A stretch of 64,000 bases of DNA from positions 186,001-250,000 of the forward strand of contig CALWMN010000001.1 of assembly GCA_944381935.1 (NCBI GenBank), given 5' to 3'. The number at the start of each line of letters is the position of its first letter. Within the stretch, counting starts at the first letter, position 1. The DNA comes from an uncultured Mediterraneibacter sp. Lineage in GTDB: Bacteria; Bacillota; Clostridia; Lachnospirales; Lachnospiraceae. The notes below the pieces were generated by a model. The model worked only from the letters and a program-made list of their open reading frames with translations, was not told the DNA's origin and ran no database searches. Below, piece after piece: positions 1 through 64,000 of this stretch. Made by a program: the position numbers and the translations under genes.

Positions 1-110
1 ACTTCAACCGAATGACCTTTTTCTTGTGCTCCTTTTACAAAGCTGTTCACAAGTTGTGCTGTATTCCCGTTTGTTTTTCCGCTGCTTTGAATTACCAGTA
101 TTTTCTTCAT
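1..110 (-). CDS. Flavodoxin-like / NADPH-dependent FMN reductase, N-terminal part only
   Basis: Only the first 36 codons lie in the window; the gene runs off the left edge. The start reads MKKILVIQSS followed by GKTNGNTAQLV, the opening beta-strand and phosphate-binding loop seen in flavodoxin-fold FMN reductases and iron-sulfur flavoproteins, which reduce quinones or other acceptors with NAD(P)H. A GAGAGG ribosome binding site lies upstream of the ATG at 108-110, and a TATAAT-like -10 box sits at 147-152. The family call rests on the N-terminal motif alone, so the substrate cannot be stated. Confidence 0.6.
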   Translation of the reverse strand, partial: MKKILVIQSSGKTNGNTAQLVNSFVKGAQEKGHSVE

Positions 111-194
111 TGATTTATCCTCTCATTTGTGATACTTATTTTATTCATTATACTATAACTGGTTTTCTCTGAGAATAGGTGAATCGCAAACGCT

Positions 195-914
195 TTATCT
201 ACAGTCTGAAAGGGTTCCACTGCTGCCAATCACAGCCCCGACAAAGCCTCCCACATATGCCCCAACAGACGGTGCTGCATTGGTTCCGATACTTCCTGAC
301 ACATGGACGTCATTCACCTCAACAGGATAAGCGCAGTTTATATCTCCCACAAGTATTCCTATATATGTTAATTGAGGGTCAATTACTTGTATGCTGGCAT
401 CAGAGATCGTCAGATTTTTTACTTCTGATGTGAAATTGGCAAGTGACGCTATACCTCCAAAAAGACCATTTTTACTGTCCTGTTCATAGTTGTTTTGAAT
501 ATTCATCCCACTGATGGTACAACCGTTTCCATCAAAAACGCCTGCAAAATTTTTGATTATCGTATTATTGGCCATTGTTCCGATGGGATACCAGTTATGA
601 CCACTCAGGTCAATGTTAGCCGTCAGTTTATAATACTTGCCCTCTGTAACATAAGACATTCCCGGACCATCATAGACATCCCTGGCCAGCTTTGCCAGCT
701 GCTCCGCCGTGGCGATCTGATACGGATCATCCTCTGTTCCCGTTCCTCCCGCATAGCTTCCCGCCGCATAGTTTATCCACAGGTCCTCATTTCCCAACGC
801 CGGCGGATCATTGGCATATGCCGTTGCAGGAGCCAACGTCAACACAGCGCACAGGGAAAGTATCAAGAACAGGAATTTCTTTTTTTGTTTCATATGTTTT
901 ATCCTTTTTCTCAT
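195..914 (-). CDS. Secreted GLUG-motif-type surface protein, probably truncated
   Basis: This encodes about 239 residues. A basic start and hydrophobic stretch (FLFLILSLCAVLTLAPA) followed by an Ala-rich cleavage region form a Sec signal peptide. The mature part has the pattern GTGTEDDPYQIATAEQLAKLA, then ANIDLSG...W.PIG and FDGNG.TISG, the hallmark of GLUG-type beta-solenoid surface proteins and their flanking modules in Firmicutes. The ATG at 912-914 was chosen because AAAGGAGTG lies seven bases upstream; the GTG at 921-923 falls inside that ribosome binding site. The family is usually far longer, with several GLUG repeats and an anchor, whereas this one stops soon after one module (ending TLSDCR), so it may be a decayed remnant. 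No sortase signal is visible. Confidence 0.65.
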   Translation of the reverse strand: MRKRIKHMKQKKKFLFLILSLCAVLTLAPATAYANDPPALGNEDLWINYAAGSYAGGTGTEDDPYQIATAEQLAKLARDVYDGPGMSYVTEGKYYKLTANIDLSGHNWYPIGTMANNTIIKNFAGVFDGNGCTISGMNIQNNYEQDSKNGLFGGIASLANFTSEVKNLTISDASIQVIDPQLTYIGILVGDINCAYPVEVNDVHVSGSIGTNAAPSVGAYVGGFVGAVIGSSGTLSDCR

Positions 915-941
915 AATTTTCACTCCTTTGCTCCTGGCGGC

Positions 942-961
942 AAAAGGCGTATCCCGCCTTT
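942..961 (-). terminator. Possible rho-independent terminator after thiC
   Basis: A perfect 7-bp stem (AAAGGCG/CGCCTTT) with a 5-base loop lies between the thiC stop and the next gene. On the minus strand the 3' arm runs into TTTTG, so the U-run is short. It is a plausible weak terminator for thiC. Confidence 0.4.
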
Positions 962-1043
962 AAGCAGGTCTCTTTTCTTCATCTGTTTGGCAAATATAAC
1001 CTTCCTGCTTTCTTCCTCCCGGGGATTTCCCAGGCTTTCTTTT

Positions 1044-2357
1044 TTAAAGAATATCGATATACTCTCCTGCAAGGGCTTTATTCATGCTCCGGACGGCACA
1101 GAACTTCCCGCACATGCTGCATGTGTCGCTGTGGTCGTCTTCCGGGCTCCTGCTGTCCCGGATCGCTTTTGCCGTCTTCGGGTCAAGGGCACATGCAAAC
1201 TGCGCGTCCCAGTCAAGGTTCTTCCTCGCCTCCGCCATCCTGTCGTCGATGTCTCTTGCCCCGGGAATCCCCTTCGCGATATCTGCCGCGTGGGCAGCGA
1301 TCTTGGAAGCTATAATTCCCTGCCTGACGTCTTCTACATTCGGAAGGGCCAGATGCTCTGCCGGTGTGACATAGCACAGGAACGCCGCGCCGCTCATCGC
1401 TGCCACGGCGCCGCCGATGGCTGCCGTGATGTGGTCATAGCCGGGCGCAATGTCTGTCACAAGAGGTCCCAGTACATAGAATGGCGCGCCCATGCAGATG
1501 CTTTTCTGAACCTCCATGTTCGCTGCCACCTGATCCAGCGGTACATGCCCCGGACCTTCCACCATGACCTGTACATTATGCTCCCACGCCCGCTTTGTCA
1601 GCTCGCCCAGGCGCACCAGTTCTTCGATCTGGCAGACATCCGTCGCATCCGCCAGGCATCCCGGTCTGCAGGCATCCCCGAGGGAGACCGTCACATCATA
1701 CTCTTCACAGATATCAAGAATGTCATCGAAATATTCATAGAATGGGTTCTCCTCCCCCGTCATGCTCATCCATGCGAACACAAGGCTGCCTCCCCGGCTT
1801 ACAATATTCATTTTCCTCTTGTGCTTCTTGATCTGCTCGATCGTCTTGCGTGTAATGCCGCAGTGAAGTGTCACGAAATCCACGCCATCCTCGGCATGCA
1901 GCCGGACCACGTCAATAAAATCCTTCGCCGTCAGCTCCGCCAGGTCTCTCTGATAGTGAATTACACTGTCATAGATCGGAACGGTTCCGATCATTGCCGG
2001 GCACTCGCAGGTCAGCTTACGGCGGAAAGGCTGGGTATCCCCATGACTGGAGAGATCCATGATTGACTCTGCCCCCAGTTCCACCGCATGCATCACCTTC
2101 TGCATCTCGATGTCGTAGTCCTTGCAGTCCCTGGAAATCCCCAGATTTACGTTAATCTTTGTGCGGAGCATGCTCCCCACTCCTTCCGGGTCGAGACAGG
2201 TATGGTTCTTATTCGCACAGATCGCCACCTTCCCCTCTGCCACGAGAGGCATCAGTTCTTCCACTGTCATACGCTCCTTTTTTGCCACAGCCTCCATCTG
2301 AGGCGTCACGATTCCCTTTCTCGCGGCATCCATCTGCGTTGTGTAGTTTCTCATCAT
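1044..2357 (-). CDS. thiC: Phosphomethylpyrimidine synthase ThiC
   Basis: ThiC is the radical SAM enzyme that rearranges 5-aminoimidazole ribotide into hydroxymethylpyrimidine phosphate, the pyrimidine half of thiamine. This 437-residue protein is the short clostridial form. Visible hallmarks are the [11 protein letters not shown] segment, [13 protein letters not shown], and [11 protein letters not shown]. The C-terminal iron-sulfur cysteine cluster reads CSMCGKFC, spaced C-x2-C-x3-C, one residue tighter than in enterobacterial ThiC. It is preceded by a TPP riboswitch and terminator (2473-2604), so expression should fall when thiamine pyrophosphate is plentiful. No other thiamine genes are adjacent. 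The ATG at 2355-2357 has GGAGGA just upstream. Confidence 0.97.
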
Positions 2358-2472
2358 TTTCTCCTCCTTCTGTCAGATCCATAGTGCCATATCCCGCCGT
2401 GTGGGATAAGGTTTCCAGCCTGTTCCGGCAGTATTTTTATTCTGCGGTACAGTCCGGATAACTTTTCTTTAG

Positions 2473-2500
2473 AATAAAAAAGAGTCCCCTGAGGAACTCC
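2473..2500 (-). terminator. Expression-platform terminator of the TPP riboswitch
   Basis: On the minus strand an 8-bp stem (GGAGTTCC with GGGACTCT, including a T-G and a G-T pair) closed by TCAG is followed by TTTTTATT. It sits directly after the TPP aptamer and before thiC, as expected for ligand-induced premature termination. Confidence 0.85.
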
Positions 2501-2513
2501 ATAACTCACTCTT

Positions 2514-2604
2514 ACTTCATCCCTACGTTGGCATTATCCAAATCAGGTTTCGGGTCGAAACGATACAGCTTCCTCTCAGCCGGCTTACACCAGCTCCCCG
2601 TCTC
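2514..2604 (-). ncRNA. TPP riboswitch (THI element)
   Basis: The minus strand contains the conserved thi-box segments in order: GGAGC of the P1/P2 region, GCTGAGAGG, ACCTGAT, GGATAATGCCA and CGTAGGGA. These form the TPP-binding aptamer. It is followed by a terminator and then thiC, so the expected logic is transcriptional OFF control when TPP binds. Confidence 0.97.
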
Positions 2605-2648
2605 TTTTTTCAGTCTCCTGCATACTTAGCGGCGACACTATACATGGT

Positions 2649-2677
2649 ATTATAGCTCTGCGGTTCCTTTTTTTCAA
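2649..2677 (-). promoter_or_regulatory. Sigma-A promoter of the riboswitch-thiC unit
   Basis: On the minus strand a TTGAAA -35 box (2672-2677) is followed after exactly 17 bases by a perfect TATAAT -10 box (2649-2654). Transcription would start about 35 bases before the TPP aptamer. The promoter overlaps the last codons of mazG. Confidence 0.75.
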
Positions 2678-3159
2678 CCGCTTATCCGGGAAATCCCCTT
2701 CCTCTCTGCCGCCGCATCGATCAGGCTCTTTGCCTCGCCAAATGCTCCCGGCAGATACTGATCCATCCATTCTCTGCCCGCTTTCTCCTGCTTTTTGATC
2801 TCTTCCCAGTTTGAGAGCACCTCCTCGGAAGTCCCTGCCAAAGCACTTCCAAACACGTGGGGATGGCGGCGTACCATCTTGTCAATGATCGCCTGGATCA
2901 CATCGTCCATTGTAAAATACCCTTCTTCTTCGGCAATCCGCGCATGCATCACCACCTGTAAGAGCAGATCGCCCAGTTCTTCCTTCAGATTATCTGCATC
3001 TCCCGTCTGTTCCAGGATATTGATTCCGCAGATCACCTCCGCAGCCTCTTCAATACACGGTCTCTTCAGGCTTGCATGGGTCTGTTCTCTATCCCACGGA
3101 CACCCGTCCGGCGCCCGGAGGCGCGCGATGATCTGCTCAAACTCTTCAAATTTTGTCAT
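2674..3159 (-). CDS. mazG: MazG-family nucleoside triphosphate pyrophosphohydrolase
   Basis: MazG enzymes hydrolyse (d)NTPs to NMP and pyrophosphate, cleaning up aberrant nucleotides. The 161-residue protein has the family signature: PDGCPWDREQTH near residue 17, then the metal-binding helices EEAAEV and EELGDLLLQVVMHA, followed by a conserved RRHPHVFG. It is a single-domain form, shorter than the roughly 260-residue two-domain E. coli MazG. AGGAGATAAGAA precedes the ATG. It is transcribed in the same direction as thiC, but the thiC promoter lies within its 3' end, so the two need not be co-regulated. Confidence 0.92.
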   Translation of the reverse strand: MTKFEEFEQIIARLRAPDGCPWDREQTHASLKRPCIEEAAEVICGINILEQTGDADNLKEELGDLLLQVVMHARIAEEEGYFTMDDVIQAIIDKMVRRHPHVFGSALAGTSEEVLSNWEEIKKQEKAGREWMDQYLPGAFGEAKSLIDAAAERKGISRISG

Positions 3160-3298
3160 TTCTTATCTCCTGTCCTGATATCTGATATCAAAGTTATAAA
3201 AGGGCGCAACGCTCTTCCTGCCCTCCCGGATTCCCGGAATTTCCTATATTATAAAGGAATCCTCTGCCAGATGCAAATATATGCAAATTCTTTCTGAC

Positions 3299-3352
3299 CA
3301 GCAAACAGCTTCTGCCGCGCAAAGGAGGTAACGCGGCAGAAGCTGTTTGCTG
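3299..3352. terminator. Long 21-bp hairpin after the fructosidase gene
   Basis: A perfect 21-bp inverted repeat (arms 3299-3319 and 3332-3352) encloses a 12-base loop. It begins immediately after the GH32 stop codon. It probably ends the sugar operon or protects the transcript's 3' end, although the minus strand lacks a clean U-run after it. The plus-strand loop contains AAAGGAGGTAA, a perfect Shine-Dalgarno core, so the RNA made from the operon strand carries the anti-Shine-Dalgarno sequence in its loop. Confidence 0.6.
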
Positions 3353-3356
3353 CACT

Positions 3357-4682
3357 TTATCTGTCTTTCATTGTATAGAGCCGCACGCCCTTACCGTTTC
3401 CTGCCGTAACCTTCCTTCCCAGTCCGTACACTGCATTGCTGATGACATATTCTCCATCATTGATGTAGACTTCCACCAGGTTATCGTCCGCCAGCACTTC
3501 AATCCGGCATCCGTCCGTGACCCGGGGCGTCTCGGAGACCAGATGGGCCCCTTCAAAGGCGGGATACACAGCACTCCGGTCCGTGCGGACTATCCCGTTC
3601 TCCCTTGTGATCAGGAACCCGCCGATGTCCGCCTGTTCTCCGTCCTCTAAATCGAACACTGCCATATACCCGTCGTCTGCGGCAAGAGAAGTATCCGGGA
3701 TCTCTTTGGAGTAGGCTGCCCGAATATTCGGATGCATATGGAAATATATATGGCTGTCTCTTCTCTCCACAACACGCGGAGAACAGAACATCCCGATCCA
3801 TCCGTCTGCCGAGGGCTGCGGCATCCGTATCCAGGCTTCCATTACCCTTCTCCCTTCAGCATCCAGCGTAGTCTGAGGCGCATACAGGTCCATTCCGTAA
3901 TCCGTGAACTGATAGCCATCCGGTATCTCAATCCGGCAGGTGCCTTCCTCGAACTCCACCGGAAAGCAGACTGCATGATTTTTCTCTTTCTCCTCGTTTT
4001 TCAATAATCCCATAGGAGAAACCATAAGCACTGCCCCGCCCTCTGTCCTAAAGAGGTCCGGGCATTCCCACATCCAGCCGTATTCTTCTCCCTTCCACGC
4101 CTTATCCACATAAGACCATGTTTTCAGATCCTCGCTCCTGTAGAAGAGAATCTCTCCGTATTTTTCTTCCACCGTACTTCCCAGGATAAGATACCAGGCA
4201 TCCTTCCCCCGCCAGATCTTCGGATCTCTTGTATGCGTCCTGTCTCCGATCTTCTTATCAGTAACCGGAGGGATAATAACGGTCTTCCCCGCCTCATTGT
4301 CAAAATGGAATCCATCTTCCGACGAGATCATAAGCTGGGTGGACTCAAACTGCTCATTTAAGCAGGTATGCGGATCCTTCGGGTTTACGGCCTCATACCG
4401 CACACCGGTATAGGCAAGATACAGTTTTCCGTCTTCCTCAATCGCACTTCCCGAGAAGCAGCCGTTCCTGTCTGCGTAAGTGGACGGGTAGAGTGCAATC
4501 CCCCTGTGCTCCCATGTCACAAGGTCCCGGCTCACCGCATGCCCCCAGTGCATGGTCCCCCATCGGGGTTCATAGGGAAAATACTGATAAAACAGATGGT
4601 AATATCCTTGGTAGTAGATAAAGCCGTTCGGATCGTTTATCCAGTTATCCGGCGCTTTTAAGTGTAATCTCTGTGTCTTCAT
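3357..4682 (-). CDS. GH32 beta-fructosidase (sucrose/fructan hydrolase)
   Basis: This 441-residue glycoside hydrolase family 32 enzyme hydrolyses terminal beta-fructosyl bonds of sucrose, fructo-oligosaccharides or levan. The N-terminal five-bladed propeller shows the three catalytic motifs: WINDPNG with the nucleophile Asp17, RDPKIW near residue 153, and ECPDLF near residue 208 with the acid/base Glu. A C-terminal beta-sandwich follows. There is no signal peptide, so it acts in the cytoplasm on imported sugar. It is the last gene of the ABC transporter operon, 37 bases after the ATPase gene, which points to short fructo-oligosaccharides or sucrose as the transported substrate. GGAGG lies just before the ATG. 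Confidence 0.9.
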   Translation of the reverse strand: MKTQRLHLKAPDNWINDPNGFIYYQGYYHLFYQYFPYEPRWGTMHWGHAVSRDLVTWEHRGIALYPSTYADRNGCFSGSAIEEDGKLYLAYTGVRYEAVNPKDPHTCLNEQFESTQLMISSEDGFHFDNEAGKTVIIPPVTDKKIGDRTHTRDPKIWRGKDAWYLILGSTVEEKYGEILFYRSEDLKTWSYVDKAWKGEEYGWMWECPDLFRTEGGAVLMVSPMGLLKNEEKEKNHAVCFPVEFEEGTCRIEIPDGYQFTDYGMDLYAPQTTLDAEGRRVMEAWIRMPQPSADGWIGMFCSPRVVERRDSHIYFHMHPNIRAAYSKEIPDTSLAADDGYMAVFDLEDGEQADIGGFLITRENGIVRTDRSAVYPAFEGAHLVSETPRVTDGCRIEVLADDNLVEVYINDGEYVISNAVYGLGRKVTAGNGKGVRLYTMKDR

Positions 4683-4719
4683 GCTGCCTCCATATCTGTG
4701 TTTTCCAGAAATCTTTTTC

Positions 4720-5820
4720 TTACAATTCTGTATAGTTCACTCCCGTTTCTTTGTCAAAGAAATGCATCTTGGACGGCATGAACACAAAATTGATCCTGTC
4801 GCCGATCTGGCTGATCTCATATTTGGAAACCCTCGCCACAGCCTGCGCCCCGCCGAAATTAAAGTACAGGTTGTTCTCATTGCCCATGACCTCAGTATCT
4901 GTGATCACCGCATGCTGCATATTCGTATTATTCAGCTCCATGTTCTGTGCGTCCATCTTGATATCCTCGCCGCGGATTCCGAGAATCATCTCTCCCTGGC
5001 GTCCGTTCAGCTTTTTCAGCATCCCCTCTGCGAGAGTAATCGTGCTGCCGTCGCTGAATCTTACAGTGTCTTTGTCGACTGTCACATCAAAGAAATTCAT
5101 CTGCGGAGATCCGATGAATCCCGCTACAAACTGGTTCTTCGGGTGGTCATAGAGCTCCATCGGCTTTCCGACCTGCTGAATCACTCCTTCTTTCATAATG
5201 ACAATACGGTCCGCCATCGTCATGGCTTCCACCTGGTCGTGCGTGACATAGATCGTCGTCGCTCCAAGGTCTCTGTGAAGCTTACTGATCTCTGTCCTCA
5301 TGCTGACACGCAGCTTCGCGTCCAGGTTGGAGAGCGGCTCGTCCATGAGGAATACTTTCTGGTTCTTTACAATGGCACGCCCCAGCGCAACTCTCTGGCG
5401 CTGTCCGCCCGAGAGGTTCTTCGGCTTCCGGTAACGGTACTCCTCAAGTCCGAGGATCTTGATCGCCCAGTCCACTTTCTGCTTGATCTGGTCCGCCGGC
5501 ATCTTCATATTCTTCAATCCGTACCCTATATTTTTCTCAACTGTCATATGCGGATACAGGGCGTAGTTCTGGAACACCATGGCAATCCCTCTGTCCCTGG
5601 GAGCCACCTCATTGACTTTCCTGCCGTCTATGTAGAGCTCGCCGCCCGTGATCTCTTCAAATCCTGCAATCATACGCAGTGTCGTTGATTTTCCGCAGCC
5701 GGAAGGGCCGACAAAAGCGATGAACTCTTTTTCCTCAATCGAAAGGTTGAAATTGTCTACTGTATTTTTATCTGATCCGGGATATCTCTTACATATATTT
5801 TTAAATTCTATAAAACTCAT
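4720..5820 (-). CDS. Sugar ABC transporter ATP-binding protein (MsmX/UgpC type)
   Basis: This 366-residue ATPase powers carbohydrate import (CUT1 family). It has Walker A GPSGCGKST, signature LSGGQRQR, Walker B VFLMDEPLSNLD and the H-loop VTHDQ. The C-terminal third is the OB-fold regulatory domain typical of MalK, MsmX and UgpC. It follows its two permease genes closely (4 bases). MsmX-type ATPases often serve several importers, but here a dedicated copy sits in the operon. Confidence 0.95.
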   Translation of the reverse strand: MSFIEFKNICKRYPGSDKNTVDNFNLSIEEKEFIAFVGPSGCGKSTTLRMIAGFEEITGGELYIDGRKVNEVAPRDRGIAMVFQNYALYPHMTVEKNIGYGLKNMKMPADQIKQKVDWAIKILGLEEYRYRKPKNLSGGQRQRVALGRAIVKNQKVFLMDEPLSNLDAKLRVSMRTEISKLHRDLGATTIYVTHDQVEAMTMADRIVIMKEGVIQQVGKPMELYDHPKNQFVAGFIGSPQMNFFDVTVDKDTVRFSDGSTITLAEGMLKKLNGRQGEMILGIRGEDIKMDAQNMELNNTNMQHAVITDTEVMGNENNLYFNFGGAQAVARVSKYEISQIGDRINFVFMPSKMHFFDKETGVNYTEL

Positions 5821-5824
5821 CTTC

Positions 5825-6676
5825 TTATCCTTCCTTTGAACCTGTTGATGTTACACCTTCCACGATCTGTTTTGAGAACAGAGAGTAGATGATAATGACC
5901 GGTATCGTAACAAGAGTAATGACCGCGAGCGTCTGCCCCATCGTCGTATTTTCATTAGAGGTGATGGAGTTCAGGCCGATCTGGGCCGTCAGAAGATCGC
6001 TGGAGGTAAACACCAGTGACGGCCAGAGATAATCGTTCCATACATTCAGGAACGTAAACACACTGACTGTCGCGACCACGGTCTTTGACATCGGCAGTAC
6101 CATAGTAAAGAAATACTTTACAGGACCGCAGAAGTCAAGCTGCGCCGCTTCGTACACATCGTCCGGGAGGCTTACGAACACCTGCCGGAACAGGTAGATG
6201 TTGAACGGATTTACGATCAGCGGCAGGATATAACCTACGATCGTATTCAACAGCCCTGCCTTTGCAATGATCAGGAAATGGATCGTGATAACCGTCTCAG
6301 TCGGCACGATCAGCAGCATGATGATAATCATGAGCCACTGGTCACGGAACGGGAAATTGATCTTGGCGAGCGCATACCCTGCAAGCCCGTTTACAATAAT
6401 GCTCAGGACGATCAGGATCGCCGCATAGAGAAGCGTGTTCACCATGTATCTTAAAAAGTTCGTATCCGTGATAATCGACACATAGTTCTCAAAAAAGTTT
6501 CCGTTCAGGGCGGGCGGGATAAACGCGGCAATTGAGTTCATATCCGCTGTGATCGCCGCATCCGGCTTGAAAGAATTTGCCAGCATCCAGATCACCGGGA
6601 AGAGGAAGAAAACCGACAGGGCCAGCAGCACAGCTACCAGAATCCAGTTAATCCGCTTTTGCTTTTTTGTTAACAT
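5825..6676 (-). CDS. Sugar ABC transporter permease (MalG/MsmG type)
   Basis: This 283-residue inner-membrane permease has six predicted membrane helices. The cytoplasmic coupling motif around EAAQLDFCGPVKYFFTMVLP is the EAA loop of binding-protein-dependent permeases. The start overlaps the upstream permease by 29 bases, and AAGGAGGG precedes the ATG. It forms the heterodimeric channel with the product of the preceding gene and docks to the MsmX-type ATPase encoded downstream. Confidence 0.94.
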   Translation of the reverse strand: MLTKKQKRINWILVAVLLALSVFFLFPVIWMLANSFKPDAAITADMNSIAAFIPPALNGNFFENYVSIITDTNFLRYMVNTLLYAAILIVLSIIVNGLAGYALAKINFPFRDQWLMIIIMLLIVPTETVITIHFLIIAKAGLLNTIVGYILPLIVNPFNIYLFRQVFVSLPDDVYEAAQLDFCGPVKYFFTMVLPMSKTVVATVSVFTFLNVWNDYLWPSLVFTSSDLLTAQIGLNSITSNENTTMGQTLAVITLVTIPVIIIYSLFSKQIVEGVTSTGSKEG

Positions 6677-7547
6677 GCTTTCTTCCCTCCTTGTCCCTGG
6701 TCAGTACGTTCTGGATGATCGTCAGGATCACCACGAATACTGTGAATACAATTGCCATTGTTGACGCAAGTCCCATCTCCCAGTTGACCGTACCAGTCTC
6801 GTAAATATCGTAGACGATCGTGTAGGTCGAATGGTCCGGTCCGCCTCCGGTCATAACCATCGGCTGTACCAGCATACGGAATGCTCCGATCGTGACCGTG
6901 ATAAACACGAAAACGCACAGCGGTTTCAGTTCCGGAAGCGTGATATCCCTGAACTTCTGCCATCCGGTCGCGTGGTCCATCTCTGCCGCCTCATAGAGCG
7001 CCGGATTGATATTCTGCAGACCACCCAGGAAAATGATCATCTGGTAGCCCACTCCCTGCCATACGCTCATGATAGCGATGGACGGCAGCGCCTGGCTGGC
7101 ACTGTGGATAAACGGCTGGGCGCTGATCCCGAAATGTGAAAGCAGCGTATTGAGGATCCCCTCCGGACTGTAGATCTGCATCCACAGCGTCGATACAACT
7201 GCCAGGGACATGACCACCGGCACAAAAAACGCTACTTTGAAATATTTCTTACAGTGTGCCGCCTTATTGATCGCCAGTGCAAGGAGCAGCGCCCCGCCGC
7301 ACTGAAGCGGTACAATGATGACCACGAATTTTACCGTGTTCAAAAATGACTGTACAAAAAGATCATCCCTAAAAATATTTATGTAGTTTTCCAGCCCCAC
7401 GAAGTGCGTCAGCTCGGGATTCAGTGCAAAATAATCGGTAAAGCTGAATCCGAATGTGAGCACCATCGGAAGGAATAAGAATATCGTAAGCAGGACCAGT
7501 GCAGGACCGAAAAACGCCATTCCCATGATTGAATTTTTCTTCTTCAT
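6648..7547 (-). CDS. Sugar ABC transporter permease (MalF/MsmF type)
   Basis: This 299-residue membrane protein is the first permease of the operon. It has six membrane spans and the EAA coupling loop (YEAAEMDHATGWQKFRDITLP, near residue 195). The N-terminal FFGPALVLLTIFLFLPM segment is typical of CUT1 permeases. It starts 3 bases after the solute-binding protein gene and overlaps the next permease by 29 bases, so the set is translated as one operon. Confidence 0.94.
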   Translation of the reverse strand: MKKKNSIMGMAFFGPALVLLTIFLFLPMVLTFGFSFTDYFALNPELTHFVGLENYINIFRDDLFVQSFLNTVKFVVIIVPLQCGGALLLALAINKAAHCKKYFKVAFFVPVVMSLAVVSTLWMQIYSPEGILNTLLSHFGISAQPFIHSASQALPSIAIMSVWQGVGYQMIIFLGGLQNINPALYEAAEMDHATGWQKFRDITLPELKPLCVFVFITVTIGAFRMLVQPMVMTGGGPDHSTYTIVYDIYETGTVNWEMGLASTMAIVFTVFVVILTIIQNVLTRDKEGRKHVNKKAKAD

Positions 7548-7550
7548 ACT

Positions 7551-8873
7551 TTATTCCCTCGTATAACGTTCCAGTTTTGAATCGATTCGTTCCACAGCTT
7601 TGTCAAGCTCTTCCTGTACATCCTTCCCGCTTAATGCCACACTCTCCAGCACCTCCTGGAAGCTTGTGCTCACCTGCGGGTAGACCGGTGTTTTCGGTCT
7701 GGGGTGCCCGTAATTGCTCAGTTGTCCATACAGGGCGCTGTAGTTCTCATCTGTCTGGAACACATCTATGTTCTCAAATGCTTCATAAGTGGACGGGAAA
7801 TTTTTCGTCATCTCCCAGATACGGATACCGCTTTCTGTGCCGCTCATCCACTTGACCAGCTCTGTCGCTCCTGCAACATCCTCCGTCTCAGAGGACGCCG
7901 CAAACGCCCATGAGCCGGTCGGCGTATACGCCTCTCCTTCCCAGTCGTCGCTGACGATATACGGCGCGACGCCCAGCTCAATGTCGGGATAGCTGGTGTA
8001 TACTGTATTGACTTCCCATGCGCCGTCGAACTTGAAGGCAGCTCTTCCGCTCTCAAAGAGATGATCGATCGGCGCCTCTGACATGTATTCATTCTCCACG
8101 ATCGTGCGGAAATATTCCATTGCCGCCGCGGTCCGGTCTGAATTGAAGTAACCGTCCACAGTCAGTCCGTCATCGCTGACCAGCTCTCCGCCGCCGGACC
8201 AGACGAAGGGAGCAAAGTAGTAAATGCTCGTCTCGCCTACCGGGAAGGTCATATCCAGAGGATACCCGTTCTTCTCATCCATCAGAGGTTTGAGTTCTTC
8301 CAGGATCTCGAGAAATTCGGACCAGGTCCAGGGATCGTCAGCGTCCGGGATCTCGATGCCCGCTTCCTCAATAATCTCTTTATTGTAGTAGAAGCCGACG
8401 CTGGACTCCATCACACCCAGGGCATACAGCTCATCATTCACCGTCCCCTGCTCGATAATCGACGGCAGATACTCGCTCTTTTCTTCCTCCGTCAGCTCTG
8501 CAAGAGGCTGGATGATCCCATTTGCCGCATAGGCTGACACGTTGGGGCCGTCCACTGTAAGGACATCCGGCAGACCTCCTGCCATAACTGAGGCGTTCAC
8601 CTTATCCGAGTACCCGCCCCCGCTGTCATTCCTCGGGACAAACTCAATATCCGCAAAATACTGTCCGTCATATGCCTCATTGAAACTCTCCACGGATTGC
8701 TTATACGCCTGGCCTTCCTCTGTATCCTCGATGGAGTGTACCCAGATGGAAAGATACTCTTCTCCTTCGTCATAGCCGGCTACTTCTCCGGGTTCAGGAT
8801 CTTTCTGCTGGCAGCCTGTGAAACAGCCGGCAGCAAAAAGGATTCCCAGCAGGCATAGCAGTCGTTTCTTCAT
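7551..8873 (-). CDS. Extracellular sugar-binding lipoprotein of an ABC importer
   Basis: This 440-residue solute-binding protein (family 1, MalE/MsmE-like) has a lipoprotein signal, MKKRLLCLLGILFAAGC, with a second candidate lipid-anchor Cys four residues later. The acidic mature protein shows the expected FNEAY, PDVLT and GRAAFKFDGAW segments that line the sugar cleft. It captures the sugar outside the membrane and hands it to the permeases encoded just downstream. It is the promoter-proximal gene. Operators for the divergent LacI regulator lie in its 5' leader. Confidence 0.93.
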   Translation of the reverse strand: MKKRLLCLLGILFAAGCFTGCQQKDPEPGEVAGYDEGEEYLSIWVHSIEDTEEGQAYKQSVESFNEAYDGQYFADIEFVPRNDSGGGYSDKVNASVMAGGLPDVLTVDGPNVSAYAANGIIQPLAELTEEEKSEYLPSIIEQGTVNDELYALGVMESSVGFYYNKEIIEEAGIEIPDADDPWTWSEFLEILEELKPLMDEKNGYPLDMTFPVGETSIYYFAPFVWSGGGELVSDDGLTVDGYFNSDRTAAAMEYFRTIVENEYMSEAPIDHLFESGRAAFKFDGAWEVNTVYTSYPDIELGVAPYIVSDDWEGEAYTPTGSWAFAASSETEDVAGATELVKWMSGTESGIRIWEMTKNFPSTYEAFENIDVFQTDENYSALYGQLSNYGHPRPKTPVYPQVSTSFQEVLESVALSGKDVQEELDKAVERIDSKLERYTRE

Positions 8874-8900
8874 TCCTTATCCTCCTCTGCTTAAAATGTA

Positions 8901-8937
8901 GGTAAAACCGTTTTAGTTACCGGTCACGTAACCGGTT
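8901..8937. promoter_or_regulatory. LacI-type operators downstream of the sugar operon promoter
   Basis: Three related CG-centred half-palindromes are packed here: AAAACCGTTTT, TTACCGGTCA and GTAACCGGTTCC. They lie just downstream of the predicted start of the operon transcript, where a bound LacI-family repressor would block initiation or elongation. The same AACCGGTT core recurs at 9041-9062. Confidence 0.7.
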
Positions 8938-8948
8938 CCTTTAATGGC

Positions 8949-8977
8949 ATCATACTCTCTCACCTATGCTCTGTCAA
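8949..8977 (-). promoter_or_regulatory. Promoter of the sugar ABC/GH32 operon
   Basis: On the minus strand a perfect TTGACA (8972-8977) is separated by 17 bases from TATGAT (8949-8954). The predicted start lies near 8942, immediately before the operator cluster at 8901-8937, consistent with repression by the divergent LacI-family protein. Confidence 0.8.
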
Positions 8978-9040
8978 CAGATTTTTTTACTTTTGTCACA
9001 TCTCACATTTTTCCCATCCCTTTTCTGTACAGATTTCACA

Positions 9041-9062
9041 AAACCGGTTTTGTAACCGGTTA
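9041..9062. promoter_or_regulatory. LacI-type operators upstream of the regulator gene
   Basis: Two abutting palindromes, AAAACCGGTTTT and GTAACCGGTTAC, lie just upstream of the regulator's own -35 box. They match the operators next to the sugar operon promoter. This suggests autoregulation and possibly DNA looping between the two operator groups about 110 bases apart. Confidence 0.65.
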
Positions 9063-9067
9063 CTTTA

Positions 9068-9097
9068 TTGATTTTGCGTCATTCCATCTGTTATACT
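9068..9097 (+). promoter_or_regulatory. Promoter of the LacI-family regulator gene
   Basis: TTGATT (9068-9073) and TATACT (9092-9097) are separated by 18 bases on the plus strand. They are placed correctly ahead of the AAAGGAG ribosome binding site at 9108-9114. Confidence 0.6.
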
Positions 9098-9123
9098 GTA
9101 GCTGTCGAAAGGAGATGGCAGAT

Positions 9124-10149
9124 ATGAAGTCAAAAAAAGTAACGTTTGCGGATATTGCCACATACACCGGTTTTTCCAAAACAACGATCTCCCGTTATTT
9201 TAATGACCCTGATTCCCTCACCCTGGAAAACCAGCAGAAGATCGCGGACGCCCTGTCTGCCCTGGATTATAAAGAGAACAAAGTAGGACGCATCCTAGCC
9301 AGCGGCAGGACGGAATTTGTAGGAATCCTTATTCCCAATCTGTATATGCACTATTACTCAGAAATGCTCAATCAGATCCTGGCAACCTATGAGATATATG
9401 GATATAAATTTCTTGTCTTTGCCGGAAACGCAAAGGCTGATGTGGAACGAAAATATATAGAGGAGCTTCTCGCCTACAATATCGAAGGGATGATCATCTT
9501 AAGCCCTACGATCCCTTCTTCGGAACTCGCCTCCTACAATGTGCCTGTTGTCGGGATTGAACGGGAAGATAAGTACATCTCCAGCGTCAACACGGACAAC
9601 TATATGGGCGGAGTCCAGGCAGCGGGGCTTTTGCAGAAAAGCCGTTGCGACATCCTCATCCACGTAAATGCAAATGTGCCGGACACCTCCCCCGCCTCGG
9701 GACGCATCCGCGGATTTGTAGACACCTGCGAGGAGTATCATCTGCCCTACGAGCTTATCCTGACTGATCTTGGGGATACCTTTGAAGAAAACAGAGACCG
9801 GATCGCAGAGCTGACAGACCGGCTTGAAGAAAAATACCCTGATCAAAAGAAAGGCATTTTCATGGCAAACGATACCCATGCCAATGTGCTTTTAAACCTT
9901 CTGTTCCAGAGGTACGGAAAGCTTCCCGATACCTACCGGCTCATTGGTTTTGACGACTCCCCGATCTCCAGGGAGGCAGTTATCCCCACAAGCACGGTGG
10001 GGCAGCAGATTTCTGTCATTGCAAATGAGGCGATGAAGATCCTGTCAGTACAGATGGAAGAACGTAAAAAAAGAAGGCCGGCTCCCCAAAAGGAGCCGGT
10101 GCATAAAATTATCCCTCCGATCCTGATACGAAGGGAAACGACTGCGTAA
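9124..10149 (+). CDS. LacI-family transcriptional repressor of the sugar operon
   Basis: This 341-residue regulator has an N-terminal helix-turn-helix (VTFADIATYTGFSKTTISRYF) with the LacI hinge (AGRILASGRTEFVGILIPN), then a periplasmic-binding-protein-like sugar sensor domain. The reading frame is open further upstream to 8944, but the ATG at 9124 follows AAAGGAG by nine bases and gives the standard LacI length. It is divergent from the ABC/GH32 operon, and matched operators occur next to both promoters. It most likely represses the operon until its inducer sugar or sugar phosphate binds. Confidence 0.93.
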   Translation: MKSKKVTFADIATYTGFSKTTISRYFNDPDSLTLENQQKIADALSALDYKENKVGRILASGRTEFVGILIPNLYMHYYSEMLNQILATYEIYGYKFLVFAGNAKADVERKYIEELLAYNIEGMIILSPTIPSSELASYNVPVVGIEREDKYISSVNTDNYMGGVQAAGLLQKSRCDILIHVNANVPDTSPASGRIRGFVDTCEEYHLPYELILTDLGDTFEENRDRIAELTDRLEEKYPDQKKGIFMANDTHANVLLNLLFQRYGKLPDTYRLIGFDDSPISREAVIPTSTVGQQISVIANEAMKILSVQMEERKKRRPAPQKEPVHKIIPPILIRRETTA

Positions 10150-10157
10150 AGCGGGCT

Positions 10158-10892
10158 CTACGCTTCCAGTCCCGAAAGGCCTTTCATTTTGTCATAAGTA
10201 AAATGGTTGAACACCGCAATCATCCGTCCGACGCCGATCACGGCAAGGACGGTTCCCAAACCGATTCCGGCCAGATGCCCGGCAAATATGAAGCTTAGGG
10301 AAAGCGTGACCGCGATATTGAACAGATCAAAGCAGTTCTTTGTAAAGCCGGCGCTTTTATGTACCGTATCTGCGAGCGCCTGCACGATCCCGTCCCCCGG
10401 ATTCGGCACGATCCGCATGTCCAGCGACATGGCGGCTCCGATTCCGGTCAGGATAATGGCAAGGATCAGAAAAGCGGCACGGGCAGCCATCTCCCCTGCC
10501 GTACTCCTGCCCTCTGAATAAAGATCCGGGATTATTGCAGAGAAAACATTCAGGAAACGGGTGAATACAATGCTCAGGGGGATCTGGAGGAAATCCATCA
10601 GCAGGTTCAGCTTCAGGTCCTCTCTTCCTGCATGGGCAAGCGCAACGTCCGCTTTTCTTGAATATCTGTAATTGCGGATCAGATGGAGGATCATCTGGAT
10701 TCCCACAAAAACGCTGTACAAAGCCAGCGTTGTGTTGCCAAAATTGCGCTCAAAGATGACCGATATGCTGTATGCCACCGAGATGATCGGCGAGACGCCC
10801 AACCCTGTCTTTGTGTTCAGGGTGAGTCCCATTGCAAGAATCAGAAGACCTGTAACATAGAACAGTATCCGGTAAAAAATATGTTTCTTCAT
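10158..10892 (-). CDS. YczE/DUF6198-family integral membrane protein
   Basis: This 244-residue membrane protein has about five hydrophobic helices. It contains GLGVSPIISVAYSIS near residue 31 and NPGDGIVQALAD near residue 165, sequence features of the YczE/YyaS/YitT-like group. Its biochemical role is not established. It converges with the LacI gene, leaving only 8 bases between them, so it is probably independent of the sugar operon. The next gene upstream ends 1 base before it, so it may be the last gene of the ATPase/Toprim-like cassette transcript. Confidence 0.75.
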   Translation of the reverse strand: MKKHIFYRILFYVTGLLILAMGLTLNTKTGLGVSPIISVAYSISVIFERNFGNTTLALYSVFVGIQMILHLIRNYRYSRKADVALAHAGREDLKLNLLMDFLQIPLSIVFTRFLNVFSAIIPDLYSEGRSTAGEMAARAAFLILAIILTGIGAAMSLDMRIVPNPGDGIVQALADTVHKSAGFTKNCFDLFNIAVTLSLSFIFAGHLAGIGLGTVLAVIGVGRMIAVFNHFTYDKMKGLSGLEA

Positions 10893-10893
10893 G

Positions 10894-11676
10894 TTAATCC
10901 TCCAGAAATTTTTGTATATCTATATAAAATTTCTGAAAGCTGATATCGCATTTGTCTTTCAAAACATCCGCCTCTGTTTTCTCCGCAATCTCATTAAATA
11001 TTTCAAGGCCACTTTCTTTCTGATATTGGCAAAGTATACGATCCATATAGTTTTTTGGATAATCGCTGTTTTTATCTCCTTTACTTCCCCAGATCAGTTC
11101 CGGTTTTCGTGGCAGCACCGGTGCGCGCGGCGTACTGCCGAAGCAAAGCTTATATGCATTTTCATCAGAAAGCAGCCAACATTCGATCATTTTCAGTGCA
11201 ATCATGGGCAATCCTTTCCACATGTTACTCCCTGCTCCATCGAGTCCCACGTCCACTTCTCTGTAAATCCTTTCAAATTCTTTGCGGCATGCCTGTTTGT
11301 CTGTATTTTTTCCCTTTTCAATTTTATCGGTATCGCAGTAAAATATCCCAAATTGAAACCCTTTTTCTAAGGCAAAGATTTTGAATCGCCTCGCAGGAAG
11401 CGCTTTTCCCTGGGTCATTCCCTGTCTTTTGAGCTCGTCCATCTGCTTCTTTCCCAGTTTTATTCTCCGCTTCCCGTCAATACACTCTTTTTCCGCATAT
11501 TCGATGGAAATATCCTGTCCTGATTTAACAGCACATTTTTTTATAAAATGTACGATTGGTCCCGGAAGCCATTCTTGCTCCGTATAAACACTTTCTTCCC
11601 GCGTTATTTTTCCATAGTTTTTTGTTCCATAGTCTGTCTTTCCTTCACCGTACAAAAGGATTCTTTTTTCTTTCAT
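10894..11676 (-). CDS. DUF4276-like, Toprim-fold protein paired with an AAA ATPase
   Basis: This encodes 260 residues. The N-terminus (RILLYGEGKTDYG) and an internal FYCDTDK segment resemble the Glu and Asp-x-Asp metal sites of Toprim-fold nucleases such as OLD and the DUF4276 family. The C-terminal half has MIECWLLSDENAY, also typical of DUF4276. It lies 3 bases downstream of an OLD-like ATPase gene. Separate ATPase plus Toprim-like protein pairs are known in antiphage systems (OLD-related, PARIS), so a defensive effector is a reasonable inference, not a demonstration. The family match is from memory of motifs. Confidence 0.55.
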   Translation of the reverse strand: MKEKRILLYGEGKTDYGTKNYGKITREESVYTEQEWLPGPIVHFIKKCAVKSGQDISIEYAEKECIDGKRRIKLGKKQMDELKRQGMTQGKALPARRFKIFALEKGFQFGIFYCDTDKIEKGKNTDKQACRKEFERIYREVDVGLDGAGSNMWKGLPMIALKMIECWLLSDENAYKLCFGSTPRAPVLPRKPELIWGSKGDKNSDYPKNYMDRILCQYQKESGLEIFNEIAEKTEADVLKDKCDISFQKFYIDIQKFLED

Positions 11677-11679
11677 CTG

Positions 11680-12648
11680 TTATCCCTCTCTGTTTTTGAG
11701 AAGTGTCGTAACAATTTCCTCGTTGCTCATATTCATAAAGACTTCTCCGGGATAAAAGCACTCAAGCTTTCTGCCAAATACCGGGTTGTCGAATAAAGCT
11801 GCTGCTCTTGTAAAACCATTTTCCGGATCACGATATAAATATATAATCTCTTCTTTATCAACATAATCCATAAAAGTTGTGCTGTGTGTGGTAACTATGA
11901 ATTGATTCCCTTTCTTTATGCAGCTTTTCTTCAGGACTTCAATCAATTTTTCAGCATAGTTCAAATTAATGCCATTCTCAATTTCATCAAAAAGCATTGT
12001 GATGCACTTTTTGTTGATTTCAATAACTGCCAGAAATGCTAAAAGTCTAAGTACACCGTCACTCATATTTTTTGATTCTATGGGCATGGATTTTTTTAGA
12101 TAACGCTCTGTTGAAATAATCTGCGTCCACCCTGGTGTTCCCTTGGTCTTTGCATCCACTGCTGCCAGATGGTCTCCAAAAACCGCCTTAATATTATGAT
12201 TAAAATCCTGCTTCTGTTTTTCATTCATAGATTTAATGAATGAGGGCAGCTTCTCCCCTGCATTTCCTATTGAATCTGCAAATCCCCGGCTGGAAAGTCT
12301 CATTTTCTCCGGTGAGAGAAGTTCAAAAGAATCCGAATCAATCAAATATTGCTTCAATTCTGTTAAGACCGGATAATTTCTCTTATTCTCGTCAGAAAGA
12401 CTGATCATCTTCAAAAAAGACGAATGTATCTCAGAAATCCCCTCTATAGCGTGCTTCTTTCCCTCTGTATCATACAGACAGCAGTCGTCTGCCGAAGAGG
12501 TACTGTACGACATGATTTCTCTTGTCCCGTTTTCCTCATACAACATTATCCTTTCGGAAGATAATTCCATTATATTCTTATTGATATATGCGTTAATCAT
12601 CATCTCCCATTGTATTTTTCTGCATATCTTTCCAAACGGAAGGCTCAT
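11680..12648 (-). pseudogene. C-terminal part of an OLD-like AAA (ABC-type) ATPase
   Basis: This 322-codon frame carries the C-terminal half of an OLD/RecF-like ATPase. It has a signature-like NMSDGVLRLLAFLAV, Walker B TMLFDEIENGIN, and the H-loop segment FIVTTHSTTFMDYV. It lacks the Walker A loop, which is encoded in a different frame just upstream (12645-12812), with a TGA/ATG overlap between the two pieces. No sensible ATPase works without both halves in one chain. It is therefore either a frameshifted gene or, less likely, a split ATPase that reassembles. Confidence 0.65.
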
Positions 12649-12812
12649 ATCACATTGAAATCCTCCCTGACCGTATTCATCAGAAATTCCATGACCTGAA
12701 GGACAGAACTTTTTCCTGCTGTATTATTTCCGACGATCACACTAAACGGCGATAATTTTATTTCAAATTCGTTCAGCGATTTGAAGTTGTCAACATACAG
12801 TCTTTCTATCAT
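12645..12812 (-). pseudogene. N-terminal Walker A fragment of the OLD-like ATPase
   Basis: A 55-codon frame starts with MIERLYVDNFKSLNEFEIKL and carries Walker A, VGNNTAGKSS. This is the classic opening of AAA_21/OLD-type ATPases, with an AAAGGA ribosome binding site upstream. It stops at a TGA that overlaps the ATG of the C-terminal frame (ATGA). The roughly 60 residues around the junction do not read as a family match in any frame, so a small deletion plus frameshift is likely. The Toprim-like partner gene downstream is intact. Confidence 0.6.
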
Positions 12813-13110
12813 TTCTTAATCCTTTCCCAAATACTCTAAAGCAAATCTTCGCAATTTATTTATATTATAAACTTTTCCTGACTGTTTTAGCAACTGAAAC
12901 CTGGTGTAAAAACGTCCCGTTCTTTGGATATTTGCCGGCTGTGCAGATATTCCAGGACTTCATTTTTTACTTGACTTTTCAAAAAGAGATATGATATTAT
13001 TTTTTCCGCTGAAAAATCCAGGTTTTTATTGGAAACGTCCATTCTCCTGAATGATTAACGAACAACACGGATTTTTGTTGCCCGTATATTCATTATAAGG
13101 AGGATTTTTT

Positions 13111-13605
13111 ATGCCCAAAACAAAATTTGAAGAAATCATTTTCACACTCATCATGGTTCTTGTCATGGTTTATGCCATGATCTGTTACAATATCGCTCTG
13201 AATACAGGCGAAATGAGTTATTCTGTTTTCCTGTCAGCCTGCCACGAACTGGTCATTATGGCTCCTGTCGCTTTTATTTTTGATTTTCTTTTTGTCGGTA
13301 AGATTGCAAAGTCAACAACATTTAAAATCATCAATCCCAACGAAAGTTCTCCTTTCCAAGTAGTGCTTGCCATTTCTGCCGTATCTGTTATCTGGATGTG
13401 TCCGCTGATGAGCCTTGTTGCCACAGTTCTCTTCAAAAACGCCGGAATCCATCTGATTCCTGTATGGTTCCAGACGATTGTTATGAATTTTCCGATGGCT
13501 TTCTTCTGGCAGATATGCTACGCAGGTCCACTTGTCAGATTTATTTTTCGTTTCGTTTTCCGCCGACAGCATCATTCTTCCACACAGCCTGACTTCTCCA
13601 GATAG
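13111..13605 (+). CDS. DUF2798-family membrane protein
   Basis: This 164-residue protein has four hydrophobic helices arranged as two repeats. Each repeat shows a motif like the first, MVLVMVYAMICYNIAL, and the later FPMAFFWQICYAGPLVR, which match DUF2798 proteins. These are small membrane proteins of unknown function. AAGGAGG lies at the proper distance before the ATG. It stands alone between genes on the opposite strand and the ribosomal protein gene. Confidence 0.75.
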   Translation: MPKTKFEEIIFTLIMVLVMVYAMICYNIALNTGEMSYSVFLSACHELVIMAPVAFIFDFLFVGKIAKSTTFKIINPNESSPFQVVLAISAVSVIWMCPLMSLVATVLFKNAGIHLIPVWFQTIVMNFPMAFFWQICYAGPLVRFIFRFVFRRQHHSSTQPDFSR

Positions 13606-13998
13606 TGGTACAGTGCCCCTATGAGATTGGAACCGTTGCCATACCGGCTTCAAAGGTTCAAACTGAAATGATGTGGAAATCTGACGTATCCGTCAAATGT
13701 ATTGGGATTCCAGAGTTCCAAAATCCCTTCTGTCCTGTTTTATTGAAAATAAAAAGAGCCTCCGGCCACTCTCTGCTGCGGTAATAGTAGGATCTCCTTT
13801 TGTTTAAGCCAATACATTTTCATCGTTTTGTCAGTAATTAACAATTTTATATTGTAATTTTTGTTTATATCTTTTATATAATGTGATTTTTTTAACATTT
13901 GGGTGAAAGTTTTTTATCTGTATATTTATATTTTTCTTCTTTTTTGTCAAAAATTAATCTTGTATTTCTTCTGTTTCCAGTCTGATCCACTTTTTCCC
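13606..13998. other. AT-rich intergenic stretch
   Basis: There is no open frame with gene-like features here. A weak hairpin with outer AGAG/CTCT arms and a T-run on the minus strand occurs near 13750-13780. The remainder is a low-complexity T-rich tract leading to the rplY promoter. Confidence 0.4.
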
Positions 13999-14018
13999 TT
14001 GACATACAGTGTTATACT
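13999..14018 (+). promoter_or_regulatory. Probable promoter of the bL25 gene
   Basis: An extended -10 element (TG at 14010-14011, then T and TATACT at 14013-14018) precedes the gene by about 95 bases. A TTGACA at 13999-14004 is nearby but only 8 bases from the -10, so it is not its usual partner. The exact arrangement is uncertain. Confidence 0.4.
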
Positions 14019-14113
14019 GTAAATGTAACAAAAAAACATCACTTAACACACCTGCTTGTGAACAAGTTAGAAGGCTGCTAAGCGTAACATTCAGTGATTG
14101 GAGGAAAAGATAA

Positions 14114-14710
14114 ATGAATACTTTAAAAGCTGAAAGAAGAGACATGACGATCAAAGCCAAAAAACTTAGACGTGAGGGATTTGTTACGGGCTGTATATTT
14201 GGCCGTGAACTGAACGAATCAATTCCGCTTAAAATGGAAAAATCGAGCGTGGAACGTCTGCTGAAAGAGGAAGGAAAGGGCGGACGGGTCATGCTGGAAG
14301 TCGATGGCAGGACATACCATGCACTGATCAAAGAAGTAGACTATAATCCGCTGAAAGGCTGCATCGATGAAATTGACTTCCAGGCGCTGGTACAGGGTGA
14401 GAAAGTTCATTCTACCGCAGAGGTCCATCTTGTCAATGCAGAGAGACTTGCCGCCGGAGTCCCGCAGCAGATGCTGCATGAAATTTCTTTCAAGGCACTT
14501 CCGTCGGCGCTGATAGATAAGGTTGAGATTGATATCGGAGACCTGAAAGTGGGCGATACGATCCGGGTATGCGATCTGCCTGCTGCGAAAGCAGAAGGCC
14601 TGGATCTGACTACGGACCCTGAAGCGACTGTAGTCACGATCACCGAGATCCACACCGCTCCTGCGGAAGCTGAAACGGATCAGGCCGAAGAGTCTGACGA
14701 ATCCGAGTAA
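14114..14710 (+). CDS. rplY: Ribosomal protein bL25, Ctc form
   Basis: The 198-residue protein belongs to the long CTC type of bL25, which binds 5S rRNA in the large ribosomal subunit and is a general-stress protein in Bacillus. The N-terminal domain (VTGCIFGRELNESIPLKM) matches the 5S-binding beta-barrel. The C-terminal TL5/CTC domain shows VPQQMLHEISFKALPSALID, and the acidic tail is also usual. TTGGAGGAAAAG precedes the ATG. It is a single-gene unit closed by a strong terminator. Confidence 0.92.
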   Translation: MNTLKAERRDMTIKAKKLRREGFVTGCIFGRELNESIPLKMEKSSVERLLKEEGKGGRVMLEVDGRTYHALIKEVDYNPLKGCIDEIDFQALVQGEKVHSTAEVHLVNAERLAAGVPQQMLHEISFKALPSALIDKVEIDIGDLKVGDTIRVCDLPAAKAEGLDLTTDPEATVVTITEIHTAPAEAETDQAEESDESE

Positions 14711-14728
14711 TGATACACCAACCATCTG

Positions 14729-14777
14729 TAAGAAAAATAGATAGCCTGGACATAAATCCTGCTATCTATTTTTCTTA
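14729..14777. terminator. Bidirectional terminator between bL25 and the ABC exporter
   Basis: A perfect 17-bp stem with a 15-base loop has A-rich and T-rich ends on both strands (TCTATTTTTCTTA). It serves both the plus-strand bL25 gene and the convergent ABC exporter operon. Confidence 0.8.
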
Positions 14778-14796
14778 TACCGCCAATTCCTGTTTC

Positions 14797-16689
14797 TCAC
14801 TCCAGTTCAAATGCCCCTGTATACAACTGATAGTACGACCCCCTGGCAGCGATCAGATCGTCATGGCTTCCCCGCTCGATCACCCGCCCGTGATCCAGGA
14901 CAAGTATGACGTCAGAATTTTTAACCGTAGAAAGCCTGTGGGCGATGACAAACACTGTCCTTCCTTTCATCAGGGCGTCCATCCCCCTCTGGACGATTGC
15001 CTCCGTCCTGGTATCAATGGAGGAAGTCGCCTCATCCAGGATCATGACCGGGGGATCCGCAACCGCAGCGCGGGCAATGGAAAGAAGCTGGCGCTGTCCC
15101 TGGGATAGGTTCGCCCCGTTTCCCGTCAGACGGGTCTGGTATCCCTCCGGGAGCCGTGTGATGAAATCATCCGCTCCGGCGAGGCGGGCCGCCGCAATGC
15201 ACTCCTCATCATCGGCGTCAAGCTTCCCGTAACGGATATTCTCCATGACCGTGCCGGTAAACAGGTTCGTATCCTGCAGGACAATCCCAAGCGCACGGCG
15301 CAGGTCTCCCTTCCTGATCTTGTTGATATTGATCCCGTCATACCGGATCTTGCCGTCCGCAATATCGTAAAATCTGTTCAGCAGATTCGTGACCGTGGTC
15401 TTTCCGGCCCCGGTTGCCCCTACGAAAGCCACCTTCTGCCCCGGCTCTGCATAGAGAGAGATGTCGTGCAGGACCGGCTTTCCCGGTTCATACTCAAAAT
15501 CTACATGAAACAGCCTTACATCGCCGCTCATTCTCGTGTAGGTAACAGAACCATCCGCCTGATGGGGGTGTTTCCACGCCCAGACCCCGGTCCTCTCTTC
15601 ACACTCTTTCAGCTCCCCGTTTTCCTCACGCGCGTTGACCAGGGTGACATATCCATCGTCATGCTCGGGTTCCTCATCCATCAGGTCAAAGATCCGCTCC
15701 GCCCCGGCAAGTCCTATGACGACCGCATTGATCTGGTGGGACACCTGGTTGATATTCCCTGCAAACTGCTTCGTCATATTGAGGAACGGGACCGCGATGC
15801 TGATACTGAGCGCAAGTCCTGAGACGCTCACATTGGGCACCCCTGCGAGAAGCAGGATTCCGCCGGAAACGGCGACTACCACATACAGGACATTCCCGAT
15901 ATTATTCAGGATCGGACCGAGTGTATTCGCATATTTGTTCGCCCGCTCAGATTCTTCAAAGAGGATCTCATTGAGCTTTTTAAATTCCTCTTCACTCTCT
16001 TCCTCATGGCAGAACACTTTCACTACCTTCTGCCCGTTCATAATCTCCTCCGCGAACCCCTCTACTTTTCCGAGTGCATTTTGCTGGTGGAAGAAATAGG
16101 ACGCAGATCTGCCGCCTACCGTTTTTGTGATGATGTACATAACGGAAACGCCCACAAGCACTACAAGGGTCAGCCACAGGCAGTAATAGACCATGATGCA
16201 GAAGATCGTGACGACCGTCACTGCTGATATGAGAAGCTGGGGAAAACTCTGTGAGATCATCTGCCTGAGGGCGTCAATATCATTCGTATAATAACTCATA
16301 ATATCCCCATGATTGTTCGTGTCAAAATATTTGACCGGGAGCCTCTGCATCCCGCCGAACATCCTGACTCTCAGTTTTTTGAGCGTTCCCTGGGTGATGA
16401 CCGCCATCATCTGCTGATAGAGTATGCCCGCTGCAAGTGACAGTATGTAAAAGGACGCCAGTATCGCTGCAAACTTTAAGATAAGCGGACCAGACGCCTC
16501 CCAATCCCCGCTCTGCCAGCTCCCCTCCACAATTGCAATGATATTCTGCATAAATACAGACGGGACAGAGCTGACAACCGCGTTAAAAATAATGCACATC
16601 ACCGTTACCGGAAGCATAACCGGGTAAAATTCTCTCATCGTTTTCAGCAGCCTCGGGACTATGTTCTTTCTTTTCTTTCTATTCCTCAT
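14797..16689 (-). CDS. ABC exporter subunit with canonical ATPase site (heterodimer half 2)
   Basis: This 630-residue half-exporter has six membrane helices (type IV ABC exporter fold) fused to a nucleotide-binding domain. It carries Walker A GATGAGKTT, signature LSQGQRQ, Walker B VMILDEATSSID with the catalytic Glu, and H-loop VIAHRL. The frame is open further upstream, but the ATG at 16689 starts a normal exporter N-terminus and overlaps the stop of the partner gene by 11 bases. It pairs with the upstream subunit as in LmrCD/BmrCD-type multidrug exporters. The substrate is unknown. Confidence 0.9.
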   Translation of the reverse strand: MRNRKKRKNIVPRLLKTMREFYPVMLPVTVMCIIFNAVVSSVPSVFMQNIIAIVEGSWQSGDWEASGPLILKFAAILASFYILSLAAGILYQQMMAVITQGTLKKLRVRMFGGMQRLPVKYFDTNNHGDIMSYYTNDIDALRQMISQSFPQLLISAVTVVTIFCIMVYYCLWLTLVVLVGVSVMYIITKTVGGRSASYFFHQQNALGKVEGFAEEIMNGQKVVKVFCHEEESEEEFKKLNEILFEESERANKYANTLGPILNNIGNVLYVVVAVSGGILLLAGVPNVSVSGLALSISIAVPFLNMTKQFAGNINQVSHQINAVVIGLAGAERIFDLMDEEPEHDDGYVTLVNAREENGELKECEERTGVWAWKHPHQADGSVTYTRMSGDVRLFHVDFEYEPGKPVLHDISLYAEPGQKVAFVGATGAGKTTVTNLLNRFYDIADGKIRYDGININKIRKGDLRRALGIVLQDTNLFTGTVMENIRYGKLDADDEECIAAARLAGADDFITRLPEGYQTRLTGNGANLSQGQRQLLSIARAAVADPPVMILDEATSSIDTRTEAIVQRGMDALMKGRTVFVIAHRLSTVKNSDVILVLDHGRVIERGSHDDLIAARGSYYQLYTGAFELE

Positions 16690-18424
16690 CCGTATCACCT
16701 GCCTTATTCTGAGAGATGTAGATTTCCCGGTAGATCTCATTGTGTGCGAGCAGCTCCTTATGCGTCCCGGCAGCTTGGATTCTGCCGCCGTCCATGACGA
16801 TAATCCTGTCGGCATTCTCCACTGACGCCGTCCGCTGCGCTATGATGATCTTCGTCGTTTCCGGGATATATTCCTGCATGGCGCCCCGGATCTTCGCATC
16901 CGTCCTGGTGTCAACCGCACTGGTGGAATCATCCATGATCAGGATCTTCGGCTTTTTCAGAAGCGCCCTTGCAATACACAGACGCTGCTTCTGCCCTCCG
17001 GACACATTTGTCCCGCCCTGCTCGATGTAAGTGTCGTATCTGTCCGGGAACTGCTCGATAAATTCATCCGCGCAGGCAAGCCTGCACGCCTCCCGAATCT
17101 CTTCATCCGTCGCCTCTTTGTTTCCCCATTGAAGATTCTCACGGATCGTCCCGGAGAAAAGCACATTCTTCTGAAGGACAACTGCCACCTGGCTGCGAAG
17201 GGTATCCAGGTCATAATCGCGCACATCGATCCCGCCGACTTTGACTATCCCTTCCGTAACGTCATAGAGCCTGGATATGAGCTGGATCAAGGTGGATTTT
17301 GAAGATCCCGTGCCTCCTATGATGCCGATCGTTTCGCCGGACCGGATCTGGAGATTGATATTCTCCAGCGCCATACGCTCTGCCTTCAGCGAATATTTGA
17401 AACTGACATTCTCAAACGTTACGGATCCATCCGGCACCTTATACACCGGATGTACGGGATTCCCAAGCGTCGTTTTCTCCCGGAGCACTTCCACGATCCT
17501 CTTTCCCGATTCCGCCGCCATCGTGACCGTGACGAATACCATAGAAAACATCATCAGGCTGTTGAGCATCATAAAACTGTATGTAAGGAGCGCGGAGAAC
17601 TGCCCCACATCAAGGTCAAGCCCCTGCGACATAATGATCGTATAAGAACCGAAAGAAAGCACAAATACCATGACCGCATAAATGCAGAACTGCATCATCG
17701 GTCCGTTCCATGCGAGAATCCTCTCCGCCCTGGTAAAATCCACGCGGACATCCTCCGCCGCGGTATTGAACTTTTTCTCTTCATAGTCCTCGCGGACAAA
17801 GGATTTTACCACCCGCATCGCCTTGACGTTCTCCTGGATCGAACTGTTCAGATTGTCATACTTTTTGAACACCTTGCGGAACAACGGCATTGTCTTATAG
17901 ATTACGAAAGCCAGCCCTGCGGCAAGAAGAGGCAGGACCACAACAAAAACAAATGCCATCCGTCCGCCCATGACAAATGCCATTGTAAAGGCAAAGATCA
18001 GGGTCAGCGGCGCCCTTAAAGCTGTCCTGATCAGCATCATGTACGCTGTCTGCACGTTCGTCACATCTGTGGTGATACGGGTCACAAGGGACGACGTCAG
18101 AAAACGGTCGATATTCTCGAACGAATATGTCTGCACACTGTGAAAAATATCCTGCCTTAAATTCTTTGCCAGCCCGCACGAGGCAGTCGCACAGTTGAAT
18201 CCCGCCAATATCCCGAAAAGCAGGGAAAAAAGCGCCATGACAACCAACACTGCCCCGTAACGGATGAGCCTCTCCATATCGCACCCGCCCTTCACCTCAT
18301 TGATCAGGATAGAAATGATAAACGGAATCGTGCACTCAAGCATAACTTCAAAGACTTCATAGACCGGAGTGGCGATCGATGCCCTTTTATACTCCCGAAT
18401 GCTTTTTGCAAGCTCTCTTATCAT
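16679..18424 (-). CDS. ABC exporter subunit with degenerate ATPase site (heterodimer half 1)
   Basis: This 581-residue half-exporter has six membrane helices and a C-terminal ATPase domain. Walker A reads GGTGSSKST. The signature is VSGGQKQR, and Walker B ends ILIMDDSTSAVD with Asp in place of the catalytic Glu. That substitution marks the degenerate partner of heterodimeric exporters, where only one of the two ATP sites hydrolyses. It is the first gene of a two-gene operon overlapping its partner. Efflux of drugs or peptides is the usual role. Confidence 0.9.
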   Translation of the reverse strand: MIRELAKSIREYKRASIATPVYEVFEVMLECTIPFIISILINEVKGGCDMERLIRYGAVLVVMALFSLLFGILAGFNCATASCGLAKNLRQDIFHSVQTYSFENIDRFLTSSLVTRITTDVTNVQTAYMMLIRTALRAPLTLIFAFTMAFVMGGRMAFVFVVVLPLLAAGLAFVIYKTMPLFRKVFKKYDNLNSSIQENVKAMRVVKSFVREDYEEKKFNTAAEDVRVDFTRAERILAWNGPMMQFCIYAVMVFVLSFGSYTIIMSQGLDLDVGQFSALLTYSFMMLNSLMMFSMVFVTVTMAAESGKRIVEVLREKTTLGNPVHPVYKVPDGSVTFENVSFKYSLKAERMALENINLQIRSGETIGIIGGTGSSKSTLIQLISRLYDVTEGIVKVGGIDVRDYDLDTLRSQVAVVLQKNVLFSGTIRENLQWGNKEATDEEIREACRLACADEFIEQFPDRYDTYIEQGGTNVSGGQKQRLCIARALLKKPKILIMDDSTSAVDTRTDAKIRGAMQEYIPETTKIIIAQRTASVENADRIIVMDGGRIQAAGTHKELLAHNEIYREIYISQNKAGDTDEE

Positions 18425-18503
18425 ACGACACCCTCTTTCTCATCTCTCTTATATTACCGTACATTTCTTTTTATTATAACGAGATTCAGGGAAAGATTCA
18501 AAG

Positions 18504-19832
18504 TCATTTTAGAAAAAGCTGTTTCGTATATTTTATTATCTCGCGGATGACAAAGACCGCAACAACAAATTCCGTGACCGGCATCGCAAACCAGATCGTA
18601 TCCCCGCCGAACACTGCCGGCAGCAGATAGATCAGGATGCCGCTGATAACCAGTCCTCTTGCCACCGAGACGACAAACGCGGTCTTCGGCTTCATCAGTG
18701 CCTGGAAATAGTAAGCCGAGAAAATGTTCAACGGCAGGAGCACATACGAAACGCCGTAGCAGCACAGGATAGCCGGGGCGATCGCCAGCACTTCCGCTGT
18801 GGGAGTCATGAACACACGGATAAATACATTGGGAAATGCCACCGTCACCGCCGTCCAGAAAATACTGAACACTGCAACAGTCCCCAGCGCATATTTCAGT
18901 GTCTCCCTGATCCGGTCTCCCCTGCCCCCTCCAAAGTTGGTGGAAATGATCGGCTGTGACGCCTGCCCCACACTGTAGGCGCAGCACTGTACAAAAGTAC
19001 TGATGTTGACGATGACTCCGTAGACCGACAGCGCGTTTGTCCCCAGATATATCATAATCTGGCGGTTAAAGAGAATTGTCAGGATTCCCATCGCCACATC
19101 GAGAAAGAAGGTAGAGAACCCTGTTGCTGTGATCTTCCCTAATTTTCTCGCAAGTCCCTGCGGCTTTACAAGACGGAGCGTATTTTTCTTCATGAAGAAA
19201 TGGGACAGCATGACAAGGAAGCTGAGTGTGGAACCGACCGCGGTCGCAAGACCCGCTCCGAAGGCGCCCATGTCACATGTGAACACAAAGAAATAATCGC
19301 CGAATATATTAAAAATCCCTCCGGCAAGCACCGCCCCTGTCGCCAGCGCCGGATTCTTGTCATTTCTCAAATATGCCGCCAGCATCTGGTTGAACAGGAA
19401 AAACGGGATCGCAAATTTAACCGGCATGACATATTCCCTTGCCAGGGTCAGCGTATTATCCTGTGCGCCGAATACAAGCAGCAGATTCCGGTCAAAGAAA
19501 ATAATGATAAGCCAGATAACCGCCGCAAGTATCACAGAACCGATCACGGATGCGGTAAAATATTCATTTGACTTCTCCTTGCCTTCGTCTGCCTTTCCCC
19601 GGATCATGCTGAACAGGACAGAGCCTCCGATCCCCATCAGAAGACCGAAGCTGTAAATGATGTTCCAGACAGGAGCCACCACCGCAAGGGCAGCCGAGCC
19701 TTCGGGGCCATGATACTGTCCCACCATCGCCATGTCCACAATTGAATAGATGGACGTGATCAGCGCACTTCCAAACGCCGCTGACAGATACTTGAAATAG
19801 ATCGTTTTAATTCTGCCGTTTAGAAAATCCAT
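18504..19832 (-). CDS. MATE-family multidrug/cation efflux transporter
   Basis: This 442-residue protein has twelve predicted membrane helices in two homologous halves, the MATE (NorM/DinF/MepA) layout that exports cationic compounds using a sodium or proton gradient. FSFGLLMGIGGSVLFSM near residue 50 and the later SVGQASQPIISTNFGGGR are typical. The ATG at 19832 follows AGGAGG by eight bases; an in-frame ATG seven codons earlier lies in that ribosome binding region. A structured leader and terminator (19866-20015) precede it, suggesting riboswitch control by an exported ligand. Confidence 0.92.
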   Translation of the reverse strand: MDFLNGRIKTIYFKYLSAAFGSALITSIYSIVDMAMVGQYHGPEGSAALAVVAPVWNIIYSFGLLMGIGGSVLFSMIRGKADEGKEKSNEYFTASVIGSVILAAVIWLIIIFFDRNLLLVFGAQDNTLTLAREYVMPVKFAIPFFLFNQMLAAYLRNDKNPALATGAVLAGGIFNIFGDYFFVFTCDMGAFGAGLATAVGSTLSFLVMLSHFFMKKNTLRLVKPQGLARKLGKITATGFSTFFLDVAMGILTILFNRQIMIYLGTNALSVYGVIVNISTFVQCCAYSVGQASQPIISTNFGGGRGDRIRETLKYALGTVAVFSIFWTAVTVAFPNVFIRVFMTPTAEVLAIAPAILCCYGVSYVLLPLNIFSAYYFQALMKPKTAFVVSVARGLVISGILIYLLPAVFGGDTIWFAMPVTEFVVAVFVIREIIKYTKQLFLK

Positions 19833-19865
19833 TTTCTCATCCTCCTGAATCATAAAGTAAAAGGA

Positions 19866-19904
19866 CCGGATAAGGAATAAGCGTCCCGCTTATCTCTTAT
19901 CCGG
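19866..19904 (-). terminator. Leader terminator ahead of the MATE gene
   Basis: Two 18-base arms pair (CCGGATAAG...CGCTTAT pattern, two mismatched positions) around a 3-base loop. On the minus strand they are followed by TCCTTTTACTTTA. The terminator lies between the structured leader and the MATE start. Part of its 5' arm, CCGGATAAGAG, is repeated inside the leader (near 19970), the kind of duplication that allows alternative pairing. Confidence 0.7.
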
Positions 19905-19924
19905 CCCTGTCATTTCTGTCAAAT

Positions 19925-20015
19925 GACTACACCTCCGAGGACAAGGCATCCCCGTGCCCGCCTCTTATCCGGTCAGCCGTTCTTCCGTAGCTGGCCCTCC
20001 GAGCAGTGTGTAGTC
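19925..20015 (-). ncRNA. Riboswitch-like structured leader of the MATE gene (candidate guanidine-IV/mepA type)
   Basis: The minus strand begins and ends with a perfect 8-bp pair, GACTACAC (20008-20015) and GTGTAGTC (19925-19932). Inside are a CAGC/GCTG hairpin with an A/G-rich loop and a GGGCA/TGCCT hairpin with loop CGGGGA. It lies just ahead of a terminator and a MATE exporter gene. That is the setting of the guanidine-IV (mepA) riboswitch class of Clostridia. The class assignment is inferred from context. The known TPP, FMN, SAM and ykkC consensus segments are absent. Confidence 0.5.
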
Positions 20016-20068
20016 TAGCATAAGGTTTTTCGTTTGTCAAACTTTTTTTGTGGACTATAGAATGAGAA

Positions 20069-20096
20069 TTGCATTTTTGCAGTGTTTTTGTATAAT
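20069..20096 (+). promoter_or_regulatory. Promoter of the restriction-modification genes
   Basis: TTGCAT (20069-20074) and a perfect TATAAT (20091-20096) are spaced 16 bases apart, about 95 bases before the endonuclease start codon. Confidence 0.55.
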
Positions 20097-20193
20097 GGAA
20101 CTATACAGGCGAAGTGCGTATCCCAGCTTTACCCGACTGATAAAAATTTGCTTTATTTTATTTATATTATATTTATAAAGGAGCTCTATCCCT

Positions 20194-20664
20194 ATGAAAC
20201 CCATATTATTGATCGAACAATTCATTAAAGAAGCCGAGGTGTTTTGTAATTTCATGTCCGAAGAATCTCATCCCGAATTACTGGGAGTTACAGATGGAAA
20301 GGCTGTCGGTACATATGTAGAACACAGATTCCAAGACTATCTTTCTGATCGTTATACTGTCACAATTGGAAGCAGCGCCAAAGGCATCGATTTTCCTGGA
20401 GAAGGCATCCAAACAGATATAAAAGTTACATCCTTAACACAACCACAATCAAGTTGTCCATTTAAAAATGCCCGCCAAAAAATATATGGTCTGGGATATA
20501 ACCTGTTAGTGTTCGTATATGATAAGCATGACGCAGACGGGAAATGATCGACGACGATGCAGGGATATTTAACGATCAGCAATGCACTTCAATGGAGACT
20601 GCAGTATTCGAGGGTAATTACTCTGAAAAACGAAGTAACTGGAGTGGTCAATTATGAATGGTAA
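20194..20664 (+). pseudogene. Type II restriction endonuclease, interrupted and probably shortened
   Basis: The first 117 codons contain a PD-(D/E)xK-like core: GSSAKGIDFPG, then TDIKVT supplying Asp and Asp-x-Lys. A TGA at 20545-20547 interrupts the frame. Beyond it the same frame continues as GYLTISNALQWRLQYSRVI to a TAA at 20662-20664 that overlaps the methyltransferase start by 11 bases. That tail looks like the native C-terminus of a restriction enzyme, so the gene has a nonsense codon. At 156 codons it has probably also lost a central segment, since relatives I recall are longer. AAAGGAG precedes the ATG. The enzyme is likely inactive. Confidence 0.6.
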
Positions 20665-22172
20665 AAGGGAATATGGCGACTATCAAACACCAGAATATTT
20701 TTCTTTGGATGTATGCCAGTATCTTAAACGCGAAAGACAATTAACACCATCTGTTATTATTGAGCCAACCTGCGGTGTCGGAAGTTTTATAAAAAGCAGC
20801 CTTATATTTGATGCATCAGAAATTATAGGTATCGAAATTAATCCAGAATATTGTAAAACATGTAAAGAAAATATTGCTGATTCGCGAGTGCGTATTTTAA
20901 ATACAGACTTTTTTTCTTTTAACTTGAAAAGCCTGATAAAAGGAAAAGATCAATTATTGATTGTCGGAAATCCTCCCTGGGTTAACAATAGCACATTATC
21001 CGGTTTCGGCTCTGATAATATTCCTGAAAAAAAGAATTTTAAAAATTTGAAAGGCATAGATGCGATTACTGGAGCAAGCAACTTCGATATATGTGAATAT
21101 ATCATTTTGCAGCTTATTGATGCGTTGCACGGAACAAACTCCACTATTGCAATGCTATGTAAGACATCTGTAGCAAGAAATGTTTTTATAGAAATGAAAC
21201 GGACAGATACGAATCTTACCTCGTGTGACATTCTGGAGTTTAATACAAAAAAAGTATTTGGTGTCAGTGCAAGTGCATGCTTATTGGTGATAACCCTAAG
21301 CGCGGAAAAGACCTCTGCTGATATATGTAACGTATACTCTTTTGACAGGCCTTCAGAAGTGGTAAGTTCATTTGGCTATGTCAATGGAACGTTTTACAGC
21401 GACCTGTCAAAAAACAGCCCTGATTTTTCAGGAAATTGTTGTTTTGAGTGGAGACAGGGTGTAAAGCACGATTGCTCGAAAGTGATGGAATTGTCTGTAG
21501 AGGGGACTCATTTTGTAAAAGGGTTGAGAGAATCTGTGGACATTGAGAAAAACTATGTCTTTCCGCTCGTAAAAAGCAGTATGTTCAAATCTCCGATTAT
21601 AAGCAGTTTTAGCAAATATGTGCTTGTCACACAAAAAAAAAGTACGGGAAAACACATCCCACATAGCGATGGATTCTCCCAAAACATGGAATTATTTAAT
21701 CTCACACAAAGAGCTATTCTCAAGGAGGAAGAGTTCTATTTACAAAAACGCACCAGATTTTTCTATGTTTGGAATAGGAGATTATTCTTATGCAAAATAT
21801 AAGGTCGGAGTCAGTGGTTTTTACAAAAACCCCCTCTTCTCCGTCCTTGTCTGCCCTGATCTCACGCCTGTTATGACAGATGACACGAGCTATTTTATCT
21901 GCCTTCCAACATTTGATACAGCCTATATTGCCATGTTGATTTTAAATTCTGCCCGGGTCCAGAATTTTCTTTCTACAGTAGCATTTCTTGACTCTAAACG
22001 GCCATATACAAAAAAGGTGCTCGAACGAATAGATTTTCATAAGATTCTTCAGTCCATTCATCCGGATGAGCTCATTAATACTGAAAGAGAATTAGGATTG
22101 GAAAGATATTTTGATGAGCGTATGCTAAACGATTTTCTGCTTCTGCCGGAGTTAAAACAGAAGCCGCAATAA
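20654..22172 (+). pseudogene. N6-adenine DNA methyltransferase, frameshifted at an A9 tract
   Basis: The protein has SAM-binding motif I (IIEPTCGVGSF) and catalytic motif IV NPPW, the order of gamma-class adenine methyltransferases, followed by a target-recognition region. The first frame runs to a stop at 21802 but becomes nonsense after nine consecutive A at 21633-21641. Removing one A joins it to a second frame ending at 22172 and gives a coherent chain of about 505 residues. The conserved downstream part (SMFGIGDYSYAKYKVGVSGF) is only in that second frame. It may be a dead gene, a phase-variable one, or a base-calling error. Confidence 0.75.
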
Positions 22173-22237
22173 TCCCTCAAGATTATCACGGCTTAAATAA
22201 ATTCCGTATCAGATCCAGCCAATCAAAAAATGTTTTT

Positions 22238-23239
22238 TCAGCTCTCCACAGAATTGGTAATGTCATCGATCCTCTTCAGTTCATCCTCTGTGAACTCCAG
22301 GTTCTCGATCGCCCTCACATTATCTGTTACCTGCTGTGGCCTTGACGCCCCCACCAGGACGCTGGTCACAATCCCGTCATGGAGAACCCAGCTTAATGCC
22401 ATCTCTGCGAGGGACTGCCCCCTTCCGGCGGCAATGCCGTTCAAGCTCCGGATCTGCCGGAGCCGTTCTTCTGTCAGGGTTTCCTCCTTTAAGAACCGTC
22501 CGTCTGTCCTGATTCTGCTGTCCTGCGGGATCCCGTTCAGATACCGGTTTGTCAGGAGGCCCTGTGCCAGAGGGCTGAAAGCAATGATTCCCTTTTTCAG
22601 CTCTGCCGCCGCAGTTTTGAGCCCGTTTTCCTCAATTGTCCGGTCAAAAATGGAATACCGGTTCTGGTTGATGATGAACGGGCAGTTCAATTTATCCAGA
22701 ATCTCTTCTGCCTTTTTCAGTGTCGCCCCGTCATAGTTGGACAGCCCCACATAAAGCGCTTTTCCTGACCGGACTGCCTGGGCAAGCGCTCCTATGGTCT
22801 CCTCTAAAGGGGTCTCAGGGTCCATCCTGTGATGGTAAAAGATATCTACATATTCCAGTCCCAGCCGCTGTAAGCTCTGGTCAAGGCTGGCAAGCAGGTA
22901 TTTCCTGCTGCCCCAGTTGCCATAGGGGCCTTCCCACATGTCATAGCCTGCTTTTGTGCTGATGATCAGCTCATCCCGGTATCGTCCCAGTTCTTCCTTT
23001 AGGATCCTTCCAAAGTTCTTCTCTGCACTTCCGGGCTTTGGCCCGTAGTTGTTCGCAAGGTCAAAATGCGTAATCCCGCTGTCAAACGCCGCAAAACAGA
23101 TCTTACGCATATTCTCGAAATTCCCCGTATCCCCAAAATTATGCCAGAGTCCCAGAGACACCGCCGGCAGTTTCAACCCGCTTGCGCCGCAGCGGGTGTA
23201 AAGCATTTTTTCATATCTTTTGTCTGATGCTGTGTACAT
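22238..23239 (-). CDS. Aldo/keto reductase, YghZ (glyceraldehyde 3-phosphate reductase) type
   Basis: This 333-residue NADPH-dependent oxidoreductase has a TIM-barrel fold. The catalytic set is visible: the Asp/Tyr pair in HFDLANNYGP near residue 60, Lys in IISTKAGYDMWEGPYGNWGS and His in DIFYHHRMD. The MWEGPYGNWGSRKYLLASLDQSLQRL stretch is characteristic of the YghZ/GpR and Kv-beta-like subgroup, which reduces methylglyoxal and L-glyceraldehyde 3-phosphate. AGGAG precedes the ATG. It is a single gene on the minus strand. Confidence 0.92.
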   Translation of the reverse strand: MYTASDKRYEKMLYTRCGASGLKLPAVSLGLWHNFGDTGNFENMRKICFAAFDSGITHFDLANNYGPKPGSAEKNFGRILKEELGRYRDELIISTKAGYDMWEGPYGNWGSRKYLLASLDQSLQRLGLEYVDIFYHHRMDPETPLEETIGALAQAVRSGKALYVGLSNYDGATLKKAEEILDKLNCPFIINQNRYSIFDRTIEENGLKTAAAELKKGIIAFSPLAQGLLTNRYLNGIPQDSRIRTDGRFLKEETLTEERLRQIRSLNGIAAGRGQSLAEMALSWVLHDGIVTSVLVGASRPQQVTDNVRAIENLEFTEDELKRIDDITNSVES

Positions 23240-23313
23240 AAACTTTTACTCCTGTAATCCAAGATTTCTGATTTTGTCTATTATACCATCTGCTCTGCCT
23301 GCTGTCACACATT

Positions 23314-23982
23314 TTATCTTCTTATTTCTCTCCCAAGCAATAATTCCTCCAGTTCCACATGGGGATGTCTTTCATCCGCCTGATAGATATCGATGCAGTT
23401 GAGCAGCGCTCCGCCCTGTGCATACGCCGGAAACAAAAATCCGCACTCCGGCTCACCCGGTTCATATTCGCCGCTGACCGGGCAGACCGCGCAGACCAGG
23501 TACTCAAACATCTGCTCCGATTCCCCCAGCCTCACATGATCCGCCCCCTTCGCCGGGATATCGTACCGGTCATGGAAAAAGAAGATTCCGTATGCCTGCT
23601 CCGCGTGATACCGCTTTGCGGTCATCTCATAAAAGATATCCAACAGGGCATCGTTTTCCAGACCCGAAGACCTTGCCCCCATCAGGAGCTGATACACGCT
23701 CTCCTTTCCCCGGGAAGGCTCCGGGATCACATACCGTCTCAGATTCCGGTTTGTCTCTGCAAAGGGTATCGCCTTTGCAATCTCGAGATTCTTTGCTCTG
23801 TCTGAACCTGACAGAGTCAGAAACCTCGTGTTAAACGTTCCGTCCACAAACCCGTCAGGGTCAAGATATGCTCCCGCAATCCGGGTGACAGACGTCCGTT
23901 TGACCGTCATTCTCCGGGTCAGGGCAAGCATATCCTCCCGGTCAATCACTGCTGTTTGAAGGGAAATAAAATCTCCTGCCAT
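23314..23982 (-). CDS. DUF4317-family protein, short form
   Basis: This encodes 222 residues. The start (IDREDMLALTRRMTVKRTSVTRIAGAYLD) and the later ...MFEYLVCAVCPVSGEYEPGEPECGFLFPAY match the N-terminal domain of DUF4317, a family common in Lachnospiraceae whose role is unknown. Full-length members I recall are roughly 400 residues, so this copy lacks the C-terminal half. AGGAGG lies nine bases before the ATG. There are no obvious functional partners nearby. Confidence 0.65.
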   Translation of the reverse strand: MAGDFISLQTAVIDREDMLALTRRMTVKRTSVTRIAGAYLDPDGFVDGTFNTRFLTLSGSDRAKNLEIAKAIPFAETNRNLRRYVIPEPSRGKESVYQLLMGARSSGLENDALLDIFYEMTAKRYHAEQAYGIFFFHDRYDIPAKGADHVRLGESEQMFEYLVCAVCPVSGEYEPGEPECGFLFPAYAQGGALLNCIDIYQADERHPHVELEELLLGREIRR

Positions 23983-24115
23983 ATTCCGACTCCTCCTGCA
24001 ACGCTCTTTCCTTTTTTCCTGCTACTATGAAAGCAAATCTCACAAAATGTGTCAAGTGTCTTTCCCTTCCTGTACAGTCTTCCAGAACAAACAGCAAACC
24101 CTTTCTGTTTTTCTG

Positions 24116-24145
24116 TTGCGTTCTGGAAGACTCCCGAATTATAAT
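24116..24145 (+). promoter_or_regulatory. Promoter of the beta-helix/AAA fusion gene
   Basis: TTGCGT (24116-24121) and a perfect TATAAT (24140-24145) are 18 bases apart, giving a leader of about 90 bases. Confidence 0.45.
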
Positions 24146-24243
24146 ATAAGCATATGAACTTACGGATCTTAAAACTTTTTCATATTTTCCGCTGTCTGTA
24201 TTAACAGGGACTGTCAAAATAAGAGATAGGAGGATGAGATAAA

Positions 24244-26445
24244 ATGGCACACTTTGTAGTAGGCAGGAAAGGATTCTTAAAGTCGTCATTGGAGTTTACC
24301 CAGGCGATAAACGCTGCCAATGATGGAGATATTATTGAACTGGAGGAAGGATATTCTCCCTTTTTTGAGCAAAATAATACCCATATATCCATTACCAAGA
24401 GCATTACGATTGAGGGACACCTGGTAAAAGATACACAGACCGGCAGAATTTCTGCAAACATAATCGATGGCGTATTTGTCGGGAATGGCGCCCACGTTGT
24501 TCTGAGAAACCTGGAGATCCGCAAAGATGTTGATAAAAGCAACAATATCAAGGTTTATGACGGATCGGCTCTGGAAGCGGAAAACATCATCCTTACATCC
24601 CATGCGTCAGAAGGAGCAAATTACCCTGTTGTTTATGTAGAAAACAACTCTCAGGTGATGCTGCGCAATATCGAACTTCTTCCGGGAAATATACATGACC
24701 GCAATTATAAAATTTATGCGGAAGGCTCAACGCTGGGAGTGCATAACTCTATCGTAAACGCATCGATAAGGTTATCAAATGCAAAACTGAACTGTCAAAA
24801 TTCCATCATCAAATATCTCGAAGCAAATGCACTTCTTGCTGAAAAAGGCAGCGTGATAACCGCTTCCCAGGTCACTTTTGAAGGAGGCTCTGAAAACGGG
24901 AAAAGCCACTGGCATTGTATCAAACTGCTTGATTCAAGCTTTACGGCAGCCAATATCTCGGTCAACCAGCCGAAATCTTCCAATATAGCAGCTTATGCGG
25001 AAAAGTCAACGGTGGCAATCAATAATTCTGTCATAAACTCGCGGATTTTTGCAGTGGATTCAAAGCTGGACTGTCAAAATTCAAATATAAAATATTTTGA
25101 TTCAAACGCACTGTTTGCGAAGAACAATTGTATAATAACGGCAGAAAACACCGTTTTTGAAGGAGGCCTGAAATCTGAAAAAACCAACTATCCCTGTGTC
25201 AGGTTAGTGGATTCGCAGTTCACCGCCACTGATATTGAAATACGGCAGCCCAACTATTCCTGTGCACTGGACACGCAAAATGCAAAAATCAGGTTGAACA
25301 GCGGCAGATATGATTCGCTTTCGTTTACCGGTTCTGAAGTCTCTCTTGGAGCGGTCGGCGTTATAGAGAGTATTGCGATATATAGTAATTCTCATGTGAA
25401 AGCTGAAGAAATAGACATTCTGGGGAAGGATAACGGAAAGATCAACCTGTATTTGAATAAAGGCTCCTCTCTGGAAGCGGACATCATTTGCTTCGGTAAA
25501 TTAAGTGTTCCGAATGTCAGGGCTGAGCGGAACACAACCCTAAATGTGGGCGAAATGCAGCAACTGGAGTATGACCTTGAGGCAGAAGTGTTCGTCACAA
25601 ATGAAGAAGGCACCTGCACAGTCATTGGCGACGTACCCGACATTGACTACTTTGGTGAGATGACCGCATTGCAGCGGCTGGATCAGATGATCGGTCTTCG
25701 GAAAGCCAAAGAGGCAGTGCTGGAATTTATCGCCATTGCCGAGCTGAATAAAAAAAGGGAAGCACAGGGACTTAAAAACTCCGGGTTCTCACTGCACTGC
25801 ATGTTTCTTGGAAACCCGGGTACAGGAAAGACAACGGTAGCCCGGCTTATCGCCGAAATATTGTACGAAAAAGGTGTCATCAAGACCAATAACCTGGTGG
25901 AAACCTCCCGCTCAGACCTGGTCGGCGGATATATCGGCCAGACGGCACTGAAAACGCGCGAAGTCCTGGAGTCTGCCCTGGACGGCGTCCTGTTTATTGA
26001 CGAGGCATACACCCTGTGGAAGGGTCCTGATAATTCCCAGGATTTTGGCGCCGAAGCAATCGATGAAATCCTGAAATTTATGGAGGACCATCGCACGGAT
26101 ATCGTTCTGATCTTTGCAGGCTATACACACAGTATGGAAAAATTTCTCGAAAGCAATGAGGGGCTGAGAAGCCGTATCCCAAACAGCATTTTGTTTGAGG
26201 ACTATACAGAAGATGAGCTGATCCAGATCGGACTTGCCTCCCTGTACGACTCCCAGTACAAGATTGATGAGACCGAATATGCGGATCTGGTGCGCCGAAA
26301 ATATGCCCAGTCCTACGATAACAGCAACGGTCGCTGGGTACGGAATCTGAACGAGCTGTTAATCAGAAAAATGGCAGTCAGAATTTCTGCAACCAATGCC
26401 GATGATATCTTCCAGATCACGCAGGAGGATATAAACGCCGTATAA
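24244..26445 (+). CDS. Parallel beta-helix repeat protein fused to a CbbX-type AAA+ ATPase
   Basis: This 733-residue protein has two parts. Residues 1-450 form a right-handed parallel beta-helix of the pectate-lyase type with many short beta-strand rungs (for example LRNLEIRKDVD, VITASQVTFEGG). It includes two successive near-copies of a unit of about 100 residues, each containing the F.GG...K and SxFTA patterns. Residues 460-733 are a CbxX/CfqX AAA+ ATPase: GNPGTGKTTVARLIAEILY (Walker A), GVLFIDEAYTLWKG (Walker B), and GLRSRIPNSILFEDYT (arginine finger). No signal peptide is present, so it is cytoplasmic. CbbX-like ATPases remodel protein complexes; the helix may recognise the client. The gene is alone. 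Confidence 0.8.
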   Translation: MAHFVVGRKGFLKSSLEFTQAINAANDGDIIELEEGYSPFFEQNNTHISITKSITIEGHLVKDTQTGRISANIIDGVFVGNGAHVVLRNLEIRKDVDKSNNIKVYDGSALEAENIILTSHASEGANYPVVYVENNSQVMLRNIELLPGNIHDRNYKIYAEGSTLGVHNSIVNASIRLSNAKLNCQNSIIKYLEANALLAEKGSVITASQVTFEGGSENGKSHWHCIKLLDSSFTAANISVNQPKSSNIAAYAEKSTVAINNSVINSRIFAVDSKLDCQNSNIKYFDSNALFAKNNCIITAENTVFEGGLKSEKTNYPCVRLVDSQFTATDIEIRQPNYSCALDTQNAKIRLNSGRYDSLSFTGSEVSLGAVGVIESIAIYSNSHVKAEEIDILGKDNGKINLYLNKGSSLEADIICFGKLSVPNVRAERNTTLNVGEMQQLEYDLEAEVFVTNEEGTCTVIGDVPDIDYFGEMTALQRLDQMIGLRKAKEAVLEFIAIAELNKKREAQGLKNSGFSLHCMFLGNPGTGKTTVARLIAEILYEKGVIKTNNLVETSRSDLVGGYIGQTALKTREVLESALDGVLFIDEAYTLWKGPDNSQDFGAEAIDEILKFMEDHRTDIVLIFAGYTHSMEKFLESNEGLRSRIPNSILFEDYTEDELIQIGLASLYDSQYKIDETEYADLVRRKYAQSYDNSNGRWVRNLNELLIRKMAVRISATNADDIFQITQEDINAV

Positions 26446-26470
26446 AAAGACATCCCCTGTCCTGCCCCCG

Positions 26471-26507
26471 CTAAAAAATCCCGAAGGCGTAAGGCCCGGG
26501 ATTTTAG
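26471..26507. terminator. Hairpin between the convergent AAA-fusion and AraC genes
   Basis: CTAAAAAATCCCG pairs with CGGGATTTTAG (two A residues bulged). It lies between two convergent genes and has A/T-rich flanks on both sides, so it probably acts in both directions. Confidence 0.6.
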
Positions 26508-26508
26508 T

Positions 26509-27390
26509 CTAGCTCAGGGAATCTGCCTCATACTGGTAATATTTTTTCAAAAAGAGGCTGGGAGACATCCCATAATATTTCTTAAATGCACGATAAAAAT
26601 TGCTGTAATTGATGAAGCCGCAAAGCGTATAAATCTCTGTCGGGCGCTCTCCGAACAAAAGAAGCTGCCGCGCCATGATCATCCGCTTCTCCAGGACATA
26701 ATTATAGATGCTGTGCCCGGTCAGGCGTTCAAAACTTCTGGAAAGATAAAATTTGCTGATATAGAACTTTTCGCACAGCAGATCCAGCGTGATATTCTCT
26801 GTGTAGTGCTGGTTGATATAGCGGAGGATCTCCTGCAGGTTTTTCCCGCCTTCCTTCGTGTTCGCTTTCTCTGCCGGTATGCTCAGTGACTGGCAGCGGT
26901 TCATCATGATCAAAAGCCGCTTAAGCTCTGCCTCGATCAGGATGTCTTTCCCGAAATCATTTTCCTTCGTCTCCCGAAGGATCATGTAAAGAACTGCCCG
27001 GATACGGTTCCGCTCAAAAGGTTCTGCCTTGAGCAGGTATCCTTTTTCTTCCGAAAAGGCAAAACAGCTTGCCAGATTGGTCTTTCTGGTAGAAAGCCGG
27101 TTCAGGTACCACGGATTCAGCCGCAGCATGATCCTTTCATAGTATCCGCTTCCCGGCATTTCCTTGTGAAAAATGCCGGGAGGCAGAAGAAGAATGTCCT
27201 CCCGGTTCATCACATATTCCTTTTCATCAATCAAAAACGTCACATTTCCATCTACAAGAAAAAACATCTCGTAAAAATCGTGAAAATGATCTTCCAGCGT
27301 CTCCATATCCTTGTTGCGGTAAAGATGGATCTCCATGCTGGAGCTCAGCATCGCCTGGTACCCGGTATACTCATCATAATAGCTGTTCAT
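26509..27390 (-). CDS. AraC-family transcriptional regulator
   Basis: This 293-residue regulator has an N-terminal cupin sugar-sensing domain (FHDFYEMFFLVDGNVTFLID and LLLPPGIFHKE) and a C-terminal pair of helix-turn-helix motifs (LDLLCEKFYISKFYLSRSF and CGFINYSNFYRAFKKYYGMSP). The ATG at 27390 overlaps the TGA of the upstream glycosidase gene (ATGA), indicating translational coupling. It is the third gene of the transporter/glycosidase operon and probably activates it when the sugar is present. Confidence 0.92.
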   Translation of the reverse strand: MNSYYDEYTGYQAMLSSSMEIHLYRNKDMETLEDHFHDFYEMFFLVDGNVTFLIDEKEYVMNREDILLLPPGIFHKEMPGSGYYERIMLRLNPWYLNRLSTRKTNLASCFAFSEEKGYLLKAEPFERNRIRAVLYMILRETKENDFGKDILIEAELKRLLIMMNRCQSLSIPAEKANTKEGGKNLQEILRYINQHYTENITLDLLCEKFYISKFYLSRSFERLTGHSIYNYVLEKRMIMARQLLLFGERPTEIYTLCGFINYSNFYRAFKKYYGMSPSLFLKKYYQYEADSLS

Positions 27391-30089
27391 TTTTGTCTTA
27401 TTACAACCTCTCCGCATCCCGGTGCAAGCCGGATCTCAAAAGCGCCCCGGACATGTTCTGTCCATTCGGCAGGTTTTTCGTTTACCTCTATATTATATTC
27501 AAAATCCGAGTTCATCACAACAAGAAGAAGATTTTCCCTCTGCTGCCTGACTTCATACCGAATATGGGCTTGCGTACAGTTACTGTCAAACTGTGCGCTC
27601 TCGACCCACGTATCGAACCCGGCGTTCACTGTCCCCTGCTTATAGTATGCATGGTACCAGACCACAATAGGAGCCGAGAGACCGCCGAACTGATGGAACC
27701 ATCCTCCCCTCTCTGTCTCGATCTGGATCATCTCGACTGTATTGTAGCTGAAATCCGTCTCCTGCTTCCATGCCGAAAGTGCAGTGTCTGCAATCTTAAA
27801 GGCAAAATCCGCTTCGCCCACGTCCAGCATGGATTTCCAGAGCAGATACTGGTACGGGAACCATACCGCGCCATTCCAATATCCATTGTCGCGGTAGTAG
27901 GAAGCGCTCTGGTCCACGGTGGAAATCCCCACGTTTGACCACAGTTCTTCTTCTGATTTCAAATGTGCCAGCATACGCTCTTCCTGCTCTTTGGTGCACA
28001 TGCCGGCGATCAGAGGTGTCACGCCGTCCACGCCCCGGTTATAGTTCTCCCCATCCTGCGTGCGGAAGATCTCTGTCCGGCTGCCGGACGGATCGTGGAG
28101 TACATAACCGAAATATCCGCTCTCTTCGTCCCACGCATTTGAAAGGAGTGCTTCTGATACCCTGCAGATATCTTCCTCATATTCCTTTACATCACTGTCG
28201 AAGCCATAGTACAGGGCAGTATTGCGCATGATCTTTGCGATACGGATAAAATGGACGCTGCTGCAGACCGGCGCGATCCGGTCCGAGAGGTGCTGCTGAT
28301 GCATCGCCACCTGAGGCGGATAGTCGTCCATGCCTCCCGCATTGTAAAAATAGTCATAAACGGTCAGCATACCACTGTTCAGCCTCGCCATAGTGGAGCC
28401 TTCTGATTTCCCCGCCATGAAGAGGTAATACCGTTTCAGCATGGGGTAATATTTTTTCAAGGCATTCCTTTCCTCTGCGGATGCGCGCATCATCATCTCA
28501 TTCCATTGATAAAACTGGGTGGGCACCAATGACCCATGTGCCAGGAACGCAAAGTCCGTGTTGCCTTCCTCGGACAGATACGTGTCCAACACATATTCTG
28601 CCCGTTCTTTCGAGTACTCCAAAAGTCCCAGTCCGATAAGGCCAGAATCCCATGTATACAGGCTGTCCCATCGTTTTCCCGGCGTGTAGTGGACAATTTG
28701 ATCTCCGTGCCGGTAAATGGGATACACGACATTTGAAAACAGTGCTGTCTTCATCAGCCTCGTGGAAAAGCTGTACTCCTTTCCCTCAGGATTAAGCTTC
28801 TCTTCCTCTGCCACTCCTGACCTTGCCCTCCATACATCTTCCAGGTCTTTTTTCTCAAGGACTGCCTCCTTCGTGCTGACATAGGCGTACTGGACGGACG
28901 TGCTCTGTCCCGGCAGGAAGATCGCCTCCACCACATTGGTATGGTAGAAGCCCTCGTCTGAGTGTTTCTCCATAAACGCGCCCGAGAAGCTTCTCGTCAG
29001 ATTGTCATATGTCTCATCCGAGTTCGTAAGCCTTGTGATCAGGGCGTCTTCCAGGCATCCTGAATAGAGCTTCCTGCTCCGCACACGTTTATTCAGAATC
29101 CCGAGAAACATCGGTTTTTCCCCATAGTGATACTCGTATTTTACCTTTTCGCCCTCAAAAGTGATCGTCGGGATCACATTCCTTTTGTGCGTTTTAAACC
29201 GGACCATATCCTGATCCGCTTCCTCAGTGATGCAGAGGCAGTCCAGCATTACCCCGTTCTCCTCTGTCCCTCTGGAGGTCATTTCCAGGCGGAACGCCCC
29301 CTTTTCAAGACGGGTGAGCGGGATCGATACAGTTTCGGCGCTCTTGCATGCCTTAAAGCGAATCGGCCCATAGTTACTGTCAAAGACAACGTCCTCATCG
29401 GTCCGGTATGTGGAATAGCGGATCGTCAGCACTGCGTCCTCATAGCTGTTTTCCAGGTCCCTTATGTACACCAGCCTGTCCCCCGCATTTCCCCCGAACA
29501 TCTTCGTCTCCTTGTTCCGGTACATCATGGCATAAAATGTCTCTGCCAGGGCTACCCCTCCGGTAAAATCCGAGCGGAACTGTTCTCCCTTATGCATCCC
29601 GTCAAAGCACAGGTTCTCCCAGGGGCGGGCTGCGGCAAATCTGAACTCCTGATAGTCCAATGCCTTCCAGAAATCCACCTTATCCGGCATCTCCGGTTCG
29701 CATACCATATTCTGCGGGTATTCAATGGCAGCGAAAAGATTCAGAAGGCAGTTCTGGATCTTATCCGTATTATTGTGGTAATCGACACGGATTCCCCATG
29801 TCTCTTCATCCACTTCAAAAAGATCCACATCCGCATAGAGCTGATCTTTCCATTGCAGTTCATACCGATAACGGAAATATTTTCCTTCCGTATCACATTC
29901 CCACGGATGATAATCTGACGGAACCGTGACGTTTGGCACCGGCACGGCGCTGTTGGCATATGTCGGATATACGACCAGGTCAAACCGGCTCCCGTCAATG
30001 CTGCTCTCCTCCATGATACGTGATATACCCATATATTTTTTTGAGTAGGGGCCCCAAAGGGGCATTACATGCCTGTTTTCTTCTCTCAT
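27387..30089 (-). CDS. Large six-hairpin glycoside hydrolase (GH63/MGH1-like)
   Basis: This 900-residue enzyme has an N-terminal beta-sandwich region and a C-terminal (alpha/alpha)6 barrel. The barrel shows TWDSGLIGLGLLEYS near residue 500 and DNGYWNGAVWFPYQYL near residue 795, patterns of GH63 and related glucosidases such as mannosylglycerate hydrolase. No signal peptide is seen, so it acts on an imported oligosaccharide. The start overlaps the transporter stop by 4 bases (ATGA) and the stop overlaps the AraC start likewise. The exact linkage cleaved cannot be read from the sequence. Confidence 0.78.
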   Translation of the reverse strand: MREENRHVMPLWGPYSKKYMGISRIMEESSIDGSRFDLVVYPTYANSAVPVPNVTVPSDYHPWECDTEGKYFRYRYELQWKDQLYADVDLFEVDEETWGIRVDYHNNTDKIQNCLLNLFAAIEYPQNMVCEPEMPDKVDFWKALDYQEFRFAAARPWENLCFDGMHKGEQFRSDFTGGVALAETFYAMMYRNKETKMFGGNAGDRLVYIRDLENSYEDAVLTIRYSTYRTDEDVVFDSNYGPIRFKACKSAETVSIPLTRLEKGAFRLEMTSRGTEENGVMLDCLCITEEADQDMVRFKTHKRNVIPTITFEGEKVKYEYHYGEKPMFLGILNKRVRSRKLYSGCLEDALITRLTNSDETYDNLTRSFSGAFMEKHSDEGFYHTNVVEAIFLPGQSTSVQYAYVSTKEAVLEKKDLEDVWRARSGVAEEEKLNPEGKEYSFSTRLMKTALFSNVVYPIYRHGDQIVHYTPGKRWDSLYTWDSGLIGLGLLEYSKERAEYVLDTYLSEEGNTDFAFLAHGSLVPTQFYQWNEMMMRASAEERNALKKYYPMLKRYYLFMAGKSEGSTMARLNSGMLTVYDYFYNAGGMDDYPPQVAMHQQHLSDRIAPVCSSVHFIRIAKIMRNTALYYGFDSDVKEYEEDICRVSEALLSNAWDEESGYFGYVLHDPSGSRTEIFRTQDGENYNRGVDGVTPLIAGMCTKEQEERMLAHLKSEEELWSNVGISTVDQSASYYRDNGYWNGAVWFPYQYLLWKSMLDVGEADFAFKIADTALSAWKQETDFSYNTVEMIQIETERGGWFHQFGGLSAPIVVWYHAYYKQGTVNAGFDTWVESAQFDSNCTQAHIRYEVRQQRENLLLVVMNSDFEYNIEVNEKPAEWTEHVRGAFEIRLAPGCGEVVIRQK

Positions 30090-31558
30090 TTCTGCTCTCC
30101 GCCTACTGTATTTAATGATGCATTCTTCTCCCTGACTTTCACGATGTGATCCTCAATCTCCTGCATTTTAGCTCCATCCAGAGGATAGAATTTCATTGCG
30201 ATAATAGATGCCACCCAGCCGAGGATCGGCATACCGTTATACAAAACCATCGTCACCACAAAGATCCCTGTTGTCAGTTCATCTCCGATCTGAGGCGTTG
30301 TACTCGCATATCCGATCGCGGCAACAAATCCTCCTACGATTGTCGTAGCAAAAGAGGAAATGAGCTTATCCACAAAGGAATACACGGTCGCAACCATGCC
30401 GGGCACATAGCGTCCGCTCCTGTAAAGCTCGTAGTCCGTACAGTCTGCCATCATCGGAATCATCATGTTGCTTCCGATGTTGCGGATTCCGTTGACTGCC
30501 AGATAGAGCACGACAAAAGCAATGTTCATAAAGCTGAATGATCTCAGATTGATCTGGGTCGGATCGCCGAATACAAACAGCAGCGTCATGCAAACCTGCA
30601 TGATCACACAACCCCATGTGCTTAATACATATGTCTTTTTCTGTCCGCCTTTCCTTGCCACAATAATCCCGAGGAACAAAAGGATCAGGTTCGGTATCGT
30701 CGTGATCACGGAAAGATTCCCCATAACTTCATAGTTTCCGATAATAATGCCGAAGAGCATGACGCCTACGATCGAGTTTGACGCGATTGTCATCGCCAGC
30801 TTATCCGTTGACTCTGAGATGATCAGCATCTGAAGGGCACGGTTGTGCTTAAGCACTTCCCAGTAGTCCTTAAAGGAAGCCTTCTCCTCTTCCGGCGACG
30901 TAAGCTGGTCATAATACTCTGCCTTGTCCTTCGGCACAATAGCAACAAAGGCACATACCATCATAATCAGGGCGATAACGATGACCCAGACGATCAGTTC
31001 GCTGAAGAAGCCATATCCCATATCTCCGTATTTCGGGACAAGATAGTTTGCGATCAGATAGGAGAACCCTGTCTGAAGGAATACCATATATACTCCTGTA
31101 AATCCTCCGTACAGCGGCCTCTGTTTCGGGTCGTTTGTCAGAAGCGTCTGGGCCGCTGTCGTAACGGTTCCCTGAATCGTATAGCCAAGAATATACAATG
31201 CATAAATCAGGACAAAGTATGGGATCCTGACCGCCTCCGGAACAAGGTGAGTGGTCTTATACATCAGGACCATTGACAGGATCAGGACAGCATTTCCGAT
31301 CACAAGGAAAGGACGGAACTTTCCGAACCTGCCCTTCACATGATCCATCATCCATCCGATAATCGGGTCTGTGATCCCGTCAAATATCCTCATGGCAGTT
31401 GCCAGGGTAGATACAAATACTGTTGCCATTCCCAGAAGCCCGGTCGCATAATAGGAAACGTAGGACATCAGGAACAGGTACATATTCGTGGACATCATGT
31501 TAAGCGCAAACAGAGCGATCTGCCAGATCTTTGCGCGGTTGTACTTCATATTATCCAT
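30086..31558 (-). CDS. GPH-family glycoside:cation symporter (MelB-like)
   Basis: This 490-residue transporter of the major facilitator superfamily has twelve membrane helices. The N-terminal DGITDPIIGWMMDHVKGRFGKFRPF motif is the cation-site and loop 2-3 signature of GPH sugar symporters (MelB, XynB), which import glycosides with Na+ or H+. It is the first gene of a three-gene operon with the glycosidase and the AraC regulator. Together they form an uptake-and-cleavage unit for one glycoside. Confidence 0.92.
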   Translation of the reverse strand: MDNMKYNRAKIWQIALFALNMMSTNMYLFLMSYVSYYATGLLGMATVFVSTLATAMRIFDGITDPIIGWMMDHVKGRFGKFRPFLVIGNAVLILSMVLMYKTTHLVPEAVRIPYFVLIYALYILGYTIQGTVTTAAQTLLTNDPKQRPLYGGFTGVYMVFLQTGFSYLIANYLVPKYGDMGYGFFSELIVWVIVIALIMMVCAFVAIVPKDKAEYYDQLTSPEEEKASFKDYWEVLKHNRALQMLIISESTDKLAMTIASNSIVGVMLFGIIIGNYEVMGNLSVITTIPNLILLFLGIIVARKGGQKKTYVLSTWGCVIMQVCMTLLFVFGDPTQINLRSFSFMNIAFVVLYLAVNGIRNIGSNMMIPMMADCTDYELYRSGRYVPGMVATVYSFVDKLISSFATTIVGGFVAAIGYASTTPQIGDELTTGIFVVTMVLYNGMPILGWVASIIAMKFYPLDGAKMQEIEDHIVKVREKNASLNTVGGEQK

Positions 31559-31898
31559 CGTTCATTTCTCCTCTTCTCTTTTGAAATAATATTGGAATCT
31601 ATGAGCTCATGCCGCTATTCTACCACTATGCACAATCGAGGTACATTGCATATATTTTCTACGAGTTTGCCATTATTGCCCACAAACCTGCTGCCATTAA
31701 TAAAATTCTGCCGGCAAAATGCCATGCTGACGTCAATATCCGTAAGTTCTTAATTTTATCGTGACAAATTGACAACTTTCTGCTATTCTAAATACACTGA
31801 AGGGAACACTTCTATAATCACGTTCCTGAGTTTTCGGCAAACAGCCGCACAGACTGGGGCTCAGGTAATAATTACAAAAGAAAACGGAGGAAATACCA
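31559..31898. other. Divergent intergenic region between the GPH operon and the chemotaxis receptor
   Basis: The 340 bases carry the promoters of both divergent units. A TTGACA near 31767 lies ahead of the receptor gene but has no well-spaced -10 partner, and no clear flagellar-type (sigma-D) promoter was found. No open frame with a good ribosome binding site occurs here. Confidence 0.35.
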
Positions 31899-33236
31899 TT
31901 GATCGACCAGATAAAAGTTCTGAAAAATTGTTCTATCATTGTCAGTGCCGCCATGGTGCTTTATGCATTATGCTATCTGATCTCCGGCGACTGGCTCTTG
32001 GTAATATTGCTTATAATAATGGGGGCAGTGCTGCTGATTCCGTGCCGCTTTATGGCGCGTCCAGATACTATCAAATGGCTGAGTGTGTTTATGGTAGTGT
32101 GGATTGATCTTATTATTTTTGTAGCGCAGATATTTTCCCAGTCATTTGCGCCGGGTGCGGCACTGTACGCCTGTTCTATCGCCATGTCGGCCCTGTTTCT
32201 GTCGCGTCCTTTAGTGAGGCTGTGCTGTATCTGCAGTGCAGTGCTGTTTGCAGCACAGTGCGTGGTCCTCAGTATAATGAACGGACAGATGATCGATGAG
32301 CCTATGGTCCTGGGGGAGTGTCTGCTGGCGATCCTGGTGGCATATATCTTACTGGACCAGGCTGTAAAGAACAGTATTTTCTATCTTACCGAGGCACATG
32401 ACCAGGAAAAAGCATCGGCTCGTCTTTTAGACGAACTGAATATGAAACAGCAGCAAAATGAGCAGGTGCTGGGCAATCAGCAGGAGCTGTTAGAGCAGAT
32501 TGCCCAGATTTCCACTCATATTTCCAACGAGGCCAAAAGTCTGGCTGACCAGTCAGACAGCCTTGCGACCGGTTCTACCAGCCAGGCGGCTTCTCTCTCT
32601 AATGTGTCCAATGCAGTCGAAGAGATATACCGGCAGATTTCAGACACAGCCAATCAGGCAGCTGAAGTCCGGAGCGCATCGGAAACCATGCGCCGCCATG
32701 CCGACGACGGCGACGTTCAGATGCAGGAACTGTTGGGTTCCATTATGGATATTGATTCCAGCGTGCAGTCGATTGAAGCTACGATTAATTCCATACAGTC
32801 ACTGGCATCCCAGACTAATATCCTGGCACTGAACGCCTCTGTAGAGGCTGCCCGCGCCGGGACAAGCGGCAAGGGTTTTGCCGTGGTGGCTGAAGAAGTC
32901 CGCACGTTGGCAGGGCACAGCAGTGAGGCAGCCCAAAACATTATGCAGGTACTGGGCCGCTGCCGGGAGGCAGTAAGCCGGGGCAGCAGCGTAGCTACCA
33001 AAACTTCTGCAGCTATGGGGCGGATCAAAGAAAGCGTGGAGGAAGTTGCTTCCCAGTCTGTCCATATCTCTGACCGGACAGATTCTCAGATGAACGCAGT
33101 TAACAGCATCAAGGATGATCTGGGTGTGGTTTCAGGCATTGTCCAGTCCAACGCCGCAGCCTCACAGGAGTGTTCCGCGATGGTCCGCGAGCTCTCTGAA
33201 CAGGCGCACAAACTGGATCGTTTGAGCAAAGCGTGA
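31899..33236 (+). CDS. Methyl-accepting chemotaxis protein without a large sensor domain
   Basis: This 445-residue receptor has about five to six hydrophobic helices in residues 1-160, with only short loops between them. A cytoplasmic coiled-coil signalling domain follows. The hairpin tip reads [19 protein letters not shown], then [17 protein letters not shown], the conserved CheA/CheW contact region. No extracellular ligand domain and no recognisable HAMP domain are present, so the stimulus is probably sensed in the membrane. The start codon is TTG at 31899-31901, with GGAGG eight bases upstream. No other chemotaxis genes are adjacent. Confidence 0.88.
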
Positions 33237-33310
33237 TGCCGGCTGCCATATCATCGGAAGTCACAGAAAGCACAAGATTACAAATACTGTAAAAACATCC
33301 TGACATTTTC

Positions 33311-33340
33311 CCCCTGTCCCTTTACCATGAGGGACAGGGG
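33311..33340 (+). terminator. Terminator after the chemotaxis receptor gene
   Basis: A perfect 11-bp stem (CCCCTGTCCCT/AGGGACAGGGG) with an 8-base loop is followed by AATTTCATTT. The U-run is weak but the stem is very stable. Confidence 0.65.
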
Positions 33341-33405
33341 AATTTCATTTATCTGACCCGGAAGGGGCATTGTCAACTATTTTATTTCTCGCAGAAGGAT
33401 TGTGG

Positions 33406-33480
33406 ATGATAAATAAAGTTAAAAAGCCTTTTTGGCTAATTTGGGGGATTTACTTAGTAAGTTATTTGTTATTGGCGTGA
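33406..33480 (+). other. Short open frame, possible membrane-peptide remnant
   Basis: A 24-codon frame (start MINKVKKPFW, then a hydrophobic stretch) has AAGGA just upstream. It could be a small membrane peptide or the stub of a gene cut off by island insertion. The surrounding 33341-33644 holds nothing else recognisable. Confidence 0.2.
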
Positions 33481-33644
33481 TTTTCTTTTATATCCATAAA
33501 GCAAGTATTTCCTGGAGCAGCGTCGGATTTAAGAAATCCGCAATAGTGCAAGGTGGTATTTTGGGATTACACCCGAATCTTCGTTGTATCTTTCTTCCGC
33601 TTCTATAATCAGCTTTTGATCCTTCCAAAATGGTCTTATTTGAA

Positions 33645-33687
33645 AATCCCGGAAGATGTCACTCTCTTCCGGGATTTCCCTCTTTTT
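33645..33687 (+). terminator. Terminator at the left edge of the island
   Basis: A 12-bp stem (AATCCCGGAAGA/TCTTCCGGGATT) with an 8-base loop is followed by TCCCTCTTTTT on the plus strand. It ends where the 103-bp direct repeat starts, so it closes the chromosomal side. Confidence 0.7.
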
Positions 33688-33785
33688 CTGTGTTATCGTT
33701 ATTTTGAGATTTTCAATGTTCTATACATAATTCTACGGTTTCCTACGGCATTTGGTACAAAATTGGTACAGGATTGGTACAAAAA
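33683..33785. repeat. 103-bp direct repeat, left copy (probable attachment site)
   Basis: This stretch is identical over 103 bases to 49418-49520 in the same orientation. It ends in three spaced copies of TTGGTACA (ATTTGGTACAAAA, ATTGGTACAGG, ATTGGTACAAAA), which look like recombinase arm or core repeats. Each copy lies immediately beside the stop codon of a toxin-type gene cluster and an integrase gene in the same orientation. It is best read as an att site made by integrase-mediated insertion. Confidence 0.75.
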
Positions 33786-33791
33786 CTATTC

Positions 33792-34179
33792 TTAGATTTT
33801 GCCCGTCACATATTCCTCTATCCTCTCAACCAACTCTTTGGCTGTGGCAATCTGTTCTTCAGCTTCTTCGCTTGTTGCGATATAGAAATCATCGTAATCG
33901 CTGGCATGCCGGATCTCTTCTGCCTCAGCAATTCTTCTCCCCAAAGTTCTTGGAAAAATTTCTGTCTTTATATACTTCTTATTAAAATTTGCGAGGGCAT
34001 CCTTGTGCCTCTTATAAGCGTTACCGTCCAACGCATGAATCGCAGAGATAGCATGGTATATTCCATAATACGCTCTTAGGAACCATACAAAATAATCCTG
34101 ACAACATCATCCCCATATACATAGGAATAGATTTCTGTCATTTTTTTAAAATTGTATTCAACTCATTTTTGGTACACAT
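33792..34179 (-). pseudogene. Fused remnant of a nucleotidyltransferase-HEPN pair
   Basis: The upstream part (34077-34179) begins like the nucleotidyltransferase at 50944-51285 (MCTKNELNTILKK). One A is missing from its A-run, which puts the frame out, and it breaks off inside the GSY motif. It is joined directly to the C-terminal part of a HEPN protein (YYGIYHAISAIHALDG through VERIEEYVTGKI), related to but distinct from the intact HEPN at 50550-50951. A deletion has removed everything between. Neither product can be functional. It sits at the same position relative to its att repeat and integrase as the intact set in the second element. Confidence 0.7.
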
Positions 34180-34912
34180 ACTGTCTGTTTCGCCTCCTTC
34201 AAATATTGTTTAATCAAATGGGCGCACTATAACCATCTATATACAGAATACATACCATAAACTTCTTTTTTCATTATACTCGATTTCTCCCACTTTAACA
34301 CCCCTTTGCGCTTCATAGTATTGACCAGTTATCTTCTTCTGCAAAGTTTCAAATTCTCTCTGCTTTAGCTCCTGTGTTGCGTCTGTATAGATATTCAGGG
34401 TAGTTTTTACGTCTTTATGTCCAAGCACATCCTGAACAACTTTAATATTTACCCCGGACTCTACAAGCCGTGTGGTAAATGTATGCCGCAGTGAATGGCA
34501 GATAAACCGGGGCAATAATACTTTAGGATTGTTGGTTTTGTTCAACAGAGCATCATTACAATCACGGATGATCCTGCGTATAGCCTTGTTCAAGGTTCCC
34601 TGATGCTGTACTCCGCCAAACCGATTTACAAATATAAAATCTGTATATCCGTCTATCGTTACTTTACACTGAATATCATTCTCCTCCTGATATTGCTTTT
34701 CCTGTAAAAACGCCTCTTTTACATAGTCGAGCATGGGAATCTGTCTTGTTCCGGCTTTTGTTTTTGGCGTATGTACGTTAAAATAGCATCTGTTTTCCGC
34801 ATGATTATAATAAACCAGAGTATGATTCACGTCTATGATCCCCCGCTCCAGATCAATATCGCACCACCTGAGTCCCGTAACTTCTCCTACCCTCATGCCA
34901 GTCCCAACCTGT
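34077..34912. repeat. Long direct repeat of the integrase-side region, left copy
   Basis: This block is nearly identical to 51182-52015, with only scattered single-base differences over about 830 bases. It covers the integrase C-terminal half, its downstream spacer, and the start of the nucleotidyltransferase gene. The near identity indicates that two related elements sit in tandem and offers a substrate for homologous deletion. Confidence 0.8.
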
Positions 34913-35028
34913 CTACCTATTACGGTAAAATACTCTGACATTTCATAATCGTCGCAACACCACAGCGTCTCGAGATCTTTCTGTAAAAGTTCAGAAAAAT
35001 TCACTTCTCGCTTTCTCTGCCGCTTCAA
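34237..35028 (-). pseudogene. Chimeric remnant: sigma-like ORF start fused to integrase C-terminus
   Basis: Residues from about 42 onward match the C-terminal catalytic domain of the intact integrase at 51380-52648 (GTGMRVGEVTGLRW, HSLRHTFTTRL, LGHKDVKTTLNIYTD). The first 41 residues (KREVNFSELLQKDL...DYEMSEYFTVIGRQV) instead resemble the sigma-70-like regulator that lies near the integrase in Tn916-type elements. The DNA-binding domain and excisionase are gone. A deletion between the two genes explains this. It carries Arg, His-x-x-Arg and Tyr but lacks its arm-binding domain, so it is unlikely to be an active recombinase. Confidence 0.75.
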
Positions 35029-35208
35029 TCCGGCAAGATAATTCAGCGCTTCACCGTGTAAAACCTTAATGCAAAAAGCCTGAGAATATGATCAAATGTT
35101 TTTACATTTAAACACTAAAAATCCGTCCACTACACTCCCGACAATCATTTGGAAACAATAGAAATCATATCGCTTGATTTAGCCGTAACCCCTGACGGGA
35201 CACCTTAA

Positions 35209-35793
35209 CTATATCTGCCTATTTTTTTCAATTTTATATTTTATTATCCCTAGATATTGAGATATTAGAACAACTAATATGGTCGATGCAGTTAATGATA
35301 CCATATCATTCCCCCCTGCCAACGTGCAGCTTGCAGCAAATAAGACTATGCTGATCACTATCTTTATAGAAACTTTTCTACAATGTCTTTTCTCATCCAT
35401 GTCCAGTTCCCTATTTATATTTTCCACTGGCGCAGCTTTCAATATAAGAATCGAACCACTCACTATAACAAGCCATGCTATTGGCAAAATAAACGTATAG
35501 TGCTTTTCAATAAGAAGTACGCTTGTTTGTAATGTAACAGAACACACAAGGCATCCGGCAAAAGTATCTAGATGTACACCTCCTATGTACGTTCGCAGCA
35601 ACATAAAAATACTCATAAATACTATAAATTCTGGAATCATGTGCAGATACAGTCCTATGCCAAAGGCAACAATAAAGTAACTTAATATTTCAAGTCCTAA
35701 TTGAAAACCATATTGATATATATCATATGATTCCTTTGAAATTACGTCAGCTTTCATAATGTAATCCGTTATTTTTTTCGATAGATATTTCAC
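35209..35793 (-). CDS. agrB: AgrB-like peptide-processing membrane protease
   Basis: AgrB cleaves the C-terminal tail of AgrD and forms the cyclic thiolactone autoinducer in the membrane. This 194-residue protein has about five to six membrane helices. The catalytic pair is visible as His and Cys in RTYIGGVHLDTFAGCLVC, matching the GGxH...C motif of the family. It begins with GTG at 35791-35793, 3 bases after the AgrD stop, with AAGGA inside the end of agrD. It is the last gene of the RiPP/agr train. Confidence 0.92.
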   Translation of the reverse strand: MKYLSKKITDYIMKADVISKESYDIYQYGFQLGLEILSYFIVAFGIGLYLHMIPEFIVFMSIFMLLRTYIGGVHLDTFAGCLVCSVTLQTSVLLIEKHYTFILPIAWLVIVSGSILILKAAPVENINRELDMDEKRHCRKVSIKIVISIVLFAASCTLAGGNDMVSLTASTILVVLISQYLGIIKYKIEKNRQI

Positions 35794-35796
35794 AGT

Positions 35797-35931
35797 TTAC
35801 TTTTCCTTCAACTTCTTTAACTCTAATGGCATTTTGGGTTGGTGGTAAATAAAAGCACAATTACTATTTACAGATATTTTCCCCAGTTTTAAAGATATAT
35901 TTGCCAATACCTGGGCGAAACTAGATTTCAT
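35797..35931 (-). CDS. agrD: AgrD-like autoinducing peptide precursor
   Basis: This 44-residue peptide is easy to miss because of its length. It has an N-terminal amphipathic helix (MKSSFAQVLANISLKLGKI). The predicted ring is CAFIY, Cys25 to Tyr29, a five-residue thiolactone as in staphylococcal AgrD. The C-terminal recognition tail HQPKMPLELKKLKEK corresponds to the family's acidic-Pro-x-EL pattern, although here it is basic. It lies directly upstream of agrB and downstream of the histidine kinase gene. The mature signal is expected to carry a short N-terminal tail from the Ser/Asn residues before Cys25. Confidence 0.88.
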   Translation of the reverse strand: MKSSFAQVLANISLKLGKISVNSNCAFIYHQPKMPLELKKLKEK

Positions 35932-36008
35932 ATTATTAGACTTCACCTTGCTCCTCCTTTATTCTTATTTCGTACTTCATTATAAAACAGCATCGCCCAT
36001 AATCGCGC

Positions 36009-37313
36009 TCACGTTCCATACAGTGTCGTCCTGATAAGAAAACGGTTTGAAACAGAATCATCAACAGACACTGTACCATGATATTTTTCCGCCACCCTAT
36101 AAACAGATGGCAGACCAATACCATGATTAAGTACATCAGCCTTTGTCGTTTGCAGTTTTTTCCCTTTCGTCTTTACCAACTCTCCTCTATAATTATTTTC
36201 TACTGATATCAGGAGATTGGATCTGTCATATTTTATTTTAAGCCTGATATATTTTTTGCCGTCCGCTTTTCTGGCTCCTTCGACCGCATTCTCCAGCAAA
36301 TTACCCAATATCAGGCTTATATCGGCACTCTTAAACGGTATATCCACAGGGATACACAAATTTGACTGAAACGCTATCCCTTCCTTTTCTGCTGTCGTGC
36401 GCCAATATCCCACAAGGGAATCTATCACTGTATTTCCGGTATTTACTCCTTCAGACGGCTTTAAATTTCCGTTTTCCATGACATCATTTACAAAGCCAAT
36501 TATCTTCCCACACTCCCCTTTTTCCGCATACGCAAGAATCGATACGAAATCATTTCTCATATTGTGCCTCACATCTCTCATCTGCTGCATAGAAAGCTCA
36601 ATTTCTTTCTGATGTCTTTCACTTAGCTCCAACTGTTGTTCGTAAACCAGGTTCATCTGCCTGACATACAGATCGTCCGCCAGTTTTCTGTAAATATAAA
36701 AGATTAATACATTTATGAACAACAGCACCGCCACAGAAATCAGAGAAAAAGTCTCAGCATATTTCCACTCTGATTGATAAGCTAACATAAATACCGTTCC
36801 CATAATATATATACTTCCTGCTGAAATAAAAACAAGCAGAATATTATGGGAATCCGGAAGCTCCATAGATGTTGTAGTAATTACTTTTCTTAAAGCCACT
36901 ATCACAATAAAAAGCAGCAGTTTTGAAATAAATGAACCAAAGAGTTGAGAATTTGCAAGACGTTCGGAATAAAGCATAAACATATTATTAATCAACATCT
37001 CTGACAGCATCCAGATCGCATCAAATGTAATTGAAAAGAGGCATTTCTTCCAAAACTTCCCCTCAAATATATTTACTGCCACTACCAGCGTACACACTAA
37101 CGTCATGCCAATATTATAGATTGGCGCCAATGTCCCCCCAATAATATTGAGTATTCCGATCTGCCAGACAACAAGCAACGCAATTCCCAGGAACACTTGG
37201 ATACTCTTCTTTTTCATTGTAAAAAAAATTTTAAAATAAAGGAAAAACAAAAAAATAGTAAATAGTCCAAGTATTATGTTTATTCCTTCTGTAACCCACT
37301 TATCTACCAGCAT
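36009..37313 (-). CDS. AgrC-like GHKL histidine kinase
   Basis: This 434-residue kinase is the likely receptor for the cyclic peptide. Residues 1-210 hold six to seven membrane helices. The phosphoacceptor region reads MRDVRHNMRNDFVSI with its His. The GHKL ATPase shows LGNLLENAVEGARK (N-box) and HGIGLPSVYRVAEKYHG (G-box). The ATG at 37313 follows GGAGG by nine bases and overlaps the response regulator's end by 14 bases; a longer in-frame start at 37334 lies inside the regulator gene. The order regulator-kinase-AgrD-AgrB reverses the staphylococcal order but keeps all four parts. Confidence 0.92.
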   Translation of the reverse strand: MLVDKWVTEGINIILGLFTIFLFFLYFKIFFTMKKKSIQVFLGIALLVVWQIGILNIIGGTLAPIYNIGMTLVCTLVVAVNIFEGKFWKKCLFSITFDAIWMLSEMLINNMFMLYSERLANSQLFGSFISKLLLFIVIVALRKVITTTSMELPDSHNILLVFISAGSIYIMGTVFMLAYQSEWKYAETFSLISVAVLLFINVLIFYIYRKLADDLYVRQMNLVYEQQLELSERHQKEIELSMQQMRDVRHNMRNDFVSILAYAEKGECGKIIGFVNDVMENGNLKPSEGVNTGNTVIDSLVGYWRTTAEKEGIAFQSNLCIPVDIPFKSADISLILGNLLENAVEGARKADGKKYIRLKIKYDRSNLLISVENNYRGELVKTKGKKLQTTKADVLNHGIGLPSVYRVAEKYHGTVSVDDSVSNRFLIRTTLYGT

Positions 37314-38028
37314 AAACAGTGTCCTCCATCTCACAATACTGTTCGCTAATCAGTTTCCTCCGGTCTACACTAATAGATATTTTCTTACCATTGTCCATTA
37401 AAACAAAATCATATGATATTCCTTCCACATGTTTATAATTTACCAGAAAGGACTGATGGACACGAAGAAAAGCAGCTGCAGTAGCTTTCAATCTCTCTTC
37501 TATTTCGTTGAGTTTTCCATAAAACTCAAATACCTCCTTTTCCGTTATCCCTCGAATCTTCCTCCGATTACTCTCAAAATAAAGAATATCCCGGATCAGG
37601 ACTTTACGGTTCATCCGTTGATACTTATAGCGAAAATAGCTGTCACTGCTGCTTATATCTTCATACGCTGTCCGAAAGCATTCTTCCATCTGCGCCGGAC
37701 ATACCGGTTTTATCAGAAATTGAAAAGGGCGTACTGAAAAAGATTCTTTCATATAAGTTTCATGGCTTGTAACATAAATGATCAAAACCGTTTTATCATA
37801 CATCCTGATCTTCTTAGCAGCAGAAATACCGTCTTCGTTCTCCATTTCTATATCAAGATAAATCATATCAAAAGAACCGCCTTCTATAACTGCATCGACT
37901 AAGCTTTCGCCGTTCTGAAATACATCAATTTCCACGTCCACAAAATTCTGCTTTGCTATATTCTGTATTTGGATCTTCATATTTTCAGCAAATTGGATGT
38001 CATCATCACAAACCGCTATGTTCAACAT
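37300..38028 (-). CDS. AgrA-like LytTR response regulator
   Basis: This 242-residue regulator has a receiver domain with acidic pocket CDDD near residue 8 and the phosphoacceptor in MIYLDIEMENEDG, then a C-terminal LytTR DNA-binding domain (KVLIRDILYFES, AFLRVHQSFLVNYKHVE). LytTR proteins bind pairs of 9-bp direct repeats about 12 bases apart. Such a repeat occurs at 47721-47750 upstream of the gene train. It overlaps the ABC exporter gene upstream by 7 bases, tying signalling and peptide export into one transcript. Confidence 0.93.
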   Translation of the reverse strand: MLNIAVCDDDIQFAENMKIQIQNIAKQNFVDVEIDVFQNGESLVDAVIEGGSFDMIYLDIEMENEDGISAAKKIRMYDKTVLIIYVTSHETYMKESFSVRPFQFLIKPVCPAQMEECFRTAYEDISSSDSYFRYKYQRMNRKVLIRDILYFESNRRKIRGITEKEVFEFYGKLNEIEERLKATAAAFLRVHQSFLVNYKHVEGISYDFVLMDNGKKISISVDRRKLISEQYCEMEDTVYAGR

Positions 38029-39692
38029 ATTGTCACCTCTCTCCTCTGTGTTTCTTCTTTTCCTTTGTTCGATAAATCAATGACTCTGTCTGTCGATTTT
38101 ATGGAGTCACTTTTATGAGTTACCATAATAATTAATTTATCTTTAAATTCCATTTCAATCAAGCGGTTAATATTTTTTTCAGACTTTTGGTCAAGATTTG
38201 ATGTTGCTTCATCGAATATTATTATTGGTGTATTTCTTATTAACGCTCTTGCTAATGCAATTTTTTGTTTCTCTCCACCTGATACCAGACTGCCATTTTC
38301 TCCAACAACATATTTTAGGGAATGTTCTTTAACAAACTCTTCTAAACCACTATCCACAATCACTTGATTTAACTGTTCATCTGAAACTTTTCTTCCCAAT
38401 AAGATATTAAATTCTATTGTGTCATTAAATAAATATATATCTTGACTAACCACAGAAATCAGTTCTCGATATGATTGTATATTAATTTCTTTTACATTTA
38501 TACCGTTAATTAAAATATCTCCTGAATACTCATCATACAGCAAAAGAATCAGATTAATGAATGTAGTTTTACCTGCACCGTTTCTCCCCAGAATAATCAG
38601 CCGGTCTCCTAATCCAGCATTAAAAGATATATTATTTAAAACAGGATTATTTTCTTCGTAAAAAAATGATACATTTTGAAAATTAATAGTGATAGTGTCT
38701 TGCTCTGCAATATTCTTTCCTGTTTGCCTTTCTTCTGCAAGATCCATAAACTTATAATATCTCTTCACAGATGGCATTACACCAGATAGGTAATATTTAA
38801 TATTTAACAAAGATGAAATTGGCGTTATGACATATGTACTATAAGTTACAAACGCTATAATGCCTCCTATCGTTATTTTGAAATCACTCTGCAGCAATCC
38901 ACCGATCAGATAAATTAATGCAATTATTGTTTCAAACAATAAAGAATCAAAGCTCTGATTATATTGGCTGACAATATTGAGTTCTTTTTTTCTTATCAGC
39001 ATATCTTTTATCTTTTCATTTGACTCTGTTTCTTTCAATTTTTCTATATCAAATAATTTAATCTCTTTAACACCAGATAAAAGATTTCCGAACCATTTAT
39101 TATAGCCAACCATCTCCGATATATAACTTTCTGTTATTCTCTCGCGTTTGTCAGATAACACTTTCATCCCAAAATATTTTATAGGAATGCAGACGAATAC
39201 AACTATACTTAACTTCCAGTTAATTATGATTAATCCTGTCAAGCCGCCTAACATGCTAAATATCTTAGTTATAACGAACATCATATTTTCATCTAAAACA
39301 CTTACAATATTCGTAATATCTGTTTCTAGGCTATTTACCAATTCCAAGTTATTAAATTTCTTTATATAGCGCAATTTTAATTTAAAAATATGTAGAAGTG
39401 ACTTTTCTCTCAAACAGCATTCTACCTGAGTTTGTATTTTTATTCGTTGTTTTTCTTGAATAACTCCCAACAAATTAATTATCACATTAGATATTATTAA
39501 AATTACTACTAAAAAGATCAATAAAGAAAAATTTTTTTGAATTATTCCATAATCCATTATTGTCTGTATAAGCAACGGTATAATAGCTGAGAAAAAAGTT
39601 GATAAAACTAATAAAATAATAATGAACAGTATACTTTTCAAATATGGATAGAATAATTCAAATATCCATTTAATGTATTTTTTATCTTTCAT
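38022..39692 (-). CDS. ABC exporter for the Cys-rich peptide
   Basis: This 556-residue half-transporter has six membrane helices and a C-terminal ATPase. Walker A is GRNGAGKTTF, signature VSGGEKQK, Walker B IIIFDEATSNLD, and H-loop MVTHKSD. It lacks an N-terminal C39 peptidase domain, so leader removal must be done by another enzyme, plausibly the subtilisin-like protease of the cluster. The ATG at 39692 lies inside the end of the preceding gene, in another frame, indicating tight coupling. It probably works as a homodimer exporting the modified RiPP. Confidence 0.88.
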   Translation of the reverse strand: MKDKKYIKWIFELFYPYLKSILFIIILLVLSTFFSAIIPLLIQTIMDYGIIQKNFSLLIFLVVILIISNVIINLLGVIQEKQRIKIQTQVECCLREKSLLHIFKLKLRYIKKFNNLELVNSLETDITNIVSVLDENMMFVITKIFSMLGGLTGLIIINWKLSIVVFVCIPIKYFGMKVLSDKRERITESYISEMVGYNKWFGNLLSGVKEIKLFDIEKLKETESNEKIKDMLIRKKELNIVSQYNQSFDSLLFETIIALIYLIGGLLQSDFKITIGGIIAFVTYSTYVITPISSLLNIKYYLSGVMPSVKRYYKFMDLAEERQTGKNIAEQDTITINFQNVSFFYEENNPVLNNISFNAGLGDRLIILGRNGAGKTTFINLILLLYDEYSGDILINGINVKEINIQSYRELISVVSQDIYLFNDTIEFNILLGRKVSDEQLNQVIVDSGLEEFVKEHSLKYVVGENGSLVSGGEKQKIALARALIRNTPIIIFDEATSNLDQKSEKNINRLIEMEFKDKLIIMVTHKSDSIKSTDRVIDLSNKGKEETQRREVTIC

Positions 39693-39972
39693 TATGCTCA
39701 ATATTTGAAATTCTTATAATTTCATCAGTTATGCTACTCAAAGTAAAAAATTCAAATGAATTAATTTTTTCACTTGAAAACCTGATCCCAAACTCTTCTT
39801 TTACCCCTATCAGCAAGTAGACAATATCTCTGGCTTCAAGATCCCAGTCCCTCGAAAACAACGAATCATCATCCAACTTTCTGGAATATTTCTTCTCGGT
39901 AATTTCTTCAATTATGTTATATATAATTTCTATAATAGACCTTTTATCCATCTCACTCCATGTACTCTCCAT
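39682..39972 (-). CDS. Acyl-carrier-related protein of the peptide maturation system
   Basis: This 96-residue protein has the four-helix acyl carrier pattern, with WDLEARDIVYLLIGVKEEFGI aligning to the LGLDSLDVVEL...EEEFGI core of ACPs. The serine that would carry phosphopantetheine is replaced (EAR instead of DSL), so it cannot be an ordinary carrier. Proteins of this kind are known from clostridial Cys-rich bacteriocin-like clusters as acyl-carrier-related maturation proteins. It lies between the conserved maturation protein and the exporter gene. Scaffold or docking roles are possible; the true role is unknown. Confidence 0.78.
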   Translation of the reverse strand: MESTWSEMDKRSIIEIIYNIIEEITEKKYSRKLDDDSLFSRDWDLEARDIVYLLIGVKEEFGIRFSSEKINSFEFFTLSSITDEIIRISNIEHNER

Positions 39973-39983
39973 TTAAAACTTTT

Positions 39984-41069
39984 TCAAAACTCTTCGTATT
40001 TTCCGTATCCTTCCAGAGTAGATAAAATGTGCTGTTCAAAACGCTTTCTATCCCCTTCATTAAATAATGTATATACATTAAATTGTTTTGCAGTTTCATG
40101 AACAAAATTATTATCCAAAGTTAGATATACTAATTTTTGAAAATCTTCCGTTGCATCCCAATTAACCATAGAATTTGTTAAAAAAATAGCATCTAACGCA
40201 TAATTATATTTATATTTAAGTGAATTATTTATCAGCGGAAAATATTTCTCCGGATAATCAACATACATAGAATTAAATACGACAAAATCAGGACTAATCG
40301 CATTTGAAACAAGATAATTTAGTACCCCGAAATCATTCAAATATTTATTATCATACTTTTCTATTCCACCAGGTACACCTATGATAATAACATCTGATTC
40401 TTCATTTTCCGACAATGCTTTCACATAGTGGTTAAAATATATAATTTTATCTTTATCAGATATTTGATTTTTTAACATAAATTGGGGGAAAGGATGAAAA
40501 CCATAATAATACGAATCATCTTTTGTTCCGATTTGTGTCACGTTATATCCGTTAGCTTTAAAAATCTCTCGTAACAGTATCTGCGTAGTAAATTTATAGC
40601 ATTGTTCACCTGTTCCCAATACCAGGACAATCGGCTTTTTAATGTCATAAATTATATTATCTTGCTCTTTTAGTTTCAAATCCATTTTAAGCTTACTATC
40701 TATGCTTCTAATATCTATGATACTTTCATGATATTTTTTAATTATCTCTTCATTTATCTCCTTTAATAAAATCACCTCTTTCCCCATATCAGAAGCAATT
40801 TTTATGTACTTTTCTATTTCACTGTCCTCTAAACAGATCCTGCTATCAATAATCATCAGAACATCTGATTTTTTAAGATTGTATTCAAATTGGTCTTTAA
40901 CAATATAATTTGTCTCAATCCCTACTTTTTTTCCAGCATCCTCCCCGGTATATCCCCACCCCCGTGGAGATACGACATACGCAACTTTGTATAATTGCGC
41001 ATTTGCATCCTGATATTGTAACAAATGCAAATTAGAAATATCATACGGATATAACATAATTTTCTTCAT
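39984..41069 (-). CDS. Peptide maturation system protein (TIGR04066-like)
   Basis: This 361-residue protein starts MKKIMLYPYDISNLHLLQY and contains KPIVLVLGTGEQCYKFTTQI near residue 165. It then alternates strands and helices in a Rossmann/P-loop-like manner (DVIIIGVPGGIEKY). Its N-terminus and position between the radical SAM maturase and the acyl-carrier-like protein match the TIGR04066 maturation family of clostridial Cys-rich peptide clusters, as I recall that family. No chemistry has been assigned to it. Codon use is AT-rich like its neighbours. Confidence 0.72.
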   Translation of the reverse strand: MKKIMLYPYDISNLHLLQYQDANAQLYKVAYVVSPRGWGYTGEDAGKKVGIETNYIVKDQFEYNLKKSDVLMIIDSRICLEDSEIEKYIKIASDMGKEVILLKEINEEIIKKYHESIIDIRSIDSKLKMDLKLKEQDNIIYDIKKPIVLVLGTGEQCYKFTTQILLREIFKANGYNVTQIGTKDDSYYYGFHPFPQFMLKNQISDKDKIIYFNHYVKALSENEESDVIIIGVPGGIEKYDNKYLNDFGVLNYLVSNAISPDFVVFNSMYVDYPEKYFPLINNSLKYKYNYALDAIFLTNSMVNWDATEDFQKLVYLTLDNNFVHETAKQFNVYTLFNEGDRKRFEQHILSTLEGYGKYEEF

Positions 41070-41139
41070 AATTTCAATATTGCTCCTATTCTATATATTC
41101 AAAATCTTGCTTTCGTAAAATCTATTTTCACAACCCAAA

Positions 41140-42564
41140 TTACATTATATCATCCAACCACAATATATCATTATCAAAATCGCTATTTTCACAGATCAAA
41201 CAATAGTCTTTCAGTTGCTCGACGGCTTCATATTTAACTCCCTGGCAATGTTGTAATTTCTTCTTAATTGAAATTCCATTTCCCGTATCAGCATGTTGTG
41301 CACAAAGGAAACAAAATTTTGCTGCCCAGCATTCTTTACAACTCTTTTCTGTTAATCTTCCAATATTCAATAATTTAATAACTTGCTCTTCATAAAATCC
41401 ATCCTTGATATTCCCAATTTTCATATCTGGTGAAACTTCACTTACTCTTTCACACGGATAAAAATTTCCGTAAATATCAACAAACAGCTTATGACACCCC
41501 ACAATACAAGGTCCGCCTGGATGAGCAGCTTTTTCTACTAATGTAGATATTCCTCGGTTAGACATAAGCGTTTTTAATTGACTGTAATACGCTATAGGTA
41601 TCGCAGAAATGTCTATCCCCTCAGTCTTTTCCACTTTACTATATAACAACTTAAAAAGCTCAAATAAGTCTCTCTGCATATAAGACTCATCTTCCAGATA
41701 ACTCTCTTTATCTTTTATCCCTTCTCTTGATATCTTATTAAACATAACATGACGATTTTTCATGAATTCATTGTTTTTAAAAAAATCATCCAAATATTTC
41801 AAATTATTACGAGGATCAATTACACAATTTATTGCTACAGTCGTAGCATATTGAGGATACTCCTTAGAAATCAAGTCCAGTTTATCCATTATAATATCAA
41901 AAGTTCCCTTACCATTAACATTTTGGCGATTTCTGTCATGATATTCTTTGGGACCATCTAAACTTATCACCAGGGCAACATCATTTTCAGCTAAAACTTC
42001 AAGCATTTTTTTATCCAGTAATGTGGCATTTGTTGTCATCCTATATCTCACTTTTTTCCCACCAGCTTGTCCGTTTACATACTGAATAATTCTTTCTATC
42101 AAGTCAAATTCAATAAGAGGTTCTCCGCCATAAAATCCTATTTGTAGTTCTGGCATATCATAAGAATGATGCATATAGAAATCTATTATACTCTTAGCCA
42201 AATCAAAATCCATCTTCTTATTATTATGTTTTCTATTATAATATGTCCCTGAATATGGGCAATAACCGCACCGCAAATTACATTGCTGTGTAACTTGCAA
42301 CGTAATGGATTTAATTGAGCTTCTCAGATAGTAATGTATGTATTTTGTTACCGGATGCTCTATATATTCCCAATGATGCGACTGTAGAAAACCGCGGTTT
42401 TGCAATTCTTCCGTAACAGCATTTACCCTGGCATTCAATTCATTTCTATTTTCATTAAGAATATCATATACCTCTTTCTCAACTCTTATAATTGCATTAG
42501 TGTTAAAATCATAGATATAATAATTTTTATATGTCTTAAATGTATAAATAAATGCCTTCTTCAT
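41140..42564 (-). CDS. Radical SAM/SPASM maturase of a Cys-rich RiPP (CcpM-like)
   Basis: This 474-residue enzyme has an N-terminal precursor-recognition-like domain (YNYYIYDFN-type strands, residues 1-90), then the radical SAM core with QQCNLRCGYCPYSG (CxxxCxxC) and GFYGGEPLIEF. The C-terminal SPASM region carries about ten cysteines (GGPCIVGCHKL, FYPCERV, KSCKECWAAKFCFLCAQH, and CLIC near the end) for two auxiliary [4Fe-4S] clusters. Such enzymes install thioether or other cross-links on Cys-rich peptides. The ATG at 42564 follows GGAGAGG; longer in-frame starts exist at 42594 and 42576. It lies directly downstream of the precursor gene. Confidence 0.9.
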   Translation of the reverse strand: MKKAFIYTFKTYKNYYIYDFNTNAIIRVEKEVYDILNENRNELNARVNAVTEELQNRGFLQSHHWEYIEHPVTKYIHYYLRSSIKSITLQVTQQCNLRCGYCPYSGTYYNRKHNNKKMDFDLAKSIIDFYMHHSYDMPELQIGFYGGEPLIEFDLIERIIQYVNGQAGGKKVRYRMTTNATLLDKKMLEVLAENDVALVISLDGPKEYHDRNRQNVNGKGTFDIIMDKLDLISKEYPQYATTVAINCVIDPRNNLKYLDDFFKNNEFMKNRHVMFNKISREGIKDKESYLEDESYMQRDLFELFKLLYSKVEKTEGIDISAIPIAYYSQLKTLMSNRGISTLVEKAAHPGGPCIVGCHKLFVDIYGNFYPCERVSEVSPDMKIGNIKDGFYEEQVIKLLNIGRLTEKSCKECWAAKFCFLCAQHADTGNGISIKKKLQHCQGVKYEAVEQLKDYCLICENSDFDNDILWLDDIM

Positions 42565-42666
42565 ATTCCTCTCCATTGCATTACTTTTATCCAATGATAC
42601 GGATATTAAAATCTATTGCGTAATTTCTCTTCCTACGCGGTATTGATTTCTATGGCTTTGCTATAC

Positions 42667-42705
42667 AAAGATTGCTGCTTTCTGTATTAGAAAGCAGCAA
42701 TCTTT
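42667..42705. other. Intercistronic hairpin between precursor and maturase genes
   Basis: Perfect 16-bp arms (42667-42682 and 42690-42705) enclose a 7-base loop. On the minus strand no U-run follows, so it is more likely an RNA-stabilising or partial-termination structure that keeps precursor mRNA in excess over maturase mRNA, as is common in RiPP operons. Confidence 0.65.
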
Positions 42706-42734
42706 CAACTTCTCTCCATTTACTGGCAATATCA

Positions 42735-42887
42735 CTATCTTGACTGTTTGTTTGAGCTACTAGATTTTGCTGTATACGAAGATGTACTGGACGTTGTTGG
42801 TCCACAGGGGCAGTTACTGCATACACAAAATGCAAATGCTCTTATAGTTTTTGCCTCGGTATTCATTTTTTTACCCAGCTTTTTCAT
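42735..42887 (-). CDS. Cys-rich RiPP precursor peptide (CLI_3235-like)
   Basis: This 50-residue peptide has a leader beginning MKKLGKKMNTEAKTIRAF and a core with four cysteines, FCVCSNCPCGP (Cys21, 23, 26 and 28). A Ser/Thr-rich tail ends KQSR. The MKKLGKKM start followed by a short Cys-rich core is typical of the CLI_3235 group of bacteriocin-like precursors paired with CcpM-type radical SAM enzymes. AAGGAG lies eight bases before the ATG at 42885-42887. It is followed by a strong hairpin and then the maturase gene. The four Cys in C-x-C-xx-C-x-C spacing are the likely cross-link sites. Confidence 0.85.
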   Translation of the reverse strand: MKKLGKKMNTEAKTIRAFAFCVCSNCPCGPTTSSTSSYTAKSSSSNKQSR

Positions 42888-42953
42888 AATTGTTCTCCTT
42901 CCTACACATATTTATTTAAACCCCCTCTTATTAAGGATAATTTAAATACTTTT

Positions 42954-44324
42954 TTATTTAAAGCAGCGCTCTATAGCTAAAAAGATACTTTTACTTAAAT
43001 CTCCGATTTCATCTTTAAAGCATATTTCAAATGTATCTTCTAGGCTTAAAATTTTCACTGCGCAGAAATTATTTTCTTCATAGCAATCAATTTCCACATC
43101 TAAATCTGCAATATTTGAAAAACTGTTTGGTATCCATTCAGCTAATAAAATTATATCGACTAAATCTTTCACTTGCCTAATTCCACAATATTGCCCCACA
43201 AAATGCTTCTCCTCTTTAATGACGGTATAATCAAACATTATTCCCAGTAAATAATCGGTAAAAGTAATACTTTGGTATCCCGTCTCAAGGACTATTTGAG
43301 TAATTTCACAAACAACTTTATTTAGAACCAAAATATCACTACATTTGATTTTAATAATTGGCAAATCAGACTGATATATATCACGCATGTACTCTTTAGG
43401 CAATTTATTCCACTTTAATTCGCCCATATAATGGCACATTTTTTTGCTATTATTTAACAAAAAGATACCTTTCATATTTTTGAATTTATTAATGTTTTGC
43501 ACTATTTTTTCAGTAGGATATTCTATATTTCTTATCTCAACATCTACATCTGCACACTTAAGCTCAAAGTGCTTCTCATTATCTTTATTGGATAAAATAT
43601 TATAAACGACAAATTCTGTTTTAAAATCAATCCGGAAATTCTTACTTATAGATTTCCCATCAAATTCTGCCAGCCTTTTTTTATAATATTCTATTTTTTC
43701 TCCTTCTTTAAATATGTTTGCTATGTACGCTGTTACAAGAGGTGCAGCAAAACTATTAGAGTTTCTTTCTTGATAAGAAATTTTATCATCTGAAATATAT
43801 GGAAATTCTGAATGTGCTATAACATCTATTCCATCGTACGCTCCAATATTATAAGTCCATTCGCCTTCTTTTATCTTCCTTTCTCGATCAGCTTTAACTC
43901 CTATTACATTACTGAAGCATGCTGGATATGTAATATAATTATCATTGTCCGCCGAGCAGACAAAAATCACTCCTTTTGCTGCTAAACGATTGACAATTTT
44001 TCTCAAAGCAAGACCATCCGCTCTTTTCACACTTCCCAGACTGAGGTTTATAAGATCAACATTATTCTTTTCGCACCAAATCAAGGCTTTAATCATGTGA
44101 TCAATGCTGGCTCTTTCTGTTTGATCAAGTATACAAATATTACTATATTCAACTTGTACAGAAACATATTCTTGAAAAATCAAAAAACAAATTGTGGAAT
44201 GGCTAAATGGCCCTGCTTCACCTGATGTTCGTTCGGAACCCAAGTATATCTTTTTTATCTTGTAATTATCGACATAATTACTTTGAATCTCATCATCGAT
44301 AATTGCCATATGAATTTTCTTCAT
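42954..44324 (-). CDS. Cytoplasmic subtilisin-like (S8) protease of the RiPP cluster
   Basis: This 456-residue protein carries the S8 triad in order: Asp in HMAIIDDEI near residue 10, His in FSHSTICFL near residue 42, and Ser in RNSNSFAAPLVTAYIAN near residue 190. Asn of the oxyanion hole lies in VCSADNDN. There is no signal peptide or pro-domain, so the enzyme begins at the catalytic domain. A C-terminal region of about 230 residues has no recognised domain. It is the gene immediately upstream of the precursor, and the exporter lacks a leader peptidase, so leader cleavage is its probable job. Confidence 0.82.
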   Translation of the reverse strand: MKKIHMAIIDDEIQSNYVDNYKIKKIYLGSERTSGEAGPFSHSTICFLIFQEYVSVQVEYSNICILDQTERASIDHMIKALIWCEKNNVDLINLSLGSVKRADGLALRKIVNRLAAKGVIFVCSADNDNYITYPACFSNVIGVKADRERKIKEGEWTYNIGAYDGIDVIAHSEFPYISDDKISYQERNSNSFAAPLVTAYIANIFKEGEKIEYYKKRLAEFDGKSISKNFRIDFKTEFVVYNILSNKDNEKHFELKCADVDVEIRNIEYPTEKIVQNINKFKNMKGIFLLNNSKKMCHYMGELKWNKLPKEYMRDIYQSDLPIIKIKCSDILVLNKVVCEITQIVLETGYQSITFTDYLLGIMFDYTVIKEEKHFVGQYCGIRQVKDLVDIILLAEWIPNSFSNIADLDVEIDCYEENNFCAVKILSLEDTFEICFKDEIGDLSKSIFLAIERCFK

Positions 44325-44346
44325 AATTAACTATTTTTTCATACAG

Positions 44347-45117
44347 CTATTCTTCTCTTTCTAATTCGGGATTCTCGTTTCCCACTTTTTCAGCGTTCTC
44401 TTCTGCCGATACTGTATCTGTCTTTTCTTCCGCAATACTCTCTTCAACCGGAACGTCCACATCAGACTTTTCTTCGGTCACATTTTCATTTACATCAGCT
44501 ATTTTGTCTCCGACCTGCTCCAGTAGATCCGATGATCTCGCCTCTATTTCTGCTAACCGTTCCTTCTTGCTCTCAAGCGCACCAGCGCCGTCAGACTCTA
44601 TTTCCGCCTTTAAGACTCTCGCCTCTCCATCCATTTTTGCCTTTGCGGAAGAAACAACCTCAGCCTGCGCTGCTCCGGAGGACAGATCCATAATATCCAT
44701 CAGCCTGCGCTGCTCATACTCTTCTTCTGTCATGACCTTCTTGTCAGAGATCTGTCCCGGCTCCTTGTCATCCCCTTCTTCCTCAAACTGTTTCGCTGTC
44801 GCTTCTGCGATCTGTTTATCCAGCATCTCTAACTGTTCGTCATATTCATCTATTTTATCTTGGTTCACATATCCGCCTTCAAGACCTCTTTTCAGTTCGG
44901 CGTCCTTGCTCTCCTGGATGAGCTGTTTCTGATTCATAAGCTGCTGAATGACACTTTGCTTCTTTCCCTGTCCGGAAATAAAAACAGAGTCCCTGTTTGC
45001 CTGTTGAATAAAAGGGCCTGCCTGTGCAGCGTTATCATTGTTCAGCCTGCTGACTTTCTGATTTATGGCAGCCGCGTTGAATATACCGTTATCTGCTCCA
45101 ATTCCTGTTAATCTCAT
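44347..45117 (-). CDS. Unknown acidic coiled-coil protein
   Basis: I do not recognise this 256-residue protein. After a short N-terminal region (MRLTGIGADNGIFNAAAINQ) it is almost entirely helical and charged, with likely coiled coils (KIDEYDEQLEMLDKQIAEATAK, KERLAEIEARSSDLLEQVGDKI), and ends in a Glu-rich disordered tail. There is no signal peptide. It ends 22 bases before the protease gene and follows another unknown gene with a similar N-terminal style, so the two may be partners. GC content is higher than in the RiPP core, suggesting a different origin. Confidence 0.6.
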   Translation of the reverse strand: MRLTGIGADNGIFNAAAINQKVSRLNNDNAAQAGPFIQQANRDSVFISGQGKKQSVIQQLMNQKQLIQESKDAELKRGLEGGYVNQDKIDEYDEQLEMLDKQIAEATAKQFEEEGDDKEPGQISDKKVMTEEEYEQRRLMDIMDLSSGAAQAEVVSSAKAKMDGEARVLKAEIESDGAGALESKKERLAEIEARSSDLLEQVGDKIADVNENVTEEKSDVDVPVEESIAEEKTDTVSAEENAEKVGNENPELEREE

Positions 45118-45186
45118 CTTTGTTTACCTCCTGGATCTTCCCTGTTTATTTTGAATATTAAATACAATCTATGCCGTCACAATTAT

Positions 45187-46062
45187 CTACTGATTCGCAT
45201 CGCCTTTCCCATCAACCGCCTGCAGCAGGATCTCCCTGACAGCTCCATATGTCTCCCGGAAAATCGAGACGTTGTTCCGGGGCGGTATAAAATAACTCCC
45301 CGCTGTTTTCTGACGTTCAAAATATGCCTGATACGGATCATCTTTATATCTCCGTCTCTCTATCTCTGCATTGATCATGGATATTCCCCTTTGGAATGTC
45401 TCAGTCGCTCTGCGTGCGACAGAGCGTACTCTGTCAACCTCCTCATAAATATTTTCCGCATCCGCGTCTATTTCCCAGGAAAAGTGCTCCAATCCCTTGG
45501 AAAAAGTATCATCGACCAAATCTGCGTATTTGCCATATGTGGACTGCAGCTCTTCTCCTCTTTTCTGATTTCTCTGATTTAATTGATATGCACCGTCCTG
45601 CAGAAAAGTATCCCGTGCGCTTTGCGTTGCTTTCAGAAGAGATTCCACATCCTCCATAGACAAGTCCTCCGGCAGAGCTGACGTCCCATCTAAAATCTGC
45701 TGATACCGCTGGATCGACTGGTCAAAGGAGGCCAACTGATCCCGGTATTCCGTCAGTTCGGCTTCCATATTTGCTGATGTCCTTAGTCCATTTTCGTATT
45801 CCCACTTAACATACTGTAATATGCTATCCGGTATCCCTGAAAAAGGAGACTCTCCGCTTCCCTTCGATTTCAATGCTTCAACAAGAGAAAATCTATCCGC
45901 ACGCTGCACTTTTCCTTCCTGCTCTATTGACGCTGCTGCATTTTCAGCAATTTGATTCAGCGTATTATTCTGCTGAAACAAATTAACATTCCGAGACACA
46001 TTTGCTCCGAATCCACTCCTTCCCTGTGCAGAAAACAGGTTTGAAAAATTAGTTATTACCAT
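45187..46062 (-). CDS. Unknown helical protein
   Basis: This 291-residue protein has no signal peptide and no family I can name. The N-terminus (MVITNFSNLFSAQGRSGFGA followed by NVNLFQQNN) is Asn/Phe-rich, and the rest is mostly helical with QLASFDQSIQRYQQIL-type coiled coil. The C-terminal part includes YFIPPRNNVSIF. It lies 69 bases before the acidic coiled-coil gene and 18 bases after the secreted protein gene, in the same direction, so the three are probably co-transcribed. It could be a structural or secretion substrate; no function is claimed. Confidence 0.6.
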   Translation of the reverse strand: MVITNFSNLFSAQGRSGFGANVSRNVNLFQQNNTLNQIAENAAASIEQEGKVQRADRFSLVEALKSKGSGESPFSGIPDSILQYVKWEYENGLRTSANMEAELTEYRDQLASFDQSIQRYQQILDGTSALPEDLSMEDVESLLKATQSARDTFLQDGAYQLNQRNQKRGEELQSTYGKYADLVDDTFSKGLEHFSWEIDADAENIYEEVDRVRSVARRATETFQRGISMINAEIERRRYKDDPYQAYFERQKTAGSYFIPPRNNVSIFRETYGAVREILLQAVDGKGDANQ

Positions 46063-46080
46063 ACCACTCTCCTCCTATAC

Positions 46081-47592
46081 CTATCGATAACTCCACTCAC
46101 CATAATCATAGATAAAGTTCCCTATTATCGGCTTCTTGGAATATCCGATCTCACAAATAACCTCCTCTGAATAGGAATCCCCGCCTGAGCTTACTTTTAC
46201 TGTTGTAGAATTAACAAAATTAGTACCTGTGGAAGGACTATATCGAATATACGAACTATCCCGCGCACCTACGGACAGCAGATTCACCTCATTAACGTTT
46301 TGATAAAATTTTGTATCTACCCAATATTGTTTAGGCTCAGGTTCATACCGAAACTCCCCATTGCTATCCGTATAAACAGTTTTATTCAATGTTTTACTAT
46401 CGAGGACTGGCATTCTAATATTAACTGCCACATTGGCTGCTGGTGTGCCGTCCTCAGAAACAACCTGTCCTGAAACAGCAAATTCCTGAGCCATCACAAA
46501 CTTATTTGGATAACCCGGCGGGACATTGTGTGTACCAAAATTATCACAAAGATACTGCACTCCTTCTGCTGAGCAAGCAACATTGCATGCTTTTGCAGCT
46601 GTTTGATCCACCCAATATGCTTTACTACTGCTCAAATCTGTTATTCCTTTAACAGTAACATTATTAAGTGAAGCATCTCCGACTACAGCATTAAACACTA
46701 CCCAATTAGACCACGCACCATGCGAATCCGATACACGCATTCTAATTTCATATGTTCCTGCTTTGTCAAAAGAAAGTATGCAGTAGTCTGTACCCACTTC
46801 TTCGGCATAATCTTCAATCGTTGTCATTGATCCATCTTTAATAACAATTCCATTGGCTCCACTAACGCTATCCCCCGTATCATTATCATATGAATCTGCC
46901 CATGAAATCAGCATTAACTGGCCTGCTACTAAATCCCTGGAACTTGTGCCCACATTGCAGATCGGACGGCTATTTCCATCTGCCGGTTCAATTTGAAAAG
47001 CATATTCTGCGACATTCGACCATTCTCCTTTGGAATCCTGCACTTGAAACGTCAGAATATACTGCGCCGGAGTTTTGCACTGTGTTGCAAATCCTAAATT
47101 TCCCGTTATTGTCCCAATAATATCACTGGATGAAATCCCTCCGATTCTAATATCAGTGATTTCATCACCGTCCGGATCATATGTAAATGATTCCCCATTA
47201 TAAGCCCACAGCCAAGCAAGTTGTGTCTCTGTAGTAAAATTTCCATTTATCATAGATTCCGGATTTAAAACTACTACTTGCAATGCAGCAACTGGTGGAT
47301 TATTTTCATTTTCAGACAGCGTTTTCACCTGATCAATATTAGATTCTTCAATATTCCCTTTATAATAATCAAGATTGTCACTAATCGATAGTTCTGGAAC
47401 CGCAGACTTTACTGTATCAAAGTCATTTGTATATGTTTCATCTAACGCTGAATTATAAAACACACTTTCCTCCTCAACAGGAGAAGTTTGTAGTTCTTCC
47501 GGTACATCGGTTGTTTCCGCAGCAACTGACATTGTCATCATCAAGAGCAACAACGTCATTGATAGGACTCCTAAAAAGATACGTTTTTTCAT
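46081..47592 (-). CDS. Secreted multi-domain protein with PKD-like and CNA/carboxypeptidase-type beta domains
   Basis: This 503-residue protein has a Sec signal peptide (MKKRIFLGVLSMTLLLLMMT, cleaved after VAA). Two Ig/PKD-like beta-sandwich units follow, recognisable by YILTFQVQDSKGEWSN near residue 190 and YEIRMRVSDSHGAWSNW near residue 280. A carboxypeptidase-regulatory-like domain comes next (SGQVVSEDGTPAANVAVNIR, TDSNGEFRYEP). No sortase motif or C-terminal membrane segment is visible, so it is probably released or loosely wall-bound. It is the first gene after the repeat element at 47721-47750. AAGGAGG precedes the ATG. Confidence 0.75.
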   Translation of the reverse strand: MKKRIFLGVLSMTLLLLMMTMSVAAETTDVPEELQTSPVEEESVFYNSALDETYTNDFDTVKSAVPELSISDNLDYYKGNIEESNIDQVKTLSENENNPPVAALQVVVLNPESMINGNFTTETQLAWLWAYNGESFTYDPDGDEITDIRIGGISSSDIIGTITGNLGFATQCKTPAQYILTFQVQDSKGEWSNVAEYAFQIEPADGNSRPICNVGTSSRDLVAGQLMLISWADSYDNDTGDSVSGANGIVIKDGSMTTIEDYAEEVGTDYCILSFDKAGTYEIRMRVSDSHGAWSNWVVFNAVVGDASLNNVTVKGITDLSSSKAYWVDQTAAKACNVACSAEGVQYLCDNFGTHNVPPGYPNKFVMAQEFAVSGQVVSEDGTPAANVAVNIRMPVLDSKTLNKTVYTDSNGEFRYEPEPKQYWVDTKFYQNVNEVNLLSVGARDSSYIRYSPSTGTNFVNSTTVKVSSGGDSYSEEVICEIGYSKKPIIGNFIYDYGEWSYR

Positions 47593-47720
47593 TTTCTGCC
47601 TCCTTTAAGTACAGCTTATTCTTCACCTGTTCCGCACCAATGAGTGTGACCTCTTTCTATTGGATATATCGTCTGCTTTTTCACCTCATTAAGTCCCTGT
47701 TTGGACATTGTTGGTTAATG

Positions 47721-47750
47721 TGTAACTTTCCTGACTGTTGATGTAACTTT
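47721..47750 (-). promoter_or_regulatory. Candidate LytTR (AgrA-type) binding site
   Basis: The 9-base sequence TGTAACTTT occurs at 47721-47729 and again at 47742-47750, 21 bases apart. On the minus strand this reads AAAGTTACA, 12 bases, AAAGTTACA. LytTR regulators such as AgrA bind 9-bp direct repeats separated by 12 bases, with a GTT core as here. It lies about 130 bases upstream of the first gene of the minus-strand train that encodes a LytTR regulator. Confidence 0.6.
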
Positions 47751-47819
47751 ATTTTTATGTTTGCCTTAATACTGCTAAATATCTTTCACTTTTTTGTTTT
47801 CTATTTGGTTTTATTATAG

Positions 47820-48060
47820 TGGGAACTCATTCAGAGCAAGTTTCGCCTGCGTAACTCAAAACCCGCTTTATGGCTTTTACTTACCCGGCAAACTTGATGG
47901 GGATTTCGCTCCCCATTCCCTCGGTTACTGCATATCTTCGGCTATGGAAGTATGCTCCTATATAAAATAGTCGCAGCGTGATACTCATATCACGAAAAAT
48001 ACTTACCACCATAAATTTTATAGTGATTTCCCATTTTCTCTACTCTTCAGGGCATCCCAA
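47820..48060. other. Hairpin-rich region upstream of mobC, possible oriT
   Basis: The stretch contains a small hairpin (ATGGGG...CCCCAT around a TTTCG loop near 47898-47917) and a second one (GCATA...TATGC near 47930-47955). It has high GC compared with its flanks and no open frame. It sits directly ahead of a MobC-type relaxosome gene, where transfer origins of mobilizable elements commonly lie. No nic-site consensus was recognised. Confidence 0.35.
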
Positions 48061-48102
48061 TAGGCTTATGTATGAATACAATTTTATATAAAGGAGTCTC
48101 AA

Positions 48103-48525
48103 ATGGCACGACAGAAAAAAGCAAAAGAATTAAAACATAATCACCGGATTATGCTTCGTCTGACAGATGCAGAATACGAACGGCTCTCTGCCCTTGCAGA
48201 AGCCGCCACTCTTCCCCTGGCAGCATATATTCGTAGGCAGATTACGGGGAAACAGGTCATAATAAAGTATGAGCTTGTAGCAGATCTGACGGAATTAAAA
48301 AAGCTGATTGCAAAGTTTGGAAAGATTGGAAGCAATCTGGATCAGATCGCCCGACATTTTAACAGCGGTGGGATCCATTCACAGGAAATACGGCGGACAA
48401 TCCGCCAGAGTATCACAGATATTTATGAGATGAAATACGAAGTATCTTCGGTCAATCTTTTGTTTCGCTTTATCCGCCACAGGATTATCTACGCTGAAAA
48501 ACTTATATACAGTTCCTTCTGGTGA
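48103..48525 (+). CDS. mobC: MobC-like relaxosome accessory protein
   Basis: This 140-residue protein begins with basic residues and a ribbon-helix-helix-type segment (RIMLRLTDAEYERLSALAEAATLPLAAYIRRQI). It continues with the MobC-typical LKKLIAKFGKIGSNLDQIARHFN. MobC proteins help relaxases open oriT DNA. The last 25 residues (LLFRFIRHRIIYAEKLIYSSFW) do not look like MobC, so the C-terminus may come from a frameshift or fusion. No relaxase gene follows, so mobilisation would depend on one supplied elsewhere. AAGGAG precedes the ATG. Confidence 0.8.
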   Translation: MARQKKAKELKHNHRIMLRLTDAEYERLSALAEAATLPLAAYIRRQITGKQVIIKYELVADLTELKKLIAKFGKIGSNLDQIARHFNSGGIHSQEIRRTIRQSITDIYEMKYEVSSVNLLFRFIRHRIIYAEKLIYSSFW

Positions 48526-48543
48526 ACCTGTCACCTTACATAT

Positions 48544-48741
48544 CTACTGAACTTTTTCGTTCCTATGGCTCCCCGCATTTTTCAATACATGATTAACACT
48601 CTGGATCAAACTTCTTTTATCTGTGTTCTGGTGAAGCTCTGTTAATTTAATAATTTCCTTTTCCAATCTCATTTCCTCTTGCTCCTTACGCTGTACTTTT
48701 TGACCTTTGTTCTTCCTCCAACTTATAATTATTTGACCATA
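48544..48741 (-). pseudogene. C-terminal fragment of an unidentified gene
   Basis: An open frame without a proper start codon reads SWRKNKGQKVQRKEQEEMRL and ends VLKNAGSHRNEKVQ. It begins right after the terminator of the metG fragment and ends near mobC. The charged helical composition suggests the tail of a real protein, perhaps from a mobile-element gene, but the family is not recognised. Confidence 0.25.
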
Positions 48742-48742
48742 A

Positions 48743-48784
48743 CAAAAAAGGACACTCTTCTAAAATTTCTTTTAGAAAAGTGCC
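48743..48784 (-). terminator. Terminator after the metG fragment
   Basis: On the minus strand a 15-bp stem (GGCACTTTTCTAAAA with TTTTAGAAGAGTGTCC, one G-T pair) with a GAAA tetraloop is followed by TTTTTTG. It is a textbook rho-independent terminator. Confidence 0.85.
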
Positions 48785-48913
48785 CTCGTAATACAAATTG
48801 TTGATTTGGATTAAAACGAACTCTTTAAAATCATTTATTGTCGCTCGTTAAGAAAGTTTAATTTGTCGTGCTCTATAACAAAAAGCCTACTTTCTGGAGT
48901 CTCTCGCAAAGAT

Positions 48914-49360
48914 TTAGTACAGCTTCGCACCTGCCGGAATCCTGTCATCCACCATCAGAAGATTTAAGCCTTCTCTTCCATCTTCCTCATGTACTGCTGA
49001 AATCAGCATACCCTCGGAATCAATGCCCATCATCTTTCTGGGCGGCAGATTTACGATTGCGATACAGGTCTTTCCAACCAGTTCTTCCGGCTCATAATAC
49101 TCGTGAATACCGCTTAAAATCGTGCGTTTCCGGTCTGTTCCGTCATTCAGTGTGAACTTCAGAAGTTTCTTTGACTTCGGAACTGCCTCACACGCCTCAA
49201 CCTTTACGGCACGGAAATCTGACTTGCTGAAAGTGTCGAAATCAACCATTTCCTCAAAGAGCGGCTCAATCTTGACCTTTGAAAAATCAATCTTTTCCGC
49301 CGGTTTTTCTTCGGCTTTTTCAGCCTTAACTTCGCCCTTTTTCGGATCAAGTGACTTCAT
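48914..49360 (-). pseudogene. metG: 3' fragment of methionyl-tRNA synthetase (tRNA-binding domain)
   Basis: The 148-residue frame has a Lys/Glu/Ala linker, then a complete OB-fold tRNA-binding domain: FSKSDFRAVKVEACEAVPKSKKLLKF, ILSGIHEYYEPEELVGK and a tail IPAGAKLY, matching the C-terminal domain of clostridial MetG. The catalytic and anticodon domains are absent, and an in-frame stop lies just upstream. There is an ATG but no good ribosome binding site. It abuts the right 103-bp repeat, so it was probably captured during integration or excision of an element. A free tRNA-binding protein (CsaA/Arc1p-like) is less likely. Confidence 0.7.
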
Positions 49361-49417
49361 TGTCGGGAGACTTGAAATGTACCGTTACACCAGTCTTTAC
49401 CACTCGTCAAAAACCTG

Positions 49418-49520
49418 TTTTTCTGTGTTATCGTTATTTTGAGATTTTCAATGTTCTATACATAATTCTACGGTTTCCTACGGCATTTGGTACAAAATTG
49501 GTACAGGATTGGTACAAAAA
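49418..49520. repeat. 103-bp direct repeat, right copy (probable attachment site)
   Basis: It is identical to 33683-33785 and in the same orientation. Together the two copies delimit a 15.6-kb island. The copy ends one base before the stop codon of the ParE-like toxin of the next element, so this is both the right end of the first island and the left end of the second. Confidence 0.75.
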
Positions 49521-49850
49521 TCAGAACCTCATATTCAGCAATAATGGTTTTGCATTTACCAACATATGTAAGACTCTAAGTACATATACCGTACTAATTT
49601 TTTCGTCAATAAAGAAATATATCTTATAATTTTTGTAATAACACTTTCGGATTCCTCGCGCCGCCAGTTCCTCATCTTCATCCAGTTCATGCTGTTTAGG
49701 CATAAATTCAAGTTTGGCAATGGTGTTACGAAAACCCATTGCCAATTCCAACGCTGTTTCAGGTGTTTTTTTCTCGAACGCAATATAATCCGTATTATTC
49801 ACGATATCCGCCTCTGCCAGAGGAAGCACCATAACTTTATGCATTTGCAT
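49521..49850 (-). CDS. ParE/RelE-family toxin
   Basis: This 109-residue protein has the RelE/ParE fold pattern: PLAEADIVNNTDYIA at the N-terminus, a helical middle, and the C-terminal strands GIRKCYYKNYKIYFFID and STVYVLRVLHMLVN. Such toxins either cleave ribosome-bound mRNA or poison gyrase; which one cannot be told. It overlaps the 3' end of its antitoxin gene by 14 bases. Its stop codon directly abuts the att-like repeat, so the pair sits at the extreme end of the second element and would act as an addiction module. Confidence 0.85.
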   Translation of the reverse strand: MQMHKVMVLPLAEADIVNNTDYIAFEKKTPETALELAMGFRNTIAKLEFMPKQHELDEDEELAARGIRKCYYKNYKIYFFIDEKISTVYVLRVLHMLVNAKPLLLNMRF

Positions 49851-50007
49851 TCCTGTACCTGCTTTCTAATTCCGCAAAGAACTCTTTATAATCTCTGCCT
49901 TTCCCTTTCTCGATATCACGGTAACTATCCATTACCATTTTCCGAACATCCTTCTGGTTTTCTTCCATTGAATCTATAAAATCTGTCTTTCTTGCTGTTG
50001 CTTCCAC
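49837..50007 (-). CDS. Antitoxin partner of the ParE/RelE toxin
   Basis: This 56-residue protein starts with GTG at 50005-50007, eight bases after AGGAGG. The sequence EATARKTDFIDSMEENQKDV and the C-terminal KEFFAELESRYR are charged and helical, typical of small antitoxins that wrap the toxin. No clear DNA-binding fold can be assigned. Its stop (TAA) lies inside the toxin start region, indicating translational coupling. Confidence 0.7.
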   Translation of the reverse strand: MEATARKTDFIDSMEENQKDVRKMVMDSYRDIEKGKGRDYKEFFAELESRYRNANA

Positions 50008-50197
50008 TGACAATTCCTCCTATCTCAGGTTATTCAAGGTTTCACTTTCTATTTCATTTACTCTTTATAATATAGGGCCTCATGGCTTATTTTTTTCTCT
50101 TCTTTTAATCTATTATAATCTTACCGGCAATAGTCATGCAATGAAATTTTTTGCCAAAACAGCAAAATTCCATAAATCACGCTGCGTTCCCTTTTCA

Positions 50198-50539
50198 TTA
50201 ATTTGAGTCAAATAGCTTTAGCCCCTCCCTTTCTATATTTGAATAAAACGGATATACGTCCATCCACTTATTAAAATGCTCCTTATTTTTGGCTATCGGC
50301 TTAATGTCCAGATCATAGTACATATTAAAATCATAGGTCATGCCTGACAGTTCATGCCGATACTTTTTTATATCCATATCGCTCAAATCCAAAAGCACCA
50401 TAATATCTATGTCGGAATCTTCCGTATAATCACCTCTTGCATAGGAGCCATATAAAATCACTGTCTTTAAATGATCTCCGTATATTTTACTGAGCAGTTC
50501 AACATACTGCATGACCAGATTATTTATTGTCACGGGCAT
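50198..50539 (-). CDS. MNT-type nucleotidyltransferase (second of the pair)
   Basis: This 113-residue minimal nucleotidyltransferase shows GSYARGDYTEDSDIDI with the GS-x10-DxD active site. The ATG at 50539 follows AAAGGTG; longer in-frame starts overlap the HEPN gene end. MNT antitoxins of the MntA-HepT type inactivate HEPN toxins by attaching AMP. The gene lies 10 bases downstream of the HEPN gene, and another MNT gene lies on the other side, an unusual trio. Confidence 0.82.
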   Translation of the reverse strand: MPVTINNLVMQYVELLSKIYGDHLKTVILYGSYARGDYTEDSDIDIMVLLDLSDMDIKKYRHELSGMTYDFNMYYDLDIKPIAKNKEHFNKWMDVYPFYSNIEREGLKLFDSN

Positions 50540-50549
50540 ATCAACACCT

Positions 50550-50951
50550 TTATATACGATTGTCATTAGACAGATATGTTTCAATCACTCCAAGAAATTC
50601 TTCTGCTTTCTCATACTGCTCCTGTGCATCCTGCTTTGAGACTACGAAAAAATCGCCATAATCCGTATTGTTCCTGATCTGAAATGCCTGGCTTATATAT
50701 TTGGAATACTGCTTCTCTATTTTTCCGGTTTTAATATACTCTTTCTGGAAATAGGCAATTACGCCTGCATGTTTAGAAAAGTCTTGTCCATCTACTGCCA
50801 ATAGCGCACGAACAGCGGTAAACATTGCATAGTAGGAACGTCCGATCGAGTCTTTATAGCACCCGGCATCCAGAAGCAGCCTTGAAGATTTCAGCCGTTC
50901 TTTTGACATTTCCAGACGATATTTCATTAACTCTATCCGGTTATCATGCAA
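50550..50951 (-). CDS. HEPN-domain protein (toxin candidate)
   Basis: This 133-residue four-helix protein begins MHDNRIELMKYRLEMSKERL and includes GRSYYAMFTAVRALL near residue 38 and FQIRNNTDYGDFF near residue 95. The latter carries the conserved Arg/Asn region of HEPN RNases (COG1895-like group). It probably starts at TTG 50949-50951, with GGGGGTGA upstream and an 8-base overlap with the preceding MNT gene. HEPN proteins of this kind cut RNA and are held in check by the MNT partner. Confidence 0.82.
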   Translation of the reverse strand: MHDNRIELMKYRLEMSKERLKSSRLLLDAGCYKDSIGRSYYAMFTAVRALLAVDGQDFSKHAGVIAYFQKEYIKTGKIEKQYSKYISQAFQIRNNTDYGDFFVVSKQDAQEQYEKAEEFLGVIETYLSNDNRI

Positions 50952-51285
50952 TGATATTCACCCCCTCATTCTGTATATTTTTATAGTAGGGTAAGTCATC
51001 TTTATATTTTTCAAACTCGCTAAATGGGATGACTGTGGGGGAAACAATCGTTCCATATTCCAGTTCCAAGTCGGATGAAATATCCCAGATCTTTTTCAGC
51101 CGGTTCTGCAAGTCAACACGATCTCCCCGCACAATAGCTACAATATCTATGTCCGAATCATTTTGATAATCGCCTCTTGCATAGGAACCATACAAAATAA
51201 TCCTGACAACATCATCTCCATATACATAGTAATAGATTTCTGTCATTTTTTTTAAAATTGTATTCAACTCATTTTTGGTACACAT
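50944..51285 (-). CDS. MNT-type nucleotidyltransferase (first of the pair)
   Basis: This 113-residue protein has GSYARGDYQNDSDIDI (GS-x10-DxD active site) and a helical C-terminus. It resembles the second MNT gene but is distinct. A decayed copy of its first part occurs at 34077-34179, where a missing A destroys the frame. The A-run at the corresponding place here (eight A) keeps the frame. The gene overlaps the HEPN start by 8 bases. Confidence 0.85.
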   Translation of the reverse strand: MCTKNELNTILKKMTEIYYYVYGDDVVRIILYGSYARGDYQNDSDIDIVAIVRGDRVDLQNRLKKIWDISSDLELEYGTIVSPTVIPFSEFEKYKDDLPYYKNIQNEGVNIIA

Positions 51286-52015
51286 ACTGTCTGTTTCGCC
51301 TCCTTCAAATATTGTTTAATCAAACAGGCGCTCTATAACCATCTATATACAGAATCCATAACGTAAACTTCTTTTTTCATTATACTAGATTTTTTCCTAC
51401 TTTAACACCCCTTTGTGCTTCATAGTATTGACCGGCTATCTTCTTTTGCAGATTTTCAAATTCTCTTTGCTTTAGCTCCTGTGTTGCGTCTGTATAGATA
51501 TTCAGGGTAGTTTTGACGTCCTTATGTCCAAGCACATCCTGAACAACTTTAATATTTACTCCAGACTCTACAAGCCGGGTTGTAAATGTATGCCGCAGTG
51601 AATGGCAACTGAACCGGGGCAATAATACTTTAGGATTGTTGGTTTTGTTCAACAGAGCATCATTACAGTCACGGATGATCCTGCGTATAGCCTTGTTCAG
51701 GGTTCCCTGATGCTGTACTCCGCCAAACCGATTTACAAATATAAAATCTGTATATCCGTCTATCGTTACTTTACACTGAATATCATTCTCCTCCTGATAT
51801 TGCTTTTCCTGTAAAAACGCCTCTTTTACATAGTCGAGCATGGGAATCTGTCTTGTTCCGGCTTTTGTTTTTGGCGTATGTACGTTAAAATAGCATCTGT
51901 TTTCCGCATGATTATAATAAACCAGAGTATGATTCACGTCTATGATCCCCCGCTCCAGATCAATATCGCACCACCTGAGTCCCGTAACTTCTCCTACCCT
52001 CATTCCAGTCCCAAG
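51182..52015. repeat. Long direct repeat of the integrase-side region, right copy
   Basis: This is the intact counterpart of 34077-34912. It covers the start of the first MNT gene, the spacer, and the integrase C-terminal half. Differences are scattered single bases. Homology stops exactly where the left copy becomes the chimeric sigma-like sequence. Confidence 0.8.
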
Positions 52016-52648
52016 CATTACCGCGAAAATCGTATACCAATGGTGAAAAGGCGTCTTTTCCGATTGCAGAAATTCCAAAAACAAATCCTGCTCTGCCTGT
52101 GTAAGAGCTTTCCGCTTATTCGTCTCCAGATTACGAGCCTGCTTTAATTCTTTTAAAACATTATCAGATACATTGGTACGCAGATACCCGTCATCCACCG
52201 CTACTGTTAAAACCTGATGTAAAACAGTATGCACATTATCCACTGTTGAAATTTTAAGCTGCCTCTCGTCTACAAGCAGATTATAAAACCTCTTTATATC
52301 TGATTTTTTCAAGGTCTGAATACGGAGTTTCCCCACCTCGTCTGCGGCAAATTGTTCATACATATAGCAGTAATTCTGGAATGTGTTATCCTTTAATCCA
52401 CGTTTCATCTCCCGCCACAGATTATACATATCATTGACTGTAACATTCTTCGCTTCAGCACGAATCCCGTCATGTTTATCCTTAGCTATCTCATCTTCTT
52501 TCTCCCTGAGTGCCTCTAATGTGGCGGCTGTGCAACTATGACGTCTGCCGTCTCTTGTAGTCCAACGATATATATAATAACCGTCTGTCCTTTCCGTTTC
52601 TCCTGTTCTCAGCAATCTATGCTTGCTGTCATATCTCTTCTTTGCCAT
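51380..52648 (-). CDS. int: Tyrosine integrase, Tn916-like
   Basis: This 422-residue site-specific recombinase moves the element. An N-terminal arm-binding domain of Tn916 Int type (DGYYIYRWTTRDGRRHSC) is followed by a SAM-like core-binding domain. The catalytic domain has Arg in GTGMRVGEVTGLRW, His-x-x-Arg in CHSLRHTFTTRL, His in LGHKDVKTT and nucleophile Tyr in LNIYTD. All key residues are present. An excisionase gene lies 56 bases upstream. The end of the element (att repeat at 49418-49520) is 1.9 kb away across the toxin genes. Confidence 0.95.
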   Translation of the reverse strand: MAKKRYDSKHRLLRTGETERTDGYYIYRWTTRDGRRHSCTAATLEALREKEDEIAKDKHDGIRAEAKNVTVNDMYNLWREMKRGLKDNTFQNYCYMYEQFAADEVGKLRIQTLKKSDIKRFYNLLVDERQLKISTVDNVHTVLHQVLTVAVDDGYLRTNVSDNVLKELKQARNLETNKRKALTQAEQDLFLEFLQSEKTPFHHWYTIFAVMLGTGMRVGEVTGLRWCDIDLERGIIDVNHTLVYYNHAENRCYFNVHTPKTKAGTRQIPMLDYVKEAFLQEKQYQEENDIQCKVTIDGYTDFIFVNRFGGVQHQGTLNKAIRRIIRDCNDALLNKTNNPKVLLPRFSCHSLRHTFTTRLVESGVNIKVVQDVLGHKDVKTTLNIYTDATQELKQREFENLQKKIAGQYYEAQRGVKVGKNLV

Positions 52649-52704
52649 GTTTTCCTCCCTGTTTAAAAGGACTGTGCGCAGATTTGCTCACAGTCCTGAT
52701 TACA

Positions 52705-52902
52705 TTAAATTGAATATGCTTTCTCCAGATAATCCTCCAACTTGCGGCGTTTAAACATACGCTTTGAGCCGTTCCAAAGAACGAACTCGCAACGCTCGTC
52801 AGAACTGAGATCGCGCAACTTATTGATGCCGATTCCGGTATATGCCGCTGCCTCTTCCAACGTTAAAGTTGATTTCTCCCAGATTGGTACTTCCTGTCTC
52901 AT
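52705..52902 (-). CDS. xis: Excisionase (Xis-like) with winged helix-turn-helix
   Basis: This 65-residue protein reads VPIWEKSTLTLEEAAAYTGI, then INKLRDLSSDE and FKRRKLEDYLEKA. This is the MerR-like DNA-binding motif of Tn916-type excisionases, which bend att DNA and direct the integrase to excise. AGGAGGAATTAT precedes the ATG. It lies immediately upstream of the integrase gene. Confidence 0.9.
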   Translation of the reverse strand: MRQEVPIWEKSTLTLEEAAAYTGIGINKLRDLSSDERCEFVLWNGSKRMFKRRKLEDYLEKAYSI

Positions 52903-52917
52903 AATCTATAATTCCTC

Positions 52918-54960
52918 CTACTCATTTTTTAAAATATTTACCAAGCGGATGTAGAGGAAGCGCTGCTTATTTTTTTTACTTCCTGGCAATTTCAGCGTCC
53001 TTTTTCCTTCTGCCTTGCCCCTCGTCTCAATCAGACCTTTTGCTTCCAATTCGTTCAGGACAGCATATTTGCTGAAATTAGCCCATTCTATTCCCCAAAG
53101 CCGCAGATAACTTTTCGCTTTTTCCAAAAAGACTTCCAAACGGACGTACAGATACCTTGAGTCAGCGAAAATTCTCCCAGCATAATTTGGCTGTTCTTCT
53201 GCAGGAAGTGGTTCAATCTCTCCACTTTCATAAATAGCTTTGCACACATCTCCCAATATTTCTCCAAAATCATTCGTCTTTAATGCTTTTTCGTTCCCTC
53301 TTATGACCTGAAGAATTATTCCCTGCCATTCCATGAACAAATCCGATGTCTGTTCTTCCTCAAGGAATCCTCTGTCTTTCGCATATGTAAGGAGAATTTC
53401 CGCAGTTACACAAAGTACTCCGTACATTTCCGTATAACGCGGATATTTTGAAATTTTTTCTGTACGGTAATAATCCATTTTTGTGGATATGTGCTCACCC
53501 GTTTGCCAATAATTTTCCGTTATCCATGCAATGAAATCGTATAAATGCGTTGTCAAAATCTTCCAATTCCTTTGGTAATAACGAAGAATTTCATTTTTTA
53601 CCGAATCATCTTTAATATCTAAGATTAGATGTCGTGTCAGAGAAGATTTTACGCCGTGGATATGTTCTCCTGTGATAATTCCTACTCCCCTCACCGGGTA
53701 ATACCCGGCGTTAGGATTTTGGGCAAAATCCGTCATCCTCTCAATCCCCTTCCGATCTCCATACATCCGTGTAATTTTTTCCAGTTTTTTATCCAATTCA
53801 GCTTGCTTTGTTCTTGTTGCCGCCGGCATGAAATCGTCAATAGTAAGTACGCAATCCGGATGAGTACCGATTGCCTTTTCAAGTCCGCCCTCCGTTGAAC
53901 TGAAAGTCACTTCTGGCTCCTGAATCGCTTTACGGTTGAAAATTTTTGTCATGCACAATGCCAAGCTCGTCTTTCGGCTATTCGTCTCACCAATCACCGC
54001 CAGCATAAATTTCACCGGATTACCGCTCTCTTCAAAGAGTGTTGTAAGAACCCCCACATGGGCGAAGAGGAAGAGCGGCAATGTAATTTTGTGGTCACTG
54101 CAGATTTCCAGCATCTTCAACACTTTATCGAAAATATCTTCCGTTCCTACTGTCTCTTTGCAATATTTAAAGCGGAAATCCCCATTTCCCTTGATTCCCC
54201 CAATTTTATCGCCTATATTTCCCTTATCATATATGTAAACAGGGGCTCCATTTACTTTTTTCCAGCCGTTGGTCGAATAGACCACTTCCATTTCAACGGT
54301 GCTATTGAGAATCAGTTGACTGATATATTCATCAAACGGTTTTTCTTTGTTCTTATATATGGCAGTTCCTCTGGATGCATCTTTAACCCATTTGAATTTC
54401 GAGACATCTTCTGCTGAAATGCTGAACTCCGTAATTTTTCTCCCCCGCATATATATATCCCATTCATATTCCCACGCCTCTTTCTCTCCGAACCGCGTAT
54501 ACGAAATCTTTTTGATAATTTTTTTCAATACCAAATCAAAATTTTGCTGACCTTCTGCTGACTCAACAATAGTCGTCCCTTTAACTGCTGTGTTCGTATC
54601 CTCCGAAGCACATGCCGTCACCGGACAGCTCGGCTTTATCGGCTGACTGGATATAACCGTTGCCGCTCGGTTCTGCGCTATATCATTTTCTGACAATATC
54701 GTTGATTCCACGCGAGAGAAAAGGCGCTTTCTTGGCACCTGTTCTACTGCCGTGCATTTCCCCGCATCAACATGGGAAAATAATCTCCTTCCGATCATTT
54801 CTTCCGGAGTAATGTTCTTATCCGTATCCACTTGCGAAAATAGTCGCCGCTTTTGGGGATTCACCTCCGAAGTCGTGCTTTCGCTCTTATTCACATTGGA
54901 AAAAAGTCGCTTTCGTGGAGTACACTCATCTACATTTGAATTCACTTTCCTATTATTCAT
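52918..54960 (-). CDS. DUF927 helicase/primase-like protein with N-terminal RLFS repeats
   Basis: This 680-residue protein has two parts. The first 100 residues contain four repeats built on RKRLFSNV, RRLFSQVD, GRRLFSHVD and RKRLFSRV, spaced about 22-25 residues, in a disordered charged region. The rest is a DUF927-type domain with an ATPase core: IGETNSRKTSLALCM in the Walker A position (Arg replaces the usual Gly) and VLTIDDFMPA as Walker B. DUF927 proteins are found in mobile elements near replication or recombination genes. The ATG at 54960 follows TAGGAGAG. It is followed closely by the excisionase and integrase genes. Confidence 0.8.
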   Translation of the reverse strand: MNNRKVNSNVDECTPRKRLFSNVNKSESTTSEVNPQKRRLFSQVDTDKNITPEEMIGRRLFSHVDAGKCTAVEQVPRKRLFSRVESTILSENDIAQNRAATVISSQPIKPSCPVTACASEDTNTAVKGTTIVESAEGQQNFDLVLKKIIKKISYTRFGEKEAWEYEWDIYMRGRKITEFSISAEDVSKFKWVKDASRGTAIYKNKEKPFDEYISQLILNSTVEMEVVYSTNGWKKVNGAPVYIYDKGNIGDKIGGIKGNGDFRFKYCKETVGTEDIFDKVLKMLEICSDHKITLPLFLFAHVGVLTTLFEESGNPVKFMLAVIGETNSRKTSLALCMTKIFNRKAIQEPEVTFSSTEGGLEKAIGTHPDCVLTIDDFMPAATRTKQAELDKKLEKITRMYGDRKGIERMTDFAQNPNAGYYPVRGVGIITGEHIHGVKSSLTRHLILDIKDDSVKNEILRYYQRNWKILTTHLYDFIAWITENYWQTGEHISTKMDYYRTEKISKYPRYTEMYGVLCVTAEILLTYAKDRGFLEEEQTSDLFMEWQGIILQVIRGNEKALKTNDFGEILGDVCKAIYESGEIEPLPAEEQPNYAGRIFADSRYLYVRLEVFLEKAKSYLRLWGIEWANFSKYAVLNELEAKGLIETRGKAEGKRTLKLPGSKKNKQRFLYIRLVNILKNE

Positions 54961-55128
54961 AATCGCTCTCCTATGCAAAAGTATTTTTGTTTACGCTGAC
55001 ATTATACATTTTCATCATGGATTTTGGAATTTATATAATATGCCTTTTAATTTAATAAATAGTATATTTTTATCATTTTTTATGCTATTATTTCTATAAA
55101 ACTAAACTTTTTATGAGGTGTATGTTAT

Positions 55129-56748
55129 ATGAATAGAAATAACAATTTAAATTCTGATCTTATTGATAGGAAGTATAAATTAAAATATTACTACTGGATA
55201 GACATTGATAGTCTTATTGAAAACATCCGATACCAAATCAACAGGCAAAAGGGGGCGACAGACTTCCATATTTTTCACTGTATTTTTAAGGCGCTCTATC
55301 ATTCTCCCGATTGCAGTCATTATTTCAATTTTTTGACTTCAGAAAGCAGTTTTAATTTTTCTACACTACGAAACAAAAAGTTTCTAGCCGGATGCCACTA
55401 CATCTTTGAAACCATTTTGGAAAACCATTGTATTTTATATGGTTTTTATCAAACATTACACCAAAATCCTGGGCAGAAAATACGAATCAGTGCTAAAACA
55501 ACCAAAGAACGAAAAGAAAAGTCATTCGGACAATATGATAATACACTAGCTCAAAACTATAACAAATATAAACTTCGTTTCCAAAAATTCAGCGAAAATT
55601 ATTCTTATCAATATTTAAAAGAGCATTATAGTTTTTCTGAAACAACTGGATTTCCTGTTGCATTTGAATATAACGAACCTTTAGCCCGCTTTTTATTCAC
55701 TCAGTTTTCAATACGGACTTTTGATGCCAATGTCGGGAAACCTTCTTCGCTAAAATATTACCAAACACTTTTTTGCGAAATCAAAAGATTTCAAAATGGC
55801 TGGAAAGATAAGAATAATGATTACTGCGGAAATTGCTTTGGCGAAATCTGCAAATGCAGCAGAAAGAATGCCCAAAAACTTCCCCAAATCGCTTCTTTAA
55901 CATTTGAGTATTCCATCGAATATCTGTACGGCTTCTCCTTTTTCCGTTCAGTGTTTGAACTGTTGAACTACATTTATAACAAAGCAGCGTATACATCAAA
56001 TAGTCCAAAAAGTACATGCAAAAAACACCATATTCTCTATCACCCTGAATTTAGGATTATGCTCGAAAATTTATCTGGTGATCCTACTTTAGATTTAATT
56101 TCACAGGTTGCCAGTTTACCAATGGTATATAATCGCTATTTTTTTCTTCAATACATACTGTACAATATTGTCTCTTCTGAAAAATTGGAACGTGACATTT
56201 TACCACTTGGCAAGCATTCATTATTTGAACAGCTCCCCGGCGCACCAGCATCGAACTTTTATTTGATTGAAGATGGATTATCTCGTGCCGGAAATTACAT
56301 TCAAAGGATGCACTATATTGTACTCCCACTCCTTGAAGATTTGTGGAGTGTAATAACCCATGAGTTATCTGAAATAAATCTACAGACTTACGAGCAATAT
56401 ATTAGTTCCAATTCAGATATTTTAAGCTTTGACTTTTCTTCCTATGAAATACACGATTTTGAAGAAATAGAAAATTTTTCTTTGCAAGAAAATAAAAAAA
56501 CCTTTTATACCAAACTCAGAGAAAAGGCTTCTAAGTCCTTTCCTAAAATTGACACACTATTAGATTCCGTTTCCAAACCACATGCTGTCAAATTGCTTAA
56601 TAATTACTTAACCTATTCCCGCATTGATAACATCCCTAAAGATACGACTGAACAATTATTTGTGTCTAGTAGTGACGGTACATCAAAATCTTTAAAAGCC
56701 CAGCATACAGATATGCTCTCTGACTTTGCGAAAAAAATATTTAAGTAA
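55129..56748 (+). CDS. Unknown 539-residue protein with a small Cys cluster
   Basis: No family is recognised. The protein is Tyr-, Phe- and Asn-rich with no signal peptide. A possible metal site lies near residue 240: CGNCFGEICKCSRK (four Cys). The middle is hydrophobic and helical (LPMVYNRYFFLQYILYNIV), perhaps buried core rather than membrane. It is transcribed divergently from the DUF927 gene, with only about 170 AT-rich bases between the starts, and is alone on the plus strand of the second element. GAGGTG precedes the ATG. Its base composition is AT-richer than its neighbours. It could be a defence or accessory gene. Confidence 0.7.
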   Translation: MNRNNNLNSDLIDRKYKLKYYYWIDIDSLIENIRYQINRQKGATDFHIFHCIFKALYHSPDCSHYFNFLTSESSFNFSTLRNKKFLAGCHYIFETILENHCILYGFYQTLHQNPGQKIRISAKTTKERKEKSFGQYDNTLAQNYNKYKLRFQKFSENYSYQYLKEHYSFSETTGFPVAFEYNEPLARFLFTQFSIRTFDANVGKPSSLKYYQTLFCEIKRFQNGWKDKNNDYCGNCFGEICKCSRKNAQKLPQIASLTFEYSIEYLYGFSFFRSVFELLNYIYNKAAYTSNSPKSTCKKHHILYHPEFRIMLENLSGDPTLDLISQVASLPMVYNRYFFLQYILYNIVSSEKLERDILPLGKHSLFEQLPGAPASNFYLIEDGLSRAGNYIQRMHYIVLPLLEDLWSVITHELSEINLQTYEQYISSNSDILSFDFSSYEIHDFEEIENFSLQENKKTFYTKLREKASKSFPKIDTLLDSVSKPHAVKLLNNYLTYSRIDNIPKDTTEQLFVSSSDGTSKSLKAQHTDMLSDFAKKIFK

Positions 56749-56872
56749 CCCCATTTCCCTATCTCCCCCGGATTTTAGGATATATTTATACCATTTTCAG
56801 ATATAAAGCCTACAAAACCGGGGGATTTAAGGGATTAGGGGGTACTGCTATTATAATAATCTACAATGCAAT

Positions 56873-57766
56873 TTACATCTGTATCTGTCCTGTCTGGCTA
56901 TCATAAAAATATATATGGTCTGACAGTACCTCTTCCTCTGCTACCATCGTACTATTCACTTCACGTACCATTTCATCCAATGCCTTTCCCGGTATCCCCG
57001 CGCTCTCCGGCACCAGGATGGACTCGTGGACACTTGAAGGCAGGATGTAAAAGCTCTGCCCGTCTGCAATCTTCTCCAGAAGCGGCTTGCAAAGCAGCTT
57101 TGCCGCGCCGTACATATTATTCTGATTCGTCAGGACATATATCCCTGCTCCCTCCATCTTCTCCTTGCCCGCAGTTTTTGATCCTGCCGTCATTTTCCTA
57201 AGCGTTTCGTCCATATCTGTCAGAAGATATCTCTGCTCAAGATTGTTTTCTTCTGCCTGTGCGATCAGTTCTTCTTCCTTTATGTCCCACCGGGCAAGAT
57301 TCTCCTTTTTTATCTTCATATTTCCCTGCCCCTCATTTATCGGAAGCACCAGCATATAGCATACCGCAAGGTCCAGAAACGGATGCCATACCAGATCTTT
57401 TAAAAACTCACTGTTTCGTTCCTTTGACAGCAGCACCGGATAAACATGGTTTTTTGCCGCTTCCCACGACAATACTGCTTCTTCCCATTCTTCTGAGTTG
57501 CTCCTTGCCTCCGCATCTTCAACGCAGCGCAGAAGCACCCTTTCGCACTCCTCAACCGGAATCCCGATCTCATGCATCTCAAAAAAGCCTTTTATGCTGA
57601 TGGACGGAATTGCCTGTATTTCCCCTTTCTCCTTTTTATCAAAGATCAGTTTCCTGTCCCTGGTATCGTTGCATTTTATTACTTCTTCCTCCCTAATCTC
57701 GTAGTCCTCTTTTAACCTCTCCTGTAACCTTGTGTGCATTTCCCGCACAAATTCTTCATACTGCAT
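56873..57766 (-). CDS. DUF5688-family protein
   Basis: This 297-residue protein starts MQYEEFVREMHTRLQERLKE and contains CLNDTRDRKLIF-type and AIPSISIKGFF segments of DUF5688, a family frequent on Lachnospiraceae mobile elements with no known function. The ATG at 57766 has AGGAG upstream; an in-frame start eleven codons earlier has none. It is the last gene of a minus-strand set that includes RecT and YqaJ. Confidence 0.78.
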   Translation of the reverse strand: MQYEEFVREMHTRLQERLKEDYEIREEEVIKCNDTRDRKLIFDKKEKGEIQAIPSISIKGFFEMHEIGIPVEECERVLLRCVEDAEARSNSEEWEEAVLSWEAAKNHVYPVLLSKERNSEFLKDLVWHPFLDLAVCYMLVLPINEGQGNMKIKKENLARWDIKEEELIAQAEENNLEQRYLLTDMDETLRKMTAGSKTAGKEKMEGAGIYVLTNQNNMYGAAKLLCKPLLEKIADGQSFYILPSSVHESILVPESAGIPGKALDEMVREVNSTMVAEEEVLSDHIYFYDSQTGQIQM

Positions 57767-57828
57767 ATTCCTTTTCTCCTGTCTTTTTTCAACTGACACT
57801 CTGTCTCTGTCTGCATATGCCGTTACAT

Positions 57829-58641
57829 TTATGCACTTTCCTCTGTATAAGCTGCGTCAAAGATGTCCTCAGTGCTCACTTCATCCATGCTTTCGGCAAT
57901 CTTATTCCTGATCGTCTCGTCCGTGGAAATCGCCTTGCGGAAATCCGCCTTAATCGGGGCGTACTTCAACGCCTGCTTGATGACCGTCTTTTTCGCCATG
58001 CTCTCATAACTGGTTTTCCACGGACTGAAAGAGGTATCAAAGGCTTTGGAGTATTCTTTCGCAAAAGCATCTATTGCTGTTTTACTCATGACCTCGAATC
58101 CGAATCCCCCGTTCGTCAGCTTGAACATCCCGTAGAAAAGCCGGACTTCCCCTCGTTCCCCCAATGTCGGACGGTGTTCCAGTTTTGGGTTCAACCCCAG
58201 TTCATACTCAAACTCATCATTTTCATAGACTGCCTGCGCAGAAATAATCTGTATCTGCGGATTCCGGTATCCCAGGTCAATCAGACCTTTATAGCCGATC
58301 TGGAACTGGCACTCCATTGTCCCCTTGTTGTTGTAGGGAATAAGGTATGCCTGTCCAAGCGGCGTATTCGGTTCCAGTCCAAGCTGCGCGGCGTTCATCA
58401 GCGCCGCGAGGAAGCTCATCTGCGTACATTCCTGCAGTTTAGGCGTAGTATTTAATGCAGATAATGCCATCCTCGTGAAACGTTCCGGCGTTATCACTTC
58501 AGGCAGAGCTTTCTTGATCTCCGGCTCCATCGCCTTGATCAGATCCGCTATGCTCATGGATTTTGTCAGCTTTGCCTCGCCCTTTGTGACTTCTGCTTTC
58601 TTAGCCAGTTCTTCTTTTACGTTTGTCGTTCTTCCTGCCAT
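57829..58641 (-). CDS. recT: RecT single-strand annealing protein
   Basis: This 270-residue phage-type recombinase binds single-stranded DNA and anneals homologous strands. It has MALSALNTTPKLQECTQMSFL and LGLEPNTPLGQAYLIPYNNK, then FQIGYKGLIDLGYRN, the conserved RecT core. It pairs with the YqaJ exonuclease gene at 59490-60416, about 0.8 kb upstream, as in Rac-like RecET modules, although a toxin-antitoxin pair is inserted between them. It may support recombination of the element. Confidence 0.95.
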   Translation of the reverse strand: MAGRTTNVKEELAKKAEVTKGEAKLTKSMSIADLIKAMEPEIKKALPEVITPERFTRMALSALNTTPKLQECTQMSFLAALMNAAQLGLEPNTPLGQAYLIPYNNKGTMECQFQIGYKGLIDLGYRNPQIQIISAQAVYENDEFEYELGLNPKLEHRPTLGERGEVRLFYGMFKLTNGGFGFEVMSKTAIDAFAKEYSKAFDTSFSPWKTSYESMAKKTVIKQALKYAPIKADFRKAISTDETIRNKIAESMDEVSTEDIFDAAYTEESA

Positions 58642-58705
58642 CTGCTTTTCCTCCGAAATAAAAAGAGACAGGATACTGCTCCTGCCTCCGTAATATATCT
58701 ATCTG

Positions 58706-59029
58706 TTATTCTTTTATCTCTGATATCCCAAATAAGATTTTAAGGTAATCCTGACGCTCATTTAAAATACGTATGATACGGATCTGTTCCATCTCTACCC
58801 GGTAGAAAATGTAATTATTCTCACAAAACAGGCAGCGGTATTCCGTCTTGATTCCCGTAATCGAGGATACCTCTGCTCCCATATAAGGAAATACAGTCAG
58901 ATTCCTTGCATTTTCTGTAATTTTCCGCAAAATCTTTTCTGCCAGTTCTTCGCTGTTCCAAGTCTCTAAAACAGTCTCCCTGATATGAAACAAATCTTCC
59001 CGTGCCTTTGGCGAATAATATAATTCCAT
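58706..59029 (-). CDS. RelE/ParE-family toxin
   Basis: This 107-residue protein begins MELYYSPKAREDLFHIRETV and ends with RCLFCENNYIFYRVE and RIIRILNERQDYLKIL, the fold order of RelE/ParE toxins. The start at 59029 lies 1 base after the antitoxin stop. A longer in-frame start at 59107 overlaps the antitoxin and is unlikely. It is distinct from the toxin at 49521-49850. Confidence 0.85.
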   Translation of the reverse strand: MELYYSPKAREDLFHIRETVLETWNSEELAEKILRKITENARNLTVFPYMGAEVSSITGIKTEYRCLFCENNYIFYRVEMEQIRIIRILNERQDYLKILFGISEIKE

Positions 59030-59030
59030 C

Positions 59031-59276
59031 TCAAAGTCCCAGTGACTTTTCCACTTCATCGGCAGAAAGCCATCCGTCCTTTCCTGCGGACTGTTCACCC
59101 TCCCCAAGTTTTGACATTAAGGCAAGAGCCGCACGCATTTTATCGTATTCTTTCATATCAAGTATCACATATTCCCCACGCCCGTTTTTTGTCAGAAATA
59201 TCGGAGAACCCTCCTGTGCTTCTTTCAATACTTCCGTATAATTTCTCAGATCAGAAATCGGTTTAATGTTTGGCAT
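59031..59276 (-). CDS. Phd/YefM-family antitoxin
   Basis: This 81-residue protein reads MPNIKPISDLRNYTEVLKEA, then PIFLTKNGRGEYVILDMKEYDKM, the conserved Phd/YefM N-terminal DNA-binding domain. The disordered C-terminus wraps the toxin. The ATG at 59276 follows AAAGGG by eight bases. The pair represses its own promoter in this family. Confidence 0.9.
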   Translation of the reverse strand: MPNIKPISDLRNYTEVLKEAQEGSPIFLTKNGRGEYVILDMKEYDKMRAALALMSKLGEGEQSAGKDGWLSADEVEKSLGL

Positions 59277-59489
59277 ATCATACACCCTTTCATCTTTTTT
59301 TATAGTATATCACTCTCCTTTAAAAATAACAATGTAAATTCACACGTGAATTTATCAGCATTTATTCTTCCCTGTCTGTTACTCATCCCATATCTTTTTA
59401 ATCAGCCAATATAACAGTCTCTCCCTGATCTTCATTTTTCCTTTCCCGCAGGCGGCAGGACTCCCCGCCGCCCGCACGATCTGTTTATT

Positions 59490-60416
59490 TTATGCCGCTT
59501 TAACCGTAAACCGCCGGCTCACCGTCTCCTTACGGTATTTCTCGTAAATCTCCGGCTGTTCTTCTTTCAGGCGTTTCTCGTCCAGGCGGTTGCTGCTCAC
59601 GGCTTTCCAGGATACCCGGTAATGCTCATTCTCTGCAAGCTCCGCTTCTCCGAGATACAGCTTCAGCTCCTGCTCGATCTGCTTTTTCTCTATATCCATG
59701 CGCTCGATCACCGCAAGAAGCTCCTGCCTGCGCTGTAACTTTTCATCGAATCCGGTCAGGGGAATACTCTCCGGCACAGACTGTCTGTAATACTCTGCGA
59801 TCACACTGTCCGCAATCTTAGAGCCGTCCGGGTCCGGTAGGATTTTTTTCTGCACATGGTTCTCCCAGAAATCTTTTTCAACCTCCGTCAGATAATGGAT
59901 CATCTCCTCATCCCGTTCGATCCTGCACCACTTGAACTCTCTGCCATAGATCAGGACGGCAATATACCAACACTCTGCTCCCGTCACCGCCATGTAGTGA
60001 TGGCACTGTAATTCATAATGTGCGGGAATCTTCCCGTCTTTCCAATGGTCCGCCAGATAAGGACTTGCCGTTTTACACTCCAGTCCGGCGTTCTCCCCTA
60101 CTACCATACGGTCTACATCTGCAATCATAAAAGGATACTGCTCATTATAAAACATGGCATTTGCGCGCCTGACCTTTTTCCCTGCCGCTTCCATAAACCT
60201 TTTTGCCACATAGTCCTCAAACTCCCTGCCCTGCCGCATGGCTTCGTTGTCAATCTGTTCTGTCTCTTCTGTCGTCTTATCCAGATAGACCGCCATTGCG
60301 GAGCGGTACGGGTTCAACCCGCAGACCGCCCCGGCATCCGATCCTCCGATACCATTTTTGCGGTATCTCAGCCATAATTCTTCCGCCATTCCCAGCGTAG
60401 ATACTAATTTCTTCAT
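59490..60416 (-). CDS. YqaJ-type viral recombinase exonuclease
   Basis: This 308-residue protein of the lambda exonuclease (PD-(D/E)xK) group shows IGGSDAGAVCGLNPYRS near residue 24, Asp in FMIADVDRMV and Glu-x-Lys in AGLECKTASPYLADHW. It resects double-stranded DNA ends to feed the RecT annealing protein. The C-terminal half is a coiled coil (LLAVIERMDIEKKQIEQELK) common in these enzymes. It overlaps the upstream small gene by 4 bases. Confidence 0.92.
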   Translation of the reverse strand: MKKLVSTLGMAEELWLRYRKNGIGGSDAGAVCGLNPYRSAMAVYLDKTTEETEQIDNEAMRQGREFEDYVAKRFMEAAGKKVRRANAMFYNEQYPFMIADVDRMVVGENAGLECKTASPYLADHWKDGKIPAHYELQCHHYMAVTGAECWYIAVLIYGREFKWCRIERDEEMIHYLTEVEKDFWENHVQKKILPDPDGSKIADSVIAEYYRQSVPESIPLTGFDEKLQRRQELLAVIERMDIEKKQIEQELKLYLGEAELAENEHYRVSWKAVSSNRLDEKRLKEEQPEIYEKYRKETVSRRFTVKAA

Positions 60417-60757
60417 GCTGACTTCACCTCCTGCTCTTTCCTGCGGCTGTCCTGCATTTTCCTGATTTCCCCTGCCAGATACTCAACAAAGTCCTGTCTG
60501 CGGTAGTCCTCATACGACATCCACTCCTGATATAAGAACGCAAGCAGATTCGGAACAACAAGCAGTGTCTCTAAAACCTCTTCCTGATAGTTCCGTTTCT
60601 CTGCCAGCAGCTCATAAAGATTGATGATGCTGTCAATCTCATACGCCATCCCGTAGATTTCTTCTTTCTCTTTCTGAAGCGTCTCCTGTTTAAATCCGGA
60701 AAGCTCCCGGCTTATCTTTTCACACAGGAGCTTTTCCATCCTTTCTTTATCTGCCAT
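60413..60757 (-). CDS. Small hypothetical protein of the recombination operon
   Basis: This 114-residue helical protein begins MADKERMEKLLCEKISRELS and contains EWMSYEDYRRQDFVEYLAGE. The ATG at 60757 is nine bases after AAGGAG. It lies between the DUF932 and YqaJ genes and overlaps the latter's start, so it belongs to the same transcript. Its role is unknown. Confidence 0.65.
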   Translation of the reverse strand: MADKERMEKLLCEKISRELSGFKQETLQKEKEEIYGMAYEIDSIINLYELLAEKRNYQEEVLETLLVVPNLLAFLYQEWMSYEDYRRQDFVEYLAGEIRKMQDSRRKEQEVKSA

Positions 60758-60770
60758 ACATTTTTTCTCC

Positions 60771-61703
60771 TTACGCCGCGCTGACCATCTGGTATGCTTT
60801 ATCAATCAGCGGGTTCCCCTCCACTGTCCGGGCGAACAGGTTTTCCTTATAATTCGCTGTCTTTCTGAGCGGCTTTGAATGGGTGGCAAAATCAGATACC
60901 GCGTTGATGAAGCGGTAGGCATTGTTCCCCACATCCTGCAGATCCGGTGCATCAAAATAGCGGCGTTTCATATCCTCCTGAAGCCGCTTCATGTTCCGTA
61001 TCTGCTGGGGAGTTGAACCGTCCTCCACGGGCAGGAGGATCTCAATGTAGTCCATGACCTGTTTATCCGTCAGTTTCTTCTTCCTTAAGGATTCAAACTC
61101 TTTTCCAAGCTCGTCCATGTACGTCTCTGCCATAAATAATGTATCCTTTGCCTCTTTCATCTTCCCCCTGATATCCCCCGTATGGTTCATAGACCACGAC
61201 CGTTTCGCCGTTTTCAGCGCAAGGTTTAAGGTATTCTGGCACACCACACGGATCGGCATCAGAGCCACCTTGATTGCACCGCTCCCGTCATGGGCGTTGG
61301 AAAACAGGAGATAGGGACTGATCCGTTCCCCTGAAATAATGTATTCATGGGGCATATGCGCCAGCAGCCACACCCGCCTGCCGCCCTGCAGACTCCCGGC
61401 TGTCTCATAGCGGACGCCCTCTCCTAACAGTTCGTCCGTAAAGGCAAACGCCTCCCTGTTCTGCACAATTTTATAGCGGTCTGTCACCACACCCAGTACG
61501 CGCCTGTCAGAATCCCGGACATTTGCCCTGTATCCGTCAATCATTTCTTCTTCCCGCGTATAGATCGGCTCCTGAACTACGTTCCAGTTCAGTCCTGCCG
61601 CAACCAGCGCACCCTCTGAATCCGGCGCTTCGATCACCTTTGTTCCCAGTCCGTGCCACGGAGCTGTCCTTACATAAAACATACTTTCCACATTTGCCGA
61701 CAT
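60771..61703 (-). CDS. DUF932-family phage/plasmid-like protein
   Basis: This 310-residue protein has the start APWHGLGTKVIEAPDSEGAL near residue 15, then YKIVQNREAFAFTDELLGEG and IRVVCQNTLNLALKT, the defining segments of DUF932. These proteins occur in phages and conjugative elements beside recombination genes; the biochemical role is not established. GGAGG lies upstream of the ATG. It is the first long gene of the minus-strand recombination set. Confidence 0.88.
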   Translation of the reverse strand: MSANVESMFYVRTAPWHGLGTKVIEAPDSEGALVAAGLNWNVVQEPIYTREEEMIDGYRANVRDSDRRVLGVVTDRYKIVQNREAFAFTDELLGEGVRYETAGSLQGGRRVWLLAHMPHEYIISGERISPYLLFSNAHDGSGAIKVALMPIRVVCQNTLNLALKTAKRSWSMNHTGDIRGKMKEAKDTLFMAETYMDELGKEFESLRKKKLTDKQVMDYIEILLPVEDGSTPQQIRNMKRLQEDMKRRYFDAPDLQDVGNNAYRFINAVSDFATHSKPLRKTANYKENLFARTVEGNPLIDKAYQMVSAA

Positions 61704-61766
61704 GATAATCCTCCTTTGTCTGAATCGTTTTTTACTTTTTTTGTTTCTCTTGTTACCATTTACCTG

Positions 61767-61841
61767 TCACTCATCCGCGATTACTTCCAGCAGCTTGATT
61801 CCGCATCCGAGCAGAACAACCGCAATCTGGATTCCTTTCAC
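61767..61841 (-). CDS. Possible 24-residue hydrophobic peptide
   Basis: A short frame with a GTG start (61839-61841) follows GGGAGGTGA by a good distance. It encodes MKGIQIAVVLLGCGIKLLEV plus four residues, a single hydrophobic helix. Such tiny membrane peptides occur on mobile elements. The ribosome binding site is the main support. Confidence 0.4.
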   Translation of the reverse strand: MKGIQIAVVLLGCGIKLLEVIADE

Positions 61842-61933
61842 AGGCTCACCTCCCTCCTGATAAATTTGTGTAATAAAATAAGACAGAACCCGTGATTGGA
61901 TTCTGCCAGATTTCACTATAATATATCATTGAA

Positions 61934-62182
61934 TCAGGGAATATTTTCTACGTTCCCCTCGTCTATCCCGGACTCCTGTTCCTCTATCTCAGGCTCCTCA
62001 TTATCTGTCTCAAACTCCTGATCCTCTATCTGAGTTTTCCTCTTTTTATCCCTATACTTTACCTCCTCTAACTTATTTTTTGCATTGGTAACAGCACATC
62101 CTGCTCCTAACATAAGGTCTTCCACTTTTCCGAAAAATCCCGTCCCAATGCCTGTGCCAAACAGACCAAATCCATCAAACAT
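61934..62182 (-). CDS. Small acidic hypothetical protein
   Basis: This 82-residue protein begins MFDGFGLFGTGIGTGFFGKV and ends in an acidic tail (EDQEFETDNEEPEIEEQESG). The ATG at 62182 has AAGGAGG eight bases upstream, which favours it over the longer in-frame start at 62275. The Gly/Phe-rich N-terminus could associate with membrane. No family is recognised. Confidence 0.55.
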   Translation of the reverse strand: MFDGFGLFGTGIGTGFFGKVEDLMLGAGCAVTNAKNKLEEVKYRDKKRKTQIEDQEFETDNEEPEIEEQESGIDEGNVENIP

Positions 62183-62376
62183 CTCGCTTTCCTCCTTTTT
62201 CGCATGAAACGGCAGAGAATCATTCCCTGCCGTTTGCATATCATTAGCTTTTCTATTTTTGTTGAATGGTTTCACTATTATAATATGTCATTGAAACTCT
62301 GGAGTTTGACAGGAAAAGCAGGAAATTTGCTCTGCCTGCTTTTTGTATTTCTTGCCGATCATCCTTCTGTCTTTAC

Positions 62377-62493
62377 TTAACTGGTGCAGGAATTAAGCAA
62401 AATAAGTGCCAGAAAGAAAAGCATACCAAGTCCCATAACCATTTGAATAAGTCCTTTCAAGCATCCCATTCCACATCCATTATCATTATTCAT
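62377..62493 (-). CDS. 38-residue single-span membrane peptide
   Basis: The frame starts MNNDNGCGMGCLKGLIQMVM and is followed by a hydrophobic helix ending NSCTS. AGAGGTGAT precedes the ATG at 62491-62493. The twin-Cys N-terminus followed by one membrane helix suggests a small membrane protein, expressed with the neighbouring J-domain gene. Confidence 0.5.
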   Translation of the reverse strand: MNNDNGCGMGCLKGLIQMVMGLGMLFFLALILLNSCTS

Positions 62494-62526
62494 ATTTTAT
62501 ATCACCTCTATTTTTGTATTTACTAA

Positions 62527-63219
62527 TCACTCTTCTTTAATTGCTGTATATGTTGAGACAGGTGTCAGTATAACAAATAAAAGTCTTATAATGCCACTTC
62601 CAAGCAGCAGTCTGACGATTTCTCTTGTCGCCTTAAAAAACATAGAAACCGCATCCAAGTCTCCATAAATCACAGTTAATGTATCAAAACACGAGGAATA
62701 ATATGGTACAAGCATACAAATGGTTGTTACAAGCGCTCCTGTCTCTGCAAATAACTCATGAGACGTACACGCTATTCTGCTCATAATCGTCCCCATAATT
62801 CCTCCATAAATAGTATATGCGATAAATGACCAGCTTCCATTCTCAGGTACAATCTCCCTGACAATATAACTGCCCACTATCCCAATCACAGAGGAGACGA
62901 TAATTGCCAGGATCGCATGTGTATTTTCTGCTTTATTTGGGTTTTTGCTTTGTTCAGCCATTCCTTGAACTTCATCTGCAAATGTTTCTGCTTTCGTTCC
63001 ATTTTTATTAAAATACTCTTTTAATAAAATATCATATTCTTTCTTTTTTTCTTCATCAGATAATATACCATATGCCTCATTTATCTCAGCCATCTTATCA
63101 GGATCAGGATTGCTGTTCATATCCGGATGGTATTTTTTTGACAGTGCTCTATATGATGCTTTGATCACTTCTATCTCTGCAAAATCAGCCACCTGCAAGA
63201 TCTTATAGTAGTTTTCCAT
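62527..63219 (-). CDS. Membrane-anchored J-domain (DnaJ-like) protein
   Basis: This encodes 230 residues. Residues 1-70 form a J domain with the HPD motif (SKKYHPDMNSNPDPDKMAEI) that activates Hsp70 ATPases. Residues 100-230 hold three to four membrane helices (AILAIIVSSVIGIVGSYIV and later segments). Such proteins recruit DnaK to the membrane. It lies upstream of the small membrane-peptide gene and follows a MORN-repeat gene, all in the same direction. Confidence 0.85.
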   Translation of the reverse strand: MENYYKILQVADFAEIEVIKASYRALSKKYHPDMNSNPDPDKMAEINEAYGILSDEEKKKEYDILLKEYFNKNGTKAETFADEVQGMAEQSKNPNKAENTHAILAIIVSSVIGIVGSYIVREIVPENGSWSFIAYTIYGGIMGTIMSRIACTSHELFAETGALVTTICMLVPYYSSCFDTLTVIYGDLDAVSMFFKATREIVRLLLGSGIIRLLFVILTPVSTYTAIKEE

Positions 63220-63259
63220 TTTGTGTGCCCTCTCAATACGACTTTCTCGCCTATAAGAA

Positions 63260-64000
63260 TTACCCTATGTCCCCTCCTTCAAATTTACCTTGATATACTA
63301 CATCACCGTTTTCATCGTATAAAGTACCTTGACCATCATACTCATTGTATTTGAACTCTCCGTCATAAATAATTCGTCCTGTATTATTGTCATATAGTGT
63401 TCCACTCCCGTGATACTTACCGTCTTTCATTTCTCCCTCATATAATAATTTACCGCCTTTATATTGCTTTACATATCCATTTTCAATATCATTGTCATAC
63501 TCTCCGACTATGATAGAATATTTATCCGGTGCATCTATCATGGTGTTAAACGCCATTCCATCTCCGCATTTTACCCCCTCTTTAAAATATCCTTCATAAA
63601 ATTCTATACTTTCTAAATAGCCCTCAAACACGCCTCCCGATCTGATTCCGTAACCATCAAAAGTCCCGTTTTTAAAATATCCGACATACTTCATTGACAT
63701 TGTTTGATTATAGACATCATATTCTAAAAGCATCCCCAAACCGTCTGGCATCTGCTCTCCGTTAAGCTGTCCTATATAATGATATCCAGTTTCTTCCAAT
63801 GTCCTTTTATAGCTTGGTGCATCAGAGAACCAGCCTGTGCTTTCTTCAACATATACCTGCTGTCCTGACATTGCATCTATATTATTTTGGGTTGTAAATT
63901 CCAGTACGCTTTTTCTATCTGCAAAGTCAAACATTTCAATCTTGTTATCTTTTGCATACTGCCATCCTTCTCCGGCAAGCATGTAAACTAAAGAATCTGC
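63260..64000 (-). CDS. MORN-repeat protein, N-terminus beyond the window
   Basis: The frame is open to the window edge, so the true start lies to the right of 64000. The visible 246 codons contain several MORN-type repeats (YVGYFKNGTFDGYGI, YEGEMKDGKYHGSGTLYD, YDGEFKYNEYDGQGTLYD, YQGKFEGG). These form an extended beta-hairpin scaffold that binds proteins or membranes. No catalytic domain is visible in the part shown. It lies 40 bases upstream of the J-domain gene. Confidence 0.78.
   Translation of the reverse strand, partial: ADSLVYMLAGEGWQYAKDNKIEMFDFADRKSVLEFTTQNNIDAMSGQQVYVEESTGWFSDAPSYKRTLEETGYHYIGQLNGEQMPDGLGMLLEYDVYNQTMSMKYVGYFKNGTFDGYGIRSGGVFEGYLESIEFYEGYFKEGVKCGDGMAFNTMIDAPDKYSIIVGEYDNDIENGYVKQYKGGKLLYEGEMKDGKYHGSGTLYDNNTGRIIYDGEFKYNEYDGQGTLYDENGDVVYQGKFEGGDIG

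Follow-up and report, generated by a model that had tools for sequence, protein, structure and literature searches.

A CcpM-type radical-SAM peptide cluster with a putative agr switch on an island at lysS of an uncultured Mediterraneibacter

A train of ten genes on the minus strand of a 64,000-nt window (the whole stretch of DNA analysed here, from an uncultured Mediterraneibacter sp.) joins a radical-SAM peptide cluster to an agr quorum-sensing module. We think it probable that the locus is a RiPP cluster, likely bacteriocin-like, with an agr system of its own forming the 3' portion of its operon, and that an island at lysS carries the whole. We class it as CcpM/CLI_3235-type and file it neither as a sactipeptide nor as a ranthipeptide cluster. 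This reading is supported by family matches of the parts, by overlapping frames at the exporter/regulator and regulator/kinase junctions, by recurrence of the pairing in relatives, by a control with the SCIFF maturase, by the island's AgrB being the sole match in the host, and by a LytTR/AgrA-type box. The parts, a CcpM RiPP cluster and an agr system, are known and stand here in a new arrangement; what this analysis adds is the box at the 5' end of the train.

Annotated CcpM clusters occur in many anaerobes, but we found little in the literature on the conditions of their expression or on their products. With an agr module in its operon, the cluster studied here comes with a candidate inducer: a short thiolactone, which could be made synthetically and supplied to cells, so that production of a little-studied class of gut peptide becomes directly testable. 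Such control would also take quorum-sensing-controlled radical-SAM peptides beyond the streptococci, to gut Clostridia that signal by another system.

Gene content and proposed working of the train

All ten genes listed in a preliminary description of this DNA were found in place on the minus strand, nine of them passing the curated cut-off of their family. The first is an S8 (subtilisin-like) protease, probably the leader peptidase (42954..44324; PF00082 41.1 bits, cut-off 21.8; the QhpE model gives 76.4, below its cut-off of 165), which is followed by a 50-residue Cys-rich precursor of the CLI_3235 family with Cys at positions 21, 23, 26 and 28 (42735..42887; TIGR04065 38 bits, cut-off 26). 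The radical SAM/SPASM maturase CcpM (41140..42594; TIGR04068 538.6 bits, cut-off 500) has a CxxxCxxC motif and a C-terminal Cys that are invariant across the 10 rows of alignment A1. Next come the TIGR04066 peptide maturation system protein (39984..41069; 303.8 bits, cut-off 200), an ACP-like protein whose best match is TIGR04069 (39682..39972; 50.3 bits, below the cut-off of 70) and an ABC exporter with permease and ATPase (38022..39701; PF00005 100.6 and PF00664 95.6 bits). A role of the ACP-like protein as a working carrier was rejected, as no phosphopantetheine Ser is conserved in 56 aligned rows.

The agr part begins with an AgrA-like LytTR response regulator (37300..38028; PF04397 63.3 and PF00072 53.1 bits; 53.5 with the NF046049 AgrA model, below its cut-off of 400) and an AgrC-like GHKL sensor kinase (36009..37334; PF14501 79.6 bits). 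The signal precursor AgrD (35797..35946; TIGR04223 47.5 bits, cut-off 19) contains CAFIY followed by HQPKMP; it scores 21.8 with the staphylococcal AgrD Pfam model, below the cut-off of 22.7, and the ring Cys and HQPK.P tail are invariant in the 11 rows of alignment A2. Last is AgrB, the thiolactone-forming membrane protease (35209..35793; PF04647 125.1 bits, cut-off 23), whose motif GGVHLDTFAGC contains one His and one Cys, both of which we presume to have a role in the enzyme.

With every frame taken from its earliest possible start codon, the genes overlap by 20 nt at ACP/ABC, 7 nt at ABC/regulator and 35 nt at regulator/kinase, overlaps that may truly be smaller because these starts were used. 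Gaps on the same basis are 66 nt (S8/precursor), 140 nt (precursor/CcpM), 70 nt (CcpM/TIGR04066), 11 nt (TIGR04066/ACP), 62 nt (kinase/AgrD) and 3 nt (AgrD/AgrB). The 140-nt gap holds a predicted 17-bp RNA hairpin (42667..42705, minus strand; folding z -5.29, with none of 200 shuffles equally stable), which could reduce read-through. Upstream, the train extends on the same strand to 47592 through u44 (44347..45117, ending 22 nt before S8), u45 (45187..46062) and u46 (46081..47592). The first two are hydrophilic proteins of unassigned function with chromosomal copies 88% and 81% identical, respectively; u46 is of a secreted type, with Ig/PKD and carboxypeptidase-regulatory-like matches that all fall below cut-off. 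The frames of other CcpM loci contained no relatives of u44-u46.

In the working that we propose from these identities, AgrB would cut and cyclise AgrD to give CAFIY, a thiolactone of five residues that carries a tail on its N-terminal side. As the thiolactone built up outside the cell, the GHKL kinase would sense it and the LytTR regulator would be phosphorylated, bind a 9+12+9 direct repeat at 47721-47750 and drive u46-u45-u44-S8-precursor-CcpM-TIGR04066-ACP-ABC-regulator-kinase-AgrD-AgrB, presumably as a single transcript, with feedback on agr itself. The precursor would be cross-linked at Cys 21-28 by CcpM and freed of its leader by the S8 protease, and the ABC protein would export a putatively antimicrobial product.

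Linkage of agr and CcpM in related genomes

Co-occurrence of AgrB and CcpM within 10 kb, as seen in the window, recurs in 6 of the 16 CcpM-bearing genomes of a family sample. Counted by place, 9 of 53 CcpM places have AgrB within this distance versus 0.94 expected, a nearly ten-fold excess (one of 31 AgrB rows, a split gene's second fragment, was excluded; the AgrB of G068 was counted, its start lying 9.6 kb from that of CcpM, with kinase and regulator on the opposite strand, and the second linkage in G648 involves a CcpM fragment). The SCIFF maturase, used as a control in the same genomes, lies near AgrB in 0 of 28 cases. An alignment-based search of genome contigs, where a single-protein search had given no match, took 80 of the 461 loci with a relative. 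Among the 40 CcpM+TIGR04066 loci from this set, at least five carry agr on the same strand within 10 kb and a same-strand AgrB was not detected in 35, the count being a lower bound because the AgrB model, built from five rows, failed to detect AgrB in L057 and contig ends cut several loci short.

The agr genes stand before, after or inside the peptide operon. AgrB-AgrD lies between ACP and S8 in two similar loci, L101 and L121, and agr is at the operon end in L167, as in the window. With the pairing recurring in other loci and in three gene orders, the idea that it is unique to the window was rejected.

It could be argued that agr is a passenger, a generic signalling unit that came to lie downstream by chance and controls other functions, with RiPP expression under its own control or constitutive. 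Modules of this kind are indeed common in related genomes, with up to 8 AgrB matches per genome and related modules without CcpM at L210-L214. Moreover, among the ten genomes with the HQPKRPK signal pattern, five lack a match to CcpM (same sample, E up to 1e-90) and have agr either by itself or next to other cargo, so the preliminary description's own counter-case, in which agr is a generic module found beside unrelated cargo, holds in part. We nevertheless consider a passenger agr unlikely, given the linkage excess with its empty SCIFF control, the three operon layouts, which include interleaved genes, and the overlapping ABC/regulator frames.

In a tree of AgrB, a clade uniting the window sequence with the nine linked ones was not rejected (AU p 0.083); the tree held 14 of the 19 loci L036-L054 as unlinked rows, L039 being left out as a duplicate of L056 and four being undetected by the model. 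Grouping of the window and L056 AgrB as one clade was rejected (AU p 0.009).

The LytTR/AgrA-type box and its chromosomal copy

A LytTR/AgrA-type box of 9+12+9 nt, AAAGTTACA-N12-AAAGTTACA (47721..47750, minus strand), lies at the 5' end of the train, 128 nt before u46. Both repeats match positions 1-7 of the published consensus and not positions 8-9, and the spacing fits that published for LytTR regulators (PMC8826819, PMC2766830, from which both spacing and consensus were taken). For the 368-nt region at the 5' end, the expected number of consensus-core matches is 0.008, and a perfect GTT-core repeat of any kind at the box spacing occurred in 4 of 500 shuffled islands; window-wide, one core match was found versus 0.31 expected, with at least one in 25 of 100 shuffles, which is not significant alone. 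When the operon gaps were scanned for direct repeats irrespective of consensus, the gap upstream of u46 was the strongest and was equalled in 7 of 100 shuffles, against 30 to 97 of 100 for the remaining seven gaps. No consensus promoter stands out (51 found versus 57 in shuffles).

Only one other perfect copy of the box is present in the genome, 97 nt before the chromosomal u45-u44 pair. The repeat letters of the two boxes are identical at 18 of 18 positions, and their spacer and flanks have diverged. The chromosomal pair has no further genes attached and, judged by eye, is followed by an inverted repeat; on the island, u44 leads into S8 after the short gap given above. The box appears to be part of a promoter for u45-u44 of which the chromosome holds a copy too, and it may have been captured and be bound by another LytTR regulator. 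The u45-u44 homologue in G731 has no such box. In ten other linked loci, the 22 regions upstream of the regulator or CcpM contained no consensus-core box, and the nearest box-like element was an 8-of-9 repeat of period 22 before agrD in L056.

These observations bear on an account in which a host LytTR regulator drives the train through the captured u45-u44 promoter, the island agr lying downstream without acting on the box. The second perfect box before the chromosomal pair, with its letters kept despite diverged surroundings, is what this account would lead one to expect, and we regard it as possible but doubtful. Even on this account, agr would share a transcript with the RiPP operon; the host genome has a single AgrB match, the island's own, and agr-type LytTR regulators commonly control their own operon. 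The earlier proposal that a density signal drives the RiPP from one transcript is supported in part: both systems are complete, co-directional and nearly gapless, their linkage recurs far above expectation, and the LytTR-type box at the 5' end of the train fits density control of one transcript. Among the points that weaken the proposal is the chromosomal counterpart of the u45-u44 promoter, which means that a regulator other than the island's may bind the box.

More tentatively, and with the balance of our own judgement against it, agr-switched CcpM peptides might form a widespread, repeatedly assembled class of density-controlled RiPPs in Lachnospiraceae. The whole unit would move as an island, bring its own signal language to a host without other agr and command a chromosomal operon via the box copy. 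If this were true, an acquired island would rewire a host operon by quorum sensing.

The island and its likeness to known systems

The locus had been described as a 15.6-kb att-bounded mobile element, and its boundaries are borne out by a 107-nt direct repeat, 99% identical between copies at 33679..33785 and 49414..49520 and spaced 15,735 bp apart. The att core is 33 nt (33752-33784). Two elements lie in tandem at the 3' end of lysS; the island is the left one, and its right repeat marks the junction with the second. The island's mobility is doubtful because its tyrosine integrase is truncated (34237..35028, minus strand; 263 aa; PF00589 93.7 bits). That protein corresponds to no more than the C-terminal portion of the integrase in the neighbouring element, which has 422 aa; positions 34077-34907 are 96% identical to 51182-52014, a stretch in which the integrase is complete, and no intact integrase lies between the island's att repeats. 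A duplicate of the lysS 3' end, coding for the C-terminal tRNA-binding domain (48914..49360, minus strand; PF01588 85.7), corresponds to the end of a gene that is full length in a relative and that we read as lysS, and 83% identical DNA adjoins attR.

A truncated integrase and a lysS duplicate might be taken as marks of a decaying locus that makes nothing. We hold this to be very improbable, since each of the ten genes for biosynthesis and agr has an open frame, AgrB, CcpM and TIGR04066 cover nearly the whole of their profiles, and CcpM retains the Cys residues invariant in its relatives.

As in the agrBDCA systems of Staphylococcus and clostridia, AgrB, AgrD, a GHKL kinase and a LytTR regulator occur together on the island, with an HQPK.P tail after the ring residues; its order is instead regulator-kinase-AgrD-AgrB, placed at the end of a RiPP operon and linked to a radical-SAM peptide. 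Staphylococcal agr is linked to regulatory RNA or virulence genes. Streptococcal RaS-RiPPs such as tryglysin are reportedly quorum-sensing-controlled via Rgg/SHP. Density control of a radical-SAM-modified antimicrobial peptide is what they would share with the island, but the island's signalling is agr and the streptococcal maturases are other enzymes.

The nearest studied cluster is SacP23 of Paenibacillus polymyxa #23, whose expression in B. subtilis leads to inhibition of Gram-positive bacteria (PMC10731318). Like the island, it comprises a CLI_3235-family precursor, TIGR04068 CcpM, TIGR04066, an ABC exporter and an S8 protease, and it has an ACP-related protein of TIGR04069, the family that the island's ACP-like protein hits best; unlike the island, its eight genes as listed in that paper include no agr and have instead an ECF sigma-like sacB and a function-unassigned sacG, and the part of the paper covering the cluster does not describe island carriage (PMC10731318). 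The antimicrobial activity of SacP23 speaks against the modified peptide being itself a signal, which would make two layered signals; we find this quite improbable, although ranthipeptide genes are termed quorum-sensing genes in a passage of PMC11352710. A RiPP-enzyme-like gene is also tied to agr in Clostridium acetobutylicum, where the LanM-like CA_C0082 lies directly downstream of agr and is agr-controlled; in the portion of the source dealing with this gene, it lacks catalytic residues and belongs to no complete RiPP cluster (PMC10301443).

Among the papers listed from the open-access literature, outside which most subscription journals lie, none was seen to report a CcpM cluster together with agr. 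The suggestion that the full combination may be undescribed stands to that extent, but the pairing itself is shared with relatives. CcpM-like enzymes also occur in five plasmid and four phage records (E up to 1e-40; 29-47% identity), and the gene tables of two of these plasmids, which are incomplete by design, list no agr genes. On viral contigs, segment identity does not exceed 36% among the best 80 of 195 relatives.

A probable CcpM-type peptide operon with its own agr module

The ten genes named in the preliminary description are all present, running from 44324 to 35209 on the minus strand. Family searches identified their products as an S8 protease, a CLI_3235-family precursor, the radical SAM/SPASM maturase CcpM, a TIGR04066 protein, an ACP-related protein, an ABC exporter, a LytTR regulator (RR), a GHKL kinase (HK), AgrD and AgrB; nine of the ten exceeded the curated cut-off, and the ACP-related protein fell below it (50.3 versus 70). 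The precursor has four cysteines (residues 21, 23, 26 and 28), and the 140-nt gap between the precursor and CcpM genes encloses a 17-bp hairpin (z -5.29). With the first possible start codons, the ABC and RR genes overlap by 7 nt and the RR and HK genes by 35 nt. Three genes in the same direction, u44, u45 and u46, lie upstream of the S8 gene and reach 47592; apart from these, the parts of the operon are of known kinds. The host genome has no AgrB match besides that of the island. We consider it fairly likely that the locus is a CcpM-type RiPP cluster, probably for a bacteriocin-like peptide, with its own agr module 3' in the operon, on a lysS island.

In the accessible part of its report, the closest studied cluster, SacP23, contains biosynthetic genes of the same kinds as the island, but its eight listed genes do not include agr, whereas the island does (PMC10731318). 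SacP23 was antimicrobial by heterologous expression in Bacillus subtilis, and its authors suggested an immunity role for the TIGR04066 protein (PMC10731318). We found no report of an agr module paired with a CcpM cluster in the literature searched, which was mostly open-access, and within that literature the wiring appears undescribed. A paper of 2024 about a Lachnospiraceae strain names both cyclic lactone autoinducers and ranthipeptide genes for a genome, with no mention of an agr/CcpM pairing in its accessible part (PMC11352710), and a 2026 rumen survey, as far as its accessible part goes, tallied the two classes separately (PMC13289728).

In an alignment of 56 rows, window and duplicates included, the ACP-like protein (39682-39972) and its counterparts showed no conserved Ser at the carrier column (R 22, V 8, I 7, Y 7, A 4, G 2 and six others). 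Since a conserved phosphopantetheine serine is missing in CcpM clusters, "acyl carrier" is probably a misnomer for these proteins.

Recurrence and origin of the agr/CcpM linkage

CcpM was detected in 15 of 391 genomes of a class sample (threshold 1e-100) and 16 of 397 genomes of a family sample (1e-90), the host genome (G000) and G243 being common to both, and AgrB was searched in all 29 CcpM-bearing genomes. In the family sample AgrB lay within 10 kb of CcpM, here termed linked, in six of the 16 (G000, G243, G417, G530, G648 and G656), and outside the family in two of 13 (G054 and G068, the latter with kinase and regulator on the opposite strand). The co-occurrence check proposed in the preliminary description, run on both samples pooled, gave AgrB within 10 kb (start to start) at 9 of 53 CcpM places versus an expectation of 0.94, calculated with the number of AgrB and the rounded genome size, and 0 of 28 for the SCIFF maturase, a control in the same genomes. 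In a second set of 80 loci, the best 80 of 461 with a relative, 40 held CcpM and TIGR04066 genes (a CcpM set); five of these had same-strand AgrB within 10 kb (L090, L092, L094, L101 and L121), and L093 had AgrB on the opposite strand. The two sets overlap, L094 and G417:C48 being one contig. Pooled, 14 of 67 distinct CcpM proteins were linked, but this figure is biased, as linked loci had been collected deliberately. The arrangement is real, complete and recurrent.

The agr module stands ahead of the CcpM set in L055, L090, L092, L094, L165/L166 and L169, and in L092 and L165/L166 a further CcpM set also precedes it. It comes last in the window and L167 and, more loosely, in L056, with other open frames lying in between over several kilobases. 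The mutually similar L101 and L121 are interleaved, in the order RR-HK-precursor-CcpM-TIGR04066-ACP-AgrB-AgrD-S8-ABC. Two consecutive CcpM/TIGR04066 sets lie beside a single agr module in L090, L166 and L169. Two other CcpM loci (L107:21-2917 and L113:11375-12111) carry a co-directional LytTR regulator and kinase, with AgrB not found by the model used.

An alignment of 11 AgrD peptides revealed an invariant Cys and an HQPK.P motif. An AgrB tree was built from 27 sequences, 14 unlinked and 13 labelled linked, the latter including L093 and L170, which lies beside a CcpM fragment. Nine linked AgrB formed one clade (support 98/100), and that of L056 paired with an unlinked one from the same genome. 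The window AgrB sits on a long branch, its placement unsure; grouping it with the nine was not rejected (p 0.083). A clade of window and L056 AgrB was rejected (p 0.009), as was one uniting all eleven (p 9e-7). By the tree and topology tests, either the whole pairing or, at a minimum, its AgrB was set up two or more times.

The preliminary description had weighed against its reading the possibility that the agr genes form a generic module beside unrelated cargo, and on this point the ten of 397 family genomes with the HQPKRPK DNA pattern are evenly divided. CcpM is linked in five; the remaining five (G481, G556, G508, G581 and G682, two of the contigs being short) have no CcpM, and their regulator, kinase, AgrB and AgrD-like frame stand alone or by other cargo. 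This marks the signalling unit as a reused module. The AgrD-like frame of G682 has Ser instead of Cys before the tail. In L214:1419-14000, which has no CcpM, an agr module with an HQPKRPK tail and an AgrD-like frame lacking Cys precedes a series of genes that by visual inspection are of secreted or surface type.

The island and its tandem neighbour at lysS

The island (33679-49520) is bounded by a 107-nt repeat with 99% identity between copies, so the flanking repeats of the proposed att-bounded element stand; its integrase lacks the N-terminal part, whereas that of a second element is full length (51380-52648). To move, it may depend on functions supplied in trans. A third att copy of 33 nt (G000:C1:254065-254097), the core that ends the second element beyond the window, lies 18 nt away from the 3' end of what reads as lysS. 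The full-length version in G803 (L192), named from sequence, reads as a lysyl-tRNA synthetase that ends in a C-terminal tRNA-binding domain, and the window fragment of the lysS 3' end matched the tRNA-binding family PF01588. Since the third copy sits beside the lysS 3' end, two elements lie there in tandem, the island first and then the second element (approximately 18.6 kb by att positions); the lysS 3' end is duplicated within the island (48914-49360). In the relative G806, other cargo, including a putative methyltransferase read from sequence, lies left of the same att, and the right side shares 96.8% identity with the second element across 3.5 kb. Seven of the 58 genomes of the genus carried the 107-nt site, some of them only its 33-nt core. 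The island also encodes a NikA/MobC-like mobilisation protein (48103-48525). The part of the second element in the window (49414-64000) carries genes for a ParE-like protein, HEPN and nucleotidyltransferase proteins, the integrase, a DUF927-like protein (below cut-off) and others.

A candidate LytTR box ahead of u45-u44

LytTR sites consist of 9-bp repeats 12 bp apart, with the consensus (TA)(AC)(CA)GTTN(AG)(TG) in the accessible parts of two reports (PMC2766830, PMC8826819). A candidate box, AAAGTTACA-N12-AAAGTTACA, occupies minus-strand positions 47750-47721, each repeat fitting 7 of 9 consensus positions. It is the sole consensus-core match in the window (0.31 expected; at least one in 25/100 shuffles), and a single window-wide match is unremarkable by itself. 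The weight of the box rests on its place at the 5' end of the gene train, where 0.008 matches are expected in a 368-nt region; a consensus-free scan of this region was equalled by 7/100 shuffles, and a perfect GTT-core repeat with a period of 20-22 occurred in 4/500 shuffled islands. Across the genome, up to three mismatches gave 10 places versus 16 for a reversed control pattern.

Only one other perfect copy exists in the genome (G000:C1:115331-115360), 97 nt ahead of a chromosomal u45-u44 pair (L225:9594-11288) about 104 kb from the island. The chromosomal and island proteins share 81% (u45) and 88% (u44) identity, and the DNA 92% over 1.4 kb; the repeat letters of the two boxes are identical, and spacer and flanks have diverged. 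A terminator-like inverted repeat, recognised by eye, follows chromosomal u44, and the S8 gene occupies that spot in the island. The box copies and this substitution read as a RiPP operon plugged behind a boxed promoter, to which the island regulator may bind. Upstream of RR or CcpM in the ten other linked loci there was no consensus core; in L056 a weaker repeat stands ahead of agrD. The u44 and u45 proteins are both rare, u45 matching in 3 of 397 family genomes, its own included and one weakly. Elsewhere in the window, an ordinary TPP riboswitch (2503-2610) lies upstream of a putative ThiC gene read from sequence.
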